Origin: Opitutia bacterium
GTDB taxonomy: Bacteria > Verrucomicrobiota > Verrucomicrobiia > Opitutales > Opitutaceae
Assembly (NCBI GenBank): GCA_016217545.1
Contig: JACRHT010000017.1
Span: forward strand, 682,001-746,000
Direction of reading: 5' to 3'
Length of the DNA stretch: 64,000 nucleotides
Part shown: positions 1-64,000 of the stretch, one piece after another
Numbering within the stretch: position 1 is the first letter of the stretch
How the letters are laid out: every line of letters begins with the position of its first letter
Notes under the pieces: generated by a model
What the model was told of the DNA's origin: nothing
The model's input: the letters and a program-made list of their open reading frames with translations, nothing else
Database searches by the model: none
Program-made: the position numbers and the translations under genes

Positions 1-2519
1 TCGTAGCCGATCACCGCATGCGTCGCGTCCACATAGCGCACCCAAATCACATCCGCCGCGCCGGTCCGTCCGGTCACGAGCAACGGCTCCGCGCGTCCGA
101 TCGGCAGCTTCTCCGGCCAGCGCAACGTCAGCGCAATCGGGCCGAAATCGGCCGGCGGCTCCGGCCATGCGGACAACCGCTCCGCCGCCAACCGCTCGCC
201 GCGGAAGCGCACATCCGCCGTGCTCGCGCGGATGGCGTTGTAGCCGAATGCCACCTCGCTCGCCAACGCCGGATGATAGTGCCGGGCCGCACGCAGCACT
301 TCGCGACCGTTGAAACCCAATCGGAACTCCCCGAGCGTCCGCACACCCGGCGCCGCCACGGGATGCAGCCCGCCGAAATCGACGTCGACCACTTGCTCCT
401 CGAGCGGATCGAACGAAACCACGTCCGACTCGAGCAAGCCGCTGCTCCATGAGTCATGAGCGAACCGCACGCGCCCGGGCGCGACGTAGAAGACGTAAAC
501 CAGATCGCCCGCACCGCTGCGCCCCGTGCTGATCAGTGGCTCGCCGACCATGTTCACGAACGACGGAAAGCGTAGCCTCAGGCGCACCGGCCCGCTGCCG
601 AGCCCCGCCGTCACACTCGCGCGATCGAACGGCAGCACGCGCCAGCTCTCGATGCGCCCGCTGAACCGCCGCTCGATCCAATCGAGCCCGCTCGCCGTCC
701 CGAACTCCCAATCGAGCCGGCTCGAACCGTGAAAAACCGATTCCGCGCGCAGCACCTCGCGGCCATCGCAACGCACACTCACGCGCCGCCGCAGCACGGC
801 GACCTCCGCCGCGCTCCACCCGTCGAAAAACGGATGTTCCGCCGGGGGATACAGGCCGCCGAGATCCACGACAAACTTCCGCCGCTCGCCGGGCCGGGCC
901 TCGAATGCATCTCCGTAGACGCCCGGAAATCCGCGGTGCGCGAAGCCCACGCGGAAGGTCGCCCCGCCCGTGCGCTGCAAGAACACTGCGTCGCGTCCCT
1001 CGGCCGTCGCGAACAGCGGCTGCTGCGCGCCGACCGCGCAATCCGCCATTGTGACCGTTAGTTCGAGCGGACCGTGTTTCCAACTCAGCACACGCTCCGC
1101 CGCGGCCGGCACGAGATTCGCCACATGCGCCCACCGTGTAGTGTCTGCGGGCGGCAGCGTAAAAGCCATCGAATGCAACGCGGTCCAGGCGAGCGACAAC
1201 CCGATCACGATGCGCCCGAGCATGCGCGCGGTCGGCCACGCGAGGAGCGCGACCACCCACGCCGCAACCATCAGCGGACCGAGAAAATCCAGTTCGTAGC
1301 GCTCGAGTTGGTAAGAGTAGAGCAACAGCGTTCCGAGCGTCGTCACCCCCGCCGCCGCCGCGAAGAGAGTGGCTGCCCCGGTCGCCGACGAGCCGGACTC
1401 CGCGCGGCGACTCCACGCGAACCACGGCGCCCCCAGCGCCATCAGCGCCGCCGGCGCCCACGTGAGCAGGCCGAACGTCTCCTCGCGCAGGCCGACGAAT
1501 GGGTAATAGATCGAGTAACGCGCAGGCGAGAGTAGATAGGCGTCGAAACATCGCGCAAAAAACTCCGGGCCGAAGAGCTTGAAATGCCTCATGTCGATCG
1601 CGGCGAATTGATAGCTCAACCCAAACTCAAGCGGATCGCCGAAGCGCGCGTAGTTGTAGCCCGCGAGCGCCGCGCCCACGAGCGCCGCCGGCCCCACCGT
1701 CGCGCCGAGCAATATCAGCGCGGCGCGACGCTCACCGGCACGTTGCCGCCGCCACGCCAGCGCCGCACCCGCGACGCCGAACACGGGCAGCACGAAAAGA
1801 AAATTCGGCCGCGCGCCCACGGCGGCGCCGGCGAAAAAACTTCCGCCCGCCAGCCACGCCGCCACCGCGCCGCGTCCCTCGCGCCGCCACGCCGCGAGCA
1901 GCGCGTTGGCCGCCGCCATCGTGCACGCAAACGCGCACGCGATCGGCACCTGATAAAATTGCGCACCCGCGAGGTTGTAGTGCAGAAACGCGCCCCACCC
2001 CAGCGCCAGCGCCACGCCCGCCGCGGCGCGATCGCCGAGCGTCGCACCACTCTCGCGCGCGGCGCGGAGCACGAAGCGCAGGCCGAGCAGATAGCCGAAT
2101 GCGATGAACACCAGAATCGCCGCCGAATCCGTCAGGTAAGTGCCCGTGACGATCCGCCACGGCGCGAGCACGAGCACCACCGGCGCGACGCCGAAGTAGA
2201 GGTAGTATTTTCCTCCAAAGTAGGTCGCGTCGTGCGCGCGCGGGATGCCCTGCGGCCCCGCCCACGGATTCGCAAGCTGCGCCAGGCGCGGATCCGGCTC
2301 GAGGCTCAACGACGTGCGCCCATGCACGACGGCTTCGGTAAGCAGCTCGTAATAGGCCGCTGGTTCACGGCCGATCAGACGGCCGTTCGTCACGCGCCAC
2401 GTGATCGCCCCATAGGAGAACAGCACCAGCGCCACTGCCGCCAACAGCCATGGCGCCGGACGCCGAGACGCGGCCACCGCGCTCGCCGTCGAGCGAGATT
2501 TCGCCGCCGTCGTGCTCAT
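1..2519 (-). CDS. GT-C-like multi-spanning membrane protein with C-terminal beta-sandwich modules (3'-truncated by window)
   Basis: First 839 codons of a gene whose stop lies beyond the left edge. Starts ATG at 2519, overlapping the TGA of the upstream gene as ATGA. I translated it by hand: an N-terminal membrane helix, a luminal loop with GGKYYLYFGVAPVV, a bundle of hydrophobic helices, then YNYARFGDPLEFG, and after about residue 400 a hydrophilic part built of repeated modules (PLFATAEGRDAVF, PLISTGRSGAGDLVY, PLLVTGRTGAADVIW). The words LYPPAEHPFF and the YLYFG loop recur in the three genes upstream, so it is the fourth member of a tandem paralogue family. Role inferred: lipid-linked-sugar-dependent glycosyltransfer outside the cytoplasmic membrane, with carbohydrate- or surface-binding modules. 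No catalytic residue is proven. Confidence 0.85.
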   Translation of the reverse strand, partial: MSTTAAKSRSTASAVAASRRPAPWLLAAVALVLFSYGAITWRVTNGRLIGREPAAYYELLTEAVVHGRTSLSLEPDPRLAQLANPWAGPQGIPRAHDATYFGGKYYLYFGVAPVVLVLAPWRIVTGTYLTDSAAILVFIAFGYLLGLRFVLRAARESGATLGDRAAAGVALALGWGAFLHYNLAGAQFYQVPIACAFACTMAAANALLAAWRREGRGAVAAWLAGGSFFAGAAVGARPNFLFVLPVFGVAGAALAWRRQRAGERRAALILLGATVGPAALVGAALAGYNYARFGDPLEFGLSYQFAAIDMRHFKLFGPEFFARCFDAYLLSPARYSIYYPFVGLREETFGLLTWAPAALMALGAPWFAWSRRAESGSSATGAATLFAAAAGVTTLGTLLLYSYQLERYELDFLGPLMVAAWVVALLAWPTARMLGRIVIGLSLAWTALHSMAFTLPPADTTRWAHVANLVPAAAERVLSWKHGPLELTVTMADCAVGAQQPLFATAEGRDAVFLQRTGGATFRVGFAHRGFPGVYGDAFEARPGERRKFVVDLGGLYPPAEHPFFDGWSAAEVAVLRRRVSVRCDGREVLRAESVFHGSSRLDWEFGTASGLDWIERRFSGRIESWRVLPFDRASVTAGLGSGPVRLRLRFPSFVNMVGEPLISTGRSGAGDLVYVFYVAPGRVRFAHDSWSSGLLESDVVSFDPLEEQVVDVDFGGLHPVAAPGVRTLGEFRLGFNGREVLRAARHYHPALASEVAFGYNAIRASTADVRFRGERLAAERLSAWPEPPADFGPIALTLRWPEKLPIGRAEPLLVTGRTGAADVIWVRYVDATHAVIGY

Positions 2520-5500
2520 TGCGGCGTCGGCACGTCGGTGCGCACCGAGTAGAGCGTGCCTTCGAATTTCTCGCCGCTGGTCGACATGCCGGCAGGATTG
2601 CGGGCGAACACCACGTCCGCCGGCTGCACCGGATGCAGCGCTTGGTTGGGTTCGTTGAGCACCAGCGCATCGTTCACCCAGACGCGCACACCTTGCCGTG
2701 CGCCGCCGGGCAACAACGTGGCCAGCTCCATGACGACCGTGTGCACGCCGGGCGGCAGCGCGAATGGCGCGCTCTCGGCGCCGCCGTAGCCCCAGTGGTC
2801 GATGCCCGCGACGTAGCGCCCTCCTCCCACCGGACGCAGATAGACCGAATCGGCCGCCCCCGCTTTGCCGGCCAGCAGGAGCGGTTGGCTGCGGAGAAAT
2901 CCATCCTCGGGCACGCTGAACCTCAGACGCACGCGGCCGGGCAATGTCGGTGCATGGGCAGCCTCCGCTGACTGCCGCAGCGCCGTGCCGCGCCATTCGC
3001 CCTCGAGCGCCCGCGCCTCGGCCGGAGCCGCCGTGAAGAAATCGGTCAGCGCCGTTAGCACGATCTTGCCGCCCTGCTCCACCTCGAGAAGCCCGCGGCC
3101 CTTCTCGTCGGCGGCGAGGCGTGCTTGCGGTAACTCCACATGCAAAGCTGCGCCGCTGGCGTCGAGGGTTTGCCCGCTCCACACCACGCGGTCCTCATCA
3201 GCCCAGCCAAGCCGCGGCGCCGCCGCGGGCGTATCGCGCCGCCATACGATCGCTGCGCGCGACCCGTCGCCGCGGCGCCACGCGATGATCGTGCCGCGCG
3301 TGCCACGGAACGTTGCGGCCGTGAACGCCGGCGCATCGAGCGCCCCGCTCGCGGCCGTGTGGAGCGGACGCAACCGCATGCCTTCAAGCATTTCGCCGGC
3401 GAACGAGCGTCGCGCACCGGAGGCCTGCACGAGGTTCGCGCCGAGCACGATTTCCGCCGGGGTCGATGGGTGCGCGCCCTTGCCGAGAACGAGCACTTCG
3501 CGGCCGTTCCAGCGCACTCGCGGCGGCGCACCGTCGGCGAGTTCGATGCGGTCGCCCTCCGTCCAACCAAGGGGATCTCGAGCGAACGGCAGTTCCACCT
3601 CGACGAACTGCGGTTGCTGGTAGTCGACGGCAAATTCCTCCGACTGCTCATCGCCGGCGGAAAATCGATCATGCACCAGCCGCACAAACCCGGGCCGCGT
3701 AAATATCACATACAGCATGTCACAGCGCGGATAGCCGCCGGTGACGACCAGCGGCTCTGCCAGTCCGAAACGATCGCGCGGCAACGTCAGCGAGAGGCGG
3801 ATTGTCCCCGCGCGCGCCAGCCGCGCCGCCACCCAGCTGTCATCTAGCGGCGTCGAGCCCGGGGCGAGAATGCGCCCTGGAAAAACCGCGTCCGGCGAAC
3901 GACCGATCCGCCAGCTTCCCCACCGCACCTGCGTCGGCGAGGTGTCGTGGCTCGGCACGTCGCGTTCAAACCGCAACTGCCCGTCGACCGCGATGCGCAA
4001 CCGGCGCTTGAGCACCGCGCGCTCATCAGCGGTGCGCGCGCCATACCACGCGTGACGCACCGGCGGCAGGAGGAAGGCCCCCGTCACTCGCACGCGGCTG
4101 CGTGCGCCGGGCTGGAAATCGAACCACTCGCCGGCGGCCGTGCCGTATTCCCAGTGCTGGTAGACAAAACGCGCGCGACGCCCGCCGTCGAAGTCGACCC
4201 ACACGCCGTCGTCGAAACCTGTCGCGCCGGCCGACAGCAGCGGATGCCGTCCACCCGCCCCTTCCGCGGGCCACTGCAACTCCGCCGTCTGGTCGCCGAC
4301 GTTCTTGAATAGTCCCGGAGCGAGCCGGGCGACAAATGCGTCCGCGCGCGAAGCCGTCTCGCGATAGCGGGCCTGATCGGTCGTGGCGAAGAACCCATGC
4401 ACCTGCATGCTCGCGAGCACGTTGAAAAGCGCCGCACCGAGGACGAAGAGCCCGCTGCCCGCCGCGAGCACCCGCAACGCCGTGCGCCGCTCGACGAACG
4501 CCAGCCCGCACACCCCAAGCGTGAGCCACACCAGCGCCGGATGGAAATCCAGCATGTAACGATTCGCGCGCACGCCCGTCAGGCTCGTCACGAGCAGATT
4601 GCCGCCGAACCACACGGCGACCGGCAGCGCAGCCAACGCGAACTCGCCCAGCGCGCGCCAGCGCCGCGCCGCGAGTGCCGACACCGCGGCGAGCGCGGCG
4701 ACCAGCACCCAGGCGAACTCACCATGCACATGCTCACGACCAATGTAGTCCACCGGCTTCGGCGGCTCCTCCGCCGGCGCCAAGAACGGGAAGTAGACGC
4801 TCAGCTGCGGCGGCGCGAAATAGTAGAGCGGTATGTTGTGCGCGAGATTCGTGCCGCGAAACATCCGCTGCGGATTCAGGCCGAGTTGATAGCTGTGGCC
4901 GAATTCCAGCACGCTGCCGAAGCGCGCGTAGTTGTAGCCCGCCAACCCAGCACCGATCGGCGCCGCGCCGGCCGCCGCGAACGCCACGCACGCCACCGCG
5001 CGCCGCATCCCGCCGCCTTGCACACGGGCGGTGAGCCACGCACCGAGCGTGAGCGCGAGCAGCGCGACCGGCGCGAGATTCGCGCGCGAGCCGATCGCGA
5101 GGCCGCATGCGATGCCAGCCGCGACGAGCCAGCGTGCCGGCCGCGGACTCCGCGCCGCGCGCGCGAGCGCCCAGAGCATCAGCGCCCCGAACACCCAGCC
5201 CGCCGTGATGGCGACTTCGTAAAAGAGCGGACGCCGCAGCGTCGACGGCATCACCGTGCAAAGACCCAGCGCGAGCACAGCGAGCATGTCCCAACTCCGT
5301 CCGAGCGCCGGGAAAAAGCGCCGGCGCATCTCGCGCCACCAGAGCAGAGAGACCGCAAGCGCAGCGAGCGCGAGCACGAGCGCCGCCACCGCCACCGGCA
5401 GGTCATTTCCCGTCAGCGCCGCGAACGGCCAGAACAGCAGCACAACCGGCGCGACGCCGAAATACAGGTAATAGCGGTCGCGGTAGAGACTCGCATCGAG

Positions 5501-5767
5501 CAGATACGGCGCGCGACCCGGCCGCTGCTCGGGCGGGAGCTTGAGCAGTTCCGGGTCCGGCTTCGCATCCATCCAGAGATGGCCTTGCTGGAAACCATCG
5601 ACGAGCAGGTTGTAGTAATCGCGCTTCGGTCCGTCGATGCGCACGTCTTCCGCCGTCGTCAGCACCGTCCACCAGTAAAACCATGCGACGAGCGCCACCG
5701 TCGCCGCGACTGCTGCCGCGCCCCGCCAGCGGACGAGAGGCCGAGTCTGCACCGTCGAACCGCTCAT
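2516..5767 (-). CDS. GT-C-like multi-spanning membrane protein with C-terminal beta-sandwich modules
   Basis: 1083 aa. The ATG at 5767 is chosen because it overlaps the upstream stop as ATGA (5767-5764); the open frame extends 48 codons further but into the upstream gene. Residues 1-40 hold one membrane helix; a loop with YNLLVDGFQQGHLWMD and DRYYLYFGVAPVVLLFWP follows; then roughly ten hydrophobic segments, with YNYARFGSVLEFGHSYQLG between them. The C-terminal half is soluble and made of modules with PLLSAGATGFDDGV, PLVVTGG and PLLLAGKAGAADSVY followed by DHWGYG-type strands, as in its three neighbours. It resembles the topology of GT-C glycosyltransferases with a periplasmic binding domain, but I cannot name a characterised family. 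Translational coupling on both sides suggests one operon. Confidence 0.88.
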   Translation of the reverse strand: MSGSTVQTRPLVRWRGAAAVAATVALVAWFYWWTVLTTAEDVRIDGPKRDYYNLLVDGFQQGHLWMDAKPDPELLKLPPEQRPGRAPYLLDASLYRDRYYLYFGVAPVVLLFWPFAALTGNDLPVAVAALVLALAALAVSLLWWREMRRRFFPALGRSWDMLAVLALGLCTVMPSTLRRPLFYEVAITAGWVFGALMLWALARAARSPRPARWLVAAGIACGLAIGSRANLAPVALLALTLGAWLTARVQGGGMRRAVACVAFAAAGAAPIGAGLAGYNYARFGSVLEFGHSYQLGLNPQRMFRGTNLAHNIPLYYFAPPQLSVYFPFLAPAEEPPKPVDYIGREHVHGEFAWVLVAALAAVSALAARRWRALGEFALAALPVAVWFGGNLLVTSLTGVRANRYMLDFHPALVWLTLGVCGLAFVERRTALRVLAAGSGLFVLGAALFNVLASMQVHGFFATTDQARYRETASRADAFVARLAPGLFKNVGDQTAELQWPAEGAGGRHPLLSAGATGFDDGVWVDFDGGRRARFVYQHWEYGTAAGEWFDFQPGARSRVRVTGAFLLPPVRHAWYGARTADERAVLKRRLRIAVDGQLRFERDVPSHDTSPTQVRWGSWRIGRSPDAVFPGRILAPGSTPLDDSWVAARLARAGTIRLSLTLPRDRFGLAEPLVVTGGYPRCDMLYVIFTRPGFVRLVHDRFSAGDEQSEEFAVDYQQPQFVEVELPFARDPLGWTEGDRIELADGAPPRVRWNGREVLVLGKGAHPSTPAEIVLGANLVQASGARRSFAGEMLEGMRLRPLHTAASGALDAPAFTAATFRGTRGTIIAWRRGDGSRAAIVWRRDTPAAAPRLGWADEDRVVWSGQTLDASGAALHVELPQARLAADEKGRGLLEVEQGGKIVLTALTDFFTAAPAEARALEGEWRGTALRQSAEAAHAPTLPGRVRLRFSVPEDGFLRSQPLLLAGKAGAADSVYLRPVGGGRYVAGIDHWGYGGAESAPFALPPGVHTVVMELATLLPGGARQGVRVWVNDALVLNEPNQALHPVQPADVVFARNPAGMSTSGEKFEGTLYSVRTDVPTPQ

Positions 5768-8700
5768 GGTTTCTCGTTGCCGAGCGGCACCTGCCGCACG
5801 TCGAGCAGCACGCTCGTCAACTCCGGCGCAGCCACGGACGAGCCCGCGCGATTTTCGCCGAGCACCAACGTCTCGCTGGCTGCAGGATAAAACGACACCT
5901 CCGTCTCCCACACCACGCGGCCGTCAACACGCACGCGCAACGGCCCCTTCTGTGCCGCGCCATTCCCGCCGAGCGTGGGGAACGCGGGCAGCTCGATCGC
6001 GAGCGCATGTGCTTCGCCGTCCGCCCAGGCAAACTCCGGCCCGCTCGTCGCCGAGTAACCCCAGTGATCGTAGAGCAACCGCGCGACACCCGGACGCGAC
6101 CAGTCGATCGCGAGCGTGTTCGCCGCGCCGGCCTTGCCGGTCGCCACCAGCGGCTGTGTGCCAACGCCACGTCCACCGAGGGTGAGTTCGACGCCCGCGA
6201 AGGGGCCCGCGCGCCACGCGGCGGGCGCCGGCTCACGCCGCCAATCGCCGATGCGTCCGCGGAAGAGCGTGGCCGCCGCGTTCGAACCGATGGCGTTGCG
6301 CGCGACGCGAACGACGCCCGCATCCGCCGGCGGCGGCTCCGTGCGAAGCCACCAAATCGGTTTCCCGTCCTGCCACACCGCAAGCGTGCGCCGCAATGCG
6401 ACTAGGGGCGAGCCGGGCGCGATCGCCAGCAACGAGCCGAGCCGCACGCGCAGCGCCAGCGCGCGCTCCGCACCGAGCGGGAAGATCGGGCTCTCGACCA
6501 GGCCGGCACCCCAGCGTTCGTAGAAAAACTTGAAGCTCTCCTCGGCCGGCGCGACGGCGAGCAGATCGGAGCGCCCGCTCTCGCCAACGGTCACCAGCGG
6601 CTGAGCGAGACCGACCTCATTCGCCGGCACCGCGAACGCCGTAGTCCACGCCACGCCGGGCGCCGGTAGTTTCACCGCGAGCGAAACATCCCCGCCCGCC
6701 CCCGTATCCACGAGCGGCGGCGGCAAGCCGGTGCGCGTCACGCGATCGATCACACCCGAGAAAACCGCATCGCGTCCGCTGCGGCGATCCGCGCCGGCAG
6801 CGACTGCATCGGGCGGAATCTCCGGCGCGCCCGCCGCGCGATCGAGCAGCATGCGGCCATCAACGGCGATGCGCACCCAGTCCTTGACGCTCGCGATTTC
6901 GAGCGGCGACCGATCAGCGAAGAGCGGATGCTCCGCCGGCGGATACAGCGCGCCCGTCTCGAGGCGCACCCGGTGCGGACGACCGCGCGGAAGCGCGATG
7001 GGCTCGGTTTCGATCAACTCCTGCCGCGCGGACTCGAAGCTGAATTTCACGCGGTCGTCGTCGAGGTGCTCGACGTAGAACATCGCGCTGCCCGGCACAT
7101 GGCGGCCGAGCGCGAGCAGCGGCTCGCGACCCTTGCCGGGGCGGATCGAGAAATAGACTTCCATCTCGACCGGGCCTGTGGATTGGCCGGTGAGCTTTTC
7201 CCACCACGCGATCGGTGTATTGAAGGCCCGGCCGAGCGCGCGATACGCTTCGGGATTGCGATCCAGCAGCATGCCGTGGAGCGCGCTGCTACCGAGAAAC
7301 GCCGCGAGGCCCGACACGCCCGCGGCGACGGCGAAGAGCGCGCGACCGAGGCCGGGTTTGGCCGCGCGTTGCTCCCATGCGGCGAAGCCTACGAGGCCGC
7401 ACAACAGCCACCACGGAAGGAAATCCGCTTCGTAGCGCGAGACGGCGGTGTTGAAGCAGAGCATCAACGCGGTCGTCACGAGCGCCATTGCGCCGCACAC
7501 GCCGACGAGCACCGCGGCGTCCGCCGGCCAGTCGTCGCGCCGCCGCGCGAGTTGCCTGCCAGTCAGCGCGACGAGCAGCAGCACCGGACAAACCCAGAAC
7601 AAGCCGTAGACGAATTCCGCCGAGTAGTAGCCGGCCGGCGGCGTGGGCAGTTCCGGTTGGGAGAGAAACGGGAAATAGCGGTTCACCTCCGGCACCACCC
7701 AGAAATATGCGCGGAGGTTGAAGGGCACGTAGCTGAGGCTGAAGTGTCGCGCCTTCGCTTCGTAAACGGACGTGAGCTGGTAATTCAGGCCGAACTCGAG
7801 CGGATTGCCGAAACGCGCCTGGTTGTAGGCGAGCAGCGCCGCCACGCACAGCGCGAGCGGCACCCCGGCCCAGAGGCAGTGCCGCACGAAGGTCGGCAGC
7901 CACCCCGCGCCGTCACGCCGGGCGGCGCGCGCGGTCAGCGCCAGCACGAGCACGGCAAGACCGGCGCCCGCGACGACGAGCGTGGGACGGCAACCGACCG
8001 CGAGGCCGAGGCACAAGCCGGCGAGCGCGAGCCAGCGCGACGGACGCGGCGCGCGCAACGCCGCGTAGGAGCACGCGACGAAGGCCGAGAGATAGAACTG
8101 GCCGGCGGCGATGGGCAGTTCCCAAAAATTCGCGCGTCGCGCCAGCACGAGCAGCCCGCCGCAGAGTCCCAGCACCACGAGGCCGCCGATGCGGGTCAGG
8201 AGGCTCGCGCGGGGAAATTGATCGCGAACGACGCGCAACCAGAGCGCCGCGAGCATCCAGAACGCCGCGAGCACGAACGTCGCGAGCGCATACGGGAACG
8301 GCAGCTCCTGTCCGGTGAGCAGCTTGAACGGCGCGAGTAGCGTCACCACCGGCGCCACGCCGAAGTAGAGATAGAATTTGCCGTTCGCGTAGCTGACGTC
8401 GGGCGGCACGAACAGATCGGCCGGGCGCTGCGTCGGGTCCCAGGGCGTGGCGAGTTGCGCGAGCCGCGGCGGCACCGGCAGATCGAGTGCGAGCGTGCCG
8501 TGCTGGAAGCCGCGGAGGAGGCGGTTGTAGTAATCGCCTTGCTCGCCACCGAGGCGCGGAAATTCCCATTTTCCGAGCACGGTCCAGAGCAGCAACGCGC
8601 TCAGCGCGAGCGTGACGACGAGTCCGAGCAGGCGACCCCAAGCGTCGCGCGCGGTGAGTTCGCGTTTGGCGGCGTCCGGATGGAAGACGCGCCATTGCAG

Positions 8701-9060
8701 CAGCAGGAAGCTGGCGGTCATCTGCGTGAGGTTGGCCACGCCCGCTGCGAACCATGCGGGGCAGCCGAACACGGTCTGTGCGAGCGTGAAAACCGGCCAC
8801 TGGATCAGGAAGGTGACGAGCACCGTGTGCAGGTAATCGGCGACCTTGCGGCTATCCGTCGGCGTCGCGTCGGCGAAGGTCCAGCGCTTGTTAAGCAGGT
8901 AGTGGAGCAGCAGCGCCGGCGGATAGGCCGCGAGGAAGGCCAGTTGCGGCGCGAGCACGCGGCCAAACGCCCAGTTCAGCGCCATGAAAAAAAACATGAC
9001 GGTCACGCCCACCGTCCCGAAACGGAGGAGGCGCAGCAGGGATTCACGCGGCAACTTCAT
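5764..9060 (-). CDS. GtrA-domain fusion to GT-C-like membrane protein with C-terminal beta-sandwich modules
   Basis: 1098 aa from the ATG at 9060; a TTG at 9102 would add 14 residues and lies closer to the upstream stop, so the start is unsure. Residues about 1-130 are a GtrA-like domain: four hydrophobic helices, LLRFGTVGV at the start and the typical LNKRWTF after helix two. GtrA proteins are thought to flip bactoprenol-linked sugars. Then comes the core shared with the flanking genes: YNRLLRGFQHGTLALD, WDPTQRP, GKFYLYFGVAPVVTLLAP, a helix bundle, and YNQARFGNPLEFGLNYQL. The last ~450 residues carry at least three modules (LLALGRHVPGSAMFY, PLVTVGESGRSD, PLVATGKAGAAN) and LYPPAEHPLF. It therefore joins a putative flippase and a putative periplasmic glycosyltransferase in one chain. 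Confidence 0.88.
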   Translation of the reverse strand: MKLPRESLLRLLRFGTVGVTVMFFFMALNWAFGRVLAPQLAFLAAYPPALLLHYLLNKRWTFADATPTDSRKVADYLHTVLVTFLIQWPVFTLAQTVFGCPAWFAAGVANLTQMTASFLLLQWRVFHPDAAKRELTARDAWGRLLGLVVTLALSALLLWTVLGKWEFPRLGGEQGDYYNRLLRGFQHGTLALDLPVPPRLAQLATPWDPTQRPADLFVPPDVSYANGKFYLYFGVAPVVTLLAPFKLLTGQELPFPYALATFVLAAFWMLAALWLRVVRDQFPRASLLTRIGGLVVLGLCGGLLVLARRANFWELPIAAGQFYLSAFVACSYAALRAPRPSRWLALAGLCLGLAVGCRPTLVVAGAGLAVLVLALTARAARRDGAGWLPTFVRHCLWAGVPLALCVAALLAYNQARFGNPLEFGLNYQLTSVYEAKARHFSLSYVPFNLRAYFWVVPEVNRYFPFLSQPELPTPPAGYYSAEFVYGLFWVCPVLLLVALTGRQLARRRDDWPADAAVLVGVCGAMALVTTALMLCFNTAVSRYEADFLPWWLLCGLVGFAAWEQRAAKPGLGRALFAVAAGVSGLAAFLGSSALHGMLLDRNPEAYRALGRAFNTPIAWWEKLTGQSTGPVEMEVYFSIRPGKGREPLLALGRHVPGSAMFYVEHLDDDRVKFSFESARQELIETEPIALPRGRPHRVRLETGALYPPAEHPLFADRSPLEIASVKDWVRIAVDGRMLLDRAAGAPEIPPDAVAAGADRRSGRDAVFSGVIDRVTRTGLPPPLVDTGAGGDVSLAVKLPAPGVAWTTAFAVPANEVGLAQPLVTVGESGRSDLLAVAPAEESFKFFYERWGAGLVESPIFPLGAERALALRVRLGSLLAIAPGSPLVALRRTLAVWQDGKPIWWLRTEPPPADAGVVRVARNAIGSNAAATLFRGRIGDWRREPAPAAWRAGPFAGVELTLGGRGVGTQPLVATGKAGAANTLAIDWSRPGVARLLYDHWGYSATSGPEFAWADGEAHALAIELPAFPTLGGNGAAQKGPLRVRVDGRVVWETEVSFYPAASETLVLGENRAGSSVAAPELTSVLLDVRQVPLGNEKP

Positions 9061-9120
9061 CAACGCAGCGTCCAAGAAGCGGGAGCGCTCAGGCGCTGAC
9101 AACGCAATTCCCGCCGCGTT

Positions 9121-11511
9121 TCACTCGCGGGTGGCGGAGACGATCCGGCCGGAAAACCGCGGAGAGGAGGTGGAGGCGCCGATGGAGTTCACCCCGATGC
9201 GCGCCGGGCCGGCGGGGGGGTGAAAATCCCGGGGCGCGTCGAGCAGCGTGCGACCGTTGAGCTTCACCACGAGCCCGCTCGTGCTGCCGTCGCGCCGGAG
9301 CGGTGGTGCGCTGATCCAGAAATCGAGGTGCTCACCGGGAACCACGTCTATTAGCTCGGATTCGATGGCCCCCGAGCCCCAGTGATCGTGCCCGATCACG
9401 ATGCGATTCTCCGCGACGCGCTGGAGGAAAATCAAATCGCCCGCGCCGGTGCGCCCCGAGCACACGAGCGGGAGACTGCCGGGGCCGGTCCAGCCGGGGA
9501 GCTCCACGATGAGGCGGAGCGGGCCGGTCTCCTCGCGCGCGAGCGATTCCGCGGTGAGTGGCACGCGGCGTTGCGCGACGATGCGGCCGGAGAAATCGCC
9601 CTTGAAGGCCGGCCGCAGCGGACCGCTCGTGCCGAGCGACGGCGCAAACTCCGTCGCCTCGAAACAGCTCGCCTCACGCAGCGCGAGCGCCTCCTTGCCG
9701 TTCACGAGCACCCGCACCTGGTTCTTTCGCCGCGCAATCTGATCAGGCGTCATCCCGCGGAAAAGCGGATGCGACGCCGGCGGATACAGCGAACCCATCT
9801 CGATCTGGATGACATTCTCGCGCCCGGGCAGGTAATCGACGAACGGCCCGATGCCGCCACCGTAGGCCGTGTGCTCGAAACCGAAGCGAATGCGATGCCC
9901 TTCGACGCGCTGCACGTAAAGATAGTCGGCGAGGAAATGGCGCCCCGTCGCAACAAGGCACTCGACGTCACCTAGATGCGTTTCCGGAAATACGACCCGT
10001 AGTTCCAGCGGCCCGTAGTCGACGCCGCGCACGCGCTCGAACGTCCACGGCAACCAGTTCGCTCCGCGCGCGACGCGCTCGAATTCCACCGGGAACAGCA
10101 CTTCGAACAGCCGGTTGTGCTGCGCGCTCATCATCGCGTTGAACGCCGCCGACCACAGCGCAAGCGCTGCGCAAACGGCCACCATCCACCGCCGCACGTC
10201 GCCGGCGAACGCACCAGTGAGCCCGAGCGCCCCGATGCTGCCGACGAGGATCCATGCCGGAAAAAAGTCCACGATGTAGCGATTCGTCGAGCCGCCGAAG
10301 GTCGACAGCACGAGCAACGCCCCCGCGCCGGACAGCGCGAGCATCGCCGTCCACACGCCCGCCACGCCGCGCGGGCGCCAGCGCGGCACGAGCAGCGCGA
10401 GACCGAGCAGCGCCCACGGCGCGCCGAGCAGCACGCCTTGCACGTCCTCGGTGCCGATGTAGCCCGCGGGTGCCGGCGGCACATTCGCCACCGTCAGGAA
10501 CGGGAAATACGCGGTGAACTGCGGCAGGGTCAGCAGGTAGAGACGAAGATTATAGAGGATGAACGCGCCGCCGAACGCCGACTGCTTCGTGTGGTCCTCC
10601 ATGCCCGCGAGTTGGTAAGTGTGGCCCGACTCGAACGGGTTGCCGAAACGCGCGTAATTGTGCCACGCCATCAGCGCACCCACGACGAGCAGCGGCGCCA
10701 GCCCGGCCGCGAACAGCCGCCACCACGTCGCGCGCCGCCAGAAATTGCCCCACCCCGCCTCCTGTGCCGCACGCCACAACGGCGCCAGCATCACGAAACC
10801 CGCCGCGAGATACACCGGGCGCGACGCGATCGCGAGACCGAGCGCGAGCCCGGCGCCGGCGAACCACCCCGCGCGCCGCGGCGAATCCAGTGCGCGCCAC
10901 GTGCACGCGAGCGTCGTCATGAACAACGCGTGGGCACACGCGATCGCGATTTCCCACACGTCCGGTCGGCGCAGGAACGGCACCACGAAATTCCCCGCGC
11001 CGATCGCGAGCAGGCCAAGCCAGTAGATCGCCCCGCGCGCGCCGGCGCGGCGGCAAATCGCACGCCACAGCCACGCCGCAACGATCCAGCCGCACCCGGC
11101 GAAGAACAGCACCGCATAGCGCGGCGTGACGAAATTGCCGGTGAGAGCGTGCCCCGGCCAGTGCAGCAGCAGCGCCGGCGCGGCGCCGAAGTAAAGGTAG
11201 TGCTTGCCTCGGAAATACGAGGCGTCGTGCACCCCGTGCGCACCGCGCTGCGTCGGGTCGTAGGGATTGGCCATCGCATCGAGCACCGGGTCCGGCGCGA
11301 CGTCCATCGCGAGTTGTCCCTTCAGCCAGCCGCGCAAGAGCAAGTTGTAGTGATCGCTGCCGCCGCGATCAAACGCTGGCAATTTTCCGGACGGATCGAT
11401 CGTCCATTGATAGAATGCCAGCACCGCCAGCAACACCGCGACGGTCAACGCACGCTCCAACCAAAGGCGGCCGGCGCGAACCTCAGGGATCTGGGGGGAA
11501 AGTTTACACAC
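9121..11511 (-). CDS. GT-C-like multi-spanning membrane protein with C-terminal beta-sandwich modules
   Basis: 796 aa with a GTG start at 11511; no clear ribosome site, so the first residues are uncertain. Probably the first gene of the minus-strand operon. One helix near residues 20-38, then YNLLLRGWLKGQLAMD, YDPTQRGAHGVHDASYFRG and KHYLYFGAAPALLLHWP, a helix bundle, HNYARFGNPFESGHTYQLAG, and a C-terminal region with two modules (CLVATGRHFLADYLY; PLVCSGRTGAGDLIF then DHWGSG) and LYPPASHPLFRG. It is the shortest paralogue because it has fewer modules. A seven-C run lies in the coding strand near the end (9214-9220). Likely function as for its neighbours: transfer of lipid-linked sugars on the periplasmic face; unproven. 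Confidence 0.88.
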   Translation of the reverse strand: MCKLSPQIPEVRAGRLWLERALTVAVLLAVLAFYQWTIDPSGKLPAFDRGGSDHYNLLLRGWLKGQLAMDVAPDPVLDAMANPYDPTQRGAHGVHDASYFRGKHYLYFGAAPALLLHWPGHALTGNFVTPRYAVLFFAGCGWIVAAWLWRAICRRAGARGAIYWLGLLAIGAGNFVVPFLRRPDVWEIAIACAHALFMTTLACTWRALDSPRRAGWFAGAGLALGLAIASRPVYLAAGFVMLAPLWRAAQEAGWGNFWRRATWWRLFAAGLAPLLVVGALMAWHNYARFGNPFESGHTYQLAGMEDHTKQSAFGGAFILYNLRLYLLTLPQFTAYFPFLTVANVPPAPAGYIGTEDVQGVLLGAPWALLGLALLVPRWRPRGVAGVWTAMLALSGAGALLVLSTFGGSTNRYIVDFFPAWILVGSIGALGLTGAFAGDVRRWMVAVCAALALWSAAFNAMMSAQHNRLFEVLFPVEFERVARGANWLPWTFERVRGVDYGPLELRVVFPETHLGDVECLVATGRHFLADYLYVQRVEGHRIRFGFEHTAYGGGIGPFVDYLPGRENVIQIEMGSLYPPASHPLFRGMTPDQIARRKNQVRVLVNGKEALALREASCFEATEFAPSLGTSGPLRPAFKGDFSGRIVAQRRVPLTAESLAREETGPLRLIVELPGWTGPGSLPLVCSGRTGAGDLIFLQRVAENRIVIGHDHWGSGAIESELIDVVPGEHLDFWISAPPLRRDGSTSGLVVKLNGRTLLDAPRDFHPPAGPARIGVNSIGASTSSPRFSGRIVSATRE

Positions 11512-11908
11512 GCGCAGGACGAAAAAAAGCGCGCGTTTTCACTCCCGCCACAAGCGCAAAACCTCCCCGCGGCGCCACGAAACACGAGCCGTCAAGCCGC
11601 CGTAGACAGGGGCGCCGCGCCGGTCGCGGGCGACGTGAATGATCGATGGCCAGTCGGTTCGCTGGGTGAGTTTCCACCGCGTTGCTCCTTAACGCGCACC
11701 CCACGGCAAGCCGTTCACCGCAGCGCCCTCCCCGCGACGCGGCCAGCCCATCCTCGTAACCCGCCGCGAAACGCGCTGCATGGGTGCCGGGCACAATGCG
11801 ATCGGCGCTCCCGAACACCTCATACAGCCCGCGATGCGAACGGTGACGCGCGTGTCGACTGAAACTCTAGCTTGCCCATCGCACACGCGCTGAGAAACTG
11901 CACCCTCT
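11512..11908. other. 397-bp intergenic region between divergent operons
   Basis: Separates the minus-strand membrane-protein operon from the plus-strand heptose operon, so it should hold both promoters. I see no convincing -35/-10 pair, operator palindrome, RNA gene or riboswitch. Open frames crossing it have no recognisable protein features. Confidence 0.5.
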
Positions 11909-12928
11909 ATGTGTGACAAGTCGCAAAACCCTTTGCGCTTCGCGGTGATCGGTTGCGGTCTCATCGGCCGCAAACGCGTCAACGGCCTCAAGCCCCACCC
12001 GATTCTCTATACCTGCGACCTCGACGCCGCCCGCGCGGCCGATCTCGCCGCGCTCACGCCGGGATGCCGGGGCATCACCGACTACAAGGCCGTCCTCGCC
12101 GATCCGCAGGTCGACGCCGTCGTCGTCGCCACGCTCAACAGCGCCCTCGCGCCCATCACCCTCGACGCCGTCCGCGCCGGCAAACACGTGCTCGTCGAAA
12201 AACCCGGAGCGCTCAACGCCGCCCAACTCCGCGAGATCCAAACCGCCGCCGAGAGGACCGGCGCGAAGGTCCGCATCGGCTACAACCACCGCTTCCACCC
12301 CGCCCTGCGCAAGGCACGCGAACTCTTCGAAGCCGGCGCGCTCGGACCGATGATGTTCCTGCGCGGTCGCTACGGCCATGGCGGACGGCACGGCTACGAC
12401 CGCGAATGGCGCGCCAACCCCGCGCTCTCCGGCGGCGGCGAACTGATCGACCAAGGCGTGCATTTGATCGACCTCGCCGGCTGGTTCCTCGGCGAGTTCA
12501 CCCGCATCGAGGGGCACGCCACGACCAATTTCTGGGACATGAAGGTTGACGACAACGCCTTCATCTCGCTCCGCACCGGGGCTGATCAAACCGCTTGGCT
12601 GCACGCCAGCTGCACGGAGTGGAAAAACATGTTCTCGCTCGAGCTCTATGGTCGCACCGGCAAGATCATCATCGAAGGCCTCGGTGGCAGCTACGGCAAC
12701 GAGACGCTCACCTATTATCCGATGCCGGCGGAGAAACTCGGCCAACGCCCCGAAGCCCAGATCTCCAACTACGCGGGCCACACCGACGATTCGTGGGCGC
12801 TCGAAACGGCCGCGTTCATCGAAGACATCCGGCTCGGCCGCCAGCCGCAGCCGGGCTTGGCTGAAGGCATCCGCACGCTGGAAATCGTGGAAACGATCTA
12901 CCGCAGCAGCGGTTATCCGCGCCCGTAG
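11909..12928 (+). CDS. Gfo/Idh/MocA-family NAD(P)-dependent sugar oxidoreductase
   Basis: 339 aa, ATG start. N-terminal Rossmann domain with VIGCGLIG (glycines at 15, 17 and 20) and the family's LVEKPGA at residues 95-101, whose lysine is the usual catalytic/cofactor residue. Next come GYNHRFHP and the C-terminal alpha/beta domain with GGGELIDQGVHLIDLAGWFLG, containing the catalytic-type H-x-x-D. Family members oxidise or reduce carbonyls of sugars and nucleotide sugars. It opens a plus-strand run that continues with the GDP-heptose genes 72 bp later, so it may act on a heptose derivative or another glycan precursor; the substrate cannot be read from sequence. Confidence 0.9.
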   Translation: MCDKSQNPLRFAVIGCGLIGRKRVNGLKPHPILYTCDLDAARAADLAALTPGCRGITDYKAVLADPQVDAVVVATLNSALAPITLDAVRAGKHVLVEKPGALNAAQLREIQTAAERTGAKVRIGYNHRFHPALRKARELFEAGALGPMMFLRGRYGHGGRHGYDREWRANPALSGGGELIDQGVHLIDLAGWFLGEFTRIEGHATTNFWDMKVDDNAFISLRTGADQTAWLHASCTEWKNMFSLELYGRTGKIIIEGLGGSYGNETLTYYPMPAEKLGQRPEAQISNYAGHTDDSWALETAAFIEDIRLGRQPQPGLAEGIRTLEIVETIYRSSGYPRP

Positions 12929-13000
12929 CACCGTTACTAGCCGACCGCCCACTTCTTTTCCACTTCCCGCCCTCCTGTAATCCGATTTCTTGCCCGCAAC

Positions 13001-13984
13001 ATGATCATCACGCGTTCCCCCCTGCGCATTTCCCTTGGCGGCGGCGGCACTGATTTGCCGTCCTACTACCGCGAGCACACCGGCTTCCTCGTCGCTGCGG
13101 CGATCGACAAATACGTCTACATCACGAAGCACCGCACGTTTCAGCAGGACATCATCGTCAAATATTCGAAGCTCGAGCGCGTGCAGTCCGTCGATCAGGT
13201 CGAGCACCCGATCGTCCGCGAGGCGCTGAAGCTCACCGGCGTGACCGATCCGCACATCGAGCTCACCTCGATGGCCGACATCCCCGGCGGCACCGGTCTC
13301 GGCTCCTCCGGCAGCTTCACGACCGCGCTGCTGAAGGCGCTCCACACCTACAAGAAAAACATCGTCTCGCCTGCCGAACTGGCCGAACAGGCCTGCGACA
13401 TCGAACTCAACAAACTCGGCGAACCCATCGGCAAGCAGGATCAATATATCGCGGCCATCGGCGGCATCACCGCTTTCACGTTCCATAAGGACGGCCGCGT
13501 CGAATACCGCCCCTGCAACATCTCCGAGGAGACGCTCTACAATCTCGAGGACAACCTCCTCCTCTTCTTCACCGGCTACTCGCGCTCCGCCTCCGCGATC
13601 CTCAAGGACCAGAACGACAAGTCCAAGCAGAACGACAAGGCGATGCTCGACAACCTGCACTTCACGAAGGAGCTCGGCTACAAGTCGCTCGAGTGCCTCG
13701 AGACGGGCAATCTCGAGGAGTTCGCCCGCCTCATGGATGTCCACTGGCAGCGCAAGAAGGCCCGCAGCTCCGGCATGTCGAACGCGCACATCAACGAGTG
13801 GTATGACTACGCGATGGCCCACGGCGCGCTCGGCGGCAAACTCATCGGCGCCGGCGGCGGTGGCTTCCTCATGTTCTACGCGGCCGACAAGACCAAGCTG
13901 CGCCACGCGATGCGCGAGAAGGGCCTGCAGGAGGTCCGCTTCCGCTTCGACTTCGAGGGCAGCAAGGTTGTCGCGCAAAACTGA
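13001..13984 (+). CDS. hddA: D-glycero-D-manno-heptose 7-phosphate kinase
   Basis: 327 aa GHMP kinase. The N-terminus ITRSPLRISLGGGGTD and the ATP-binding motif GGTGLGSSGSF (about residues 95-105) are typical, and the C-terminal GAGGGGFLMFY is the third GHMP motif. Its similarity is specifically to HddA, which phosphorylates D-glycero-D-manno-heptose 7-phosphate at C1 in the alpha configuration, the branch leading to GDP-heptose (HldE makes the beta form for ADP-heptose). The presence of hddC, gmhA and gmhB within 4 kb supports this. Length is normal. Confidence 0.92.
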   Translation: MIITRSPLRISLGGGGTDLPSYYREHTGFLVAAAIDKYVYITKHRTFQQDIIVKYSKLERVQSVDQVEHPIVREALKLTGVTDPHIELTSMADIPGGTGLGSSGSFTTALLKALHTYKKNIVSPAELAEQACDIELNKLGEPIGKQDQYIAAIGGITAFTFHKDGRVEYRPCNISEETLYNLEDNLLLFFTGYSRSASAILKDQNDKSKQNDKAMLDNLHFTKELGYKSLECLETGNLEEFARLMDVHWQRKKARSSGMSNAHINEWYDYAMAHGALGGKLIGAGGGGFLMFYAADKTKLRHAMREKGLQEVRFRFDFEGSKVVAQN

Positions 13985-14056
13985 GCGCGCGATTCCGTCC
14001 CACGCGCGGCGCGCCTGCATTGCCAAGCGCCGCGCGATGCGCACTGTCGCCTGATC

Positions 14057-15217
14057 GTGCGCAGCCGGCTCCCGACACTCGCTCTGCTCGCCGGCCTCCT
14101 CGCCGGCTTCGCGCTCGCCGTGTTCCTCGGCGCAGCCGCCGAAGGCTACAGCAAACCGGATCGCTTCCGGCGCTTTCATCCGTTCATCAGCCCGGAGTCG
14201 CTCTTCTACCCGACGTTCGCGTCGCTGGAGAATCTCGCCCTCGCCCACTGGCAGCCCGGCAAGACGCTCGTCATCGTCGGTGGCAACTCCGTGCTCAACG
14301 GCGTCGGCCAGCCCGAGGACCGCCTCTGGAGCCTGCGCCTGCAGGAGTTGCTCGGCCCCAATTTCGTGGTCGTCAACCTGTCGTTCCGCGGCGCTTTCCC
14401 CAGCGAGGCAGGCGCCCTCGTCGCCGAGTCGTTACTCCGCCGCGACGTGCCTGTCGTCTACATCGCCAACACGTCGCCCGGCGGCGTCGTGCGTGCTTTC
14501 GAAGGTTTTTACCGTCACTTCTTCTGGGCCGCGCGCGCCCGCGGCGCGCTGCACGATTGGCCTTTGCGAGAAAAAGACCTCTCCTTCCGCCTCGCCTCGC
14601 TGCCCGACAACACACGCCGCGAACGCGAAGAAGAGATGCGCGGTGCCGCGCTTGATCGGTGGTTTCATTTCCAGGCGCTCTGGCAACACGTCGCCTACCG
14701 CTACGCATTCACCGTCTGGAATCGCGTGACCGGCACCTCCTCGTGGCGCGCGCGCGATGCATTTCCCGACGACGAAACCCCGCCTCCGCCCGTCGCCGAA
14801 CGCTTCGGGCCGAATCTCGTGCGCGAGATGGAAATCGTCCGCAGCGTCACCGCGCCGCTAGCCACGCCCACGCCGAACGGCGGCTGGAGCGTCGACACCA
14901 CGCGCCTCGCCTCCGCCGGCGACGACCTTGAGAAGACCTTCCCTCCCTCGCTACGCCCCCGGATGCTGATGCTCCTGAGCCAAAGTTCGCCCTACCACCG
15001 CACGCACCTCACCGCCGCCGAACGCGCGCGCGACGACGCCGTGTTCGCCGCCTACGCCGCGCTCTGGCGCGAACACGGTATCGCCAGTGCGATCTACGGC
15101 ACGGATTTCGCCGTGGAGGACTTCCACGACCGCACGCACCTCACGCCTTCCGGCGGCGACAAACTCGCCGAACTCGTTGCGCGAGAAATTCGCAGTCTCG
15201 CCCAGAAAAAACCATGA
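14057..15217 (+). CDS. Membrane-anchored SGNH-hydrolase-like protein
   Basis: 386 aa from a GTG. One hydrophobic segment at residues 7-28 acts as signal anchor; the rest is probably periplasmic. The first block reads VGGNSVLNG with Ser78 in the place of the SGNH nucleophile, and the last block has D358-R-T-H361 followed by LTPSGGDKL, matching the D-x-x-H of SGNH/DltD/AlgX-type esterases and acyltransferases. Such proteins add or remove acetyl groups on surface polysaccharides. It sits in the heptose operon and its stop overlaps the start of the next small gene (ATGA), so an acylation system acting on the same glycan is plausible. No MBOAT partner lies in the window. Confidence 0.7.
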   Translation: MRSRLPTLALLAGLLAGFALAVFLGAAAEGYSKPDRFRRFHPFISPESLFYPTFASLENLALAHWQPGKTLVIVGGNSVLNGVGQPEDRLWSLRLQELLGPNFVVVNLSFRGAFPSEAGALVAESLLRRDVPVVYIANTSPGGVVRAFEGFYRHFFWAARARGALHDWPLREKDLSFRLASLPDNTRREREEEMRGAALDRWFHFQALWQHVAYRYAFTVWNRVTGTSSWRARDAFPDDETPPPPVAERFGPNLVREMEIVRSVTAPLATPTPNGGWSVDTTRLASAGDDLEKTFPPSLRPRMLMLLSQSSPYHRTHLTAAERARDDAVFAAYAALWREHGIASAIYGTDFAVEDFHDRTHLTPSGGDKLAELVAREIRSLAQKKP

Positions 15218-15396
15218 GCGCCGCGTCCCATCCCACGCCTCCGCCCGCTCCCGTTCCGCGCTCGGAGCCGCCGCGCCCTTCCGCGCGTCGCCTGCTCGGC
15301 CTTTTTCTCCTCGGTGCGGCGCTCGGGCTGTTCCTGCATTACTTGCTTTACCGCATTTCGCTGCCCATCGAACCTTTCATCTACGTCGCCTTCTAA
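15214..15396 (+). CDS. 60-residue single-span membrane protein
   Basis: Starts ATG inside the stop of the SGNH-like gene (ATGA) and ends 6 bp before hddC, so it is embedded in the operon. The first ~25 residues are Pro/Ser-rich, then RRLLGLFLLGAALGLFLHYL makes one helix and about 15 residues follow. I do not recognise the family. The coupling suggests a small partner or anchor for the SGNH-like protein. Confidence 0.65.
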   Translation: MSAASHPTPPPAPVPRSEPPRPSARRLLGLFLLGAALGLFLHYLLYRISLPIEPFIYVAF

Positions 15397-15402
15397 GGCC
15401 GC

Positions 15403-16119
15403 ATGAAACCACAGGATCTCCCCGTCGCCCTCCTCGCCGGTGGCCTCGCCACCCGGCTCCGCCCCATCACCGAAAAGGTGCCTAAGCTCCTCGTCGAGGT
15501 CGCGGGCGAGCCGTTTTTCTCGCACCAAATTCGCCTCCTCAAGAGCCAGGGGCTCACACGCGTCGTGCTCTGTGTCGGCTACCTCGGCGAGAAAATCGTC
15601 GAGGAATACGGCGACGGCTCGAAGTGGGGCATGCAGCTCGATTACTCGTTCGATGGCGAGAAACTGATGGGCACCGGCGGCGCGCTCATCCGCGCCCTTC
15701 CCAAGCTCGGCGACGCGTTCTACGTGCTCTACGGCGACTCCTACCTGCCCGTCGACTACCGCGCCGTCGGCCAGTCGTTCCTCGATTCCGGCAAGCTCGG
15801 CCTGATGACCGTTTTCGAAAACCGGGAAGCCTACGATGCCAGCAACGTCTGGTGGGAAGACGGCCGCATCCGCCTCTATTCTAAAAAAGAAAAAGTCCCG
15901 CAGATGCGCCATATCGACTACGGCCTGAGCCTCTTCCGCGCCGCGGCCTTCGATGGCTACCCGCGCGACGCCGTCGTCGACCTCGCCGCGGTGCAAACCG
16001 ACCTCGTGCACCGCGGCGAACTCGCCGGCTATGAGATGAAACAGCGCTTCTACGAAATCGGCTCGCACACCGGCCTGCAGGAACTCGACCGCTTGCTGCG
16101 TGCCGGAGGGACGTCGTGA
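15403..16119 (+). CDS. hddC: D-glycero-alpha-D-manno-heptose 1-phosphate guanylyltransferase
   Basis: 238 aa nucleotidyltransferase. The nucleotide-binding signature LAGGLATRLRPITEKVPKLL fills residues ~10-30, with FYVLYGDSYLPVD as the metal-binding Asp motif near residue 108 and GTGGALIRAL in between. Family members join NTP and a sugar 1-phosphate. The HddC assignment (GTP plus heptose 1-phosphate giving GDP-heptose) rests on the flanking hddA, gmhA and gmhB; without them it could equally be a mannose- or glucose-1-phosphate transferase. Confidence 0.85.
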   Translation: MKPQDLPVALLAGGLATRLRPITEKVPKLLVEVAGEPFFSHQIRLLKSQGLTRVVLCVGYLGEKIVEEYGDGSKWGMQLDYSFDGEKLMGTGGALIRALPKLGDAFYVLYGDSYLPVDYRAVGQSFLDSGKLGLMTVFENREAYDASNVWWEDGRIRLYSKKEKVPQMRHIDYGLSLFRAAAFDGYPRDAVVDLAAVQTDLVHRGELAGYEMKQRFYEIGSHTGLQELDRLLRAGGTS

Positions 16120-16222
16120 GCATTCGGCGACAAGCGTGATCCCGGCACCCGCTATCCACTCGACACAGTTTTCGTCGAATATTCGACTTCACTCCCCCCT
16201 CAACCAACACCTGTATCGCTCC

Positions 16223-16828
16223 ATGTCCTATTCTGTTCAGCACCTCAAGGAGACCGCTGAAATTGTCTCCAAGCTCAACCCGGTCGATTGCGAGAAATGC
16301 GTCGCCGAGCTCGTGGCCGTGCGCGCCCGCGGCGGCCGCCTGTTCATCCTCGGCGTCGGCGGCAGCGCCGCCAATGCTTCGCACGCGGTGAACGATTTCC
16401 GCAAGATTGCGGGCATCGAGTGCTACGCCCCGACCGACAACGTCTCCGAACTCACCGCCCGCACCAACGACGAAGGTTGGGCCAGCGTGTTTGTCGAGTG
16501 GCTCCGCGGCTCGAAGCTCAACAGCAAGGACTGCCTCTTCGTCCTCTCCGTCGGCGGCGGCAACCTCGAGAAGAACGTCTCGCCGGGCTTCATCTCCGCC
16601 ATCCAGCTCGCGAAGCAGGTCGGTGCACGCGTCATCGGCATCCTCGGCAAGGACGGCGGCTACACCGCCACTCAGGCCGATGCCTGCGTCATCGTCCCGA
16701 CCGTCAACGCCAATAACATCACCCCGCACTCCGAGGCCTTCCAAGCCGTCGTCTGGCATCTCTTCGTGTCGCACCCCGACCTCAAGGTGAACCAGACCAA
16801 GTGGGAAAGCGTCGTCGCGAAAAAGTGA
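16223..16828 (+). CDS. gmhA: Sedoheptulose 7-phosphate isomerase (SIS domain)
   Basis: 201 aa starting at the ATG at 16223; an open frame continues 41 codons upstream over hddC's end, but that stretch has no domain character. The protein is one SIS domain with FILGVGGSAANASHAVNDF near residues 38-56, LFVLSVGGGN near 106 and ending in a helix with a conserved His-containing segment (PHSEAFQAVVWHLF). GmhA isomerises sedoheptulose 7-phosphate to D-glycero-D-manno-heptose 7-phosphate, the first committed step of the pathway. A 103-bp gap precedes it, so it may have its own promoter. Confidence 0.87.
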   Translation: MSYSVQHLKETAEIVSKLNPVDCEKCVAELVAVRARGGRLFILGVGGSAANASHAVNDFRKIAGIECYAPTDNVSELTARTNDEGWASVFVEWLRGSKLNSKDCLFVLSVGGGNLEKNVSPGFISAIQLAKQVGARVIGILGKDGGYTATQADACVIVPTVNANNITPHSEAFQAVVWHLFVSHPDLKVNQTKWESVVAKK

Positions 16829-16861
16829 GCTGCCTCGCCGCACAACTCTGATCTCTCCGCT

Positions 16862-16889
16862 GGCCGCGCCGCGAGGCGCGGCCTTTTTT
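16862..16889 (+). terminator. Rho-independent terminator between gmhA and gmhB
   Basis: Perfect 9-bp G/C stem (16862-16870 with 16875-16883), GCGA loop, then six T. It stands 33 bp after the gmhA stop. The gmhB ATG begins only 6 bp after the last T. Confidence 0.85.
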
Positions 16890-16895
16890 CGCCCC

Positions 16896-17441
16896 ATGAC
16901 TCTTCGTCCCGCCGTCTTCCTCGATCGCGACGGCACGCTGAACGCCCCCGTCGTCCGCGACGGCAAGCCCTACCCGCCGGCCACCATCGGCGAGTTTCGC
17001 CTGCTCGACGGCGTCGCGGAAAACTGCGCCCGACTCCACGCCGCCGGCTTCGCACTCGTCGTCGCGACCAATCAACCCGACGTCGGCCGCGGCACGCAGC
17101 CACAATCCGTCGTGGAGGCCATGCACGCCCACCTGCGCACGCTCATCCCGCAGCTCGACCTCATCCAAGTCTGCTACCATGGCGGCACCGACCACGGGCA
17201 ACCGTGCGAATGCCGCAAGCCCAAGCCCGCGATGCTCCTCGACGCCGCGCGCCAGCTCGGCCTCGACCTGTCGCGGAGCTGGATGGTGGGCGATCGCTGG
17301 CGCGATATCGACTGCGGCGCTGCCGCCGGCGTGCGCACGATCTTCATCGATTGGGGCTACGACGAGAAGCTGCGCGCGAAGCCCGATTACACCGTCAAAT
17401 CCTTCACCGAGGCGACCGGGATTATCCTTGCCCGCCTCTAA
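16896..17441 (+). CDS. gmhB: D-glycero-D-manno-heptose 1,7-bisphosphate 7-phosphatase
   Basis: 181 aa HAD phosphatase. FLDRDGTLN (Asp nucleophile plus acid/base Asp) sits at residues ~8-16, VVATNQPDVGRG is motif II, and the family's zinc loop CYHGGTDHGQPCECRKPKP is complete with three Cys and His. MVGDRWRDIDCGAAAG is motif IV. It removes the C7 phosphate after HddA has acted. Length is as expected. The ATG directly follows a strong terminator, so it must be read from a promoter inside or just before the terminator, or by read-through. Confidence 0.93.
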   Translation: MTLRPAVFLDRDGTLNAPVVRDGKPYPPATIGEFRLLDGVAENCARLHAAGFALVVATNQPDVGRGTQPQSVVEAMHAHLRTLIPQLDLIQVCYHGGTDHGQPCECRKPKPAMLLDAARQLGLDLSRSWMVGDRWRDIDCGAAAGVRTIFIDWGYDEKLRAKPDYTVKSFTEATGIILARL

Positions 17442-17472
17442 GCCCAACCCATTCAATCCGACCCTCTCCCCC

Positions 17473-18192
17473 ATGAAATCCCTCAGCGATCTCAAGATCC
17501 AAATCTATGCTGATGGTGCCGACAAAGCCGGCATCCTCGATCTTTACGCCAAGCCCTACATCAAGGGCCTGACGACCAACCCGACCTTGATGAACAAGGC
17601 CGGCATCAAGGACTACGAGGCGTTCTCGAAGGACGTGCTCCAGACCGTCACCGCGAAACCCATTTCGCTCGAAGTCTTCACCGACGACCTCGTCGATATG
17701 AAGCGCCAGGCGCTGAAGATCGCCTCTTGGGGCTCGAACGTCTACGTGAAGATCCCGATCACGAACTCCGTCGGCGCCTCCTGCCTCCCGCTGATCAAGG
17801 AGCTCGCCGCTCAGAACGTGAAGCTCAACATCACCGCGCTCCTCACGCTCGAGCAGGTCGCCGGCGTCGCCGCCGCGCTCAATCCCGCCGTGCCGTCCGT
17901 CGTCTCCGTGTTCGCCGGCCGCATCGCCGACACCGGCGTCGACCCAATGCCGATCATGCGCGCCTCCAAGGCCCTCCTCGCCGGTCAGCCCAAGGCCGAA
18001 CTCCTCTGGGCCTCCGTCCGCGAAGTCCTCAACATCTTCCAGGCCGCCGACTCCGGCTGCGACATCGTCACCGTCCCGCACGACATCCTCGGCAAGGCCG
18101 CCAAGATGTATGGCATGGACCTCACCGCGCTGTCGCTCGACACTGTGAAGATGTTCGCCAAGGACGCCGCCGCCGCCGGCTACAAACTCTGA
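17473..18192 (+). CDS. tal: Transaldolase-family protein
   Basis: 239 aa, ATG at 17473, 31 bp after gmhB. Class I aldolase TIM barrel with GLTTNPTLMNKAG at residues 31-43, the Schiff-base lysine Lys93 in VYVKIPIT, NITALLTLEQ, and SVFAGRIADTGVDP near residue 150. Length fits the short transaldolase / fructose-6-phosphate aldolase group. Transaldolase exchanges a three-carbon unit between fructose 6-phosphate and sedoheptulose 7-phosphate; the latter is the GmhA substrate, which explains its place at the end of the heptose run. Ends in a strong terminator. Confidence 0.9.
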   Translation: MKSLSDLKIQIYADGADKAGILDLYAKPYIKGLTTNPTLMNKAGIKDYEAFSKDVLQTVTAKPISLEVFTDDLVDMKRQALKIASWGSNVYVKIPITNSVGASCLPLIKELAAQNVKLNITALLTLEQVAGVAAALNPAVPSVVSVFAGRIADTGVDPMPIMRASKALLAGQPKAELLWASVREVLNIFQAADSGCDIVTVPHDILGKAAKMYGMDLTALSLDTVKMFAKDAAAAGYKL

Positions 18193-18201
18193 TTCAACTC
18201 C

Positions 18202-18240
18202 TCGCGCCGGCGGGCCCCGCGTCCGCCGGCGCGACTTTTT
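18202..18240 (+). terminator. Rho-independent terminator after the transaldolase gene
   Basis: Perfect 12-bp stem (18202-18213 with 18223-18234), nine-base loop, then C and five T. Ten bases after the transaldolase stop; the next gene's ATG (18248) follows the T run by 7 bp. Confidence 0.88.
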
Positions 18241-18247
18241 CCGTCCG

Positions 18248-19633
18248 ATGCTGCTTCGCCGCCTGCTCCTCCTCCCGCTCCTCGCCCTCGCCCTCCACGC
18301 GCAGGAAGGCATCACCGCCTTCTCCGGCCCCGAAGCCGACGCCGAAGCCGCGCGCCTTTACGCGCGTGCAAACGACTACGTGAACAACGTCGTCGAAGGA
18401 AAATACTCCTACGCCTACATCCAGTTCCATTGGAAGCGCGCCGGCGCCAACCTCGACCGCGTCACCCGCGCCTACCCCTCGACGCCCACCGCCAAACAAC
18501 TCGGCGACCACGCACTGAAAGTCGGCAGTTTCGCGCCGGAATACTTCAAGACCCGGGTCCTCCCGCGCCTCGAAGAGAAGAAAGTCGCCGCTTTCGATGC
18601 CGTGAACTGCGCCATCTTCCTCTACGGCCTCGAGACCAACACCGACGACGACGGCAAGAAAGCCCTCCTCCAAACCATCGTCGAGACCCTCTGCCGCCAG
18701 ATCCGCTGGAGCGAAGCCCTCGCGTTCCCCGTCCTCGACGACGAACGCCTCTGGCTCTGGAACATCGTCGTCCGCCAAGCCGCCACCTACCGCAACGACA
18801 AGCTCGCCAACGAACTCGTCGCCAACGCCAGGAACGACGCCGCGCCCTACCGCTTCCTGCTCTCGACGCAGGCCGAGGCCATCGCCTTCCGCGGCGAGAC
18901 CGCTGAGACGCTCGACGCTTTCCTTAAGGCCTATCCTGAGCACGCCGGCGTGCTCCGCGCCGCGATGTTCCGCGGCCTCGTGCGCCGACAAAAGCACATC
19001 GACCGCGCCACGCAGGAAAAACGCCCGCTCAAGGGCCTCTACGACGGCCTCGACGGCATCCAAAATCCGGACCAGCCCGCCGCCTCCGTCCACGATTTCT
19101 ACCGCAGCTTCGGCGCGCAGCCCGCCACGGAAATCCGCGCCGACTACGCGCGCTACTACGCGTTCCTCGGCCAGCTCGACACCGCTGCCCGCCTCGCGCC
19201 TGAGGCCGCGTGGGCGGGCGACGCAATGGACGCCCTCGCCAACCAAGAGCGTTACCCCGAAGCCGTCGCTGTCGGCCGCCGCCACGGCCAGCTCGCCGAC
19301 CTCGCCTTCCTTCTCGCCCGCGCCGGCCGCAACAACGACGCCCAGTCGATCGTCCGCGCCGGCGGCAATACGCCCGCCCTCGTCTTCGCCGACTTCCGCG
19401 GCCGCCTCTACTCGACCGTGAACCGCCTCGAGGCGCGCGAAAACACCTTCGCCGACGTCGGCCTCGCCGATCCGAACCTCACCGGCCGCCTCATCTGCGA
19501 GTGGAGCCTCACGCCCAACCGCGCCCTCCGCGGCGCCACGCCGTGGGATGCCGTCGTCTTCAAGTTTGCCCCCGGTTTCGAGAATCTCCCCGAGCCCAAG
19601 GACAAATCGAAGATCGCCGCCTCCGCTCGCTGA
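18248..19633 (+). CDS. Secreted protein of unknown function, TPR-like helical
   Basis: 461 aa. Clear signal peptide (MLLRRLLLLPLLALALHA, cleavage about residue 18). The rest is soluble, Ala-rich and helical in look, with repeated pairs of helices reminiscent of TPR/SEL1 scaffolds (e.g. around residues 60-260) but no motif I can assign. It stands between a terminator and the triple glycosyltransferase gene (15 bp downstream). Perhaps a periplasmic scaffold or tetratricopeptide lipoprotein-like factor for the glycan machinery; unproven. Confidence 0.75.
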   Translation: MLLRRLLLLPLLALALHAQEGITAFSGPEADAEAARLYARANDYVNNVVEGKYSYAYIQFHWKRAGANLDRVTRAYPSTPTAKQLGDHALKVGSFAPEYFKTRVLPRLEEKKVAAFDAVNCAIFLYGLETNTDDDGKKALLQTIVETLCRQIRWSEALAFPVLDDERLWLWNIVVRQAATYRNDKLANELVANARNDAAPYRFLLSTQAEAIAFRGETAETLDAFLKAYPEHAGVLRAAMFRGLVRRQKHIDRATQEKRPLKGLYDGLDGIQNPDQPAASVHDFYRSFGAQPATEIRADYARYYAFLGQLDTAARLAPEAAWAGDAMDALANQERYPEAVAVGRRHGQLADLAFLLARAGRNNDAQSIVRAGGNTPALVFADFRGRLYSTVNRLEARENTFADVGLADPNLTGRLICEWSLTPNRALRGATPWDAVVFKFAPGFENLPEPKDKSKIAASAR

Positions 19634-19648
19634 GCGCGGCACCGCCTG

Positions 19649-22600
19649 GTGAACATCCTTTTCGTCAACTACGGCGATTTCACCACCAACAGCCTGAACC
19701 ATATCGGCGGCTTCGCCGACTGGCTCACGCGCCAAGGCCACTCCTGCATCGTCGCCGTCCCGCGCGGACTCGAGACGCTCTCCGCCATCGCGCAGCCGGC
19801 GTTCACCGCCGCCAACTACGCGCAAGTCCTCCACGGCGAAGTCCGCTTCGCTGACGGGCGCCCGGCCGATGTGCTCCACGCGTGGACGCCCCGCGAATGT
19901 GTCCGACGCTTCGTCCTCGCGCACCAAGCCCTCGCGCCCGCCACCCGCGTCGTCGTTCACCTCGAAGACAACGAGGAACACCTCACCGCCGCGTTCGCCA
20001 AGAAACCCTTTGCCGAGCTCGCCACGTTGACCGACGACGAGCTCGCCGCGCTCTTGCCCGACGGCGTCAGCCACCCGCGTCGCTACCGCCAGCTCCTCGC
20101 GCTCGCCGACGCCGCCACCGTGATCGTCGCGCGCCTTGGCGAGTTCGTGCCCGCCACCGTGCCCACGCACGAGCTGCCACCTGGCGTCGATTTCTCGCTC
20201 TACCATCCGCAGCCGCCCGACGAGGCGCTGCGCCACTCGCTCGGCCTCGCGCGCCATGAGAAAGTCATCGTCTACACCGGCAGCACCACCTTCGCCAGCA
20301 CGCCCGCGATGCGCGAGCTCCTCCGCGCCGTGCACCTGCTCCACGAGCGCGGCCACGCCGTCCGCCTCGTGCGCACGGGCTTTCATCCCGAGGAATTCGT
20401 GCGCGACTGCGCGTTCGACTGGAAACGCTTCACGCTCGACGCCGGCTTCGTGCCGAAGGCCCAGCTCCCGGCGCTGCTCGCGCTCGCCGACGTGCTCGTG
20501 CAACCCGGTCAACCCGGTGCGTTCGACGACTACCGCCTGCCGTCGAAGCTCCCCGAATTTCTCGCCACGGGCCGCCCCATCGTCGCCCCCGCGACCAACG
20601 TCGGCCTGCAACTGCGCAACGGTATCGATGCCCTGCTGCTCCGTCGCGGCGACGCCGAGGAAATCGCCACGCTCGCCGGACGCGTCCTCGCCGACACCGC
20701 GCTCGCCCGCACGCTCGGCGAAAACGCCGCCGCCTTCGCCCGCGCAACCTTCGCGCCCGATCGCGTCGGCGCGCGCCTGCTCGACGCCTACACGGCCGCC
20801 ACCGCCGCCCCCAGCCGCGCCGCGTGGAAGCAATTGCGCGACGGCGATTCCGAGAGCGCGCTGTTCGGTGAATTGCTCGGCCGCCAACTCGCCTCGTCCG
20901 ACGCCGCGATTCGCGCCGCCGCCCTCGGACAGCTCGATCTTCTCACCGCCTCGCTCCGCGCCGCCGAGACCGCCGCGCGCCGCGGCCTCGGCACCGAACT
21001 CCGCGCCAAGCTCGAGGAGGAAATTGCCCGCCTCGAACAGCAGCGCGAGCTAACGCGCTCGCACGTCGCCAACCTCGAACAGACGCTCGCCGGCACGCAG
21101 GAAGCCTTTGCCGCCTTCAAGAAAAGCGCCACCGAGCAAATTGCCGCGCAACAGCAGCGCATCGCCGAACTCGAGGGCATCATCGCCACGCTCCAGCGCC
21201 AGCTCTACAACTTCCAAGCCGAACTCGTCCGCACCACCGCCGTCGCCGAAGACACCGCCGCGCAACTCTCCGCGCGCATCGCCGACCGCGAGCGCAAGAT
21301 TAGGAACATGCAGGAGACCTTCTCCTGGCAGGCCACCGCGCCGCTCCGCGCACTGCGCCGGCAATTCCTCGACCGCACGCCCGCGAACCCGACACCTACG
21401 CCAGTCGCAGCTGCGCCCGCAACGCCGCCTGCACCCGACGCGAAGTTCTCGGTCGACGAACCGATCTTCTGGCACCACGCCGCCGGCCCGCTGCTCATCC
21501 GCGGCTGGTGCGTTTTGCCCGACGGCACGACGCCCGACGATGTCCGCGCGACGATCGGTGAACGAGTTTTTCGCGGCAAAGCCGGTCTAAAACGTGACGA
21601 CGTCACCGCCGTGCACGGCCCGGTCGTGGCCGCGAGCTGCGGCTTCGCCATCGACACGATTCTCGAAGCCGGCCGCTTCCCCGTCGTCGTCGAAGCGCGC
21701 CGCGGTGACGGCGAGTGGCAGCTGCTGCTCCGCCGCGGGCTGGTGGTTTTCCCGCCCGCGCGACCGCCGGAGATCGAGTCCTACCAGAAGTGGCTGCACC
21801 TCTACGAAGCGATCACGCCCAGCGCCCTGCGCGCGCTCCGCGACGCCGTCGCCCGCCTCCCGCACCGGCCGCTGATCTCGGTCGTGATGCCGGTCTACAA
21901 CACGCCGGAAATCTGGCTGCGCCGCGTCGTCGCCTCCGTGCAGGCGCAGGCTTACGATGAGTGGGAACTCTGCATTGCCGACGACGCGTCCACCGCGCCG
22001 CACGTGCGCCGCGTGCTGCAGGAGCTCGCCGCCGCCGACCCGCGCATCCGCCTCGTGCTGCGCGAACGCAACGGCCACATTTCCGCCGCCAGCAACTCCG
22101 CGCTCGAGATCGCGCGCGGCGAGTTCGTCGCCCTGCTGGACCATGACGACGAACTCTCGCCCCGCGCCCTCGCCCGCGTCGCGCTCGAGATCGCGCGCCG
22201 GCCCGATGCCCATTTCTTCTACACCGACGAGGACAAGATCGACGAGCGCGGCGAGCGTTTCGATCCCTACCTCAAACCCGACTTCCTGCCCGACCTGCTG
22301 CTCGGCCAGAATTGCCTCTCGCACCTCTCCGTCATTCGCACGGAAAAGATCCGCACCGTCGGCGGCTTCCGCGTCGGCCTCGAAGGCAGCCAGGATTGGG
22401 ATCTCGCGCTGCGCCTCATCCGCACGATGCGGCCGAGCGAGGTGGTCCACATCCCCGAAGTCCTCTACCACTGGCGCGCCATCGCCGGCTCCACCGCGCG
22501 CGCCGTCGGCGAGAAGAACTACACCGTCACCGCCGCCGAGCGCGCGCTGCGCGATCATTTCGCGGCGCTCGGCGCGCCAGTCGAACTACGCCCCGTGCCC

Positions 22601-23491
22601 GGCGACCACTGGCGCATCGTCCGCCCGCTGCCGTCGCCGGCGCCGCTCGTCTCGCTGCTGATCCCGACGCGCGACCGCCTCGCGCTCACGCGCACCTGTG
22701 TCGAGAGCATCCTGGCGAAGACGACTTACCCGGCCTTCGAAATCGTCGTGGTCGACAACGAGTCCGTGGAACCCGCCACCCTTGAGTGGTTCGCCACCGT
22801 TTCGGCGCGCGACGCCCGCGTGCGGGTCGTCCGTTACGCGGCGCCCTTCAATTATTCCGCGATCAACAATTTCGCCGTCGCGCACGCGCGCGGCTCGATC
22901 GTCGGCCTGCTCAACAACGACCTCGAAGTCATCAACCCGGACTGGCTCGACGAGATGGTTGCGCACGCTGTGCGTCCGGAGATCGGGTGCGTTGGCGCCA
23001 AGCTGCTTTACCCCGACGGCACGCTGCAACACGCGGGCATCATCCTGGGCCTCGGCGGCGTGGCGAACCACGCGTTCTATCGCCAGCCCGGCCACACCGA
23101 CGGCTACAAGAACCGCGCGCGCCTCGCGCAGAACTACTCCGCCGTCACCGGCGCGTGCCTGCTCGTCCGCAAGGCGGTCTACGAACAAGTCGGCGGACTG
23201 AACGAGCGCGACCTCGCCGTGGCGTTCAACGACGTCGATTTCTGCCTGAAGGTCCGCGCGGCCGGCTATCTGAATCTCTGGACGCCCTTCGCCGAGCTCT
23301 ACCACCACGAGTCCGCGAGCCGCGGCACCGAGGACACGCCGGAGAAGCAGGCACGTTTCGCGAACGAAGTCGCCTACATGCAGCGCACGTGGGGTGCCGA
23401 GCTCGAGAGCGACCCGGCCTACAACCCGAACTTCTCGCTCGAGATCGAAGGTTTCAAATACGCCTGCCCGCCGCGACCCACGAGGACATGA
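19649..23491 (+). CDS. Multidomain glycosyltransferase: GT4-like + coiled coil + two GT2 domains
   Basis: 1280 aa, GTG start 15 bp after the previous gene. Residues 1-395 are GT-B (GT4-like): N-terminal NILFVNYGDF, Rossmann strand VIVYTGSTTF and a late donor-binding region ending PEFLATGRPIVAP. Residues ~415-545 form a long Glu/Gln-rich coiled coil. Residues ~600-710 look like a beta domain (LLIRGWCVLPDG). Then two GT2 domains: one from about 740 (ISVVMPVYNTPEIW, with LLDHDDELS near 828) and one from about 1000 (VSLLIPTRDR, with LLNNDLEV near 1087 and a YHHESASRG end). Such arrays polymerise or assemble O-chains in one protein. The end overlaps the next gene as ATGA. Confidence 0.92.
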   Translation: MNILFVNYGDFTTNSLNHIGGFADWLTRQGHSCIVAVPRGLETLSAIAQPAFTAANYAQVLHGEVRFADGRPADVLHAWTPRECVRRFVLAHQALAPATRVVVHLEDNEEHLTAAFAKKPFAELATLTDDELAALLPDGVSHPRRYRQLLALADAATVIVARLGEFVPATVPTHELPPGVDFSLYHPQPPDEALRHSLGLARHEKVIVYTGSTTFASTPAMRELLRAVHLLHERGHAVRLVRTGFHPEEFVRDCAFDWKRFTLDAGFVPKAQLPALLALADVLVQPGQPGAFDDYRLPSKLPEFLATGRPIVAPATNVGLQLRNGIDALLLRRGDAEEIATLAGRVLADTALARTLGENAAAFARATFAPDRVGARLLDAYTAATAAPSRAAWKQLRDGDSESALFGELLGRQLASSDAAIRAAALGQLDLLTASLRAAETAARRGLGTELRAKLEEEIARLEQQRELTRSHVANLEQTLAGTQEAFAAFKKSATEQIAAQQQRIAELEGIIATLQRQLYNFQAELVRTTAVAEDTAAQLSARIADRERKIRNMQETFSWQATAPLRALRRQFLDRTPANPTPTPVAAAPATPPAPDAKFSVDEPIFWHHAAGPLLIRGWCVLPDGTTPDDVRATIGERVFRGKAGLKRDDVTAVHGPVVAASCGFAIDTILEAGRFPVVVEARRGDGEWQLLLRRGLVVFPPARPPEIESYQKWLHLYEAITPSALRALRDAVARLPHRPLISVVMPVYNTPEIWLRRVVASVQAQAYDEWELCIADDASTAPHVRRVLQELAAADPRIRLVLRERNGHISAASNSALEIARGEFVALLDHDDELSPRALARVALEIARRPDAHFFYTDEDKIDERGERFDPYLKPDFLPDLLLGQNCLSHLSVIRTEKIRTVGGFRVGLEGSQDWDLALRLIRTMRPSEVVHIPEVLYHWRAIAGSTARAVGEKNYTVTAAERALRDHFAALGAPVELRPVPGDHWRIVRPLPSPAPLVSLLIPTRDRLALTRTCVESILAKTTYPAFEIVVVDNESVEPATLEWFATVSARDARVRVVRYAAPFNYSAINNFAVAHARGSIVGLLNNDLEVINPDWLDEMVAHAVRPEIGCVGAKLLYPDGTLQHAGIILGLGGVANHAFYRQPGHTDGYKNRARLAQNYSAVTGACLLVRKAVYEQVGGLNERDLAVAFNDVDFCLKVRAAGYLNLWTPFAELYHHESASRGTEDTPEKQARFANEVAYMQRTWGAELESDPAYNPNFSLEIEGFKYACPPRPTRT

Positions 23492-24477
23492 TTATGACGT
23501 CGTTGCTGCGCTGGCTGATCAAACCTAGGGTCCAGCCATCAACGGCGGTCGTCTCGGCCGAATGCGAGATCCGCGATTTCTTCGTGTTTCGTGATGTGCT
23601 CTTTGTGCGAGGTCGCGTGCATTGTCGGGGTGTCGGTCGCCCCATTCCCCATGTGCAGCGCTGGGATGGGACGCTCCACGCAGTCGTCGCCGCGAATGAT
23701 GATTTCAACGCTTCGGACTGCGATCATTGGTCGTTCCATTTCCACCACGCGTTGCCCGTTAATACCCCCTTTGACGAGCTGACACGCATTCGGTTGATTT
23801 TCCAGTATCCCGACGGGCGCATGGAACTCGCCGCTCCCGCCCAAGCCGGCCTCGCAGCTGACCCATTCCTCAACAGCGAAGGCCCGTTCTGGGGCGCGGT
23901 GCAGGCTCTGCCGCAGGGCAACGTGCTTGAGATCGGCTCGCGCGCGCGTTCCGGCATCAGCCGCCGCAACCTGTTTCCCGCCACCTGCAACTACACGGGA
24001 TTCGACATACTGGCCGGAGAGAATGTAACCGTAGTCGGCGACGCGCACGCACTCTCGCAAACACTGCCGCGAGACCACTTCGACTTCGTGTTTTCAGTCT
24101 CCGTCTGGGAACACCTCGCGATGCCATGGCTCGTGTCTCTTGAACTCAACAAGGTCATGAAGCTCGGCGGACTGGCGATGATCAATACGCACCAATCATG
24201 GCCTGTGCATGAGGTTCCTTGGGACTATTTTCGCTTTTCCGACTTCGCTTGGGACGCTCTCTTCAATGCCGCCACGGGCTTCGAGATCGTCGGTCGCGGC
24301 ATGGGCATGCCCTGCGTCATGGGTCCATCCTTGCTCAGAGCCGACAGCCATGCCAGCCGGGTCGAATGGCACTATGGTTGTCTCGCTTCGCGCGTAATCG
24401 TGCGAAAGATCGGGGCGTCGAACTTGAGCTGGTCGGTCCCTCCCGATCTCGTCAGCCAAGGCTGCTATCCGCACTGA
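23488..24477 (+). CDS. SAM-dependent methyltransferase with N-terminal beta domain
   Basis: 329 aa. ATG at 23488 overlaps the previous stop; an ATG at 23494 is better spaced from the GAGGA at 23482 and may be the real one. Residues ~20-125 are a beta-rich domain (VLFVRGRVHCRG, RIRLIFQYPDG) resembling the extra domain inside the preceding glycosyltransferase. The class I methyltransferase follows: VLEIGSRARSG at residues 146-156 (motif I), FDFVFSVSVWEHLAMPW (motif IV region) and a GG-x-A-MINTH post-motif strand. Target unknown, likely a sugar in the glycan. Base composition looks less G/C-rich than the neighbours. Confidence 0.85.
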   Translation: MIMTSLLRWLIKPRVQPSTAVVSAECEIRDFFVFRDVLFVRGRVHCRGVGRPIPHVQRWDGTLHAVVAANDDFNASDCDHWSFHFHHALPVNTPFDELTRIRLIFQYPDGRMELAAPAQAGLAADPFLNSEGPFWGAVQALPQGNVLEIGSRARSGISRRNLFPATCNYTGFDILAGENVTVVGDAHALSQTLPRDHFDFVFSVSVWEHLAMPWLVSLELNKVMKLGGLAMINTHQSWPVHEVPWDYFRFSDFAWDALFNAATGFEIVGRGMGMPCVMGPSLLRADSHASRVEWHYGCLASRVIVRKIGASNLSWSVPPDLVSQGCYPH

Positions 24478-24588
24478 TCGAGCGGCGAGGCGGCGCCCGT
24501 GTTTTCCGGGCGCCTCGCGCAGTTCGCAATAGAGGGTTTCGCTCGACCGGTTGTCGAATGGGTAACAGCACACCGCGTATCCTGCCGC

Positions 24589-25323
24589 ATGACCGACACT
24601 CACTCCCGCTCGGCTTACCAGCGCCACGTGGCGGCGCTCGAAGAGCGCATTCAGCGCGATCAAGCTCTTCGTCAGGCGATCGGTGGCGAGTTCATTGCCG
24701 TCGGAAAGCTTGAGCACTTTCTCCTGCGCTCGCTCAGACTTGCGGACGGACACTTGCTCGCCGACATCGGTTGCGGCTCCGGTCGGCTCGCCGCGCAGCT
24801 GGCGCCGTTCCCCGCTATTCGCTATATTGGGTGCGACGTCGTGCCTGCGCTGCTCGACTACGCACGGGAGCTTTGCCAACGCCCCGATTGGCGCTTTGTC
24901 GCCACCGAAGGCCAAGCGATTCCGTGCGACGACGCAGTTGCCGACTACGCATGTTTCTTTTCGGTTTTCACTCATCTGTTGCACGAGGACACCTACCGCT
25001 ACTTTCACGAGGTGAAGCGCGTGCTCAAGCCGGGTGGCACGTTTGTTTTCTCCTTCCTCGAGTTCGCGGTGCCCTGCCATTGGGACACCTTCGCGGCATC
25101 TTATATCCGGCAGGAGCACGGACGGCATCTAAACCAGTTCCTCGACCGCGACGCGATCCGCGCTTTCGCTGCGCATGCCGGTTTTGAAATCGTCTCGATC
25201 CACGACGGTGACAAACCGCATTTCCCGATCCCGGAGGAGATCGTGTGGGAGGGCGGCCAGCGCATGCGCGAATTCGGCAACCTCGGGCAGTCGGTCGCAA
25301 TCCTCAGGCAACCGATGGACTGA
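24589..25323 (+). CDS. SAM-dependent methyltransferase
   Basis: 244 aa from the ATG at 24589; the open frame runs 30 codons further up, without support. Residues 1-45 are helical and charged, then LLADIGCGSGRLA at ~57-69 (motif I), YIGCDVVPALL, and the FFSVFTHLLHEDTYRYFHE / LKPGGTFVFS pair typical of Methyltransf_11/25. Same strand and style as the preceding methyltransferase, 111 bp away. Probably modifies a terminal sugar or a lipid carrier; the substrate cannot be told. Confidence 0.88.
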   Translation: MTDTHSRSAYQRHVAALEERIQRDQALRQAIGGEFIAVGKLEHFLLRSLRLADGHLLADIGCGSGRLAAQLAPFPAIRYIGCDVVPALLDYARELCQRPDWRFVATEGQAIPCDDAVADYACFFSVFTHLLHEDTYRYFHEVKRVLKPGGTFVFSFLEFAVPCHWDTFAASYIRQEHGRHLNQFLDRDAIRAFAAHAGFEIVSIHDGDKPHFPIPEEIVWEGGQRMREFGNLGQSVAILRQPMD

Positions 25324-25381
25324 GCCGCAACGGGTTTCCTTTTGACGCCGCCGCGGCGCGCGAGTGACATTTCCCTGTCTC

Positions 25382-27190
25382 ATGCGCCGCCGTTTTGTCA
25401 CCGCTCTGCTCGCCCTCGCTCTGTGCGGTATCGTGGTGGGGCTGAAACTTGATGTCGTGCACCGCTTCGGCTCCGACCTGCCGATGTGGGACCAATGGGA
25501 TGCCGAAGGCATCACGGTCTTCGTGCCTTGGGCCAAGGGTGGGCTCACGCTCGAGCATCTGATCCGCCCGCACAACGAGCACCGCGTCGCCCTCACGCGC
25601 CTGCTTGGGATGGCCGAACTCGCCGTCAACGGCCAGTGGGACGCGCGCCTCCAATGCGTCGTCAACGCTTTCCTGCACGCCGGCCTCGCGATCGCACTCT
25701 GGGGTTTTGCCCGCCGACTGCTCGGTGCATCGGGCTCGGCGGTGGGCTTCGTGCTCGCTGCCGCGCTCATCGGGCTGCCCATCTCGTGGCAAAACGTGAT
25801 CAGCGGCTTCCACTCGCAACAATACTTCCTGCTGCTGCTATCCTTCTCCGCGATCGTGCTGCTACCGACGTCGGCACCCGGCACAGCCCGTTGGTGGCTG
25901 GGTGGCGTCGCGGGATTGCTCGCACTATTTAGCATGGCGTCCGGTCTCCTCGCCGCCGTCGCCGTCGTCGCGGTCGCGCTCCTGCAAAGTTGGCGCGGCA
26001 GCCGTCCGCTGCGATCACAAGGGCCCTCGCTGGTGCTCTGCGCAGCGCTCATCGCGGCGGGCGCAGCGCTCCACGTGCATTACGTCGGCCACGATCCGCT
26101 CAAGGCGCGCGACCTCTCCGAATTTTTCCGTTACACGCTTCACAGTCTCGAGTGGCCGCTTGAGTCCCCTTGGGCCGCCGCGCTCCTCTGGGCGCCGCTC
26201 GTCGGCCTCGCCGCGCGGCTCGCGCAGCGCGCCACCGAGGACCCGCGGTCCGACGCTCTCGTGCTGTTTGCCCTCGGAGGCTGGACGCTCGCGCAGATTC
26301 TTGCATCCGCCTACGCCCGCGGCGCCGGTGCCGACTATCCGGCCTCGCGCTACATGGACACCCTCGCCCTCGGACTCGCTGTCAACGGTCTCGCCTCCGC
26401 GTGGCTCGTGCAGCGCTGCGTCCGCGGGTGGCGGTTCGCCGCGGTGGCATTGCTCGTCGCGTGGAGCGCCACCGCCGGTTGGGGCGTCTATCGCCTGACG
26501 CGCGCAAACTACGTCAACGACCTCCCGGCAACTCGCGACTACTACGCGCGCTGCGAGGCCAATACCCGCGCCTACCTCGCCACCGGCGATCCGAGTCACT
26601 TGCGCGGCGAGGATTTTCCTTACCCCAACGCGAACAACTTCCGCGAACGCATCGACCAGCCCGCGCTTCGCGCCATCATGCCCGCCAGCGTCCGCCCGCC
26701 TCTGCGCCTGCAAACCGCACGCGGCGACGAGGTGCTGCACGAAGTCGCCGCCGGCACTGAGGCCGCGCGACCCTCGCGCCACTGGAGTTCCCGCGGCGGC
26801 CGCGCGGGCACATGGGAAAGCGTCGTCATGGACTTCCCCCGTTCGACCACGCTCCTTTTCCGCTTCGACGGCGCCCTCGCCGGCGCAGCGGCGCCGATCC
26901 TGCAGTTCCGGGATACCCGCCTCGGCGCGCCGGTCGCCGACGTGCTCGCCGAGCGCACCGGCCACAGCCCGGAGTTTTCGGCCACCGTCGCCTTGCCCGC
27001 CGGCACGGCGCAGCTCGTCGCGCGTATCGAGCGGCCGTCCGGCTGGCTCGCATTCGAGGAACCAGTCGAAGTCGCGCGCTTTTCCGCGATCGCCGCGCGC
27101 TTCGCCTCGCTCGGGCGCTGGCTCGCGCTCGTCTCCGGTATCGCGGCCGTGCTGCTGCTCGCGATGGAACGAGCGCTGGCCCGTCGTTAA
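25382..27190 (+). CDS. Multi-spanning membrane protein, GT-C-like
   Basis: 602 aa; ATG at 25382 preferred to a GTG at 25364. A first helix at residues 5-22 is followed by a periplasmic loop with MWDQWDAEG and IRPHNEHRVALTRL, acidic and His-containing as in uncharacterised bacterial GT-C-like families, then about ten hydrophobic segments to residue ~400. A soluble C-terminal region (residues ~410-575) with an RFDGALAG-type beta pattern and a last helix close the chain. Likely transfers sugars from a polyprenyl-phosphate donor; no experimentally known relative comes to mind. Confidence 0.8.
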   Translation: MRRRFVTALLALALCGIVVGLKLDVVHRFGSDLPMWDQWDAEGITVFVPWAKGGLTLEHLIRPHNEHRVALTRLLGMAELAVNGQWDARLQCVVNAFLHAGLAIALWGFARRLLGASGSAVGFVLAAALIGLPISWQNVISGFHSQQYFLLLLSFSAIVLLPTSAPGTARWWLGGVAGLLALFSMASGLLAAVAVVAVALLQSWRGSRPLRSQGPSLVLCAALIAAGAALHVHYVGHDPLKARDLSEFFRYTLHSLEWPLESPWAAALLWAPLVGLAARLAQRATEDPRSDALVLFALGGWTLAQILASAYARGAGADYPASRYMDTLALGLAVNGLASAWLVQRCVRGWRFAAVALLVAWSATAGWGVYRLTRANYVNDLPATRDYYARCEANTRAYLATGDPSHLRGEDFPYPNANNFRERIDQPALRAIMPASVRPPLRLQTARGDEVLHEVAAGTEAARPSRHWSSRGGRAGTWESVVMDFPRSTTLLFRFDGALAGAAAPILQFRDTRLGAPVADVLAERTGHSPEFSATVALPAGTAQLVARIERPSGWLAFEEPVEVARFSAIAARFASLGRWLALVSGIAAVLLLAMERALARR

Positions 27191-27229
27191 GTCTTGCCCG
27201 GCAACGCGGCGCTCGAAGACCCTTGCCCG

Positions 27230-30200
27230 ATGAATTGGTTGCGGTGGCTCTCCCCGTTGCTCGGTGTCGCAGTGCTGAGCTTCGTCGTGGCCAACACGAT
27301 CCTGCCCTTCCATGGCGCGGTGGAGGAGCGCCAGTTCCACAATTTCGAGGTCACGCTCTCCTCGACCGTAGGCGGCACGGCGCAGCTCTTCTACAACGCC
27401 GGCCGGAAGTTCAACGAGACCGATTCCGCGCGCGTGCCCGTCGCGCCCGGACCGGCGGCCACGCTCCGCTTCCGCCTCAACGCCGAGGTGGTGCGCGAAC
27501 TGCGCTTCGACCCCATCGATGGCGACGGCACGGTCACGATCGCCGAGGCCGTCATTCGCCGCCCCGACGGCTCCGTGCTGCACCGTTTCGCGCCGGAGGA
27601 TTTCAAGGCGGCCAACCAGATAGCGCGCACCAGCGTCCGCGGCGACACGTTCGTGCTCGAGACGACATCTGGCGCCAACGATGCCTATCTGAACGTTGCG
27701 CTCCACACCGATCTCATCCGCCTGCCGGTGAAAGCCGGCTCCGCGCTGCTGCCGATGCTCGGCCGTGCCGTGCCGGTGTTCGTCGTGCTCGCGCTGTTGG
27801 TCGGCGCAGCGATTGCCACCTGGCCGCGCCTTTCGCCGCCGCTCGCGCGCGCCTTCTCGCGCCTGCGCGCTTGGGCCGCCGCGAATCCCCGCGGGTTCAT
27901 CGCCGCGGTGGCGGCGTTGGCGGTCGTGCTCAGCACCTATCCCGTGGTTTTCCTCGGCGCCAGTCTGGTGTCGCCGAACTACGGCACGGTTCTCCTCTAC
28001 GACGGCTTTCCGACCCTCCCCGGCGCGAAGGAGGCCGCGCAGGTCGACGTGCGCGGCGCCGACGTCGGCGCGATCATGTGGCAACACGTGCCGATGACCG
28101 CGGTGCAGTCCCGCGGCATCTACGACCATTTCGAAATTCCCCTCTGGAACCGCTACAACTCCGCGGGCACGCCGCTGCTCGGCCAAGGCCAGATGATGAT
28201 CGGCGATCCGCTCAACACGCTCGTCGCGCTCGCGGGCGGCAACGCCTGGGCGTGGGACCTGAAATACCTCGCGGCGAAGTGGCTCCTCGGCTTCGGCCTC
28301 GGCTTGGTCGTCTGGCACATCACGCGCCAGCGCCTCGCAGCAGCGCTCGTGGCGTTCGCGGCGGTGTTCAGCGGATTCTTTGCATTCCGCGCAAATCACC
28401 CAGCGTTCTTCAGTTTCTGCTACGGCCCGTGGATCCTCTACGCGTGGTGCCGCCTTTGCTCGGCCGAGACGCGGCGCGGACTTTACTGGTCGGCCGTCGG
28501 CCTCGTCGTCACCAACGCTGCGATGATAACCAGCGGCACCGCGAAGGAAGCCTACGTCTCCGTGCTCTCGCTCAACTTCGTCGGCGCCGTGCTCGTGCTG
28601 TGCTCGGCGGCGCCGTGGCGCGAGCGCGCGCGGCGCACCGGGATCGCGGCGGCGGCAGGCACGGCGCTCCTGCTCGTCACCGCGCCGCTGTGGCTGACGT
28701 TCGTCGACACGATTCGCTCGTCCTATTCGAGCTACAACGAGACCTTCGCCTACCAGCTCCAGCCGAGCCTGCTGCTCGGGTTGTTCGACGAGGCGCTGCT
28801 GCGTCCGCTCTGGGAGGGAGAGCGCGTGTTCAATCCCTCGAGCAATTTTCTGCTGCTCGCAGGCGTGCTGCTGTTCCTCGCCAATCTCCGCGCGGCGGCG
28901 CACAACCGCTTCGCGCTAGGCTTCGCGCTCGCGGCTCTCGTGCCGCTGGCGTTCGTCTTCGGCCTCGTGCCGCCGCAGTGGATCGCGAACTGGCCGTTCT
29001 TCGGCAACATCCACCACATCGACAATTCGTTTGGCGTCGGCCTGATTCATCTCTGCGCCGTGCTCGCAGGCGTCGGCTTCGCGCAGGCCCGCGCCCGCTT
29101 CGGCACGCCCGAGGGCCGCGGCGACCTCGCGGTGGGCGCGCTGCTGCTCTTCGCGCTGGTATTCCTCTACCTCGGCTTCACGCAGGCCGTGCACCGCAGC
29201 ACCTACACCTACCTGCATTGGGGCGAGACGGTGCCGCGCAGCGATTTCGTCTGGGGTTATTTCGCGTCGCTGCTCGCGGCGCTGGCGGGCCTCGCCTGGG
29301 CGGTGGACCGCTCGCTGCGTCGCCGCGCGCTGAGCGCGGGCGTGGTGCTGTTCGCGACGGCGTGCACGCTCACGTTGCTGTGGAAACACGGCATGCAGGT
29401 GCACTCACCCTATCCGGGCCAGACGCTCGACGCCGCACCGCGCCAGGACTTCTTCGCCCGCTCCGCGGCGATGGAGGCGCTCCATGCCGACGCGCGCGGC
29501 GAGCCGGGCCGCGCGGTCGGGTTGCACAACAACCTCTTCTCCGGCTGGAGCAGTGTCTACGACGTCGAAGGCATCAACGGCGGCGATGCGCTGATGAACC
29601 CGTATGTGCGCCAAGTGCAGGAGGCGTTCGGCATCCCACGCATCTGGGACTGGCGCCTCTACTTCGACCCCGCGGAACTCGGCCAAACACTGCCGTTTCT
29701 GAATCTGTTCAACGTCCGCTATATCGTCGACCTCCACAGCGATCAGGGCGTGCTCGGTCGCTGGCTGAAACCCGTGCGCATGGCCGACCTCGATCTCTAC
29801 CGCAACGAAGCCGCGTGGCCCCGCGCGTTCTTCACCGACCGCGTGGCGGTTTACGAAGACGTGACGGACTTCGCCGCGCTCGTGCGCGGCGACCCGGCGC
29901 GCCCGCTCGCCGCGATCCAAGCGCAGGATGCGGGCGAATTGCCGGCCTCGCTCTCGCGTGACGCGAGCACCCGGCAAATCGTCCCCGCCACTCGCTACGC
30001 GCTCACGAACAATCGAACCGAGTTCGAGATCAACGCCCCCGGCCCCGGCGTCGTGGTGCTGACCGAGGCATGGATCAAGGGCGATTTTCGCGCGGAGCTC
30101 GACGGCCGGACGGTGCCTTATCTCCGGCTGAACCACGCCTTCAAGGGCATCGTGATCGATCGCGCCGGCTCGCACCGCATCGCCTTCCGCTACGTGCCGC

Positions 30201-30301
30201 GGCACTTCGATCTGGCGCTTGGGCTCGCCGCGTTCGGCCTCGCCGGCCTGATCGCCGCCGGCTGGCGTTGGGGCCGCCGCGAACGCGCCGCGGCGCCCTG
30301 A
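27230..30301 (+). CDS. YfhO-like large membrane protein
   Basis: 1023 aa from ATG 27230 (a TTG 12 codons upstream is possible). N-terminal helix, then ~150 soluble residues (beta-rich), then a second helix and the core with PLWNRYNSAGTPLLGQGQ and GDPLNTLVALAGG, the signature loop of YfhO/GT-C-like proteins, followed by about ten helices. Residues ~720-960 are soluble (GINGGDALMNPYVRQ), then a final helix and a short Arg-rich tail. YfhO of Gram-positive bacteria glycosylates lipoteichoic acid from a lipid-linked sugar, so a similar role here is reasonable. Lies 39 bp from its upstream neighbour in the same operon. Confidence 0.82.
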   Translation: MNWLRWLSPLLGVAVLSFVVANTILPFHGAVEERQFHNFEVTLSSTVGGTAQLFYNAGRKFNETDSARVPVAPGPAATLRFRLNAEVVRELRFDPIDGDGTVTIAEAVIRRPDGSVLHRFAPEDFKAANQIARTSVRGDTFVLETTSGANDAYLNVALHTDLIRLPVKAGSALLPMLGRAVPVFVVLALLVGAAIATWPRLSPPLARAFSRLRAWAAANPRGFIAAVAALAVVLSTYPVVFLGASLVSPNYGTVLLYDGFPTLPGAKEAAQVDVRGADVGAIMWQHVPMTAVQSRGIYDHFEIPLWNRYNSAGTPLLGQGQMMIGDPLNTLVALAGGNAWAWDLKYLAAKWLLGFGLGLVVWHITRQRLAAALVAFAAVFSGFFAFRANHPAFFSFCYGPWILYAWCRLCSAETRRGLYWSAVGLVVTNAAMITSGTAKEAYVSVLSLNFVGAVLVLCSAAPWRERARRTGIAAAAGTALLLVTAPLWLTFVDTIRSSYSSYNETFAYQLQPSLLLGLFDEALLRPLWEGERVFNPSSNFLLLAGVLLFLANLRAAAHNRFALGFALAALVPLAFVFGLVPPQWIANWPFFGNIHHIDNSFGVGLIHLCAVLAGVGFAQARARFGTPEGRGDLAVGALLLFALVFLYLGFTQAVHRSTYTYLHWGETVPRSDFVWGYFASLLAALAGLAWAVDRSLRRRALSAGVVLFATACTLTLLWKHGMQVHSPYPGQTLDAAPRQDFFARSAAMEALHADARGEPGRAVGLHNNLFSGWSSVYDVEGINGGDALMNPYVRQVQEAFGIPRIWDWRLYFDPAELGQTLPFLNLFNVRYIVDLHSDQGVLGRWLKPVRMADLDLYRNEAAWPRAFFTDRVAVYEDVTDFAALVRGDPARPLAAIQAQDAGELPASLSRDASTRQIVPATRYALTNNRTEFEINAPGPGVVVLTEAWIKGDFRAELDGRTVPYLRLNHAFKGIVIDRAGSHRIAFRYVPRHFDLALGLAAFGLAGLIAAGWRWGRRERAAAP

Positions 30302-30347
30302 GGTTCCGATTGACGCGAGGCGGTCCGACCGGCTTTCCTTCCGGCCT

Positions 30348-31073
30348 TTGAGCACGCTTTCCGTCATCGTTCCCGTCTACAACGAGATCAGCACCGTTCG
30401 CGAAGCGCTCGATAAACTTATCGCGAAGGAAATCGCGGGCGTGCCGATCGAGATCATCCTCGTGGAGAGCAATTCCACGGACGGTTCGCGCGCCGTCGTG
30501 CAAAGCTACGCTTCGCACCCGCGTGTGCACGTGATCCTGGAGGATCGTCCGCGCGGCAAGGGCCACGCCGTCCGCGCCGGGCTCGCTGCGGCCACGGGCG
30601 ACATCGTCCTCATCCAGGACGGTGATCTCGAATACAGCCTCGACGACTACGAACCGCTGCTCGCCCCGATCCTCGCGGGGGAGCGGACGTTCGTGCTCGG
30701 CTCGCGGCACGGCAAGGGCGGTTTCAAGATCCGCCATTTCGACGACCAGCCGGTCCGCGCCTTCGTGCTGAACTGTGCGCATTGGGGATTCACTCTGCTG
30801 ATCAACGCCTCGCTCTGGGTGTGGCTGCGCGATCCGTTTACGATGTATAAGGTTTTCCGGCGCGAGTGTCTGCGGGGCGTTACGCTCACGTGCAACCGCT
30901 TCGATTTCGACTGGGAGCTGCTGATCAAGCTCGTGCGCGCCGGCCACCGGCCGATCGAGATTCCCGTCAGCTACACGTCGCGCTCGTTCGCGGAGGGGAA
31001 GAAGATCCGCGTCATTCGCGACCCAATCACTTGGCTATGGGCCTGGGCCAAGTCGCGCTTCGGTCCACTCTGA
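30348..31073 (+). CDS. GT2 glycosyltransferase, dolichyl/polyprenyl-phosphate sugar synthase-like
   Basis: 241 aa, TTG start. GT-A fold: LSVIVPVYNE at residues 3-12, ILVESNSTDGS, then RGKGHAVRAGLAAATGD and the metal-binding IQDGDLEYSLDDY (DxD near residue 87-89). FTMYKVFRRECL and FDFDWELLIKLVR match the DPM1/GtrB group. No membrane helices of its own. It would load a sugar onto polyprenyl phosphate for the adjacent membrane glycosyltransferases (10 bp before the next gene). Confidence 0.9.
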   Translation: MSTLSVIVPVYNEISTVREALDKLIAKEIAGVPIEIILVESNSTDGSRAVVQSYASHPRVHVILEDRPRGKGHAVRAGLAAATGDIVLIQDGDLEYSLDDYEPLLAPILAGERTFVLGSRHGKGGFKIRHFDDQPVRAFVLNCAHWGFTLLINASLWVWLRDPFTMYKVFRRECLRGVTLTCNRFDFDWELLIKLVRAGHRPIEIPVSYTSRSFAEGKKIRVIRDPITWLWAWAKSRFGPL

Positions 31074-31083
31074 AGAGGGCGCG

Positions 31084-32763
31084 ATGCTGAAAGCTCTGTT
31101 TAGCTGGCTCGATGCATATCCGTTCCTCTACTGGAGCCTTGCACTGGCGGTGACCGGCTGGGCGGTGATTCTGGCTTGGCGGGCGACATCGCGCTCCCCG
31201 GGCCGAGGCACCAACGACGCGTGGATCGACGCCGCTATCGTGGCGACCTTGTTCGCGTGGCGTTGGCCATTCCTGCTCGCCGCCCATCAACTCACCCCGG
31301 ATGAAGCCCAACAGATCGCGGGTGCTATTACCCTCGCCCACGATCCCGTTTTCTGGCGCTCGGTGGACGGTGCGACCGCCGGCCCGCTGGACTTCTACGT
31401 GTTGCTCCTGCCGCATCTTGTCGGTGCCCCGCTGGATTTCTTTTTTGCCCGGCTCGTGGGCCTGCTTCTCGTCGCCGGCAGCCTCGTCATCCTGCGCCGC
31501 ACGCTCGCGCAGGAAGCCGGGCCGTCGGCGTTGCCCGCGACGCTCGCCGCCACGCTCATGTTCGCCCTGTCGACGGACTGGGAGTTCATTCACTACAGCA
31601 CCGAGCATGTGCCGATCTTCCTCTCGACCGCCGCTGCCGCCCTATGGTGGCGCACCCGGCCGGGGTCTTCGGGCCACACTCGTCCGGGCTGGATCGCAGC
31701 CGGCTTCGTCGCTGGCCTTCTACCGTGGGCGAAACTCCAAGCCTCGCCCTTCGTCGTTCTCTTCGCTGGCGGCGCTTGCTGGCTCGCGCTGCTCCGCGGC
31801 AACGTCAGCTGGAAGACGTCCGCAACCGAACTCGCCTGCTACGCCGTCGGTCTCGCGGTGCCGACGCTGCTGGCGGCGGGCTGCTTGGCGCAACAGCACG
31901 TGTGGTCAGATTTCTGGTTCAGCTACATCGCCCGCAATTTCCAATACGCCGATCAAGGATGGGATCTTTTGTTCGTGCTCCGGGAATTCGCACGACTAAC
32001 CACGCCACTCCGGATCTTCCCTGCGTTTCTGATCGCGTGCGGAGGCCTGCTCTTCGTCGGTTTGGCCACCACCGCAATGCGTCGCCAACGCCCCTCGACC
32101 TTTGGAGCGGCTACGGCCCTGCTGGCGGCCACGGCCGTGATCGTCGTATTATCTCCGCGCCGCGGATTTTCCCACTATCTGCTGTTTTCGATAATCCCCC
32201 TCGCGGCCCTGGCTGGCGCCGCCCTCCGCACGGCGGCCGACTCGCGGCACCGCGCATTGCGCTGGGCCACTCTCGGCGCGCTGTTTGCCGCGCCGCTCGC
32301 CCTGGTCGCCGTGCGCGCGACGCTGCCGGCCCCCTTCATGATTGGCCAGCTGTCGGACCACTGGCGGCACCCCTATGGCTCTCTCGCGAGCCGGGTTCGT
32401 CAAGTTGCCCGCCCTGGCGACACGATAGCCGTCTGGGGATGGTCAACGGAGATCTACGTGCATGGCCAGCTACCCCAGGCCATCAGGGATGCCCACAGTC
32501 AGCGCCAGATCGAACCGGGACCATGGCAGCACTACTACCGCCAGCGCTACCTGTCCGATTTCCATCGCAACCGACCCGCCGTCTTCATCGACGCGGTCGG
32601 CGACGGCGCCTTCGCCTATCAGGACCGGGGCGAGTTCGGGCACGAGACATTTCCGGAACTAGCCGCATTGGTCCGCGCCGATTACGTGCAGATCGTCGAC
32701 GAGATCCACGCTCGCCTCTACATTCGGCGCGATCGAGTTGAACCCGCTCCGCCGAAGCTCTAA
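31084..32763 (+). CDS. ArnT/PMT-like GT-C membrane glycosyltransferase
   Basis: 559 aa. First helix residues 14-30; then LTPDEAQQIAGA at about 77-88, whose D-E pair in the first periplasmic loop is the expected catalytic acidic motif of GT39/GT83-type enzymes. Around ten further helices follow to residue ~430 and a soluble end of ~120 residues closes the protein. The adjacent polyprenyl-phosphate sugar synthase gene 10 bp upstream provides the matching donor-making step. Sugar and acceptor cannot be inferred. Confidence 0.82.
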   Translation: MLKALFSWLDAYPFLYWSLALAVTGWAVILAWRATSRSPGRGTNDAWIDAAIVATLFAWRWPFLLAAHQLTPDEAQQIAGAITLAHDPVFWRSVDGATAGPLDFYVLLLPHLVGAPLDFFFARLVGLLLVAGSLVILRRTLAQEAGPSALPATLAATLMFALSTDWEFIHYSTEHVPIFLSTAAAALWWRTRPGSSGHTRPGWIAAGFVAGLLPWAKLQASPFVVLFAGGACWLALLRGNVSWKTSATELACYAVGLAVPTLLAAGCLAQQHVWSDFWFSYIARNFQYADQGWDLLFVLREFARLTTPLRIFPAFLIACGGLLFVGLATTAMRRQRPSTFGAATALLAATAVIVVLSPRRGFSHYLLFSIIPLAALAGAALRTAADSRHRALRWATLGALFAAPLALVAVRATLPAPFMIGQLSDHWRHPYGSLASRVRQVARPGDTIAVWGWSTEIYVHGQLPQAIRDAHSQRQIEPGPWQHYYRQRYLSDFHRNRPAVFIDAVGDGAFAYQDRGEFGHETFPELAALVRADYVQIVDEIHARLYIRRDRVEPAPPKL

Positions 32764-32775
32764 CTGTTCTCTCTC

Positions 32776-33837
32776 ATGGCTAAAACCATCCTCGTCACCG
32801 GTTCCTCGGGCCTCATTGGCTCCGAAGTGTGCGTTTACTTCGCCGCGCAGGGCTACACTGTCCACGGCGTCGACAACAACCAGCGCGCCGTCTTCTTCGG
32901 CCCGCAGGGTGACACCCGCTGGAATCAGCAGCGCCTCACGCAGGACCTGCAGGGCTTCCAGCATCACGAACTCGACATCCGCGACCGCACGGGCGTGCTC
33001 GCGCTCGTGAAGCAACTCAAACCCTCGGTCATCGTCCACACCGCCGCGCAGCCGTCGCACGACCGCGCCGCCGCGATTCCCTTCGACGATTTCGACACCA
33101 ACGCCGTCGGCACGCTCAACCTCCTCGAGGCCGCGCGCCAGGCGTGCCCCGAGTCGCCCTTCGTGCACATGAGCACGAACAAGGTCTACGGCGACGCGCC
33201 CAACTCCATCAAACTCGCCGAACTCGAGACCCGCTGGGACTACGCCGATCCCGCCTATGCGCACGGCATCGCCGAGACCTTCACGATCGACCAGTCGAAG
33301 CACTCGCTCTTCGGCGCATCGAAAGTCGCCGCCGACGTGATGGTCCAGGAATACGGCCGCTACTTCAATATGCCCACCTGCGCGCTGCGCGGCGGTTGCC
33401 TCACCGGCCCGAACCACAGCGGCGTCGAGCTCCACGGCTTCCTCAGCTACCTCGTGAAGTGCAACCTCGAGGGCCGCGAATACCGCGTCTTCGGCTACAA
33501 GGGCAAACAGGTCCGCGACAACATCCACTCGCTCGACGTCGCGCGCTTCATGGCCGCGTTCGTCAGCGCGCCGCGCGCCGGCGAGGTCTATAACCTCGGC
33601 GGCGGCAAGAATAACTCCTGCTCGATCCTTGAGGCGTTCCAGATTGCGGAAAAGTTCTCCGGCAAGAAACAGATCTACACCTACGTCGATCAGAACCGCG
33701 CCGGCGACCACATCTGCTATTACTCGGACCTGCGGAAAATGCGCGCGCACTACCCGAGCTGGGACATCAGCGTCTCGCTCGAGGAAACCATCCGCCAGAT
33801 CGTCGAAGCGTGGAAAGCCCGCCCGAAGACCGCCTGA
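32776..33837 (+). CDS. Extended SDR, CDP-paratose 2-epimerase-like
   Basis: 353 aa. NAD-binding [11 protein letters not shown] at residues 8-18; MSTNKVYGD is the Ser/Thr-containing motif; and [13 protein letters not shown] holds the place of Y-x-x-x-K with Phe179 instead of Tyr and Lys183. [19 protein letters not shown] and [13 protein letters not shown] follow, the wording known from sugar-nucleotide epimerases annotated as CDP-tyvelose/paratose 2-epimerases. Substrate uncertain. The Phe may be a feature of this subfamily, or mean another residue acts as the base. Confidence 0.88.
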
Positions 33838-33928
33838 AACCGCGGGCTCCCGTGATTCATCGGCGCAGGCGGTAGCTGGCCGGACCGCTTTATCTGTCAG
33901 CCTGGGTGCGGCCAACCCGCTCGCACCG

Positions 33929-34409
33929 ATGCCTGCTCGCTTCACGGTCCCAGCCTTCCTCCTGGCAATTTTGCTGCCCGCTTCCGCGGCGGTCTCGCCT
34001 CCGGCTTACTCGGGGTGACCACGTTCGCCGGCGCGTCGAGCGTCGGCGCGACCGACGGCTCAGGCTCCACCGCCCGCTTTCATCGCCCTGAAGGACTCGC
34101 CCTCGACACCGCCGACAACCTCTACATCGCGAACGGCTCCGTCATTCGGAAAGCTCAACCCACCGCCCCCCGTCTTAACGCAGCACCCCGCCAGCACCAC
34201 CGTCACCGCCGGCACGAGCGTCGCCTTCACCACTGCCGCCTCCGGCGTCCCCTTGCCCACTTTCCAATGGTATTTGGACAACCCCCCCCGCACCGAGCTC
34301 CGCCGGATCGTCCGGCGGTGGCGCGGCCTCGATGAGCGCCGTTCTCGCCCTTGCCGCCTCACTGGGCGCACACACTCATCGTTCCAGCAAAAATCCACGC
34401 GCCGAGTAG
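33929..34409 (+). pseudogene. Remnant of a secreted NHL-repeat / Ig-domain protein
   Basis: Three pieces of one gene survive in different frames. From ATG 33929 comes a good signal peptide ending AASA-type, stopped by TGA at 34016. One frame over (from 34015), VTTFAGASSVGATDGSG and FHRPEGLALDTADNLYIAN are the start of an NHL repeat. In a third frame (about 34157-34290), PVLTQHPASTTVTAGTSVAF and TFQWYLD are the first strands of an Ig-like domain. After a run of eight C (34282-34289) the frame shifts again to GSSGGGAAS, a hydrophobic stretch and RSSKNPRAE with TAG at 34407, like a Gly-rich surface-anchoring tail. Large internal parts are missing, so it cannot be functional. Confidence 0.8.
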
Positions 34410-34453
34410 CGGGTTGGCATCCACGGATTGTCGGATACAAGGACAAGCCGACG

Positions 34454-34996
34454 ATGAGAGATGACTCTTCGCCATTTTCCGGACTCTACCGCCGCACGAT
34501 CAGCCCGCTGCGCCGCTACCTCTCGCGCCTGCTGGGCAATCCCGCCGAGGCCGAGGACGTCGCGCACGACGCCTATCTCCGCGTCCGTCCGTCCGTAGAA
34601 AACGCCTCGGCGCAAAATCCCGACGCGCTCCTCTACACCACCGCGCGCCGTCTCGCCATCAACCGCCTCAAACGCCGCGCAATCTCCCCCGTCGTCCCCG
34701 CCGAAATCGACGCCGACCGCGCGGCCGCCACCGCTCCCGGCGTCGTGCAACAGGTGATCGCCCGCCAGGAGCTCGCTCGCCTCGACGCCGCCATCGCACG
34801 CCTCCCCGAAGGCTGCCGCACCGTGCTGCTTCTCCGCAAAATCGAGCAGCTCTCTCACCAGGAAATATCGGCCCGCCTCGGCATCGCGATCAGCACGATC
34901 GAAAAGCAGCACGCTCGCGCACTTCGTCTCCTCCGCGCCGACTTGGAGTCCGCCTCGCCCGTCACCACTGCCTCTCCCCAGGAGGCACAACCATGA
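34454..34996 (+). CDS. ECF-type RNA polymerase sigma factor, FecI-like
   Basis: 180 aa from ATG 34454. Region 2 is recognisable in LSRLLGNPAEAEDVAHDAYL (residues ~25-44) and region 4 in RLPEGCRTVLLLRKIEQLSH followed by QEISARLGIAISTIEKQHA (helix-turn-helix). Length fits the ECF group used with FecR/TonB receptor systems. The next gene starts inside its stop (ATGA, 34993-34996). It should direct transcription of the receptor gene in response to ligand. Confidence 0.93.
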   Translation: MRDDSSPFSGLYRRTISPLRRYLSRLLGNPAEAEDVAHDAYLRVRPSVENASAQNPDALLYTTARRLAINRLKRRAISPVVPAEIDADRAAATAPGVVQQVIARQELARLDAAIARLPEGCRTVLLLRKIEQLSHQEISARLGIAISTIEKQHARALRLLRADLESASPVTTASPQEAQP

Positions 34997-35985
34997 AGCC
35001 ATCCCCTTCCCCGAACCCCGCGGCCGAGGACCAAGCCGCACTCTGGGCCGCGCGCCTCGATGGCTCCGATCTCTCCTCGGACGACCGCGCCGCGCTCGAC
35101 GCTTGGCTCGCCGCCGCGCCGGACCACCGCGCGCTCCTCTCGTCCTATTGCCAATTTTCCGCGAACCTCGAACAGCAGATGCCGTTGCTTGCAGGTATCG
35201 GGGATCAGGTTGCGGAAATCCCCCCGGCACCAAGGCTCGCCTCGTCGCGTCCCTGGTCGCGCTGGCCGATTTGGGCCGGAGCGACGCTCGCAGCGGCGGC
35301 GGCAGTCGCCTTGGTGTTCCACATCGCCTCTCCCGCGGCTCGCGTCGAGACGACCGTCACGGCGGTGGGCCAACGCCAAACCCTCGCACTCACCGACGGC
35401 TCGTCGGTCGAACTCAACGCCCACACCAGCCTGCGCGTCGAGTTCACCCGCACCGAGCGCCGCGTGCGGCTCGCCTCCGGACAGGCGTTCTTCACCGTCA
35501 CGCCCGATGCCGCGCGCCCGTTCCTCGTCGAGACGCCCGACGGCACTGTCCGCGTGACCGGCACGGCCTTCGATGTTCTTGCAGCCCCGGCCACACTCCA
35601 CGTCACGGTCGCCTCCGGCAAAGTCCGCGTGCGCCCCCTGCGCGCCGAGCCCGTCGATCTCCTGCCGGGCAGCCAGCTCGCCATCGACGGCGATAACATT
35701 GTCCAGCGCACGCTCGACGCGGCCGCCCTCGAACGCGCACTCGCCTGGCGCCAAGGTCTCGCCATCTTCGCCGGCACGCGCCTCGATGAGGCCCTCGCCC
35801 TGCTCGCGCGCTACCATGGCCGCACGTTCCACGCCGCCCCGGAAGTCGCCGCGCGCACCGTCGGCGGACGTTTCAGCCTCGACGACCTCGACGGATTCTT
35901 CAGCGGCATCGAAGACAGCCTGCAGGTCAAAGTCCGCCGCGATGAGAATGGCGGCTACCTCGTCGTCCCCGCCCACGCGCCTTGA
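34993..35985 (+). CDS. FecR-like anti-sigma factor / signal transducer
   Basis: 330 aa. The cytoplasmic N-terminus has the DUF4880 pattern (AALWAARLDGSDLSSDD and WLAAAPDHR), residues ~88-112 form one helix (WAGATLAAAAAVALVFH), and the periplasmic FecR domain follows with LTDGSSVELNAHTSLRVEF and GQAFFTVTPDAARPFLVETP. The end (LDEALALLARYHG, GGRFSLDDLDG) resembles the STN-like fold that contacts the receptor. It is coupled to the sigma gene before it and the receptor gene after it (TTGA overlap). Confidence 0.93.
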   Translation: MKPSPSPNPAAEDQAALWAARLDGSDLSSDDRAALDAWLAAAPDHRALLSSYCQFSANLEQQMPLLAGIGDQVAEIPPAPRLASSRPWSRWPIWAGATLAAAAAVALVFHIASPAARVETTVTAVGQRQTLALTDGSSVELNAHTSLRVEFTRTERRVRLASGQAFFTVTPDAARPFLVETPDGTVRVTGTAFDVLAAPATLHVTVASGKVRVRPLRAEPVDLLPGSQLAIDGDNIVQRTLDAAALERALAWRQGLAIFAGTRLDEALALLARYHGRTFHAAPEVAARTVGGRFSLDDLDGFFSGIEDSLQVKVRRDENGGYLVVPAHAP

Positions 35986-38900
35986 ACCGCTTCGCCGTCG
36001 CCGTGCGTCAGTTCTTCCGTGTTCTCGTTCGCGCGCTGCCGCTGCTCTGCTTCGCCCTCGCCTCGAACCCATCGAGCCGGGCCGCGCCGCGCGACTTCTC
36101 GCTGCCCGCGCAATCCGCCGCGCAGGCACTGCTCGCCTTTTCCGCCCAGGCCGAAGTCGAGGTCCTCTTCGCCTTCGACGAACTCGACCGCGTGGCCGCC
36201 CATGCCGTGTCCGGCCGACTCGAGCCCGAGGCCGCGCTCGCTCAACTTCTCGAAGGCACCGGCTTCGTCGGCCGCCGCAATCGCGCCGGCAAGTTCCTTG
36301 TGCGCGCCGCGCCCGCGACCGGCGCGGTCCACGGCCGCATCCTGCTTCCGGATGGCCGCGGCATCGCCGGCATCGCCGTGCGCTTGCTCGGCACCGCCAA
36401 GGCGACCGCCACCGACCGCGATGGCGAATTCAACTTCGACGCCGTGCCCGCGGGAAGCTGGCGGCTGCACGTCGCCTCCGACGGTTTCCAACCGGTCGAA
36501 CTCGTCGATCTCACCGTGGAGCCGCATCGCGTGCTCACGCTCGCGCCAGTGCGCTTGCGGCTGGGCAGCGACGTCACCGTGCTCGCGCCCTACACCGTCA
36601 ACGCCGAGTCGAACTCGCTCCGCACCTCACGCAACCCCGTGCTCATCGCGCGGCGCGCCGCCGGCAATCTCGACCTGCCGCGCACCGTCGACGACGCGCT
36701 GCCGTTCGCCGTCTACAACCGCGACCAGATCGTCCGCAGCGGCGCGGTCAACCTGAACCAGTTTCTCAGCCGCGAACTGCTCGACAGCGACGCCGCCGCG
36801 AGCCCCGCAGAATCGAGCACCGAGACCAGCCTCGTGACGACCGGCAGCTCCAACCTCCAACTGCGCGGCTTCGAGCGCGACGAAACCATCATCTTCATCA
36901 ACGGCCGCCGCCTGCCCGAGACAATCCAAGACGTCTCCGGCCGCCTCGGCGCGCCGGACGTCAACATCGTCCCGCTCAGCCTCATCGAACAGGTCGAAGT
37001 CCTGCCCGTCTCCGCGGCCGCGCTCTACGGCGGCAACGCCGTCGGCGGCGTGATTAATCTCGTGCTGCGCCCGGAGTTCAACTCCACCGAGGTGCACACG
37101 TCCTACACCAACACGCTCGCGGGCTACGACGCGCCCGAAAAGACGGTGGCACTGCTGCACGGCCGCACGTTGCTCGACGGCCGGTTGCGCGTGCGGCTCA
37201 ACGCCACGTTCAGCCGCAACCTGCCGCCCACCGAGGCCGAACTCGGGTTGATCGCGGCGCGGCCGGTCGACACCGCCAGCGATCAGATTTTTCGCGCCAC
37301 GCCGAATGTGCGCAGCCTCGACGGCGCGCCCGTGTTGCCCGGCGGCTCCTCACGCTTCACGTCCGTCGCGCCCGGGGCCGACGGCCTTGGAGGACTCGCC
37401 GCCTTCGCCGGACGCGATGGCGTGCGCAGCACCGCGCTGTTCCGCACTCCGGGCGGTTTCTCGTCCTCGCCGGCGACGCGCGACTACGCCTACGGCCGCC
37501 GGCAGGACCGCGCGACGTGGTTTGGCTCGCTCAATTACGATCTCACCCCGCGCGTGCAGCTCGGCCTCGACGGCTCGTATTCCGCCACACAACTCGACCG
37601 CGGCTACAACGTCTTCTCGCAAGACTTACGCCTGCCGGCGACGTCGCCGTTCAACCCTTTCGGACGCGAAGTGGCCGTCTCGCTCAACGAAATCCCCCGC
37701 GCCCTCGGCCCCGACTACACGCGCGTCCGCCAGGAAGCCTACTCGGTGCTGGCAGGCGCGTTGATCCGCCTGCCCGCTGAGTGGCGCGTGGCGACCGACC
37801 TGCAATTCGCACGCTCGGTCACGCGGCTGCGCGGCATCGTCGAAGTCGATCCCACCGCTTGGCAGCGCCTCGTCGACCAAGGTCGCTACAACCCGCTGCG
37901 CGACACGCAAACCACCGACGCACCTGCGGCATTCTACGACGAGGCGCTGGTCTTCTACGGTGGCCGCGGCCAGACGGTGACATTCAGTGACTACGACGCG
38001 CTCGACGCCGCCGTCCGCGCCACGAATCAGGACATCACGCTGCCCACCGGCCGCGCGGTCGTAAACGCCGGTGTCGACTACCGCCGCAACCACCGCGCGT
38101 CTTACGTGGACTACCGTCGCTATGGCAACGGCGGCATCGTCGGCGACACGCAGACGTGGGGCGCGCGCTCGATCGAACGCTACAGCGGCTTCGGCGAACT
38201 GCAGGCGCCGCTGCTCCCCTCCGCTTGGCTGCCGCGCTGGCTCGCGTCGCTCGAAGCCGACGTCGCCGCCCGCTACATCGCCTCAAACAACGCCAGCGAA
38301 GCCTACGTCGCCCCCACGCTCGCCCTCAAAGCCGAGTTCGTCGGCGGCCTGGCTTTTCGCGGCAGCTTCAGCACCTCGAGCCGCTTCCCTACCCCGGGCA
38401 TGAGCCGGCAAATCGTCGCGCCCGGCGGCGGCACTGGCGGCAGCGAGGGCACCTTCATCTTCGACCCCATCCTCCAGCAAGGCTACGTGGTCAACGCCAC
38501 GCAGCCAGTCGACCCCGGACTCAAAACCGAGGACGCGATCACTCAAACCGCCGGCGTGATCTTCCAGCGCGGCCGCACGCGCCGCCTCCGCCTCGCGCTC
38601 GATTTCGTGGATACGCGCAAGACCAACGAACTCTTCGACCTGAAGGCTCAGGACGCCGTGAACCTCGAAACGGTCTTGCCGGATCGCGTGCGCCGCGACG
38701 CCTCCGGTCGCATCACGCAGGTTTCCGGCGGCATCATCAACGCCGCACGCCGCCACTCCCAGAACTGGAACTTCTCGACCGACGTGAGCCTGCCCGCCAT
38801 CGGCGGCGGCACGCTCGATCTCTATTCACGCTGGGTCTACTTCCAGCGCTACGATCGCCAGCTGTTGCCCGGCAGCCGCGTCGTCGACCAAATCGACCAC

Positions 38901-39278
38901 CCCGACGGCTCGATGTCGAACGTCCATCTGCTGCGCCACCGCCTCAACGTCGGCGCGAGTTGGAATCGTCCCGCCTGGGGCCTCGGCGCCGACGCCCACT
39001 ACTTCGGTTCGCGCCGGCTCCCCGATTTTGAATGGGCTTCGCAAGGCTCCGACCGCATCGCGTCCACCTGGCAAGCCGACGTCTACATCCAGGGCGATCT
39101 CGCCCGCTGGCTGCCGTGGACAGACGCCCACCACGGCCTGCGCGCACAACTCCGCGTGAACAACGTCTTCGCCGCCGCCTTCCCGCGCTACGTCAACGCC
39201 CCCTCCGGTGCCGGCGTGCAATCCTACGGCGACTGGCGCGGCCGCACGCTCTCCCTCTCGCTCACGGCGACGTTTTGA
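35982..39278 (+). CDS. TonB-dependent outer-membrane receptor with STN signalling domain
   Basis: 1098 aa from a TTG that overlaps the FecR stop. Signal peptide to about residue 38; STN domain ~40-105 (FSLPAQSAAQALLAFSAQ, SGRLEPEAALAQLLEGTGF); a carboxypeptidase-regulatory-like beta domain ~115-190 (GRILLPDGRGIAGIAVRL); plug from ~200 (TIIFINGRRLPETIQD, ALYGGNAVGGVINLVL); then the 22-strand barrel ending in a Phe (LSLSLTATF). The STN domain and FecI/FecR operon make it a signalling receptor taking up an unknown substrate; carbohydrate or a metal chelate are both possible. Its position in a glycan cluster does not prove a sugar ligand. Confidence 0.94.
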   Translation: MNRFAVAVRQFFRVLVRALPLLCFALASNPSSRAAPRDFSLPAQSAAQALLAFSAQAEVEVLFAFDELDRVAAHAVSGRLEPEAALAQLLEGTGFVGRRNRAGKFLVRAAPATGAVHGRILLPDGRGIAGIAVRLLGTAKATATDRDGEFNFDAVPAGSWRLHVASDGFQPVELVDLTVEPHRVLTLAPVRLRLGSDVTVLAPYTVNAESNSLRTSRNPVLIARRAAGNLDLPRTVDDALPFAVYNRDQIVRSGAVNLNQFLSRELLDSDAAASPAESSTETSLVTTGSSNLQLRGFERDETIIFINGRRLPETIQDVSGRLGAPDVNIVPLSLIEQVEVLPVSAAALYGGNAVGGVINLVLRPEFNSTEVHTSYTNTLAGYDAPEKTVALLHGRTLLDGRLRVRLNATFSRNLPPTEAELGLIAARPVDTASDQIFRATPNVRSLDGAPVLPGGSSRFTSVAPGADGLGGLAAFAGRDGVRSTALFRTPGGFSSSPATRDYAYGRRQDRATWFGSLNYDLTPRVQLGLDGSYSATQLDRGYNVFSQDLRLPATSPFNPFGREVAVSLNEIPRALGPDYTRVRQEAYSVLAGALIRLPAEWRVATDLQFARSVTRLRGIVEVDPTAWQRLVDQGRYNPLRDTQTTDAPAAFYDEALVFYGGRGQTVTFSDYDALDAAVRATNQDITLPTGRAVVNAGVDYRRNHRASYVDYRRYGNGGIVGDTQTWGARSIERYSGFGELQAPLLPSAWLPRWLASLEADVAARYIASNNASEAYVAPTLALKAEFVGGLAFRGSFSTSSRFPTPGMSRQIVAPGGGTGGSEGTFIFDPILQQGYVVNATQPVDPGLKTEDAITQTAGVIFQRGRTRRLRLALDFVDTRKTNELFDLKAQDAVNLETVLPDRVRRDASGRITQVSGGIINAARRHSQNWNFSTDVSLPAIGGGTLDLYSRWVYFQRYDRQLLPGSRVVDQIDHPDGSMSNVHLLRHRLNVGASWNRPAWGLGADAHYFGSRRLPDFEWASQGSDRIASTWQADVYIQGDLARWLPWTDAHHGLRAQLRVNNVFAAAFPRYVNAPSGAGVQSYGDWRGRTLSLSLTATF

Positions 39279-39369
39279 GCGGCGAGCCTGGCGAAATTTC
39301 TCGGGCACCGATGGCGGAAGTCAGCCGACGGAATGTCGTGGATGACGAACGGCCCCACATCGCCCCGTC

Positions 39370-41574
39370 ATGTCATCCGATAAAATCCTCGTGCTCGCGC
39401 GCCCGGCGTTCCTCGTCGCCTTCCTGATCCCGGCCATCGGCCTGGCGCAGACTTCCACTTGGATTGCGCCCGCCTCCGGCTCACAAGCGTGGGCCGATCC
39501 CACCAACTGGAGTGACGGCGTGCCAAACTCCCTGAGCGCGATCGCCGTGTTTCCGACCTCGCCTCCGAGCGGAGGGAACTTCGCCATCATCAGCGGCACC
39601 GACATCACGCTCGCTGCGCTCGACTTGCCGCGAGGAGAAGTTCAGGTGGGTGGCGTTGATCGCGCGGGCCCGGCCGGCGCACTTCAAGCGGCCACACTCA
39701 CCATCAGCGGCGCCGGCGTATCACCTGCAGGTGATCACGGTAGATTGTCTGTGCCGAACGGCACCCTGCGTTTCGCAGCCGCCTCGGTCTTCCAAGGCGA
39801 CATCCTAGCCACAGTCTACAACACCTTCTTCAACGCGCGCTCCGCCGTGATCTTCGCCGACAGCTCCGTCGATCGCGGCCATATCCTCGTCGGTGCAGGA
39901 AGAGGTAACGGCAGCTTGGAATTCCGCGACGCGTCCATCCTTGATGGCGGCGAGATTGCCATGAACTCATTTCTCGGAGGTTCGCTGGTTGTTTTCCGGG
40001 ACCAGTCGTCCGTGCGCGATGGACTCGTTCGCACCGTTTCATCGATCGATTGTGCCACCATTCGCATTCAAGACGCCGCCAACACCGCAGGGTTGGCAAT
40101 TGTCGGCACGAATTCGATCGCCGGCATGATCCGCATCGATGCAACCGAAGCAACCGGTCCCGTCGCGATAAAATCGATCAGCGGCAACGTCGATATCGCA
40201 ATGGGGAACAATCCGCTCCGCGTCGGCGGCGACCTCTCGCTGGCGTCCGGCAGCCAGCTGTCGCTGACCTCGCCCGCCACCGCCAATGTAAGTGTTGGCG
40301 GCACCGCCAGTCTCGACGGTGCACTGAACCTCGGAGCGCTGCCGGTCGCCGCGCAGGTCGGCAGCCACCGCTATCCCGTCGTCGCCGCGAGTAGAATTGT
40401 CAGCCGGTTCACCACCACCAACGGACTGCCCAGCTCCACCGCGATGCTCAAGGCTGCCTTGGAATACACGGCGACCGACGTGGCCGTCCGGTTGCAGCAG
40501 CAATCCTTCGCCGGCCTCGCCGCCGCCAACTCGCCCGCCTCCACCGCGCTCGGCGTCCATCTCGATGAGACCCTCGCGACGGCCCAAGCCGGCTACTTCG
40601 ATCTGCTCGCCGGCCTCAACCGTATGACCGCCACTGACGACGTGCGCACCGCACTCGCCGCACTGACCCCAGATCGCTACGCGGAACTGCCCGATCAAGC
40701 GTTCGTCCAATCCGCCGCTCGCCACGCCGGGATCGAACGCCAGCTCGACGCCCCCAATAGCGTGTTCTTCTCCGCACGTCATACCCGCCGCGAGCGCGAC
40801 GCGAACGGCGAACACCCGCGCTCTGTCGCATCGTCGGATGGCGGCATCGCCGGCGCCGTCTGGCGCGGGAGCACGTGGACGCTAGCCACCAGCGTGGCAA
40901 GAGACGAAGAGACCGTCCAACTCGACGAAGTCGGCAGCCGATCGTCGAATCGCAGCATCACTCCCGGGTTGCATGGGCGATGGAGCGCCGGTCCGGTCCA
41001 CCTCGATGCGACAATCGCGTTCACTCAGCACGAATACTCGCTTCGCCGCCGCATCACCTACTCCGGTTTCGACGCGCTCGCGGTTGCCCATCCCACGGCC
41101 AAGCAGTGGGACTTTTCGCTCACGGCCGCGCGCGACTTCCGCAGTCCGCGTGGGCAGCTCACGGTTGAAGTGGGCGCACTGGAGTCCACCTGGCGCGCCG
41201 GTGACTTCAGCGAATCGGCCGCAGGCAACGCAGGCATGCATTTCGCCGACTGGCGCAATCGCTCGCTACGCCTTCTCGCGGGTCTCAACCTCGCGCCTGC
41301 GCCGAGCCGCTCGAAGTGGAGCCCGCATCTTGCGATCCGCTGGCTGCACGAACTCGATCGCGACCGGAGCGTCCCATCGCACTTTGCCTCGGGCGACACG
41401 GACTATTACCTCGCGCCCGGACGGCCAGCCGAGGCCGACGAGTTGCAAGCCGACGTCGGCGTTTACTGGCAAGCCACCCGCCACGTGGGGATCTCGATCG
41501 CTGCAAACCTCGCCACGAGCGGTCAGCGCTCCGCTTCCACCGGCCTTTCCGGTGCCTGTCGCTGGCAATTTTGA
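39370..41574 (+). CDS. Autotransporter-like surface protein (type V secretion)
   Basis: 734 aa, ATG at 39370, 91 bp after the receptor. Signal peptide ending at GLA near residue 26, then TSTWIAPASGSQAWADPTNW, the W...NW opening common in autotransporter-associated beta-strand passengers. Residues ~30-340 are repetitive beta-helix-like (LSLASGSQLSLTSPA). Residues ~450-734 form a C-terminal barrel with alternating aromatic strands and a terminal Phe (CRWQF). No protease motif recognised. It may be an adhesin displayed at the cell surface. The DNA looks somewhat less G/C-rich than the glycan genes. Confidence 0.85.
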   Translation: MSSDKILVLARPAFLVAFLIPAIGLAQTSTWIAPASGSQAWADPTNWSDGVPNSLSAIAVFPTSPPSGGNFAIISGTDITLAALDLPRGEVQVGGVDRAGPAGALQAATLTISGAGVSPAGDHGRLSVPNGTLRFAAASVFQGDILATVYNTFFNARSAVIFADSSVDRGHILVGAGRGNGSLEFRDASILDGGEIAMNSFLGGSLVVFRDQSSVRDGLVRTVSSIDCATIRIQDAANTAGLAIVGTNSIAGMIRIDATEATGPVAIKSISGNVDIAMGNNPLRVGGDLSLASGSQLSLTSPATANVSVGGTASLDGALNLGALPVAAQVGSHRYPVVAASRIVSRFTTTNGLPSSTAMLKAALEYTATDVAVRLQQQSFAGLAAANSPASTALGVHLDETLATAQAGYFDLLAGLNRMTATDDVRTALAALTPDRYAELPDQAFVQSAARHAGIERQLDAPNSVFFSARHTRRERDANGEHPRSVASSDGGIAGAVWRGSTWTLATSVARDEETVQLDEVGSRSSNRSITPGLHGRWSAGPVHLDATIAFTQHEYSLRRRITYSGFDALAVAHPTAKQWDFSLTAARDFRSPRGQLTVEVGALESTWRAGDFSESAAGNAGMHFADWRNRSLRLLAGLNLAPAPSRSKWSPHLAIRWLHELDRDRSVPSHFASGDTDYYLAPGRPAEADELQADVGVYWQATRHVGISIAANLATSGQRSASTGLSGACRWQF

Positions 41575-41634
41575 GCGCGCGCCGTCGATTTCCCGCTTTC
41601 CCCTTCCTCGGCGGTTTGCTTCCGTGATCGGAGC

Positions 41635-42705
41635 ATGCGCGTCCTCATCACCGGCATTTGCGGTTTCGTCGGCAGCACGGTCGCACGCGTGCTCGTGGAG
41701 GCGGGCGGTTACGAGGTATGGGGATTCGACAATTTCATCCGCCCGGGCAGCGAAACGAATCGCGCGCCGCTGGCGCAACTCGGCGTGAAGGTCATCACGG
41801 CCGACCTGCGCTTCGCCGATCAAATCGATGCGTTGCCGCCCGCGGACTTCGTGATCGATGCGGCGGCGAACCCCAGCGTGCTCGCCGGCGTCGACGGCAA
41901 GACGAGTTCACGCGAGCTCGTCGACCACAACCTCACCGGCACGATCAACGTTCTCGAATACTGCAAGCGCCACCGCGCGGGCTTCATTCTCCTGAGCACC
42001 AGCCGCGTCTATTCGATCGCGCCGCTGGCCAGCCTCGCGGTCGCGGTCGAGCGTGACGCCTTCGTCCCCGACGTCAGCCGCCCGCTGCCGCCGCAGTTGA
42101 GCGCGGCGGGGTTGAACGAGGAATTCTCCACCGGCGCGCCGATCTCGCTCTACGGCGCCACCAAGCTCGCTTCCGAGGCGATGGCGCTCGAATACGGCGA
42201 AACATTTGGCTTTCCGGTCTTCATCAACCGCTGCGGCGTGCTCGCGGGCGCAGGCCAGTTCGGTCGCGCGGACCAAGGCATCTTTGCCTACTGGATCAAC
42301 GCGTGGCGGCGGAAGCGTCCGTTGAAATACCTCGGCTTCGGTGGCCTCGGCCATCAGGTGCGCGATTGCCTGCATCCGCGGGACTTGGTGCCGCTGTTGG
42401 AAAAACAGTTCCGCGCCGGCAAACTCGGCACAGCGGATCGGCTCATCAACCTCTCCGGTGGCGCCGCATCCGCCATGTCGCTCAAGCAACTCAGCGATTG
42501 GTGCGCCGGGCGCTTCGGTCCGCACACGGTGGCGCAGGACGGCACACCGCGGCCGTTCGACATCCCGTGGATCGTCCTGGACCACGCGAAAGCCACCCGG
42601 CTCTGGAACTGGCAACCGCGGACGGCCGCGTCGGCAATCCTCGACGAAATCGCCCGCCATGCCGAAGCGCACCCCGATTGGTTGGAGCTGTCTGCGCCCC
42701 GCTAG
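41635..42705 (+). CDS. NAD-dependent epimerase/dehydratase (extended SDR)
   Basis: 356 aa. TGICGFVGSTVARVL at residues 6-20 is the NAD-binding turn, STSRVYS holds the catalytic Ser, and SLYGATKLASEAM has the Tyr and Lys of Y-x-x-x-K. GFGGLGHQVRDCLHPRDLV and PWIVLDHAKATRLWNW are typical of nucleotide-sugar epimerases. It resembles the CDP-paratose 2-epimerase group, like the gene at 32776, but keeps the catalytic Tyr. Substrate not readable. Ends in a GC-rich hairpin. Confidence 0.87.
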   Translation: MRVLITGICGFVGSTVARVLVEAGGYEVWGFDNFIRPGSETNRAPLAQLGVKVITADLRFADQIDALPPADFVIDAAANPSVLAGVDGKTSSRELVDHNLTGTINVLEYCKRHRAGFILLSTSRVYSIAPLASLAVAVERDAFVPDVSRPLPPQLSAAGLNEEFSTGAPISLYGATKLASEAMALEYGETFGFPVFINRCGVLAGAGQFGRADQGIFAYWINAWRRKRPLKYLGFGGLGHQVRDCLHPRDLVPLLEKQFRAGKLGTADRLINLSGGAASAMSLKQLSDWCAGRFGPHTVAQDGTPRPFDIPWIVLDHAKATRLWNWQPRTAASAILDEIARHAEAHPDWLELSAPR

Positions 42706-42706
42706 C

Positions 42707-42735
42707 CCGGGCTTGCCCCGCAGCCCGGTTGTTGT
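42707..42735 (+). terminator. Possible weak terminator after the epimerase gene
   Basis: A perfect 7-bp stem (42707-42713 with 42722-42728) with an eight-base loop starts just after the stop codon and is followed by TTGTTGT instead of a pure T run. It could slow or stop transcription before the GT2 gene at 42747. Confidence 0.4.
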
Positions 42736-42746
42736 CGAATGGTCCG

Positions 42747-43502
42747 ATGCCCGCGGCCGCCGCGCCTCTCCGACTTTATTCGATCGTTATCCCTGCCCGG
42801 GACGAGCAGGACTCGCTGCCGCCCACGCTGACGGACATCTACGAGACCTTCACCCGCGAAGGCGTGCCGCACGAGATCGTGGTGGTCGACGACGGCAGCC
42901 GCGACCGCACTTGGACCGTGCTACAGGAGCTGAAGCAGAAGATTCCCACGCTCGCTCCCGTCCAAAATCCCGGCCCGCATGGCTTCGGCCGCGCCGTCGT
43001 CTACGGTCTTAACCATATGAAAGGCGATGCGGTCGCCATCATGATGGCCGACGCCTCCGACTCGCCCGCCGACGCCGTGAACTACTGGCGTCTGCTGAAC
43101 GACGGCTGGGATTGCGTCTTCGGCTCCCGTTTCGTCAAGGGCGGCGAGGTCATCGACTACCCACGCGTGAAGCTGCTCGTGAATCGCCTCGCGAATTTCT
43201 TCGTGCGAATCGGATTCAACATCCCGCTCAATGATACGACCAACGCCTTCAAGGCCTACCGCCGCACCGTGATCGAAGGCTGCCGGCCGTTTCTCGCGCC
43301 GCATTTCAACCTCACCGTCGAGATCCCGCTGAAAGCCATCGTCCGCGGCTACAGCTGGACCAGCATGCCGATTTCCTGGCGCAATCGCAAATACGGCGAG
43401 GCCAAGCTAAAGATCAAGGAGATGGGCAGCCGCTACTTTTTCATCTGCGCCTACGTCTGGCTGGAAAAGTATTTCTCCCGCGGCGACTACCGAAAAAAGT
43501 AA
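42747..43502 (+). CDS. GT2 glycosyltransferase, polyprenyl-phosphate sugar synthase-like
   Basis: 251 aa from ATG 42747. YSIVIPARDEQDSLPPTL at residues ~11-28, EIVVVDDGSRDRTW, GFGRAVVYGLNHMKGDAV, and the metal-binding region IMMADASDSPADA (DASD). DTTNAFKAYRRTVIEG and the final KIKEMGSRYFFICAYVWLEK match the DPM1/GtrB group. No membrane segment. Likely to make a lipid-linked sugar donor for the membrane glycosyltransferases in this region. Confidence 0.9.
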   Translation: MPAAAAPLRLYSIVIPARDEQDSLPPTLTDIYETFTREGVPHEIVVVDDGSRDRTWTVLQELKQKIPTLAPVQNPGPHGFGRAVVYGLNHMKGDAVAIMMADASDSPADAVNYWRLLNDGWDCVFGSRFVKGGEVIDYPRVKLLVNRLANFFVRIGFNIPLNDTTNAFKAYRRTVIEGCRPFLAPHFNLTVEIPLKAIVRGYSWTSMPISWRNRKYGEAKLKIKEMGSRYFFICAYVWLEKYFSRGDYRKK

Positions 43503-43565
43503 GTGTTCTCGCTCTCAAAACAGCGTGTTGACGCCCGCCGCACCACGCTGTCTCGTAACCGCTCC

Positions 43566-44438
43566 ATGATCTACCTGCTCGGAGGCTCCGGTTACGTCGG
43601 CCACGCCTATCAGGCCCTGCTCACGCGCAAGGGCATCCCGTTCCGCAATCTGCGGCGCGCGGACGTCAACTACGCCGACCGCGCCACGCTCACGGACCTG
43701 CTCCGTCGCGAAAAACCCGAGTTCCTGATCAACGCCGCCGGCTACACCGGCAAACCCAACGTCGACGCCTGCGAACTGCACAAGTCCGAGTGCCTCGATG
43801 GCAACGCCGTCCTCCCCGGCACCATCGCCCTCGCCTGCGCCGATGCCGGCGTGCCGTGGGGCCACGTCTCCTCCGGCTGCATCTACACCGGCGCGCGCAA
43901 GGACGGGTCCGGCTTCACCGAGACCGACACACCGAACTTTTCCTTCCGCACTAACAACTGCTCGTTCTACTCCGGCACGAAAGCCCTCGGCGAAGAGGTC
44001 CTCGCCGACAAACCGAGCGTCTACGTCTGGCGCCTGCGCATCCCCTTCAACGAAGTCGACAACCCGCGCAACTACCTCACGAAGCTCCAGCGCTACGCCA
44101 CGCTGCTCGAAGCCACCAACTCCATTTCGCAACTCGAAGAGTTCGTCGCCGCCACCTTCGCCTGCTGGGAGAAGCGTGTGCCCTTCGGCACCTACAACGT
44201 CACCAACCCCGGCCAGATCACCACGCACGAGGTCGTCGAGCTGATCAAGAAGACCGGCGTTTCCGACAAGAACTTCCAGTTCTTCAAAGACGAAGCCGAC
44301 TTCATGTCGAAAGCCGCCAAGACCCCACGCTCCAACTGCGTCATGAACTCCTCGAAGCTCGCCGCGACTGGCATCCGCATGACGGAGGTCCACGAAGCCG
44401 TCGAACGCGACCTGCGCCGCTGGGTGCGCTCCGCCTGA
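43566..44438 (+). CDS. dTDP-4-keto-6-deoxyglucose epimerase/reductase-like SDR (NRS/ER-like, rmlD position)
   Basis: 290 aa from ATG 43566. NAD(P)-binding [12 protein letters not shown] at residues 4-15, [16 protein letters not shown] at 55-70, SSGCIYTG at 102-109, [11 protein letters not shown] (Tyr135, Lys139), [20 protein letters not shown] at 158-177 and [13 protein letters not shown]. These words follow the plant bifunctional NRS/ER, which does both 3,5-epimerisation and 4-keto reduction, more closely than ordinary RmlD. Cys105 and Lys173 lie 68 residues apart, the same distance as the Cys and Lys I recall as the epimerase residues of the Arabidopsis enzyme (115 and 183). rmlB starts 7 bp after it and rmlA follows, while no rmlC is present. 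Probably makes dTDP-L-rhamnose or a related sugar. Confidence 0.8.
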
Positions 44439-44445
44439 TTTCCCC

Positions 44446-45513
44446 ATGAACGTCCTCGTCACCGGAGGCTGCGGCTTCATCGGCTCCAACTTCATCCGCC
44501 AGCGCCTGCTCGAAAATGGCTCGAAGCTCACGAAGCTCGTCAATCTCGACGCCCTCACCTATGCCGGCAACCCCGCCAACCTCGCCGACCTCGCCTCCGA
44601 TCCGCGCTACGTTTTTGCGCACGGCGACATCGGTGACACCACGCTCGTTGCGCAGCTCCTCGCCGAGCACCAGATCGACGCCGTGGTGAACTTCGCTGCC
44701 GAGTCGCATGTCGATCGCTCCATCGATTCGCCCGAGCCCTTCATCCAGACCAACGTCGTCGGCACGCTCCGCCTCCTCAACTGCGCCAAGCAATACTGGT
44801 CCAAACTCCCCGAGCCGAAGAAGAGCGCCTTCCGCTTCCTCCACGTCTCCACCGACGAAGTCTACGGCTCGCTCAAGCCCGGAGCTGCCGCGTTCACCGA
44901 GGACCACAATTTCGAGCCCAACTCGCCCTACGCCGCCTCCAAGGCCGCCAGCGACCACCTCGTCCGCGCCTACCAGCACACCTACGGCCTGCCGACGCTC
45001 ACCACCAACTGCTCGAACAACTACGGCCCGTTCCACTTTCCCGAGAAACTCATCCCGTTGATGATCCTCAACGCCCTCGAGGGGAAAAACCTTCCCGTTT
45101 ACGGCGACGGCATGCAGATCCGCGACTGGCTCTACGTCGAAGACCACGCCAGCGCCATCTGGACCGTGCTCCTCGGCGGCCGCGTCGGCGAGACCTACAA
45201 CATCGGCGGCTGGAACGAAAAGCCGAACATCGAAATCGTGAACACCATCTGCGCGCTGCTGGACAAAAAATCCCCGCGCGCCGACGGCCAGAGCTACACG
45301 AAGCAAATCACCTACGTCGCCGACCGCCCCGGCCACGACCGCCGCTACGCCATCGACGCGACCAAAATCCACCGCGAACTCGGCTGGAAACCCGCCGAAA
45401 CCTTCGCCACCGGCATCGAGAAGACCGTGGACTGGTATCTGACGCACCGCAGCTGGGCCGCCGACATCACCGCGAAGAAATACTCCCGCGAACGCCTCGG
45501 CACCAAAGTCTGA
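44446..45513 (+). CDS. rmlB: dTDP-glucose 4,6-dehydratase
   Basis: 355 aa. [13 protein letters not shown] at residues 5-17 binds [14 protein letters not shown] is diagnostic of RmlB; the catalytic Thr136-Asp137-Glu138 lie in STDEVYG; Tyr162 and Lys166 are in [32 protein letters not shown] and [14 protein letters not shown] are also characteristic. It converts dTDP-glucose to dTDP-4-keto-6-deoxyglucose. Full length, in tight operon with the reductase before it and rmlA after it. Confidence 0.97.
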
Positions 45514-45523
45514 TTTTACCCCC

Positions 45524-46402
45524 ATGAATCGCAAAGGCATCGTCCTCGCCGGCGGCTCCGGCACCCGCCTCTACCCGCTCACCATCGCGATCTCGAAGCA
45601 GCTCATGCCGGTCTACGACAAGCCGATGATCTACTACCCGATCTCGGTGCTCATGCTCGCCGGCATCCGCGAGATCCTCGTCATCTCCACGCCCACCGAT
45701 CTGCCGCTCTTCAAGAAACTCCTCGGCGACGGCGCGAACCTCGGCCTCAAATTTTCCTACGCCGAGCAACCCAGCCCCGACGGCCTCGCCCAAGCGTTCA
45801 CCATCGCCGCCGACGTCGGCTTCCTCAACGGCACCGAGCCATCCGCCCTCGTTCTCGGCGACAATCTTTTCTACGGCGCAGAATTCGTCGGCTCGCTGGA
45901 ACAAGCCACCCGTCGCACCGCCGGCTCCACCATTTTCGGCTACCACGTTGCCAACCCCACCGCCTACGGCGTGGTCGAATTCGCCCCGGATGGCCGCGTC
46001 GTCTCACTCGAGGAAAAGCCCAAGCAGCCCAAGTCCAACTACGCCGTCCCCGGCCTCTATTTCTACGACGAACAAGTCGTCGCCCTCGCCCGCAGCCTCA
46101 AGCCCTCCGCGCGCGGCGAACTCGAAATCACCGACCTCAACCGCCTCTACCTCGAACGCGGCGCGCTCCACGTCGAACTCTTCGGCCGCGGCACCGCGTG
46201 GCTCGACACCGGCACGCACGACTCGCTCGTCGAAGCCGCCACCTTCGTCCACGTCCTCGAAAACCGCACCGGCCTGAAAATCGCCTGCCTCGAGGAAATC
46301 GCCTTCAAGAAAGACTGGATCGACCGCGCCGGCCTCGAAGCCAACATCAAGAAGCTCGGCAAGTCCTCCTACGGCGACTACCTCCGCCGCCTTCTCGCCT
46401 GA
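45524..46402 (+). CDS. rmlA: Glucose-1-phosphate thymidylyltransferase
   Basis: 292 aa. [19 protein letters not shown] at residues 4-22 and [16 protein letters not shown] are the signature of RmlA/RfbA; LGDNLFYG carries the metal-binding Asp; [16 protein letters not shown] and [12 protein letters not shown] are also diagnostic. It makes dTDP-glucose from dTTP and glucose 1-phosphate. Length is normal, 10 bp after rmlB. Confidence 0.97.
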
Positions 46403-46446
46403 GCTTGGCGTTCGCGAGAACGCGCTCCTCAACGCGCTGAAGTTCC

Positions 46447-47409
46447 ATGCAGGTCTCGTTCATCATCCCGCTTTTCAACTGCCTGCCGCTCACTCAGGCC
46501 ATGTTGACGAGCCTGCGCGAGACGCTTCCCGCCGGACTGGCGCACGAGATCATTTTCGTCGACGATGGCAGCACCGATGGCACGCGTAGCTGGCTGGAGA
46601 CGCTGCCCACGCCCACACGCGTCATCCTCAACGAGAAAAACCAGGGCTTCGCGGCCACCTGCAACCGCGGCGCGGCAGTCGCCACGGGGGAGTTTCTTTT
46701 TTTTCTCAACAACGACCTCGTGCTGCAGCCGGGCTGGTTCGAGCCGATGCACGCAGGCTTCGCTCGCCTTCCGCGGTCCGGCATCATCGGCAACGTGCAA
46801 CTCCGACACGCCGACCGCACGCTCGACCACGCCGGCCTTGTTGTCAGTGCCAACGGGAAACCCGTGCACCTTAAAACGCTGCCGTCCGCCACGACCACCA
46901 CACCGGGCTACGCCGCGATGCCGGCTGTCACAGGCGCGTGTTTCGCGATCCCACGCGGACTCTTCGCGCAACTCGGCGTCTTCGACGAGGAATTCAAAAA
47001 CGGCGGCGAGGACGTGGATCTCTGCTTCCGTGCCCGCCAAGCCGGTCGCTCCACTTGGACGGCGCTGCAAAGCGTCGTGCTGCACCACGTCAGCGCTTCA
47101 CCGGGAAGAAACCTTCGCAACGAAGAAAATTCTTACCGCCTTTTTCGCCGCTGGCGCGACGTGTTCGAACGCGAGGCGTGGCGCGCCTGGTGCGAGACTT
47201 TTCTCGCCGACGCCCAAGCCGGCCGCCTCCCGCGGCACCCGAGAGCTGAGAAGGCCGCGGCCGATTTTCTCGCCGGCGTCACACCGCGTCCTGGCCGCTG
47301 GGCCGAGAGCAATGTCAGCCAGAATCTTCATGCGGAGGAATCGCGCTGGGAGCAGCTCCTCCACGCAGGGAAAGCGCTTGCCGCGCCGCACGGTTTGCCG
47401 CTCTCCTGA
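46447..47409 (+). CDS. GT2 glycosyltransferase (rhamnosyltransferase-like)
   Basis: 320 aa. VSFIIPLFNCLPLTQAML at residues 3-20, FVDDGSTDGTRSW, NQGFAATCNRGAAVATGEFL, then LNNDLVLQPGWFEPM (DxD-type). GACFAIPRGLF and GEDVDLCFRARQAGRS place it with the GT2 branch of rhamnosyltransferases and O-antigen enzymes. Directly after the dTDP-sugar genes, so the donor may be their product. An eight-T run (46697-46704) lies in the Phe-rich strand, unusual for this G/C-rich DNA. Confidence 0.9.
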   Translation: MQVSFIIPLFNCLPLTQAMLTSLRETLPAGLAHEIIFVDDGSTDGTRSWLETLPTPTRVILNEKNQGFAATCNRGAAVATGEFLFFLNNDLVLQPGWFEPMHAGFARLPRSGIIGNVQLRHADRTLDHAGLVVSANGKPVHLKTLPSATTTTPGYAAMPAVTGACFAIPRGLFAQLGVFDEEFKNGGEDVDLCFRARQAGRSTWTALQSVVLHHVSASPGRNLRNEENSYRLFRRWRDVFEREAWRAWCETFLADAQAGRLPRHPRAEKAAADFLAGVTPRPGRWAESNVSQNLHAEESRWEQLLHAGKALAAPHGLPLS

Positions 47410-47417
47410 CCAATCCT

Positions 47418-49097
47418 ATGTCGCTTTGGAGCAGACAAACGTCGCCCGCTTCGCGCTCCGTCGCTGGTTGGTCGCCACCGCAGGAGACGCAATGGCCGAG
47501 TCACCGAGTGTTCTTCAGCGGCACCACCGCATGGCTCCGTGACCGCGGCGAAATCGGCGTGCCGGTCGTGGTGCCCGGGCACCGCCTCGAGATCATCGGC
47601 ACCGTTGTCGACTACTCGAAGGAGTTTCCCACCTCGGTGCCGTTCCCCGGCCTCCGGGTGAAACTGAATGGGAAAGAACTCGGCGCCATCTGGCCGGTGC
47701 GCGCGGGCGCCTTCCTGTGGCAATTCCCTCTGCCGGGAGGCGGTTTGCCAGAAAAGTCCGTCGTCACGCTGGAACTCGACGACGTTTATTGGAGCAACTG
47801 GCTTGCCTGGCTCGGGCGCGTGACGAAGCCGCTGAAGTTTCTGCCGTCGTCCCTCTACAAGCTGCTACAGGAATACCGCCTCCAGCGCCGCAATCGCTCG
47901 CTCGCGCTCGAGGCGCTGCGCGTCGACGGAAAGGAGCTCATTAATTTCCGTCTCGGCCATCTCACGCCGGCCCGCCCCTTCGTGCAGCAAAGTTGGAAGC
48001 CGGGCCTCAACGTCATCGGTCACTTCCGCGCCGCACTCGGAGTCGCCGAGATGGCGCGGTGCATGGTGCGCGCTGCTGACGCCGTCCAGCTGCCGACCGC
48101 ACTCGTGGAGCTCAAGATCAACTGCCTGAACTCGCGCAACGACGACTCGTTCACCGCACGTCTGCAGGAGGAGAATCCGTATCCGATCAACGTCTTCCAT
48201 CTCGACGCTCCGCAGGCCGAGGAAATCGAGCATCATCATGGCAAGGCCTTTCGCCAAGGCCGCTACAACATCGGCTTCTGGGCGTGGGAACTGACCGATT
48301 TTCCCGACAGCCGCGTGCGCCATCACCGCCTGTTCGATGAGATTTGGTGCCTGTCCGACTTCGCGCGCACCGCGATCGCCGCAAAGCTGCCGAAGCCGGT
48401 CCTGACCATGCCTCTCGCGATCGATTTTCCGATCCCACGCGGCGACTTCCGCGCCAAGTTCGGCCTGCCCGCGCGCAAATTTCTCTTCCTTTTCATCTAC
48501 GACCTCAACTCGACGCAGGAGCGCAAGAACCCGCAGGCCGTCATTGCCGCGTTCAAGCGCGCGTTCCCGAATCCCGGCTCGGCGGGCCTCGTCATCAAGA
48601 CGCACAATCCAGGCCTCAATCCCGCCGAGTTCGCCGAACTCCAAGCGCAACTCGCCGACCTGCCGGACGCTCACCTGATCTGCGACACGCTGCCGCGCGA
48701 GACGGTGCTCGAGCTCCAGCAAGCCTGCGACTGCTTCGTCTCGCTCCACCGCGCCGAAGGCTTCGGCCTCGGACTCGCCGAAGCGATGTTCCTCGGCAAA
48801 CCGGTCATCAGCACCGATTGGTCCGCCACCACGGAGTTCGTGACCGCCGCCAACGGCTTCCCGATTCGCTACCAACTCAAGACCCTCGAGCGCGATCACG
48901 GCCCCTACGCCCGCGGCCAGACTTGGGCCGATGCCGATGTCGAGCACGCCGCTCACGCAATGCGACAAGTCGTGTCGGATTCGGCGTTGGCGCAACGCCT
49001 CGGTCAACAAGGCGCGGCCGACATCCGCCGTTTGTTCTCTCCCGCCGCGATCGGCCGGCGTTATCGCCAGCGCCTCGACGCTTTCAGTCTTTGGTAA
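47418..49097 (+). CDS. GT4 glycosyltransferase with N-terminal beta domain
   Basis: 559 aa, 8 bp after the previous gene. Residues ~25-125 are beta-rich (GTTAWLRDRGEIGVPVVVPG, GLRVKLNGKELG), a linker helix follows, and the GT-B fold begins near residue 190 (GLNVIGHFRAALGVAEMARC). FWAWELTDFP, the nucleotide-binding LFIYDLNSTQERKNPQAVI and HRAEGFGLGLAEAMFLGKPV (E-x7-E donor motif) are all GT4. Last gene of this plus-strand run; its stop is 12 bp from the stop of the opposite-strand gene. Confidence 0.9.
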   Translation: MSLWSRQTSPASRSVAGWSPPQETQWPSHRVFFSGTTAWLRDRGEIGVPVVVPGHRLEIIGTVVDYSKEFPTSVPFPGLRVKLNGKELGAIWPVRAGAFLWQFPLPGGGLPEKSVVTLELDDVYWSNWLAWLGRVTKPLKFLPSSLYKLLQEYRLQRRNRSLALEALRVDGKELINFRLGHLTPARPFVQQSWKPGLNVIGHFRAALGVAEMARCMVRAADAVQLPTALVELKINCLNSRNDDSFTARLQEENPYPINVFHLDAPQAEEIEHHHGKAFRQGRYNIGFWAWELTDFPDSRVRHHRLFDEIWCLSDFARTAIAAKLPKPVLTMPLAIDFPIPRGDFRAKFGLPARKFLFLFIYDLNSTQERKNPQAVIAAFKRAFPNPGSAGLVIKTHNPGLNPAEFAELQAQLADLPDAHLICDTLPRETVLELQQACDCFVSLHRAEGFGLGLAEAMFLGKPVISTDWSATTEFVTAANGFPIRYQLKTLERDHGPYARGQTWADADVEHAAHAMRQVVSDSALAQRLGQQGAADIRRLFSPAAIGRRYRQRLDAFSLW

Positions 49098-49109
49098 ACC
49101 TAGCGGGGT

Positions 49110-50060
49110 TCAGGCCACTGGGCCGCCACACTCAACTGAGCGCACCACCGATTGCGGCCGGCGATTCACCGTGAGAAACATCCGGCCGATATACTCCCCA
49201 ATCAGTCCGAGCATCACCAACTGCGTGCCGGAGAACACCAGCAGCGCGCCCATCAGCGAACCCCAGCCGTATCCCGGGCCGTCGTTCATGAAGCGCAGAT
49301 AGAAGACGATCGCGAGGCCGGCGAGTCCCCCCGCTGCCATGACGAGCCCGAGCAGCGTCGCGATGCGCAGCGGCATCACGGAGAAATTCACGAACGTGCT
49401 CGCCCAGAGTCGCAACAGACGGCGCAGCGTGTAGCCGCTTTGTCCCGCTTGTCTCGCCCGATGCTGCACCTCGAGTGAGCCGATGCTCTGTGTCACCTGC
49501 AGCAGTAGCCCGTCGATATACGGGAACGGGCCCTCGTGGCCCGCGACCTCCTTCGCCACGAATGCGCTCACGCACCGAAAACTCGAAAGATAAAAGCCCC
49601 GCGGCTTATCGAGCACATAGTCCGTCAGTCGATTGGTGAACCAGCTGCCGAAATTCCGAAACGGCGAATGCTCCTTCTGCGCGTAGTGACCATAGACGAC
49701 ATCGAGTCCCTCCGCCTGCGCCTTTTCCCACAACCGCACGGCCTCCGTGGGCGGATTCTGCCCGTCGTCGTCGAGATTCACCACATGAAGTCCCCGCGCA
49801 TGGCGGTAGCCCGTCAGCACGGCGTTGTGCTCGCCGAAATTCCGCGCGTGATTCACGAACGTGATCGGCACCCGCGCCTCGCGCACGAGCTCGCGGCAGA
49901 CCGTCGCCGTCGCATCACGGCTACCATCGTTCACCAGGACGATCTCGTGCCCGCCGGCGATCGTGAGCGCCTCGATTTCCTTCACCAGCGGCCGAATGGT
50001 CTCGACGCTGTAGTAAAGCGGGATGACGAAGCTGAGAGCCGGCTGGTCCGGGGTCGACAT
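49110..50060 (-). CDS. Membrane GT2 glycosyltransferase, GtrB/ArnC-like
   Basis: 316 aa from ATG 50060; a GTG at 50081 would overlap the upstream gene by seven bases. LSFVIPLYYSVETIRPLV at residues ~10-27, LVNDGSRDATATV, and the metal-binding VNLDDDGQNPP. After the GT-A domain come two helices (TLLGLVMAAGGLAGLAIVFY; LMGALLVFSGTQLVMLGLIG) and EYIGRMFLTVNRRPQ, exactly the layout of GtrB/ArnC/bactoprenol-sugar transferases. It makes a lipid-linked sugar; a GtrA domain in the left-hand membrane protein could flip it. Co-directional with the methyltransferase gene just upstream. Confidence 0.93.
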   Translation of the reverse strand: MSTPDQPALSFVIPLYYSVETIRPLVKEIEALTIAGGHEIVLVNDGSRDATATVCRELVREARVPITFVNHARNFGEHNAVLTGYRHARGLHVVNLDDDGQNPPTEAVRLWEKAQAEGLDVVYGHYAQKEHSPFRNFGSWFTNRLTDYVLDKPRGFYLSSFRCVSAFVAKEVAGHEGPFPYIDGLLLQVTQSIGSLEVQHRARQAGQSGYTLRRLLRLWASTFVNFSVMPLRIATLLGLVMAAGGLAGLAIVFYLRFMNDGPGYGWGSLMGALLVFSGTQLVMLGLIGEYIGRMFLTVNRRPQSVVRSVECGGPVA

Positions 50061-50074
50061 GAGCGAAGGCGAAA

Positions 50075-50824
50075 TCACCACGCCGCCGCCGCTCTGTCAA
50101 CGCCCCGCGCCACAACGATCACCGAGCTGCCGAACGGGAGCGCACTGCCCGTCCGCAGCCAGACGTTTTCCAGTTGCATCAGCACATCGAACGCACGCTC
50201 GATCGCCGGCGGAAACAGAAACACATCGCTCGCTCCTTCCGGGGCGGGAAAGAGTTTCCTCCGCACCACCGCCAACGGGAAGGTCGTCGTATTCCAATAG
50301 CTCGACCACGTCGGACGCAGCCCGCTGGCGCGCAGCAGCTCGTTCAGCTCGCCCCGCGAGCAGCGCCAGAGATTTCCCACCTGGCGGTCGTGATACGAAT
50401 GCATCCAGCGATACGCCGGCATCGTCAGCACCAGTGCGCCGCCCGGCTTCAGCACGCGCCGAAACTCCGCCAATGCCGCACGACCGTCCGGCACCTGACA
50501 CACGACATCGCACGACACCACCGCATCGAACTGCCCGTCCGCAAACGGCAGCGCCGTCACCGAGCCGAGCGTCACCGGCAGACCCGTGCGCACCCGCGCC
50601 GCCTCGACGGCGATCGCCGAAAAATCCAGTCCCTCCAGCCGCCAGCGAGCACTCGTCGCGGCGAGCCGCCGCAACAGGCCGCCGGTGCCGCATCCGGCAT
50701 CGAGAATCCTCGCATCCGGTTCCGCCACTCCACGCAGCGCTGCCGCGACGTGGCGATGCAGCGCGCGGTAATACCACATGACGTCCTCAACGTCGGCCAT
50801 CTTGCGGTATTCGTCGTCGTGCAC
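50075..50824 (-). CDS. SAM-dependent methyltransferase (class I)
   Basis: 249 aa, GTG start at 50824. Residues ~38-50 ARILDAGCGTGGLLR are motif I; LEGLDFSAIAVEAAR binds SAM; FDAVVSCDVVCQVPDG and VLKPGGALVLTMPAYRWM complete a Methyltransf_11 domain. The C-terminal part (WNTTTFPLAVVRRKLFP) matches methyltransferases often found beside lipid-carrier GT2 genes. Substrate unknown. It starts 121 bp from the divergent gene at 50946. Confidence 0.88.
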   Translation of the reverse strand: MHDDEYRKMADVEDVMWYYRALHRHVAAALRGVAEPDARILDAGCGTGGLLRRLAATSARWRLEGLDFSAIAVEAARVRTGLPVTLGSVTALPFADGQFDAVVSCDVVCQVPDGRAALAEFRRVLKPGGALVLTMPAYRWMHSYHDRQVGNLWRCSRGELNELLRASGLRPTWSSYWNTTTFPLAVVRRKLFPAPEGASDVFLFPPAIERAFDVLMQLENVWLRTGSALPFGSSVIVVARGVDRAAAAW

Positions 50825-50945
50825 GGCGCGGAAAATTAGCCGTCGCGATCCACGAGGCGACGAGATTTACCGCGAGCTCGCAAAATGTCGGCATAGAAAG
50901 GGATGGCCTGCCCTGTCTCTTTTGCCATCCTCGCGGCGACTACAC

Positions 50946-53096
50946 ATGCGACTGCGCGTTGAAAAAAGCACCGCTCTCTACCGCTCGCTAACCGCAGCCG
51001 CGATCGTGGGCACGGCGCTCTGGGCCACAGGCCTGTGGCGGTGGAGCGCGTGGCAACTGCCGGCCGCGTATTCGATCGATGCTTTGGAAGTCCTGGCGCG
51101 ACTGAAACTCTCCGGGCAACTCGGCCTGGCGTTCTTCTTCGATAAAACCATGCCTCCGATCGGCGCACCATGGGGCGCCGATTGGTCGAGCTACCCCATG
51201 CCCGATGCACCGCTCTTTATTCTCTTCGGGAAGATCGGCGCGACGATTGGGCTGATCCCAGCCAGTAACCTAGCCTTGCTGTTCGCCCACCTCAGCGCAG
51301 TGGCAGTATTCTATCTTTGCAGTCGCGCGCTGGGACATCGCACGCCGTTTGCCACCGGCGCGGCCGTTTTGTTCGGGTTCAGTTTCTATCTGCTGCACCG
51401 GAGCCTGTCGCACTTTTCCTTCACGCTCGCCTACGTCGTGCCAGCTCAGCTGCTGCACGTGTGGTTAATCGGCAGCGGACATCAATTGCTGCGACTCGCA
51501 CGCTGGCGCTGGTTTGGGATCGCCACCGCAGTGGCGACGGGCATGGGCAATCCCTATTTTGGCTTCGCCTACTGCCTGTTGATGGGGGGGGCGCTGGCCT
51601 ACCAAGCGGCCACGGCTCGACGCCGCGCGAACTTGCGGTGGGGCGGCATCTGCCTTGCCATTTTTTTCGGCACGCTGGTGTTACTGAACTACAGCTCGCT
51701 GCTGGCCATGCTGCGCGGAGATTCCGGACTGGAACGTAACTATGCTGCCACCGAACTCTACGGTCTCCGACCCATCGAGTGGTTCATCCCGCCACCTTCG
51801 CATCGCTGGGGCGAGGTGGGCGCAATCGGCGAGCGCTATGCCGCGGTAAGCACCTTCAAGGGCGAGTTGTTTTCTCCTTACTTCGGTCTGGCAGGCCTTG
51901 CGGGCCTGCTCTGCATGATCGGCTCGATCGTGCGGCGCTGGCGCCGGGGTGGTCCGCGCGCGCGCCCCGGCTACGCGGCGGCATTTTCCGGGATCACGAT
52001 TTTTTTCGTGATCGGCGGAATCAACAGCCTGCTGGCTTTCGGCGGCCTCGACCTGTTCCGCGCGGGCAATCGCTACAGTATTTACTTGCTGGCGCTGGCG
52101 CTGTTCGCGCTCGCCTCATGGGCCTCGCGCGCCGGTCGCCGCGTCTCCCCCGTCGCGGCCGTCGTGATTACCACGGCGCTGGTGGCGATCGGCCTTTGGG
52201 ATCAAGTGCCCAAGCCGCGCTCGTCTTCGGCGAACGCTGCCCTCGCCAACCAAATCGCGATTGATCGGGAAGTGGGTGCGGCGTTGGACACACAATTGCC
52301 GGCCGGCGCCGCTGTCTTCCAACTGCCGGCCGTCCCCTTTTTGGAACAACCTCCTGTTCACGCCATGACCGACTACGAACTGTTTCGGCCTTGGTTGTTC
52401 ACCGAGCGAACGCGCTTTAGCTACGGCCTGCTCGCAAACGAACGCGCGCTGCGGTGGGAACGCTACGTCGCCACGCTGCCCACAGATCTTCTCTGCGCTG
52501 CCCTCGAGGAAGCCGGCTACGCCGCGCTCTATCTTAACAAATCGGCATTTTCCGACGGGGGCGCACAACTGCGTTCACAGCTCAAAGCCCTCGGAAAAAA
52601 AGTCCTGGTGCAAGCCGGTGAACACATCGTCTTCGCCCTCCAGCCTGTCCACACACCACGTTTGCCGGATCTCAACGACGCGCGGTTGTCCGATCCGTGG
52701 CACACGACGCTCGTGAGAGAAGACCAGTTCCACCTCTACGCCGGTGAAGGTTGGTTTCCCCTTGAGCACGACTCCAGCGATTCTTGGCGCTGGGCCGGCA
52801 ACGAAGCGACTCTGCTCATCTGGTCGTCGAGTCATGAGCCGCAAGCTGCCGAATTGACGCTCGAGGCCAGCGCGCTGCGGCCCGGCGTGCTCATCGCCAA
52901 CTTCAACCGCAAGATCGTTTGGCGCGTGAATGCCGGTCCCGCGCCCATTCCTAAAGCGAATTTGTTCCTGACCCTGCAACCCGGTTCGAATTTGGTGACC
53001 TTTCGGTTCAACGGACGGGCGGTCCGCCCGTCTAACGCGGACTCCCGCATTCTAGGCTTCAAGTTGAGCAACCTGCGAATCGCTCCAAAACCCTGA
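50946..53096 (+). CDS. Multi-spanning membrane protein, GT-C/YfhO-like
   Basis: 716 aa from ATG 50946; the frame stays open to 50778 without support. A first helix at residues 15-32 precedes a periplasmic loop with FFFDKTMPPIGAPWGADWSS and DAPLFILFGKIGA, then about ten hydrophobic segments to residue ~430. The last ~290 residues are soluble, with MTDYELFRPWLF and a beta-rich end (ANFNRKIVWRVNAG). Resembles large uncharacterised bacterial membrane glycosyltransferases. An eight-G run at 51584-51591 lies in the coding part of one helix. Confidence 0.8.
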   Translation: MRLRVEKSTALYRSLTAAAIVGTALWATGLWRWSAWQLPAAYSIDALEVLARLKLSGQLGLAFFFDKTMPPIGAPWGADWSSYPMPDAPLFILFGKIGATIGLIPASNLALLFAHLSAVAVFYLCSRALGHRTPFATGAAVLFGFSFYLLHRSLSHFSFTLAYVVPAQLLHVWLIGSGHQLLRLARWRWFGIATAVATGMGNPYFGFAYCLLMGGALAYQAATARRRANLRWGGICLAIFFGTLVLLNYSSLLAMLRGDSGLERNYAATELYGLRPIEWFIPPPSHRWGEVGAIGERYAAVSTFKGELFSPYFGLAGLAGLLCMIGSIVRRWRRGGPRARPGYAAAFSGITIFFVIGGINSLLAFGGLDLFRAGNRYSIYLLALALFALASWASRAGRRVSPVAAVVITTALVAIGLWDQVPKPRSSSANAALANQIAIDREVGAALDTQLPAGAAVFQLPAVPFLEQPPVHAMTDYELFRPWLFTERTRFSYGLLANERALRWERYVATLPTDLLCAALEEAGYAALYLNKSAFSDGGAQLRSQLKALGKKVLVQAGEHIVFALQPVHTPRLPDLNDARLSDPWHTTLVREDQFHLYAGEGWFPLEHDSSDSWRWAGNEATLLIWSSSHEPQAAELTLEASALRPGVLIANFNRKIVWRVNAGPAPIPKANLFLTLQPGSNLVTFRFNGRAVRPSNADSRILGFKLSNLRIAPKP

Positions 53097-53183
53097 TGCA
53101 TGTTCGAGTTCGCCGCCGGCTCCGCCAGTGAGCTGGTCGAACCGAGATGCACCGCCATTTGATCGCGTTTCAATGATCTTTCG

Positions 53184-55010
53184 ATGCTGACCGGACTGCT
53201 CATCCTCGCGGGCGCACCCGTCGCGCTGTGGCTGCTCGGTGCGTGGTGCGGCCGACGACTCGGGACAACGCCCGGCGAACGCCTCGCGTGGAGCCTGCTC
53301 ATCGGCCTCTGCCTGCTCTTGTGTGCTGCCGCCGCCGTGAACGCGTTCGTGCCGCTGCGGGGATTCGGCGCGTGGATCTGCCTGCTGCCTGCCGGGCTTT
53401 CGTTGCCGGGAGTGGTGCGCAGCGACGCGCGCGAACTGGTAGGGTTGTGGTTTTCGCGTCGCGGTGCGGTGGTTGCGTTGAGCGCGGCGCTGTTTCTCGC
53501 GATCTTACTAGCTCCGCTGATACGCTCCGACGTGCTGTTCTACGGCGGCGCGGCAAACCACGATGCGTTTTTCTGGGTCATGGGCGCGGAACGGCTGCGC
53601 GAAAGCAACTACCTCGCCCTGTTCACGCGCAACGCTGAACACCCGTGGCTGAATGTCACAACCGCCATCGCCGGCTGGCAGCCTGGCTGGGGACGCATGG
53701 GATCCGAAGCATGGGTCGCCCTGTGCGCTTCGCTGACGCAGACCTCGCCGCTGCGCGCCTATCTGTTCGCTTCCGCCGCCCTGTTCTCGGTCTGGCTCGC
53801 GGCGTGTTACCTGGTGATCCGTTTCTTCATCGTGGACCGCGTCACCGGCGTGATGCTCGCAATGCTGGGCGCCGCCCAGCCGCTGTTTGCCTTCTTCCAC
53901 CACAACGAGAACCTGCCCAATCTCCTCGGCATGCTCGCTGGCACCACCTTCGTGCTCGGACTCGAGCACTCTTTTCGCGCCGTTGCGCGACGTGATCGTG
54001 TGCTCGAAGTCGGTGTCGCCGCGGTCGCGTTTCATGCGCTGCTCTGCAGCTATCCCGAGATGGCGCCGTTCGTGCTCTTGCCCGCGGGCGCGTTGACGCT
54101 GCGCCGCGTCGTTGGCGAACCGCGCACGCAAGCGTGGGCGATCGCCGCGCTCTTCAGCGCGAGCACGCTCGGTGCGCTCATCAATCCTGCCACGACGGTG
54201 CGCGCGTGGCATGGCTTCGGCGTCTCGTTCGCAAGCGCACGAGCGAATACGAACTGGGCCAACGTGCTCGGCAAGACCGAGCCGTCGGAATTCATCCCCG
54301 CACTGCTCAGCTTGTCCTCCAAAGTCGGAACCGAACTCGGGGTGGTCGGGGGCGCGCTTGCGTCGCTCGGCTTGATCGTGGCATTCGGCTTCGTCGTTGC
54401 TCGTTCGCGTGATCGAGTCGGGCTCCTGGCGCTCTTCCTCGGCGCACTGGTTCTCGCGGGCTACACAGCGCAGACGGGCTTCCTCTACGGCTGGCAAAAA
54501 ACCGTCCAATTTTCGGCGATCTTCATCGCATCGGTGTTGCCCGTCGGCGTCGTTGCTCTAGCCGGCGCCTTGAACGCTCGGCTTTCGCGCGCAGGCGTCA
54601 TCGCCGCTGCAATCGTGTTCTTCGCCTACGTTCAGGTCGTCGTTTTCACCGACAATTGGAAGTGGAGCGGCCGGAAGACCCTTCACCGCGACTGGCTCGA
54701 TCTCGGGTCCGCGTTACGCGATGCCCGCGTGGAACGAGTGGTGATCGAGGCGGACACGTTTCAATGGGCATTCTTCCACAGCATGTGGGCAACCTATTTT
54801 CTTCGAGACGTCACGATCAGCTTCGCTGCCGGCAGCGCGCAAAGCGGTGGATATGCGCATGAGTCCGTCGCTTTCGAATCACCGCATGACACGCGAGCGC
54901 CGCGATTGGTTAGCCGCGAATGGGCCGACACCGTGGGCACCGGGCAGGCGCGATTGCTGACGGGAAGCGACTTCGCTTTGCTCGCGCCGCGACCGGTGTC
55001 CTCTCCATAA
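53184..55010 (+). CDS. Multi-spanning membrane protein, GT-C-like, function unknown
   Basis: 608 aa from ATG 53184. About twelve hydrophobic segments between residues 1 and 470; the loop after the third carries FYGGAANHDAFFWVMGAERL and HPWLNVTTAIAGWQPGWGR, with the acidic and His residues expected of a periplasmic active site. A hydrophilic end of about 120 residues (ARVERVVIEADTFQW) closes it. Same strand and spacing as its neighbours (87 and 74 bp), so probably one transcription unit. No characterised relative recognised. Confidence 0.78.
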   Translation: MLTGLLILAGAPVALWLLGAWCGRRLGTTPGERLAWSLLIGLCLLLCAAAAVNAFVPLRGFGAWICLLPAGLSLPGVVRSDARELVGLWFSRRGAVVALSAALFLAILLAPLIRSDVLFYGGAANHDAFFWVMGAERLRESNYLALFTRNAEHPWLNVTTAIAGWQPGWGRMGSEAWVALCASLTQTSPLRAYLFASAALFSVWLAACYLVIRFFIVDRVTGVMLAMLGAAQPLFAFFHHNENLPNLLGMLAGTTFVLGLEHSFRAVARRDRVLEVGVAAVAFHALLCSYPEMAPFVLLPAGALTLRRVVGEPRTQAWAIAALFSASTLGALINPATTVRAWHGFGVSFASARANTNWANVLGKTEPSEFIPALLSLSSKVGTELGVVGGALASLGLIVAFGFVVARSRDRVGLLALFLGALVLAGYTAQTGFLYGWQKTVQFSAIFIASVLPVGVVALAGALNARLSRAGVIAAAIVFFAYVQVVVFTDNWKWSGRKTLHRDWLDLGSALRDARVERVVIEADTFQWAFFHSMWATYFLRDVTISFAAGSAQSGGYAHESVAFESPHDTRAPRLVSREWADTVGTGQARLLTGSDFALLAPRPVSSP

Positions 55011-55084
55011 TCGATCGCTGCGCTGAAGTCGTGACCAAAAACTCATTGCGCTGAAATCAGCTTACACCTCACGCTATCGGGTTC

Positions 55085-57634
55085 ATGTCGCTCCTTTTCA
55101 CCCAACCGCGATCCGTCTGGCGCATCACGGCGCTGGCCGCCTGCGTGCTGCTGGTGGCCCTGCTCGCCGCGTGGCAAGGCGTGCTGGTGGAGACACCGAT
55201 TTTCGAACAAGGCGACAGCGCGGTGAACAGCTTGCAGACGACGAACGCGAAGCACCTGCGCGAAATCTACGGCAACTACTCGCGGTTCGAATTCAATCAT
55301 CCAGGTCCCGCATTCTTCTACGTCTACGCCGCGTCCGAGTTCATCTTCCACGACACTTTCGGCGTCACGCCGGCTCCCCACAATGCGCATATCCTGGGGT
55401 CGCTGATCCTACAGGTCGCTTGCTTCGTCCTCGCCCTTGCGATCGTGGAAAGCTGGCTGACCTCGCCTTATCTCTTGCCTGGGGCGCTGGTGCTTGGGGC
55501 GTGGCACTTTTCCAACACCTTCGGAGCTTTCACCAGTGTTTGGCCGCCGCACGTGCTGCTGATGCCATTCCTCTGCTTTCTCGCGGCGGCGTGCTCTGTC
55601 GCCGCGGGGCGAACCCGCGACGTCGCCGTGATGACTCTGACCGGCGGATTTCTCTTCCACGGCCACGTCGCTCAACCCCTGTTCGTCGGAGCGTTGGGTG
55701 GGGTCGCCCTCTTTGCCAACTGGCGTGAAGGGCGCCGGCGTGGCATTGATTGGCGGGCGGAACTGCGGGCACACCGTCGCACGCTGTGGTTTTGCGTCGC
55801 CTGCATCGGTATCTTCGTTTTGCCGCTCGCCATCGATGTGGTCCGCTACGGGACCGAGTCGAATGTCGCCACCATTCTCGGGCGGTTTCTTTCGAACGCG
55901 AGCCACGGCAAGACGCTGCTGCAGTCATTCCTTTATTTCCTGTCGTTCACAACCTACGCGACCAATCAGGAAGAAATTCTCACGCACTTGGGCGACGCGA
56001 CCGCACAGTTCTTCGCGTTTAACGCTCTCCGCCTGGCGCTCTGGGTGCTCGCACTTCTGGCACCGGCCGCGCTCTTTTTCCTTCGCCGCGATCGTTTGGC
56101 CGAGGCGCCGCGCCGCTTCATCGCCGCGGCCTATCTCATGTTCGCCCTGACGATGAGCCTTTGCGCCATTTGGGGACTGCTCCAAGCCGGGCCAATGTAT
56201 CAGTTCAACGGGTTCTTCTACTACGGCGTCTATTATTTCGGCGCGGTGCTGGGCCTCGGAGTTGTTCTCACTCTGTTTCCACCGCGCGAATCGCCGACGG
56301 CGGTGGTCTTGATTCTGTGCTTTGCCGCCGTCGGTTTCACGCGAGGCTTTGCCGCTCGCCCGCTGAACGATGACGAAACAGGCCGCGCAGTGCGCGACAC
56401 GGTCGCCCGGCTCCTGCAGGAACACCCGGGTAAACGCGCCAAGTTGCTCGTCTTTGAACACGAGACTTGGCCCGCGGCCGCCGCGGTCGCTCTGGAATTG
56501 CAGCGCAACGGGATCCCATTCTACACCGCACAATCGTGGAACTTTATGTTCGGTCGCGAGCATGACATCCGTCATCTCGGCCCGGCGCCCGAAAACGCCG
56601 CCGACGTTTGGTGGCTCTCCCGTGCAGGCGAGGGCCGCGTGCCAGCGCCGCGGAAATTGAGCGTTGCGGCAGAACCCGCCGTTGTAGACCCACGCGGCGC
56701 CACTCTCTCATTCGGCCTCAACCAAAACGCCTTCCGTCACGTCATCAATGGCCTCACCACGGGCAACGTCGACTCAGCCTGTTCCGACGAGAACGCCGTT
56801 CGCTTTCTCTTCGCGCCCAAGCCCACCAGCAGCGACGTGCAACTTTTGTTAGACATCGCTGCGTGGAATTCCCCGCAGCAACGCGTCCAGATTCGTTGGA
56901 ATGGCACGCGCGTGGGCGAACTCGCGCTGACGCCTGCGCGCACGCTGCCCACCGTCACCATTCCGGCCGCGCTGTGGAACGCCAGTCGCCGTGCGGTGCT
57001 CGAACTGTCGCTACCGGATGCCAAGCCCGCGATCTTCTCCGCCCGCCCCAGTTTACACGTTTCTGAGGCCATCCGCATCTGGCACATGTGGTTCGTCAGC
57101 GAAGCCGCCATCGACAAGACCACGAGCGCCGAACCCATCCTCGAGCTCGAGAAGGGAGCAAGTCGGAGGTTTACCGAAGCCGTCAACCCCACCGGAGATC
57201 GACTCGATTTTCGCACCGGAGGGCGCGGATTGAATGTGATTGCGACGGGACTCGGCACGGCGACGGATACCCTCACACCGATCACAGATCAGCACGCCGC
57301 GCTGATCTTTCGTGCGCAGCCCGCGACACGCGACGTGTTTCTTGAAGTGGTGGCACTTCCCTACACCACCGGATCCGGCAAGGCTCCGCATCAGCGCTGC
57401 CAGCTGCTATTCAACGGCCAGCTCATCTTCGATTCGCCTTTCACTGAGCCCGGCGTGATCCGCGCGGTCGTGGGAAAGGCCATGTGGAACGCCCGGCCGT
57501 TCGGGGTCATCCAGCTTGTGCTCCCTGACGCCACGCCCGCACCGCCGCCCCCCGGGGCACCCGACGCCGACGCGTCACCGAAAGTGCGCCAAGGGCTTGC
57601 GCTACGCTGGCTCGCGGTGCGTCCAGCGGAATGA
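55085..57634 (+). CDS. Multi-spanning membrane protein with a duplicated C-terminal beta domain
   Basis: 849 aa. First helix at residues 12-32, then a loop with FEQGDSAVNSLQTTNA and FEFNHPGPAFFYVYAASE, and about ten hydrophobic segments to residue ~430. After a Rossmann-like soluble part, two copies of one beta domain are visible: about 576-649 (SSDVQLLLDIAAW ... ALWNASRRAVLELSLPDAKP) and about 747-818 (TRDVFLEVVALPY ... AMWNARPFGVIQLVLPDATP). The core looks like a GT-C transferase (FNHPGP loop); the twin domains may bind the acceptor. Followed 58 bp later by a GT4 gene. Confidence 0.82.
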   Translation: MSLLFTQPRSVWRITALAACVLLVALLAAWQGVLVETPIFEQGDSAVNSLQTTNAKHLREIYGNYSRFEFNHPGPAFFYVYAASEFIFHDTFGVTPAPHNAHILGSLILQVACFVLALAIVESWLTSPYLLPGALVLGAWHFSNTFGAFTSVWPPHVLLMPFLCFLAAACSVAAGRTRDVAVMTLTGGFLFHGHVAQPLFVGALGGVALFANWREGRRRGIDWRAELRAHRRTLWFCVACIGIFVLPLAIDVVRYGTESNVATILGRFLSNASHGKTLLQSFLYFLSFTTYATNQEEILTHLGDATAQFFAFNALRLALWVLALLAPAALFFLRRDRLAEAPRRFIAAAYLMFALTMSLCAIWGLLQAGPMYQFNGFFYYGVYYFGAVLGLGVVLTLFPPRESPTAVVLILCFAAVGFTRGFAARPLNDDETGRAVRDTVARLLQEHPGKRAKLLVFEHETWPAAAAVALELQRNGIPFYTAQSWNFMFGREHDIRHLGPAPENAADVWWLSRAGEGRVPAPRKLSVAAEPAVVDPRGATLSFGLNQNAFRHVINGLTTGNVDSACSDENAVRFLFAPKPTSSDVQLLLDIAAWNSPQQRVQIRWNGTRVGELALTPARTLPTVTIPAALWNASRRAVLELSLPDAKPAIFSARPSLHVSEAIRIWHMWFVSEAAIDKTTSAEPILELEKGASRRFTEAVNPTGDRLDFRTGGRGLNVIATGLGTATDTLTPITDQHAALIFRAQPATRDVFLEVVALPYTTGSGKAPHQRCQLLFNGQLIFDSPFTEPGVIRAVVGKAMWNARPFGVIQLVLPDATPAPPPPGAPDADASPKVRQGLALRWLAVRPAE

Positions 57635-57692
57635 TCGGACCACGCGCAGGTTCGCGCCATCGCACCGCAGACACTACCGACTGCTGTCGCCG

Positions 57693-58865
57693 ATGATCCT
57701 CCTCGACGCCACTCACACCAGCCACACGCGCGCGCAGACCGGCATCCAGCGCGTCGTGCGCTCGCTGTTCCGCGAACTGGAAAAACGCGGGCAAGCCGCG
57801 CCGATCTGCTTCGATCCGCACGAGCACGCGTGGCGCGGTCTCACGGCGCAGGAACTCGCCACGTTGCGCGATTCCGGGGGCGGCAGCGGCTCGCGCGGCG
57901 CAAAGTGGACGCTGACCCAGAAACTCGCCGGGCGCGCGCGGCGCCTGCTGGGCCGCAGCGGCGAACTGCCGCCGGCCCGCGGCCTCGTGGTGCCGGAACT
58001 TTTCTCCACCAAGGTCGCCGCCCAACTCCCCGCGCTGCTCGCGCGCGTGCGCGGCCCGCGCGTGGCGGTTTTCCACGACGCAATCGGGCTGAAATTCCCC
58101 GAACTCACTCCGCCCGCCACCGTCGCGCGACTGCCCGGCTACCTCGTCGAGCTCGCGCAATTCGACGGCATCGCTGCGGTCTCCGAGGATTCGGCGGCGA
58201 GCCTGCGCGATTTCTGGCGCTGGGCCGGCATCGCGCGGACGCCGCCCGTGTGCGCGATCCCCAACGGCGTCGACCCGGTGCCCACGGGGGCCCTCGGCGC
58301 CGCGAATAGCGGTGGCGCGCCACGCGTGCTCTGCGTCAGCACCATCGAAGGCCGCAAGAACCACCTCGCGCTCCTCGAGGCCGCCGAGACGCTCTGGCGC
58401 GAAGGTCGCGATTTCGAACTCGAGTTGATCGGCCTCGCCCGCGCCGACACCGCCGCGCCGGCGCTCGCGCGGATCGCGACGCTGCGCGAGAGCGGCCGCA
58501 AGATCACGCATCACGGCCCCGTCTCGGACGAGAAACTGCACGCCGCCTACGCGCGCTGCGCCTTCACGGTTTACCCATCGCTCATCGAAGGATTCGGCCT
58601 GCCCGTCGTGGAGAGCCTGCAACACGGCCGGCCGTGCATCGGCTCGGGGCACGGCGCGCTCGGCGAGGCCGCGCGGGGTGGCGGCGTGCTGCTGCTCGAT
58701 CGACCCGACGCGGACCATCTCGCGACCGCGATGCGTCAGTTGTTGGGTGATGCGGCGCTCGCCGCCGATCTGGCGGCGCAGGCGCGCGCGCGCAAATTCC
58801 GCTCGTGGAGCGACTACGCCGGCGAATTACTCGGCTGGATGGCCGCGCTGCCGCGCCGCGACTGA
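57693..58865 (+). CDS. GT4 glycosyltransferase
   Basis: 390 aa from ATG 57693. Begins ILLDATHTSHTRAQTGIQRV; AVFHDAIGLKFPE, AVSEDSAASLRDFW, CAIPNGVDP, the donor-site strand RVLCVSTIEGRKNHLALLEA and YPSLIEGFGLPVVESLQHGR (E-x7-E with Glu-Gly-Phe-Gly-Leu-Pro) are all of the GT4/mannosyltransferase type. It is paralogous to the gene at 60132 on the other strand. Sugar and acceptor unknown. Confidence 0.92.
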   Translation: MILLDATHTSHTRAQTGIQRVVRSLFRELEKRGQAAPICFDPHEHAWRGLTAQELATLRDSGGGSGSRGAKWTLTQKLAGRARRLLGRSGELPPARGLVVPELFSTKVAAQLPALLARVRGPRVAVFHDAIGLKFPELTPPATVARLPGYLVELAQFDGIAAVSEDSAASLRDFWRWAGIARTPPVCAIPNGVDPVPTGALGAANSGGAPRVLCVSTIEGRKNHLALLEAAETLWREGRDFELELIGLARADTAAPALARIATLRESGRKITHHGPVSDEKLHAAYARCAFTVYPSLIEGFGLPVVESLQHGRPCIGSGHGALGEAARGGGVLLLDRPDADHLATAMRQLLGDAALAADLAAQARARKFRSWSDYAGELLGWMAALPRRD

Positions 58866-58925
58866 AGTTCGGCCTTTGCGGTTGCCAACCCCTCCGTTTC
58901 GCCGCGTAGTCAGCGGCGGATATCC

Positions 58926-60122
58926 ATGGCCCTCTCCCTCTTCACCAAGACCAAGAAGGCGATCATCGAACGCGCGAAGGACGACTACGCGACGAAGATG
59001 CGCCTGAAATACAAGCCCTACTACCACGCGATGGAGGCGCAACAGGGCACGCACATCCGGCTGCAAGGGCGGGACATGATCATGCTTTCGAGCAACGACT
59101 ACCTCGGCCTGTCGTTCCATCCGAAGGTCATCGAGGCCACCGGCGCCGCCGCCAAAAAGTGGGGCACGAGCACGACGGGCGCCCGCATCTCGAACGGCTC
59201 GCGCGCCTACCACGTCGAACTCGAGGAAAAGCTCGCCGCGTTTCTCGGCCGCGAGGCCTGCCACATCAGCGTCGCGGGCTACGTTTCCTGCTGCTCCGCG
59301 GTCGCGACTTTCGCGCAGAAAGGCGACACCATCGTCGCCGACAAGAACATCCACTCCTGCCTCTGGGACGGCGTGCGCCTCTCGATGGCGGCCGTCGAGC
59401 GCTTCAGCCACAACAACCCCGAGGACCTGCGCCAGGTGCTGAAGAGCATCCCCTTCAGCACGCCGAAAATGCTCGTCGTCGAAGGCGTCTACTCGATGGA
59501 AGGCCACATCTGCCGCCTGCCCGAGATCGCCCAACTCGGCGAAGAGGCCGGCTGTTTCACGGTGGTCGACGACGCTCACGGCTTCGGCGTGCTCGGCCAT
59601 CAGGGCCGCGGCACCGTCGACCACTTCAAGCTGAACGAGAAGGTCGACATCATCTGCGGCTCGATGTCCAAGTCGCTCGCGAGCACCGGCGGCTATGTCG
59701 CCGGCGGCAAGGACCTCATCGAGTATCTCCGCACGAACTCGAAGCAGACGCTCTTCAGCGCGGCGATCAGCCCGAGCATGGCGTTCACCGCCTCCGCCTC
59801 GCTCGACATTATGCAGAGCGAGCCGCAGCACCTCGAACGTCTCTGGCGGAACACCAAGCGTTACCGCGAGATGCTCAAGGGCCTCGGCCTCGACACTTGG
59901 GACAGCGAAACGCCCGCCGTGCCGATCGTGCTCGGCTCGAAGGAACTGGTTTACCGCTTCTGGCAGGCGCTGCTCGAGAAGGGCGTCTTCACGGTCATGT
60001 CCATCGCGCCCGCGGTTCCCCCGGGCAAGGACCTGATCCGCACCGCCGTCTCCGCGCTTCACAGCGACGAGGATCTGGAAAAGATCCACGCCGCGATGGC
60101 CTACGCGGTGAAGCAGCTCTGA
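58926..60122 (+). CDS. PLP-dependent alpha-oxoamine synthase (serine palmitoyltransferase-like)
   Basis: 398 aa. The N-terminal FTKTKKAIIERAKDD is followed by MLSSNDYLGLSFHPKV, ARISNGSRAYHVELE, VVDDAHGFGVLGHQGRG (Asp216 and His218) and GSMSKSLASTGGYVAGG with the Schiff-base Lys249. The family condenses an amino acid with an acyl-CoA. Members include KBL, BioF and SPT; the wording SMEGHICRLPEI and the C-terminal ETPAVPIVLG / APAVPPGKDLIR resembles the bacterial SPT group best. That would start sphingolipid synthesis, but KBL or BioF cannot be excluded. It lies between two paralogous GT4 genes. Confidence 0.85.
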   Translation: MALSLFTKTKKAIIERAKDDYATKMRLKYKPYYHAMEAQQGTHIRLQGRDMIMLSSNDYLGLSFHPKVIEATGAAAKKWGTSTTGARISNGSRAYHVELEEKLAAFLGREACHISVAGYVSCCSAVATFAQKGDTIVADKNIHSCLWDGVRLSMAAVERFSHNNPEDLRQVLKSIPFSTPKMLVVEGVYSMEGHICRLPEIAQLGEEAGCFTVVDDAHGFGVLGHQGRGTVDHFKLNEKVDIICGSMSKSLASTGGYVAGGKDLIEYLRTNSKQTLFSAAISPSMAFTASASLDIMQSEPQHLERLWRNTKRYREMLKGLGLDTWDSETPAVPIVLGSKELVYRFWQALLEKGVFTVMSIAPAVPPGKDLIRTAVSALHSDEDLEKIHAAMAYAVKQL

Positions 60123-60134
60123 GCGTCGCGCTCA
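60120..60134. repeat. Perfect inverted repeat spanning the two convergent stop codons
   Basis: TGAGCG (60120-60125), TCG, CGCTCA (60129-60134). The first arm contains the TGA of the oxoamine synthase gene and the second the TGA of the opposite-strand GT4 gene. It can fold as a hairpin in either transcript but has no T run, so termination is only a possibility. Confidence 0.6.
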
Positions 60135-61178
60135 GCGCAAGCCGCTCAACAAGACCTCGGCCGCCTGCCTCCACGTCGGCAACGGCCGCGTGACAGCCTC
60201 GGCGCGCAGCCGCCTTTGCAGCGTCGCATCGCTCAGCATTGCGCCTAGTTTCGCCGTCCAGTCGCCGGGATCGTTCGTCTTTGCGACAACGCAGCCGCCG
60301 TGATCGGCGTTCTCGCGCAACACCGGCAAGTCGCTGCACACGCACGGCACGCCGCGCCACAGCGCCTCGATCACCGGCAGGCCGCAACCCTCCGCGATCG
60401 TCGGAAACGCCACCGCGCTCGCGTTCGCGTAGAGTTCGCGGAGCTTCGCGTCGTTCGCGGCCACGTGCAGCTGCAGGCGGCGCTCCCGCTTCGCGAGCGT
60501 TTTGATGCGCTTCACGATCGGCTCGCCGAAGTGAGGATTCACGCGCCCGACGATGTGCAGGTCAAAGTCGGCTCCGGCGCGCCACAGCGCCTCGGCCGCA
60601 TCCAGCAGAAACATCTGGTTTTTGCGCGGCTCGATGATGCCCACGCAGAGAAACGACCCGCGCGCCGGCACCGCCGTTGCCACGCTCGCGCGCGGCGAGC
60701 CGTCGAAATCCGAACCGAGTTCCACCGCGCCCGTCTGCGCCCGCACCGCCGCGCCCTGCCACGCCCAGAAGCCCGTGAGATCACGCTCCACCGCGCGCGA
60801 GATGCCCCACACGCGATCGAAGCCGGCAAGCAGCTTCATGTAGTCCGGATGACGCTGCACGCTGTGCGGCCAAGTGATATGCGGATGCGTCAGCGGAATC
60901 GCGTCCGGGAAAATTGCCGCAAGCCGACAAGGCGGACGCGCGATGAACTCGCGAAAGCCCGGTCGCTCCGCCCCGCTGAATAGCTCGACCGTCAGCAGCC
61001 AGTCGCTCGCGTGGAAGATCACGATGCGGGCCTTCGCCTCGACCGTTTCGAATCGCCCTTTCCTCCACGCTACCGGCACGACGGCGTCTCGCATCTCCGC
61101 CAGCAGGCGCGAACTCACGCGCGTCAGGCCCGACTTCTGGCGGGCGGCGTGCATTTTGGTGACGTCGAAGTAGATCAT
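60132..61178 (-). CDS. GT4 glycosyltransferase
   Basis: 348 aa from ATG 61178, which overlaps the upstream stop as ATGA. IYFDVTKMHAARQKSGLTRV parallels the start of the gene at 57693. AAIFPDAIPLTHPHITWPHS, WGISRAVERDLTGFW, FLCVGIIEPRKNQMFLLDA (donor site) and FPTIAEGCGLPVIEALWRGV (E-x7-E) are GT4. Length and order match the paralogue at 57693, so the two probably use related donors. Convergent with the oxoamine synthase gene, 9 bp apart. Confidence 0.92.
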   Translation of the reverse strand: MIYFDVTKMHAARQKSGLTRVSSRLLAEMRDAVVPVAWRKGRFETVEAKARIVIFHASDWLLTVELFSGAERPGFREFIARPPCRLAAIFPDAIPLTHPHITWPHSVQRHPDYMKLLAGFDRVWGISRAVERDLTGFWAWQGAAVRAQTGAVELGSDFDGSPRASVATAVPARGSFLCVGIIEPRKNQMFLLDAAEALWRAGADFDLHIVGRVNPHFGEPIVKRIKTLAKRERRLQLHVAANDAKLRELYANASAVAFPTIAEGCGLPVIEALWRGVPCVCSDLPVLRENADHGGCVVAKTNDPGDWTAKLGAMLSDATLQRRLRAEAVTRPLPTWRQAAEVLLSGLR

Positions 61179-62389
61179 CGCCGGGCCACCGACTGAAAGA
61201 GTTCGAGCAGGCGCGCGGTGTTTTTCCGCGCGTCGTAATTTTCCTCCACCCATGCCCGCGCTCCGCGCCGCAAGCGATCCGCGAGCGCGTCGTCGGTGGC
61301 GAGGCGCTCCAGCGCAACTTTCCACGCCGCCGGGAGGTCGACATCGCACACCAAACCGGTGCGTTCCGACTGCACGGCTTCGACCGTCGCCGACACCGGC
61401 GAACTCACGACCAGCACTCCGGCGGCCATGGCTTCGGGGATGACGTTGGGCAATCCGTCGCGATCGCCGCTCGGCGCCACCACGCCGGTGTGCAGCAGCA
61501 CGTCGGCCCAGGCGAGTTCACTCCAGATTTGCTCGTGCGGCAGCTGGCCGAGGAATTTCACGTGCGCGGAAAGACCCAGCGAGGCCGCGAGCGCGCGCAA
61601 TTCCTCGCGCAGCGGCCCATCGCCCGCGATGCGCGCCTCGAATGCAAAGCCAGCATCGCGCAACGCCGCGTAGATGCGGAGCTGGTGATGCAGTCCCTTC
61701 TTCTCCACGAGCCGCGCGATGCAGAGCAGGCGCAGCGGACGGCGCGACGCGCGCAGCGGTTTGAACGCGGGAAACTCCGCGAGGCCTCGACGGATGGAGA
61801 AAATTTTCTCCGCCGCGATGCCATGCTCGATGAGATATTGCCGGCCAGTGTCGGTCGAGGTCTGCACGAAGCGCGCGAGGCGCAGCTTCTCGAGCAGCCA
61901 CCAGTCGCCGCCGTGCTCATAGAGATCGTAAGCATGCGCACCGCAGCTGAACGGCAGACCGAGGATGCGCCAGAGCAACCACCCGGCCGTCGCGGGCGCG
62001 CCAGCCCACGCGCCGTGCACGAGATCGGGCGGATCGCGGCGGAACTCGCGGTAGAAGCACCCGGCGAAACCGGCCCCGAGCATGTTCTCCCAGAAATTCA
62101 GCCACGCCGGTGGGGCGCGCATGATCACGCCCTCGAAGAGATCGCGAACGATGCGCGGACGCCGCAGGCAGTTCCACGGAATCGTGAACACGAACAACGG
62201 CACGAGCTTCCAGAGATTGAAGGTGCGCACCGGACGGCCGCGAAACTCACCGCCGCCACCCCACAGCGAGTAGAGCCGCACGTCGACGCCGTGGTCGATC
62301 AATGCCGCAACGTCGCGCTGCAGGAACGTTTCCGAGGTCTTCGGAAAGGTCGTGAACAGAAACGCGACTTTGAGCGGGCGAGCGGGCAA
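61175..62389 (-). CDS. GT4 glycosyltransferase
   Basis: 404 aa; the TTG at 62389 is the first possible start because a stop precedes it at 62404. KVAFLFTTFPKTSETFLQRD is the typical N-terminus of colanic-acid / exopolysaccharide GT4 enzymes (WcaL-like). HGAWAGAPATAGWLLWRILG, CGAHAYDLYEHGGDWWLLEK, CIARLVEKKGLHHQLR and GDRDGLPNVIPEAMAAGVLV (E-x7-E region) follow. First gene of a two-gene minus operon. Confidence 0.92.
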   Translation of the reverse strand: MPARPLKVAFLFTTFPKTSETFLQRDVAALIDHGVDVRLYSLWGGGGEFRGRPVRTFNLWKLVPLFVFTIPWNCLRRPRIVRDLFEGVIMRAPPAWLNFWENMLGAGFAGCFYREFRRDPPDLVHGAWAGAPATAGWLLWRILGLPFSCGAHAYDLYEHGGDWWLLEKLRLARFVQTSTDTGRQYLIEHGIAAEKIFSIRRGLAEFPAFKPLRASRRPLRLLCIARLVEKKGLHHQLRIYAALRDAGFAFEARIAGDGPLREELRALAASLGLSAHVKFLGQLPHEQIWSELAWADVLLHTGVVAPSGDRDGLPNVIPEAMAAGVLVVSSPVSATVEAVQSERTGLVCDVDLPAAWKVALERLATDDALADRLRRGARAWVEENYDARKNTARLLELFQSVARR

Positions 62390-62496
62390 GCAGCCGATGA
62401 ACTAGCCACGAAGCGGCTCGCAGGGACACAAAAAAGATGCGATCCTGCTCGCTCCGACTTTTCCCCAAGTGCATCGTCTGATGCCGAATCCGCCCG

Positions 62497-62916
62497 ATGA
62501 ATCGCTGGTTTCATCTCCCATCAGTCACCCTAGTTGCATGGATTCTCGCCGGCTGCGCGTCGCAACCTCCGCCGCCGAAGCCCGACCGTGGCCCGTCCAG
62601 TCCTCTGTTCGGCCAATTGCAGGCGCTCGACCCGGCGAAGAACGCGAACGACTCGTTGCCCGTGCCCATACGGCGAATCGCGCCGAACTACCCCATCGAG
62701 CTCCGGGAGAAAAAGATCACTGGGCAAGCTCGCGTGGAGTTCATCGTTGAACCCGACGGTTCAGTGCAGCTCGCCCGAGTCGTCAACGCAACCCATCCGG
62801 GCTTTGCCGCGCCGGCACAACAGTGCGTGCTTCAATGGAAATTCGCCCCGGGCCGAAAAGATGGCGTGCCGGTTCGCTGCGCGAGCGAGGTGGCGATTCA
62901 GTTCGCTCTCGATTGA
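62497..62916 (+). CDS. Lipoprotein with TonB C-terminal domain
   Basis: 139 aa. The N-terminus ends in the lipobox LAGC with Cys20, so the protein should be lipid-anchored. A Pro-rich stretch (QPPPPKPDRGPSS) follows, then the TonB C-terminal fold: PNYPIELREKKITGQARVEF, VEPDGSVQLARVVNATHPGF and VLQWKFAPGRKDG. Classical TonB has a membrane helix and a long Pro-rich rod; here both are replaced by a lipid anchor and a short linker, so it may not energise receptors. Divergent from the GT4 operon and convergent with the next gene. Confidence 0.82.
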   Translation: MNRWFHLPSVTLVAWILAGCASQPPPPKPDRGPSSPLFGQLQALDPAKNANDSLPVPIRRIAPNYPIELREKKITGQARVEFIVEPDGSVQLARVVNATHPGFAAPAQQCVLQWKFAPGRKDGVPVRCASEVAIQFALD

Positions 62917-62956
62917 GCGGACGCTTCCGGCCACGAGCCCACTCAATTTCACGCGT

Positions 62957-64000
62957 CTATTTCGTCTTCGGCGGCGGGAACGCGCGGGGCTTCAGGCGGG
63001 TGCCGCTGACTTGTTGCGCGAGGTCGACGAGTTCGGTGATGACGGTCGTCGGCTCCTCGTCGTAGCGGAGCGAAAGGAATCGCTCGCGGAGCTCGCGATA
63101 ATCCTGCGGCGTTTCCTGCCAGCGCTTGATCAGCGCGGCGAAATCGTCGGCGTTGCGGATGATCTCCGCGCCGTGACCATTGCGGAAGAATTTCACCGTG
63201 AGTTCCTCCTGAGGCATGACACCGCCGAAGGCGTTGAAAATGATCGGGCACTCGAAGTGCAGCGCCTTCGCGCAAGTTGTCGTGCCGCCGCGCGTGACGG
63301 TCGCATCGCTCACCTGTAGGAGCAGGTGCACTTCCTCGGAGAAACCGTCGACGAAGCAGTTGAGTTCCGGGTGCTCGTTGCGCCAGTGCAGCACGTCGTT
63401 GTAGGCGTCGCGATTGCGGCCGCAGATGACGATGGCCTGCACGCGGTCGCCGTAGGGCAGGAGCCGCGGGAGGAGCTCAAGATGGTTGTTGGCGCCGTTG
63501 CCGCCGGTCGCGAGGAAGACCGTGAACAGGTCGGGACGCAGCTCGAGAGTGTCGACGAGATAATCGCGCTTGGCGCTCGCGGTCTTGAGCACCTCGAGGT
63601 GCGCGCGCGGGCGCATGAGGTGGCCGCGGACGCGGGTGCGCTCGCGGGGCATGCCGAGTTTCACGGCATAGTCGCTGGCGGTCGGCGTGCGCGAAATGTA
63701 GAGGTCCGCCGTCGGCTCGACCCAGTTCACGCTGTAGCCGAAGCCGCCGGAGAACTCGCCGCAATAGGTCGCACAGCGCACCTTGTCCGCGCCGAGCATT
63801 TTGCGCGCGAGTTGGAAGTAGCCGCGATTCAGGCAGTCGTGGACGCTGAAGATGAGGTGCGGCCGGTAGTCGAGGAGCACCTTCTCGTAGTAGCGGCGGC
63901 CCCAGGAAACCGAGCGGCGATTCAGGAGGCTGAGCAGCTCGACGAAGAGGAAGAATGCCTTGTGGATCCACGGGGACTTTTTCTGGATCCAGTTGTAGAA
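62957..64000 (-). CDS. MGDG-synthase-like glycosyltransferase (GT28), 5' end outside window
   Basis: At least 347 codons; the frame stays open through the right edge, where I read FYNWIQKKSPWIHKAFF, so the start lies further right. PHLIFSVHDCLNRGYFQLAR is the MGDG_synth acceptor domain; VFLATGGNGANNHLELLPRL, VICGRNRDAYNDVL and VTRGGTTTCAKALHFECPII are the C-terminal UDP-sugar domain shared with MurG. The family moves a sugar from UDP-sugar to diacylglycerol or a similar lipid. Together with the oxoamine synthase 3 kb away it hints at glycolipid synthesis. Confidence 0.87.
   Translation of the reverse strand, partial: FYNWIQKKSPWIHKAFFLFVELLSLLNRRSVSWGRRYYEKVLLDYRPHLIFSVHDCLNRGYFQLARKMLGADKVRCATYCGEFSGGFGYSVNWVEPTADLYISRTPTASDYAVKLGMPRERTRVRGHLMRPRAHLEVLKTASAKRDYLVDTLELRPDLFTVFLATGGNGANNHLELLPRLLPYGDRVQAIVICGRNRDAYNDVLHWRNEHPELNCFVDGFSEEVHLLLQVSDATVTRGGTTTCAKALHFECPIIFNAFGGVMPQEELTVKFFRNGHGAEIIRNADDFAALIKRWQETPQDYRELRERFLSLRYDEEPTTVITELVDLAQQVSGTRLKPRAFPPPKTK

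Follow-up and report, generated by a model that had tools for sequence, protein, structure and literature searches.

What is the function of four contiguous genes, each encoding a large membrane protein with a modular tail, at a surface-glycan locus of an Opitutia bacterium? The genes, in the 5′ order g4, g3, g2 and g1, lie on the minus strand at the left end of the window, the 64 000-nucleotide stretch of contig JACRHT010000017.1 that was analysed. They are likely to form an extracytoplasmic glycan-decoration cassette resembling the gtr operons, fed by a GtrA flippase and carrying lectin-like tails that hold the acceptor. The encoded enzymes would probably add sugars to a surface polysaccharide from outside.

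The initial annotation described four tandem paralogues that overlap or nearly abut, and this arrangement holds (table 1). The sequence ATGA is shared at both the g3/g2 and g2/g1 junctions, and the g4/g3 gap is 18 bases with the TTG start of g3 at 9102 or 60 bases with ATG 9060. g1 is incomplete in the window: its left 328 bases lie outside, up to L009:9673. Between g4 and the divergent Gfo/Idh gene lie 397 bases. When g4 is used as a query against its own genome, g1, g2 and g3 score E 9e-76 to 2e-81, which by sequence places their homology far above chance. The genome holds seven full-length copies in total: besides g1-g4 there are two immediately beyond the window's left end and one on contig C12. 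The words proposed as common to the family are shared less strictly than claimed. YLYFG occurs in all four proteins. The strict form of YNxARFGxxxExG is found in three, with HN instead in g4; HWG is missing from g1 and LYPPxxHP[LF]F from g2, each being present in the other three genes. PLxxTGxxGxxD is strict only in g1, where it occurs twice, and is matched in g4 with a one-letter relaxation.

Table 1. Features of the array and its right flank in window coordinates.
Feature	Position	Strand	Remarks
g4: GT-C core + 2 modules, first gene of the array	9121..11511	-	796 aa
g4 GT-C core, residues 1-498	10018..11511	-	AlphaFold2 model and PDB fold matches
g4 module 1, first-position class	9559..10023	-	module search and model
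g4 module 2, galectin/laminin-G-like jelly roll	9124..9534	-	modelled singly, pLDDT 95.6
g3: GtrA domain + GT-C core + 3 modules	5764..9102	-	1112 aa; TTG 9102 or ATG 9060
GtrA (PF04138) domain of g3	8683..9024	-	Pfam profile match
g3 module 1	6727..7185	-	
g3 module 2	6229..6657	-	
g3 module 3	5785..6207	-	
g2: GT-C core + modules 1, 2, diverged stretch, last module	2516..5767	-	1083 aa
g2 module 1	3851..4306	-	
g2 module 2	3368..3817	-	
g2 diverged stretch, ~140 residues, precedes last module	about 2948-3367	-	
g2 last module	2531..2947	-	
g1: GT-C core + 3 modules	1..2519, continuing left of window	-	948 aa
g1 module 1	630..1082	-	
g1 module 2	171..602	-	
g1 module 3, start only	1..152	-	rest outside window (L009:9691-10152)
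Gfo/Idh/MocA oxidoreductase, conserved right slot border, divergent from g4	11909..12928	+	
GHMP (heptose-type) kinase, conserved flank	13001..13984	+	
SGNH-like protein	14057..15217	+	no Pfam match at E <= 0.01
Nucleotidyltransferase, conserved flank	15403..16119	+	
SIS-domain (phosphoheptose isomerase-like) protein, conserved flank	16100..16828	+	

The core is predicted to be a multi-helix membrane domain in the GT-C arrangement. The AlphaFold2 model of g4 is confident (pLDDT 94.3, pTM 0.92), and its core matches solved structures at Z 18-21: chain B of the Pmt1-Pmt2 complex (20.7), ArnT (18.9) and AftB (18.7), over 340-375 residues, with ALG12 and Emb also among the PDB fold matches. The GT-C-like label of the initial annotation is thereby borne out. 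In the core alignment (A2: the four window proteins and 103 of 106 references, with L053:16436, L085:15379 and L086:6031 omitted), R231, R288, R411 and Y107 (g4 numbering) are invariant in 107 of 107 members and D96 is kept in 105. Several solved GT-Cs have their catalytic Asp near the first helix, the place of D53 in g4. This residue, the Asp closest to that helix, is kept in just 50 of 107 members, so that the catalytic residue of the core is uncertain. Sequence searches name no family. g2, g4 and the in-window part of g1 match no Pfam or NCBIfam family at E <= 10, and in g3 a GtrA domain is the sole named part. The core has no profile match to PMT_2 (PF13231), YfhO (PF09586) or other named core families, and profiles A1 and A2 find no GT-C chain in the PDB at E <= 10, the solved Emb and AftD chains included. 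No full-length hit to a characterised family emerged from the profile searches. The open-access literature searched yielded neither a GT-C joined to a laminin G domain or jelly roll nor a YfhO or clan classification of such a GT-C. Records did turn up for AftD with CBMs and for galectin, one of the latter being on EmbC.

The tails consist of homologous modules of about 140-150 residues. First-position and later-module profiles align with HHalign probability 99.9 and E 1.4e-33 in a single comparison, as the initial annotation had supposed, and common ancestry is thus established by sequence for the modules as it is for the cores. Its count of two to four modules per tail also stands: two in g4, three each in g1 and g3, and three clear ones plus the diverged stretch in g2. 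A jelly roll had been proposed, and g4 module 2, modelled singly, is predicted to have this fold in the laminin-G/galectin (ConA-like) form. Foldseek relates a single module to agrin G2 (E 1.3e-4, TM-scores 0.57/0.48), galectin-11 (8.4e-4) and CBM40 (9.8e-4). Fold matches reach Z about 10 over 110 residues, with many tied; that to galectin-7 has Z 10.8 and rmsd 2.5 over 110. The whole g4 tail matches the laminin LG4-5 pair at E 3.1e-7, with TM-scores of only 0.14/0.25 because the arrangement of the two domains differs from that of the laminin pair. A weak sequence signal links the module to agrin laminin-G (E 0.0021). By prediction, the jelly roll is common to the modules and the ConA-like lectin folds (laminin-G, galectin, CBM40, CBM66), but unlike those families none of 96 modules matched Pfam at E <= 0.01 in a scan that included laminin-G and galectin. 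These 96 (alignment A3) were drawn from 158 non-redundant modules, 213 in all. Their His-Trp-Gly stretch is frequent (H 70/96, W 57/95, G 70/95), as are two Asp positions (82/96 and 75/96). W711 is retained in only 57 of 95 modules, and no position has an aromatic residue throughout. Conservation is strongest mostly at glycine, proline and hydrophobic core residues. The same module is found on YfhO-like, acyltransferase-like and SGNH-like proteins of these loci, and on a second GT-C core type.

The paralogues diverged long ago. In a quick tree, g1-g4 fall into separate supported groups, each of which also contains genes of other genomes, chiefly Opitutaceae/Opitutia. Recent local duplication is rejected on this ground, and also because the nearest relative lies in the same protein for none of 261 modules (FastTree). 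The modules are position-specific: 94 of 95 first-position ones are nearest to the first-position module of another protein, a count that includes the first module of g6 twice through overlapping stretches, and shuffling between positions is hardly seen. Sequence grouping therefore supports specialisation of the paralogues, as had been suggested. The further suggestion that they use different sugars is less well supported, since only one GtrA domain occurs in the genome and the stretches read revealed one GtrB-like synthase. A common flippase, and perhaps a common donor, therefore probably serves several of the enzymes; that these differ in acceptor position or linkage is no less likely than that they differ in sugar.

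Relatives were collected with one peptide pattern, and the best 80 of 108 candidates gave 76 loci (L numbers). These are not independent because several come from one genome (for example EW11, palsa_1470, palsa_1380 and Umea_bin-02646). ORF counts include own-genome duplicates through overlapping stretches; ORFs were taken from stop to stop, so some N-terminal extensions are non-coding, and core pieces in different frames (L028, L059, L078) were kept unmerged. The phylum-wide search scored at most 10 candidates per genome. Family genes are absent from 12 of 12 same-genus relatives, and the trait is thus not typical of the genus.

The array fills a variable slot in a heptose-type surface-glycan locus, with the Gfo/Idh gene as one border and the SDR gene as the other; the locus also carries GT2 and GT9 genes. 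The SGNH-like protein of the flank has a homologue in L024 that bears one module. In all 13 related loci in which both borders are present, the slot contains a single GtrA alongside one or more GT-Cs of the family. The smallest slots have one GT-C and GtrA (L034, L036, L037, L046, L053 and L057, of which L053 and L057 are near-identical). Arrays of several diverged GT-Cs, with conserved partners, occur in L029, L075, L035 and L094 (L035 and L075 being near-identical). Seven relatives have the Gfo/Idh gene, and stretches were read for five, G009 and G010 being on short contigs. The slot is empty in three of three same-genus genomes read (G006, G007, G008): the Gfo/Idh and SDR matches lie about 20 bases apart, and the 19-kb stretches give no core, module or GtrA hit. 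The SDR match there (E about 1e-46) is weaker than those in other loci, and an unidentified ORF stretch of about 1.3 kb separates it from GTC716 (E 1e-124 to 1e-140); judged by these matches, the border may be a different SDR. A pentofuranose (DprE/UbiA) system is not supported: UbiA-family genes lie at C17:465 kb and on C16, with none in the array cluster, and the FAD enzyme adjoining g1 is of the amine-oxidase type, which we take not to be the DprE1 type. Composition is not informative about foreign origin (G+C 68.5% in the slot, 65.8 and 66.6% in the 20-kb flanks). Among open-access titles on Opitutaceae polysaccharide genes, none was related.

The GtrA domain at the N-terminus of g3 was absent from the initial annotation. 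Residues 27-140 match PF04138 with 38.9 bits against a curated cut-off of 26.1 (E 1.1e-9), and it is the only GtrA domain found in the genome. In L029, GtrA is fused to another paralogue type. In 18 of 76 loci overall, GtrA is fused to an ORF that bears a core or module, or lies within 300 bases of one on the same strand; ten GtrA ORFs score above the PF04138 cut-off. For GtrA fused to GT-C, only work on teichoic acid glycosylation matched among the open-access records available. Of the three components of a gtr-type system, GtrA and GT-C are encoded side by side, but the GtrB-like gene (L018:14291-15223), the one found in the own-genome stretches read, lies in the same locus about 14 kb from g1, outside their operon. 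It was recognised from translations; a regular-expression search for GT2 starts gave nothing. GtrB-like genes were found in 16 of the 76 loci, which are short stretches, and in six together with GtrA. These counts tell against a gtr-like cassette, as do the position of GtrB outside the operon and its presence also where the slot is empty. Nor does a single flippase serving four transferases account for diversity of donors.

The role proposed in the initial annotation, in-situ glycan decoration, is consistent with the locus, with the coupling to GtrA and with a slot that can be either occupied or empty. The following mechanism is suggested. (i) The GtrB-like synthase would make a polyprenyl-phosphate sugar, a donor to which the GtrA coupling points indirectly. 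(ii) The GtrA domain on g3 would flip this lipid-linked sugar. (iii) The conserved heptose-type flank would help to build the acceptor, a surface polysaccharide. (iv) The four GT-C cores would transfer the sugar onto it at the outer face of the inner membrane. (v) The two to four galectin/laminin-G-like modules that follow the last membrane helix would hold the acceptor glycan beside the active site. We infer that the donor is lipid-linked, what the acceptor is, that the modules bind glycan and how the four enzymes share the work.

The gtr operons of Salmonella and Shigella encode a GtrA flippase, a GtrB synthase and a serotype-specific glycosyltransferase. By analogy, these operons, Citrobacter GT136 and Emb/AftD are the nearest counterparts in function. 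The gtr systems (PMC3688519) resemble the array in having one GtrA, a membrane-embedded transferase and the form of an optional, variable cassette whose target is, in the array probably, a surface polysaccharide. Unlike gtr operons, the slots can hold several GT-Cs per GtrA, GtrA is sometimes fused to a GT-C, the GT-Cs end in lectin-like domains arranged in tandem, and the cassette occupies a fixed slot within a backbone locus without including GtrB. Citrobacter youngae ORF12 (GT136), compared here by its description in PMC11127046, likewise joins a GT-C (11 helices) to a C-terminal beta-rich CBM, which binds unmodified O polysaccharide and so is a precedent for an acceptor-binding tail. It has one Ig-like CBM rather than two to four galectin/laminin-G-like modules and a MATE flippase rather than GtrA; unlike that system, the array cluster has no UbiA-family (pentofuranose-type) synthase. 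Its CBM was dispensable under the tested conditions (PMC11127046), which counts against an acceptor-holding role of the modules. C-terminal lectin-like domains on a GT-C core are shared with EmbA/B/C and AftD, whose CBMs bind acceptor according to PMC3044687 (Emb) and PMC11127046 (AftD). The array differs from these in module number and sequence family, and in having no sequence profile match to a solved GT-C chain (E <= 10).

The GT-Cs might instead assemble or lengthen a polymer, or a long side chain, stepwise outside the membrane, as mycobacterial Aft and Emb enzymes do for arabinan. The operons with several diverged GT-Cs and conserved partners would suit this, as would Emb and AftB among the fold matches, but the six loci with a single GT-C and GtrA, and the existence of the locus without any cassette, are as expected of optional decoration, and polymer synthesis is unlikely. 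It is highly improbable that the proteins are PMT-type protein O-glycosyltransferases whose laminin-G-like modules bind surface proteins. Laminin-G domains are frequent protein binders, and a yeast Pmt chain is the top fold match of the core; fold alone, however, does not show function, the ArnT and AftB scores nearly equal that of Pmt, and the genes lie in a polysaccharide locus (GHMP kinase, nucleotidyltransferase, isomerase, GT2, GT9).

Another alternative concerns the modules only and is compatible with decoration by the cores: the tails could be spacers or oligomerisation domains that bind no glycan. The predominance of glycine, proline and core hydrophobics among the top-conserved positions, the lack of a universal aromatic and the other uses of galectin and laminin-G folds speak for a structural role. 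The common His-Trp-Gly stretch and Asp pair speak against it, as does the presence of the module on other proteins of these loci, which is expected of a substrate-targeting domain; we consider a purely structural role quite unlikely. Within the decoration reading, a more specific proposal is an assembly line, in which g4, g3, g2 and g1 would act in fixed order on one acceptor. A single GtrA, physically linked to one of the enzymes, would feed them all, and how many modules an enzyme has, and of which type, would determine the growth stage of the glycan that it accepts. This is speculative and rather doubtful. If it were true, the modules would be a readable code for glycan decoration, swapped as cassettes at one slot.

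If the decoration reading is correct, bacterial glycobiology would gain two new families, one of GT-Cs and one of lectin-like modules, for which the Pfam and NCBIfam searches gave no match. How acceptor-binding modules serve a membrane glycosyltransferase is an issue that the work on GT136, with its one CBM, did not settle (PMC11127046). One and the same backbone locus is found with its slot unoccupied, with a single enzyme or with several, and this natural experiment makes the role of the modules directly testable, together with the question of which enzyme adds which sugar.

Four adjacent minus-strand paralogues, g4 to g1, occupy positions 1–11511 of the window. Each combines a GT-C membrane core (about 490 residues) with C-terminal modules that are about 140–150 residues long. 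Given the TTG start of g3, 18 bases separate g4 from g3, and ATGA overlaps join g3 to g2 and g2 to g1, as expected from the initial annotation, in which successive genes overlapped or nearly abutted. Its proposal that the modules are homologous to each other is borne out by a single HHalign comparison of first-position with later modules (probability 99.9, E 1.4e-33). The shared motif words hold in part: YLYFG occurs in all four proteins, YNxARFGxxxExG, HWG and LYPPxxHP[LF]F in three of four each, and PLxxTGxxGxxD in its strict form in only one. Seven full-length copies are present in the genome: g1–g4, two immediately left of the window (L012 and L016) and L011 on a different contig. The nearest relatives of L011, in loci L035 and L075, sit within arrays, so this copy may once have been an array member itself.

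Features of the array, its locus and related loci (coordinates without prefix refer to the window; L numbers denote loci, G numbers genomes, G000 being this genome)
Feature	Coordinates	Strand	Layout or remark
g4	9121-11511	minus	core + 2 modules
g3	5764-9102	minus	N-terminal GtrA domain + core + 3 modules; TTG start
g2	2516-5767	minus	core + 3 clear modules + diverged stretch between second and last
g1	2519 leftwards to 328 bases outside window	minus	core + 3 modules
L011 paralogue	G000:C12:717869-720241
FAD oxidoreductase, amine-oxidase type	L009:8144-9676 (window -1856 to -324)		overlaps g1 end, inside slot
SGNH-like protein	14057-15217		386 residues
Large ORF	25364-27190		608 aa
Large ORF	27194-30301		1035 aa
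YfhO-like protein	L018:4520-7543		own genome and locus; one C-terminal module; YfhO match below its cut-off
GT9-GT2 protein	L018:7628-10615		995 residues
GtrB-like synthase	L018:14291-15223		same locus
Second GT-C core type	L021, L025, L026, L045		N-terminal module; in L045, PMT_2 match below its cut-off
SGNH-like protein	L024 (G018)		module on N-terminal side
Single-helix protein	L028:11014-12153		bears module
Acyltransferase-like membrane protein	L054:13284-14906		C-terminal module; in slot, opposite strand
ORF of G021 slot	L118:1500-2477		326 residues

The AlphaFold2 model of g4 is confident (mean pLDDT 94.3, pTM 0.92; 107 related sequences). Its core (residues about 11–480) resembles a chain of the Pmt1–Pmt2 complex (Z 20.7), ALG12 (Z 19.1), ArnT (18.9) and AftB (18.7), in agreement with the GT-C-like character first proposed. 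The tail resembles a laminin LG4-5 pair, though its two domains are arranged differently (Foldseek E 3.1e-7), and galectins are also among its matches. A single module folded alone (pLDDT 95.6, pTM 0.90; 96 sequences) matches agrin G2 (E 1.3e-4), galectin-11 (8.4e-4), sialidase CBM40 (9.8e-4) and CBM66 (2.8e-3); after realignment galectin-7 stands first among many tied rows (Z 10.8, rmsd 2.5 over 110 residues). The initial annotation knew of no named family with this architecture, and the searches agree: g2, g4 and the in-window part of g1 have no Pfam or NCBIfam match at E ≤ 10, and none of 96 modules matches Pfam at E ≤ 0.01. Against the PDB, the modules give only weak laminin-G matches by sequence (agrin E 0.0021, CSPG4 0.018). 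By sequence, then, neither core nor module can be placed in a named family. Across 107 aligned members (g4 numbering), Y107, P112, R231, R288, F289, G296, P337, G359 and R411 are invariant, D96 is conserved in 105, and position 415 is always Asp or Glu.

GTDB-species genome contigs were scanned with one pattern, and the best 80 of 108 candidates yielded 76 loci. Among these, 72 are labelled Opitutaceae, Opitutus, Lacunisphaera, Opitutales, Opitutae/Opitutia or plain Verrucomicrobia; the others are labelled Akkermansiaceae (L028), Terriglobia (L098), Bryobacterales (L099) and Caenarcanales (L103). Of 150 genomes in the window's family, 36 encode the module. Across the phylum, with at most 10 candidates per genome scored, it turned up in four of 387 genomes, each of them from that family. 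None of 12 other genomes of the same genus has a match to g4. Further proteins carry the module (see table). A YfhO-like protein of 1959 residues with three modules has equal length and layout in L028 and in the Opitutia locus L032; binning error or transfer may explain its sharing with an Akkermansiaceae-labelled locus. The SGNH-like protein of the window, which has no Pfam match, is 29% identical over 389 residues to its homologue in L024.

The array occupies a variable slot of a probable heptose-type surface-glycan locus, bordered by Gfo/Idh and SDR genes. The Gfo/Idh oxidoreductase gene adjoins g4 divergently and is followed by genes for a GHMP kinase, an SGNH-like protein, a nucleotidyltransferase, a SIS protein and a transaldolase-like protein; this gene set probably represents a heptose-type sugar pathway. 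On the other side, g1 is followed by the FAD oxidoreductase and then SDR. Homologues of this FAD enzyme (phmmer E < 1e-15) occur in only two of the 76 loci, L038 and L090, both from strain EW11. Within the same locus, a large protein has a GT9 (heptosyltransferase-type) and a GT2 domain, and the segment linking them gives weak coiled-coil-type matches; eight of 76 related loci have homologues of this protein. The two large ORFs of the window have no Pfam match at E ≤ 0.01 and no homologues in the 76 loci.

These surroundings of the slot are conserved. A family gene or GtrA lies divergently within 900 bases of Gfo/Idh in 19 of the 22 loci having that gene; in L032, L062 and L064 such a gene is on the same side but outside this rule. 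Both borders are present in 13 loci, two pairs of which are near-identical (L035/L075, L053/L057), and every one of the 13 slots (2.5 to 12.6 kb) contains a single GtrA together with one or more family GT-Cs. PF04138 confirmed ten of the GtrA ORFs. The window is consistent with this pattern through the GtrA domain of g3 (PF04138, E 1.1e-9), the only one found in this genome; L029, where GtrA is fused to a g1-type protein and the end of the stretch cuts off SDR, and genome G018 also agree. The G021 slot holds GtrA and, replacing the module-bearing GT-C, an ORF without Pfam match, possibly a different transferase. In G006, G007 and G008, of the same genus, matches to HepK, Gfo/Idh, SDR (a more distant one) and GTC716, HepK and GTC716 being flank proteins, are consecutive on one strand, with about 20 bases between Gfo/Idh and SDR; no core, module or GtrA was found in their 19-kb stretch. 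Such borders around a filled or empty slot indicate that the array is an optional cassette whose position is fixed.

Recent duplication is ruled out as the origin of the array. In a quick IQ-TREE core tree (115 rows), g1–g4 fall into four distinct supported sets, each including other genomes' members: g2 with L029, L035, L075 and L094 (100), g3 with L094 (100), g1 in a set of seven with L029, L035, L075, L094, L065 and L069 (99), and g4 with L033 (96) in a set of six adding L028, L029, L030 and L075 (98). The g2 layout of two modules, gap and one module is common to L029, L035 and L075. Best identities of g1–g4 to another genome's member are 42–54%; g4 is 28–34% identical to its six own-genome paralogues. 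In a tree of 261 modules, none has its nearest relative within its own protein; of 95 first-position modules, 94 are nearest to another protein's first-position module. The four enzymes have thus long remained distinct, a point in favour of non-redundant roles.

By analogy, a gtr system is the simplest model for the cassette. (i) A lipid-phosphate sugar would be made in the cytoplasm; a GtrB-like synthase is encoded about 14 kb from g1. (ii) GtrA would flip this intermediate. (iii) Outside, the GT-C enzymes would transfer the sugar to a polysaccharide, (iv) which the modules would hold. GtrA, elsewhere stand-alone beside these GT-Cs, is fused in g3 and L029, which strongly suggests joint action of flippase and transferase. 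Donor, acceptor and glycan binding by the modules are what we infer. Precedents for the holding role come from two reports: the C-terminal CBM of ORF12, the Citrobacter youngae GT136 enzyme, binds unmodified O polysaccharide, although it was dispensable in the assays used (PMC11127046), and tryptophans in the C-terminal domain of EmbC contribute to acceptor binding and to activity (PMC3044687). GT-Cs that carry tandem galectin/laminin-G-like tails and share a cassette with a single GtrA were found described neither in Pfam or NCBIfam nor in the open-access literature searched. This architecture is real and conserved; the system itself belongs to a known kind, of which it is a new variant.
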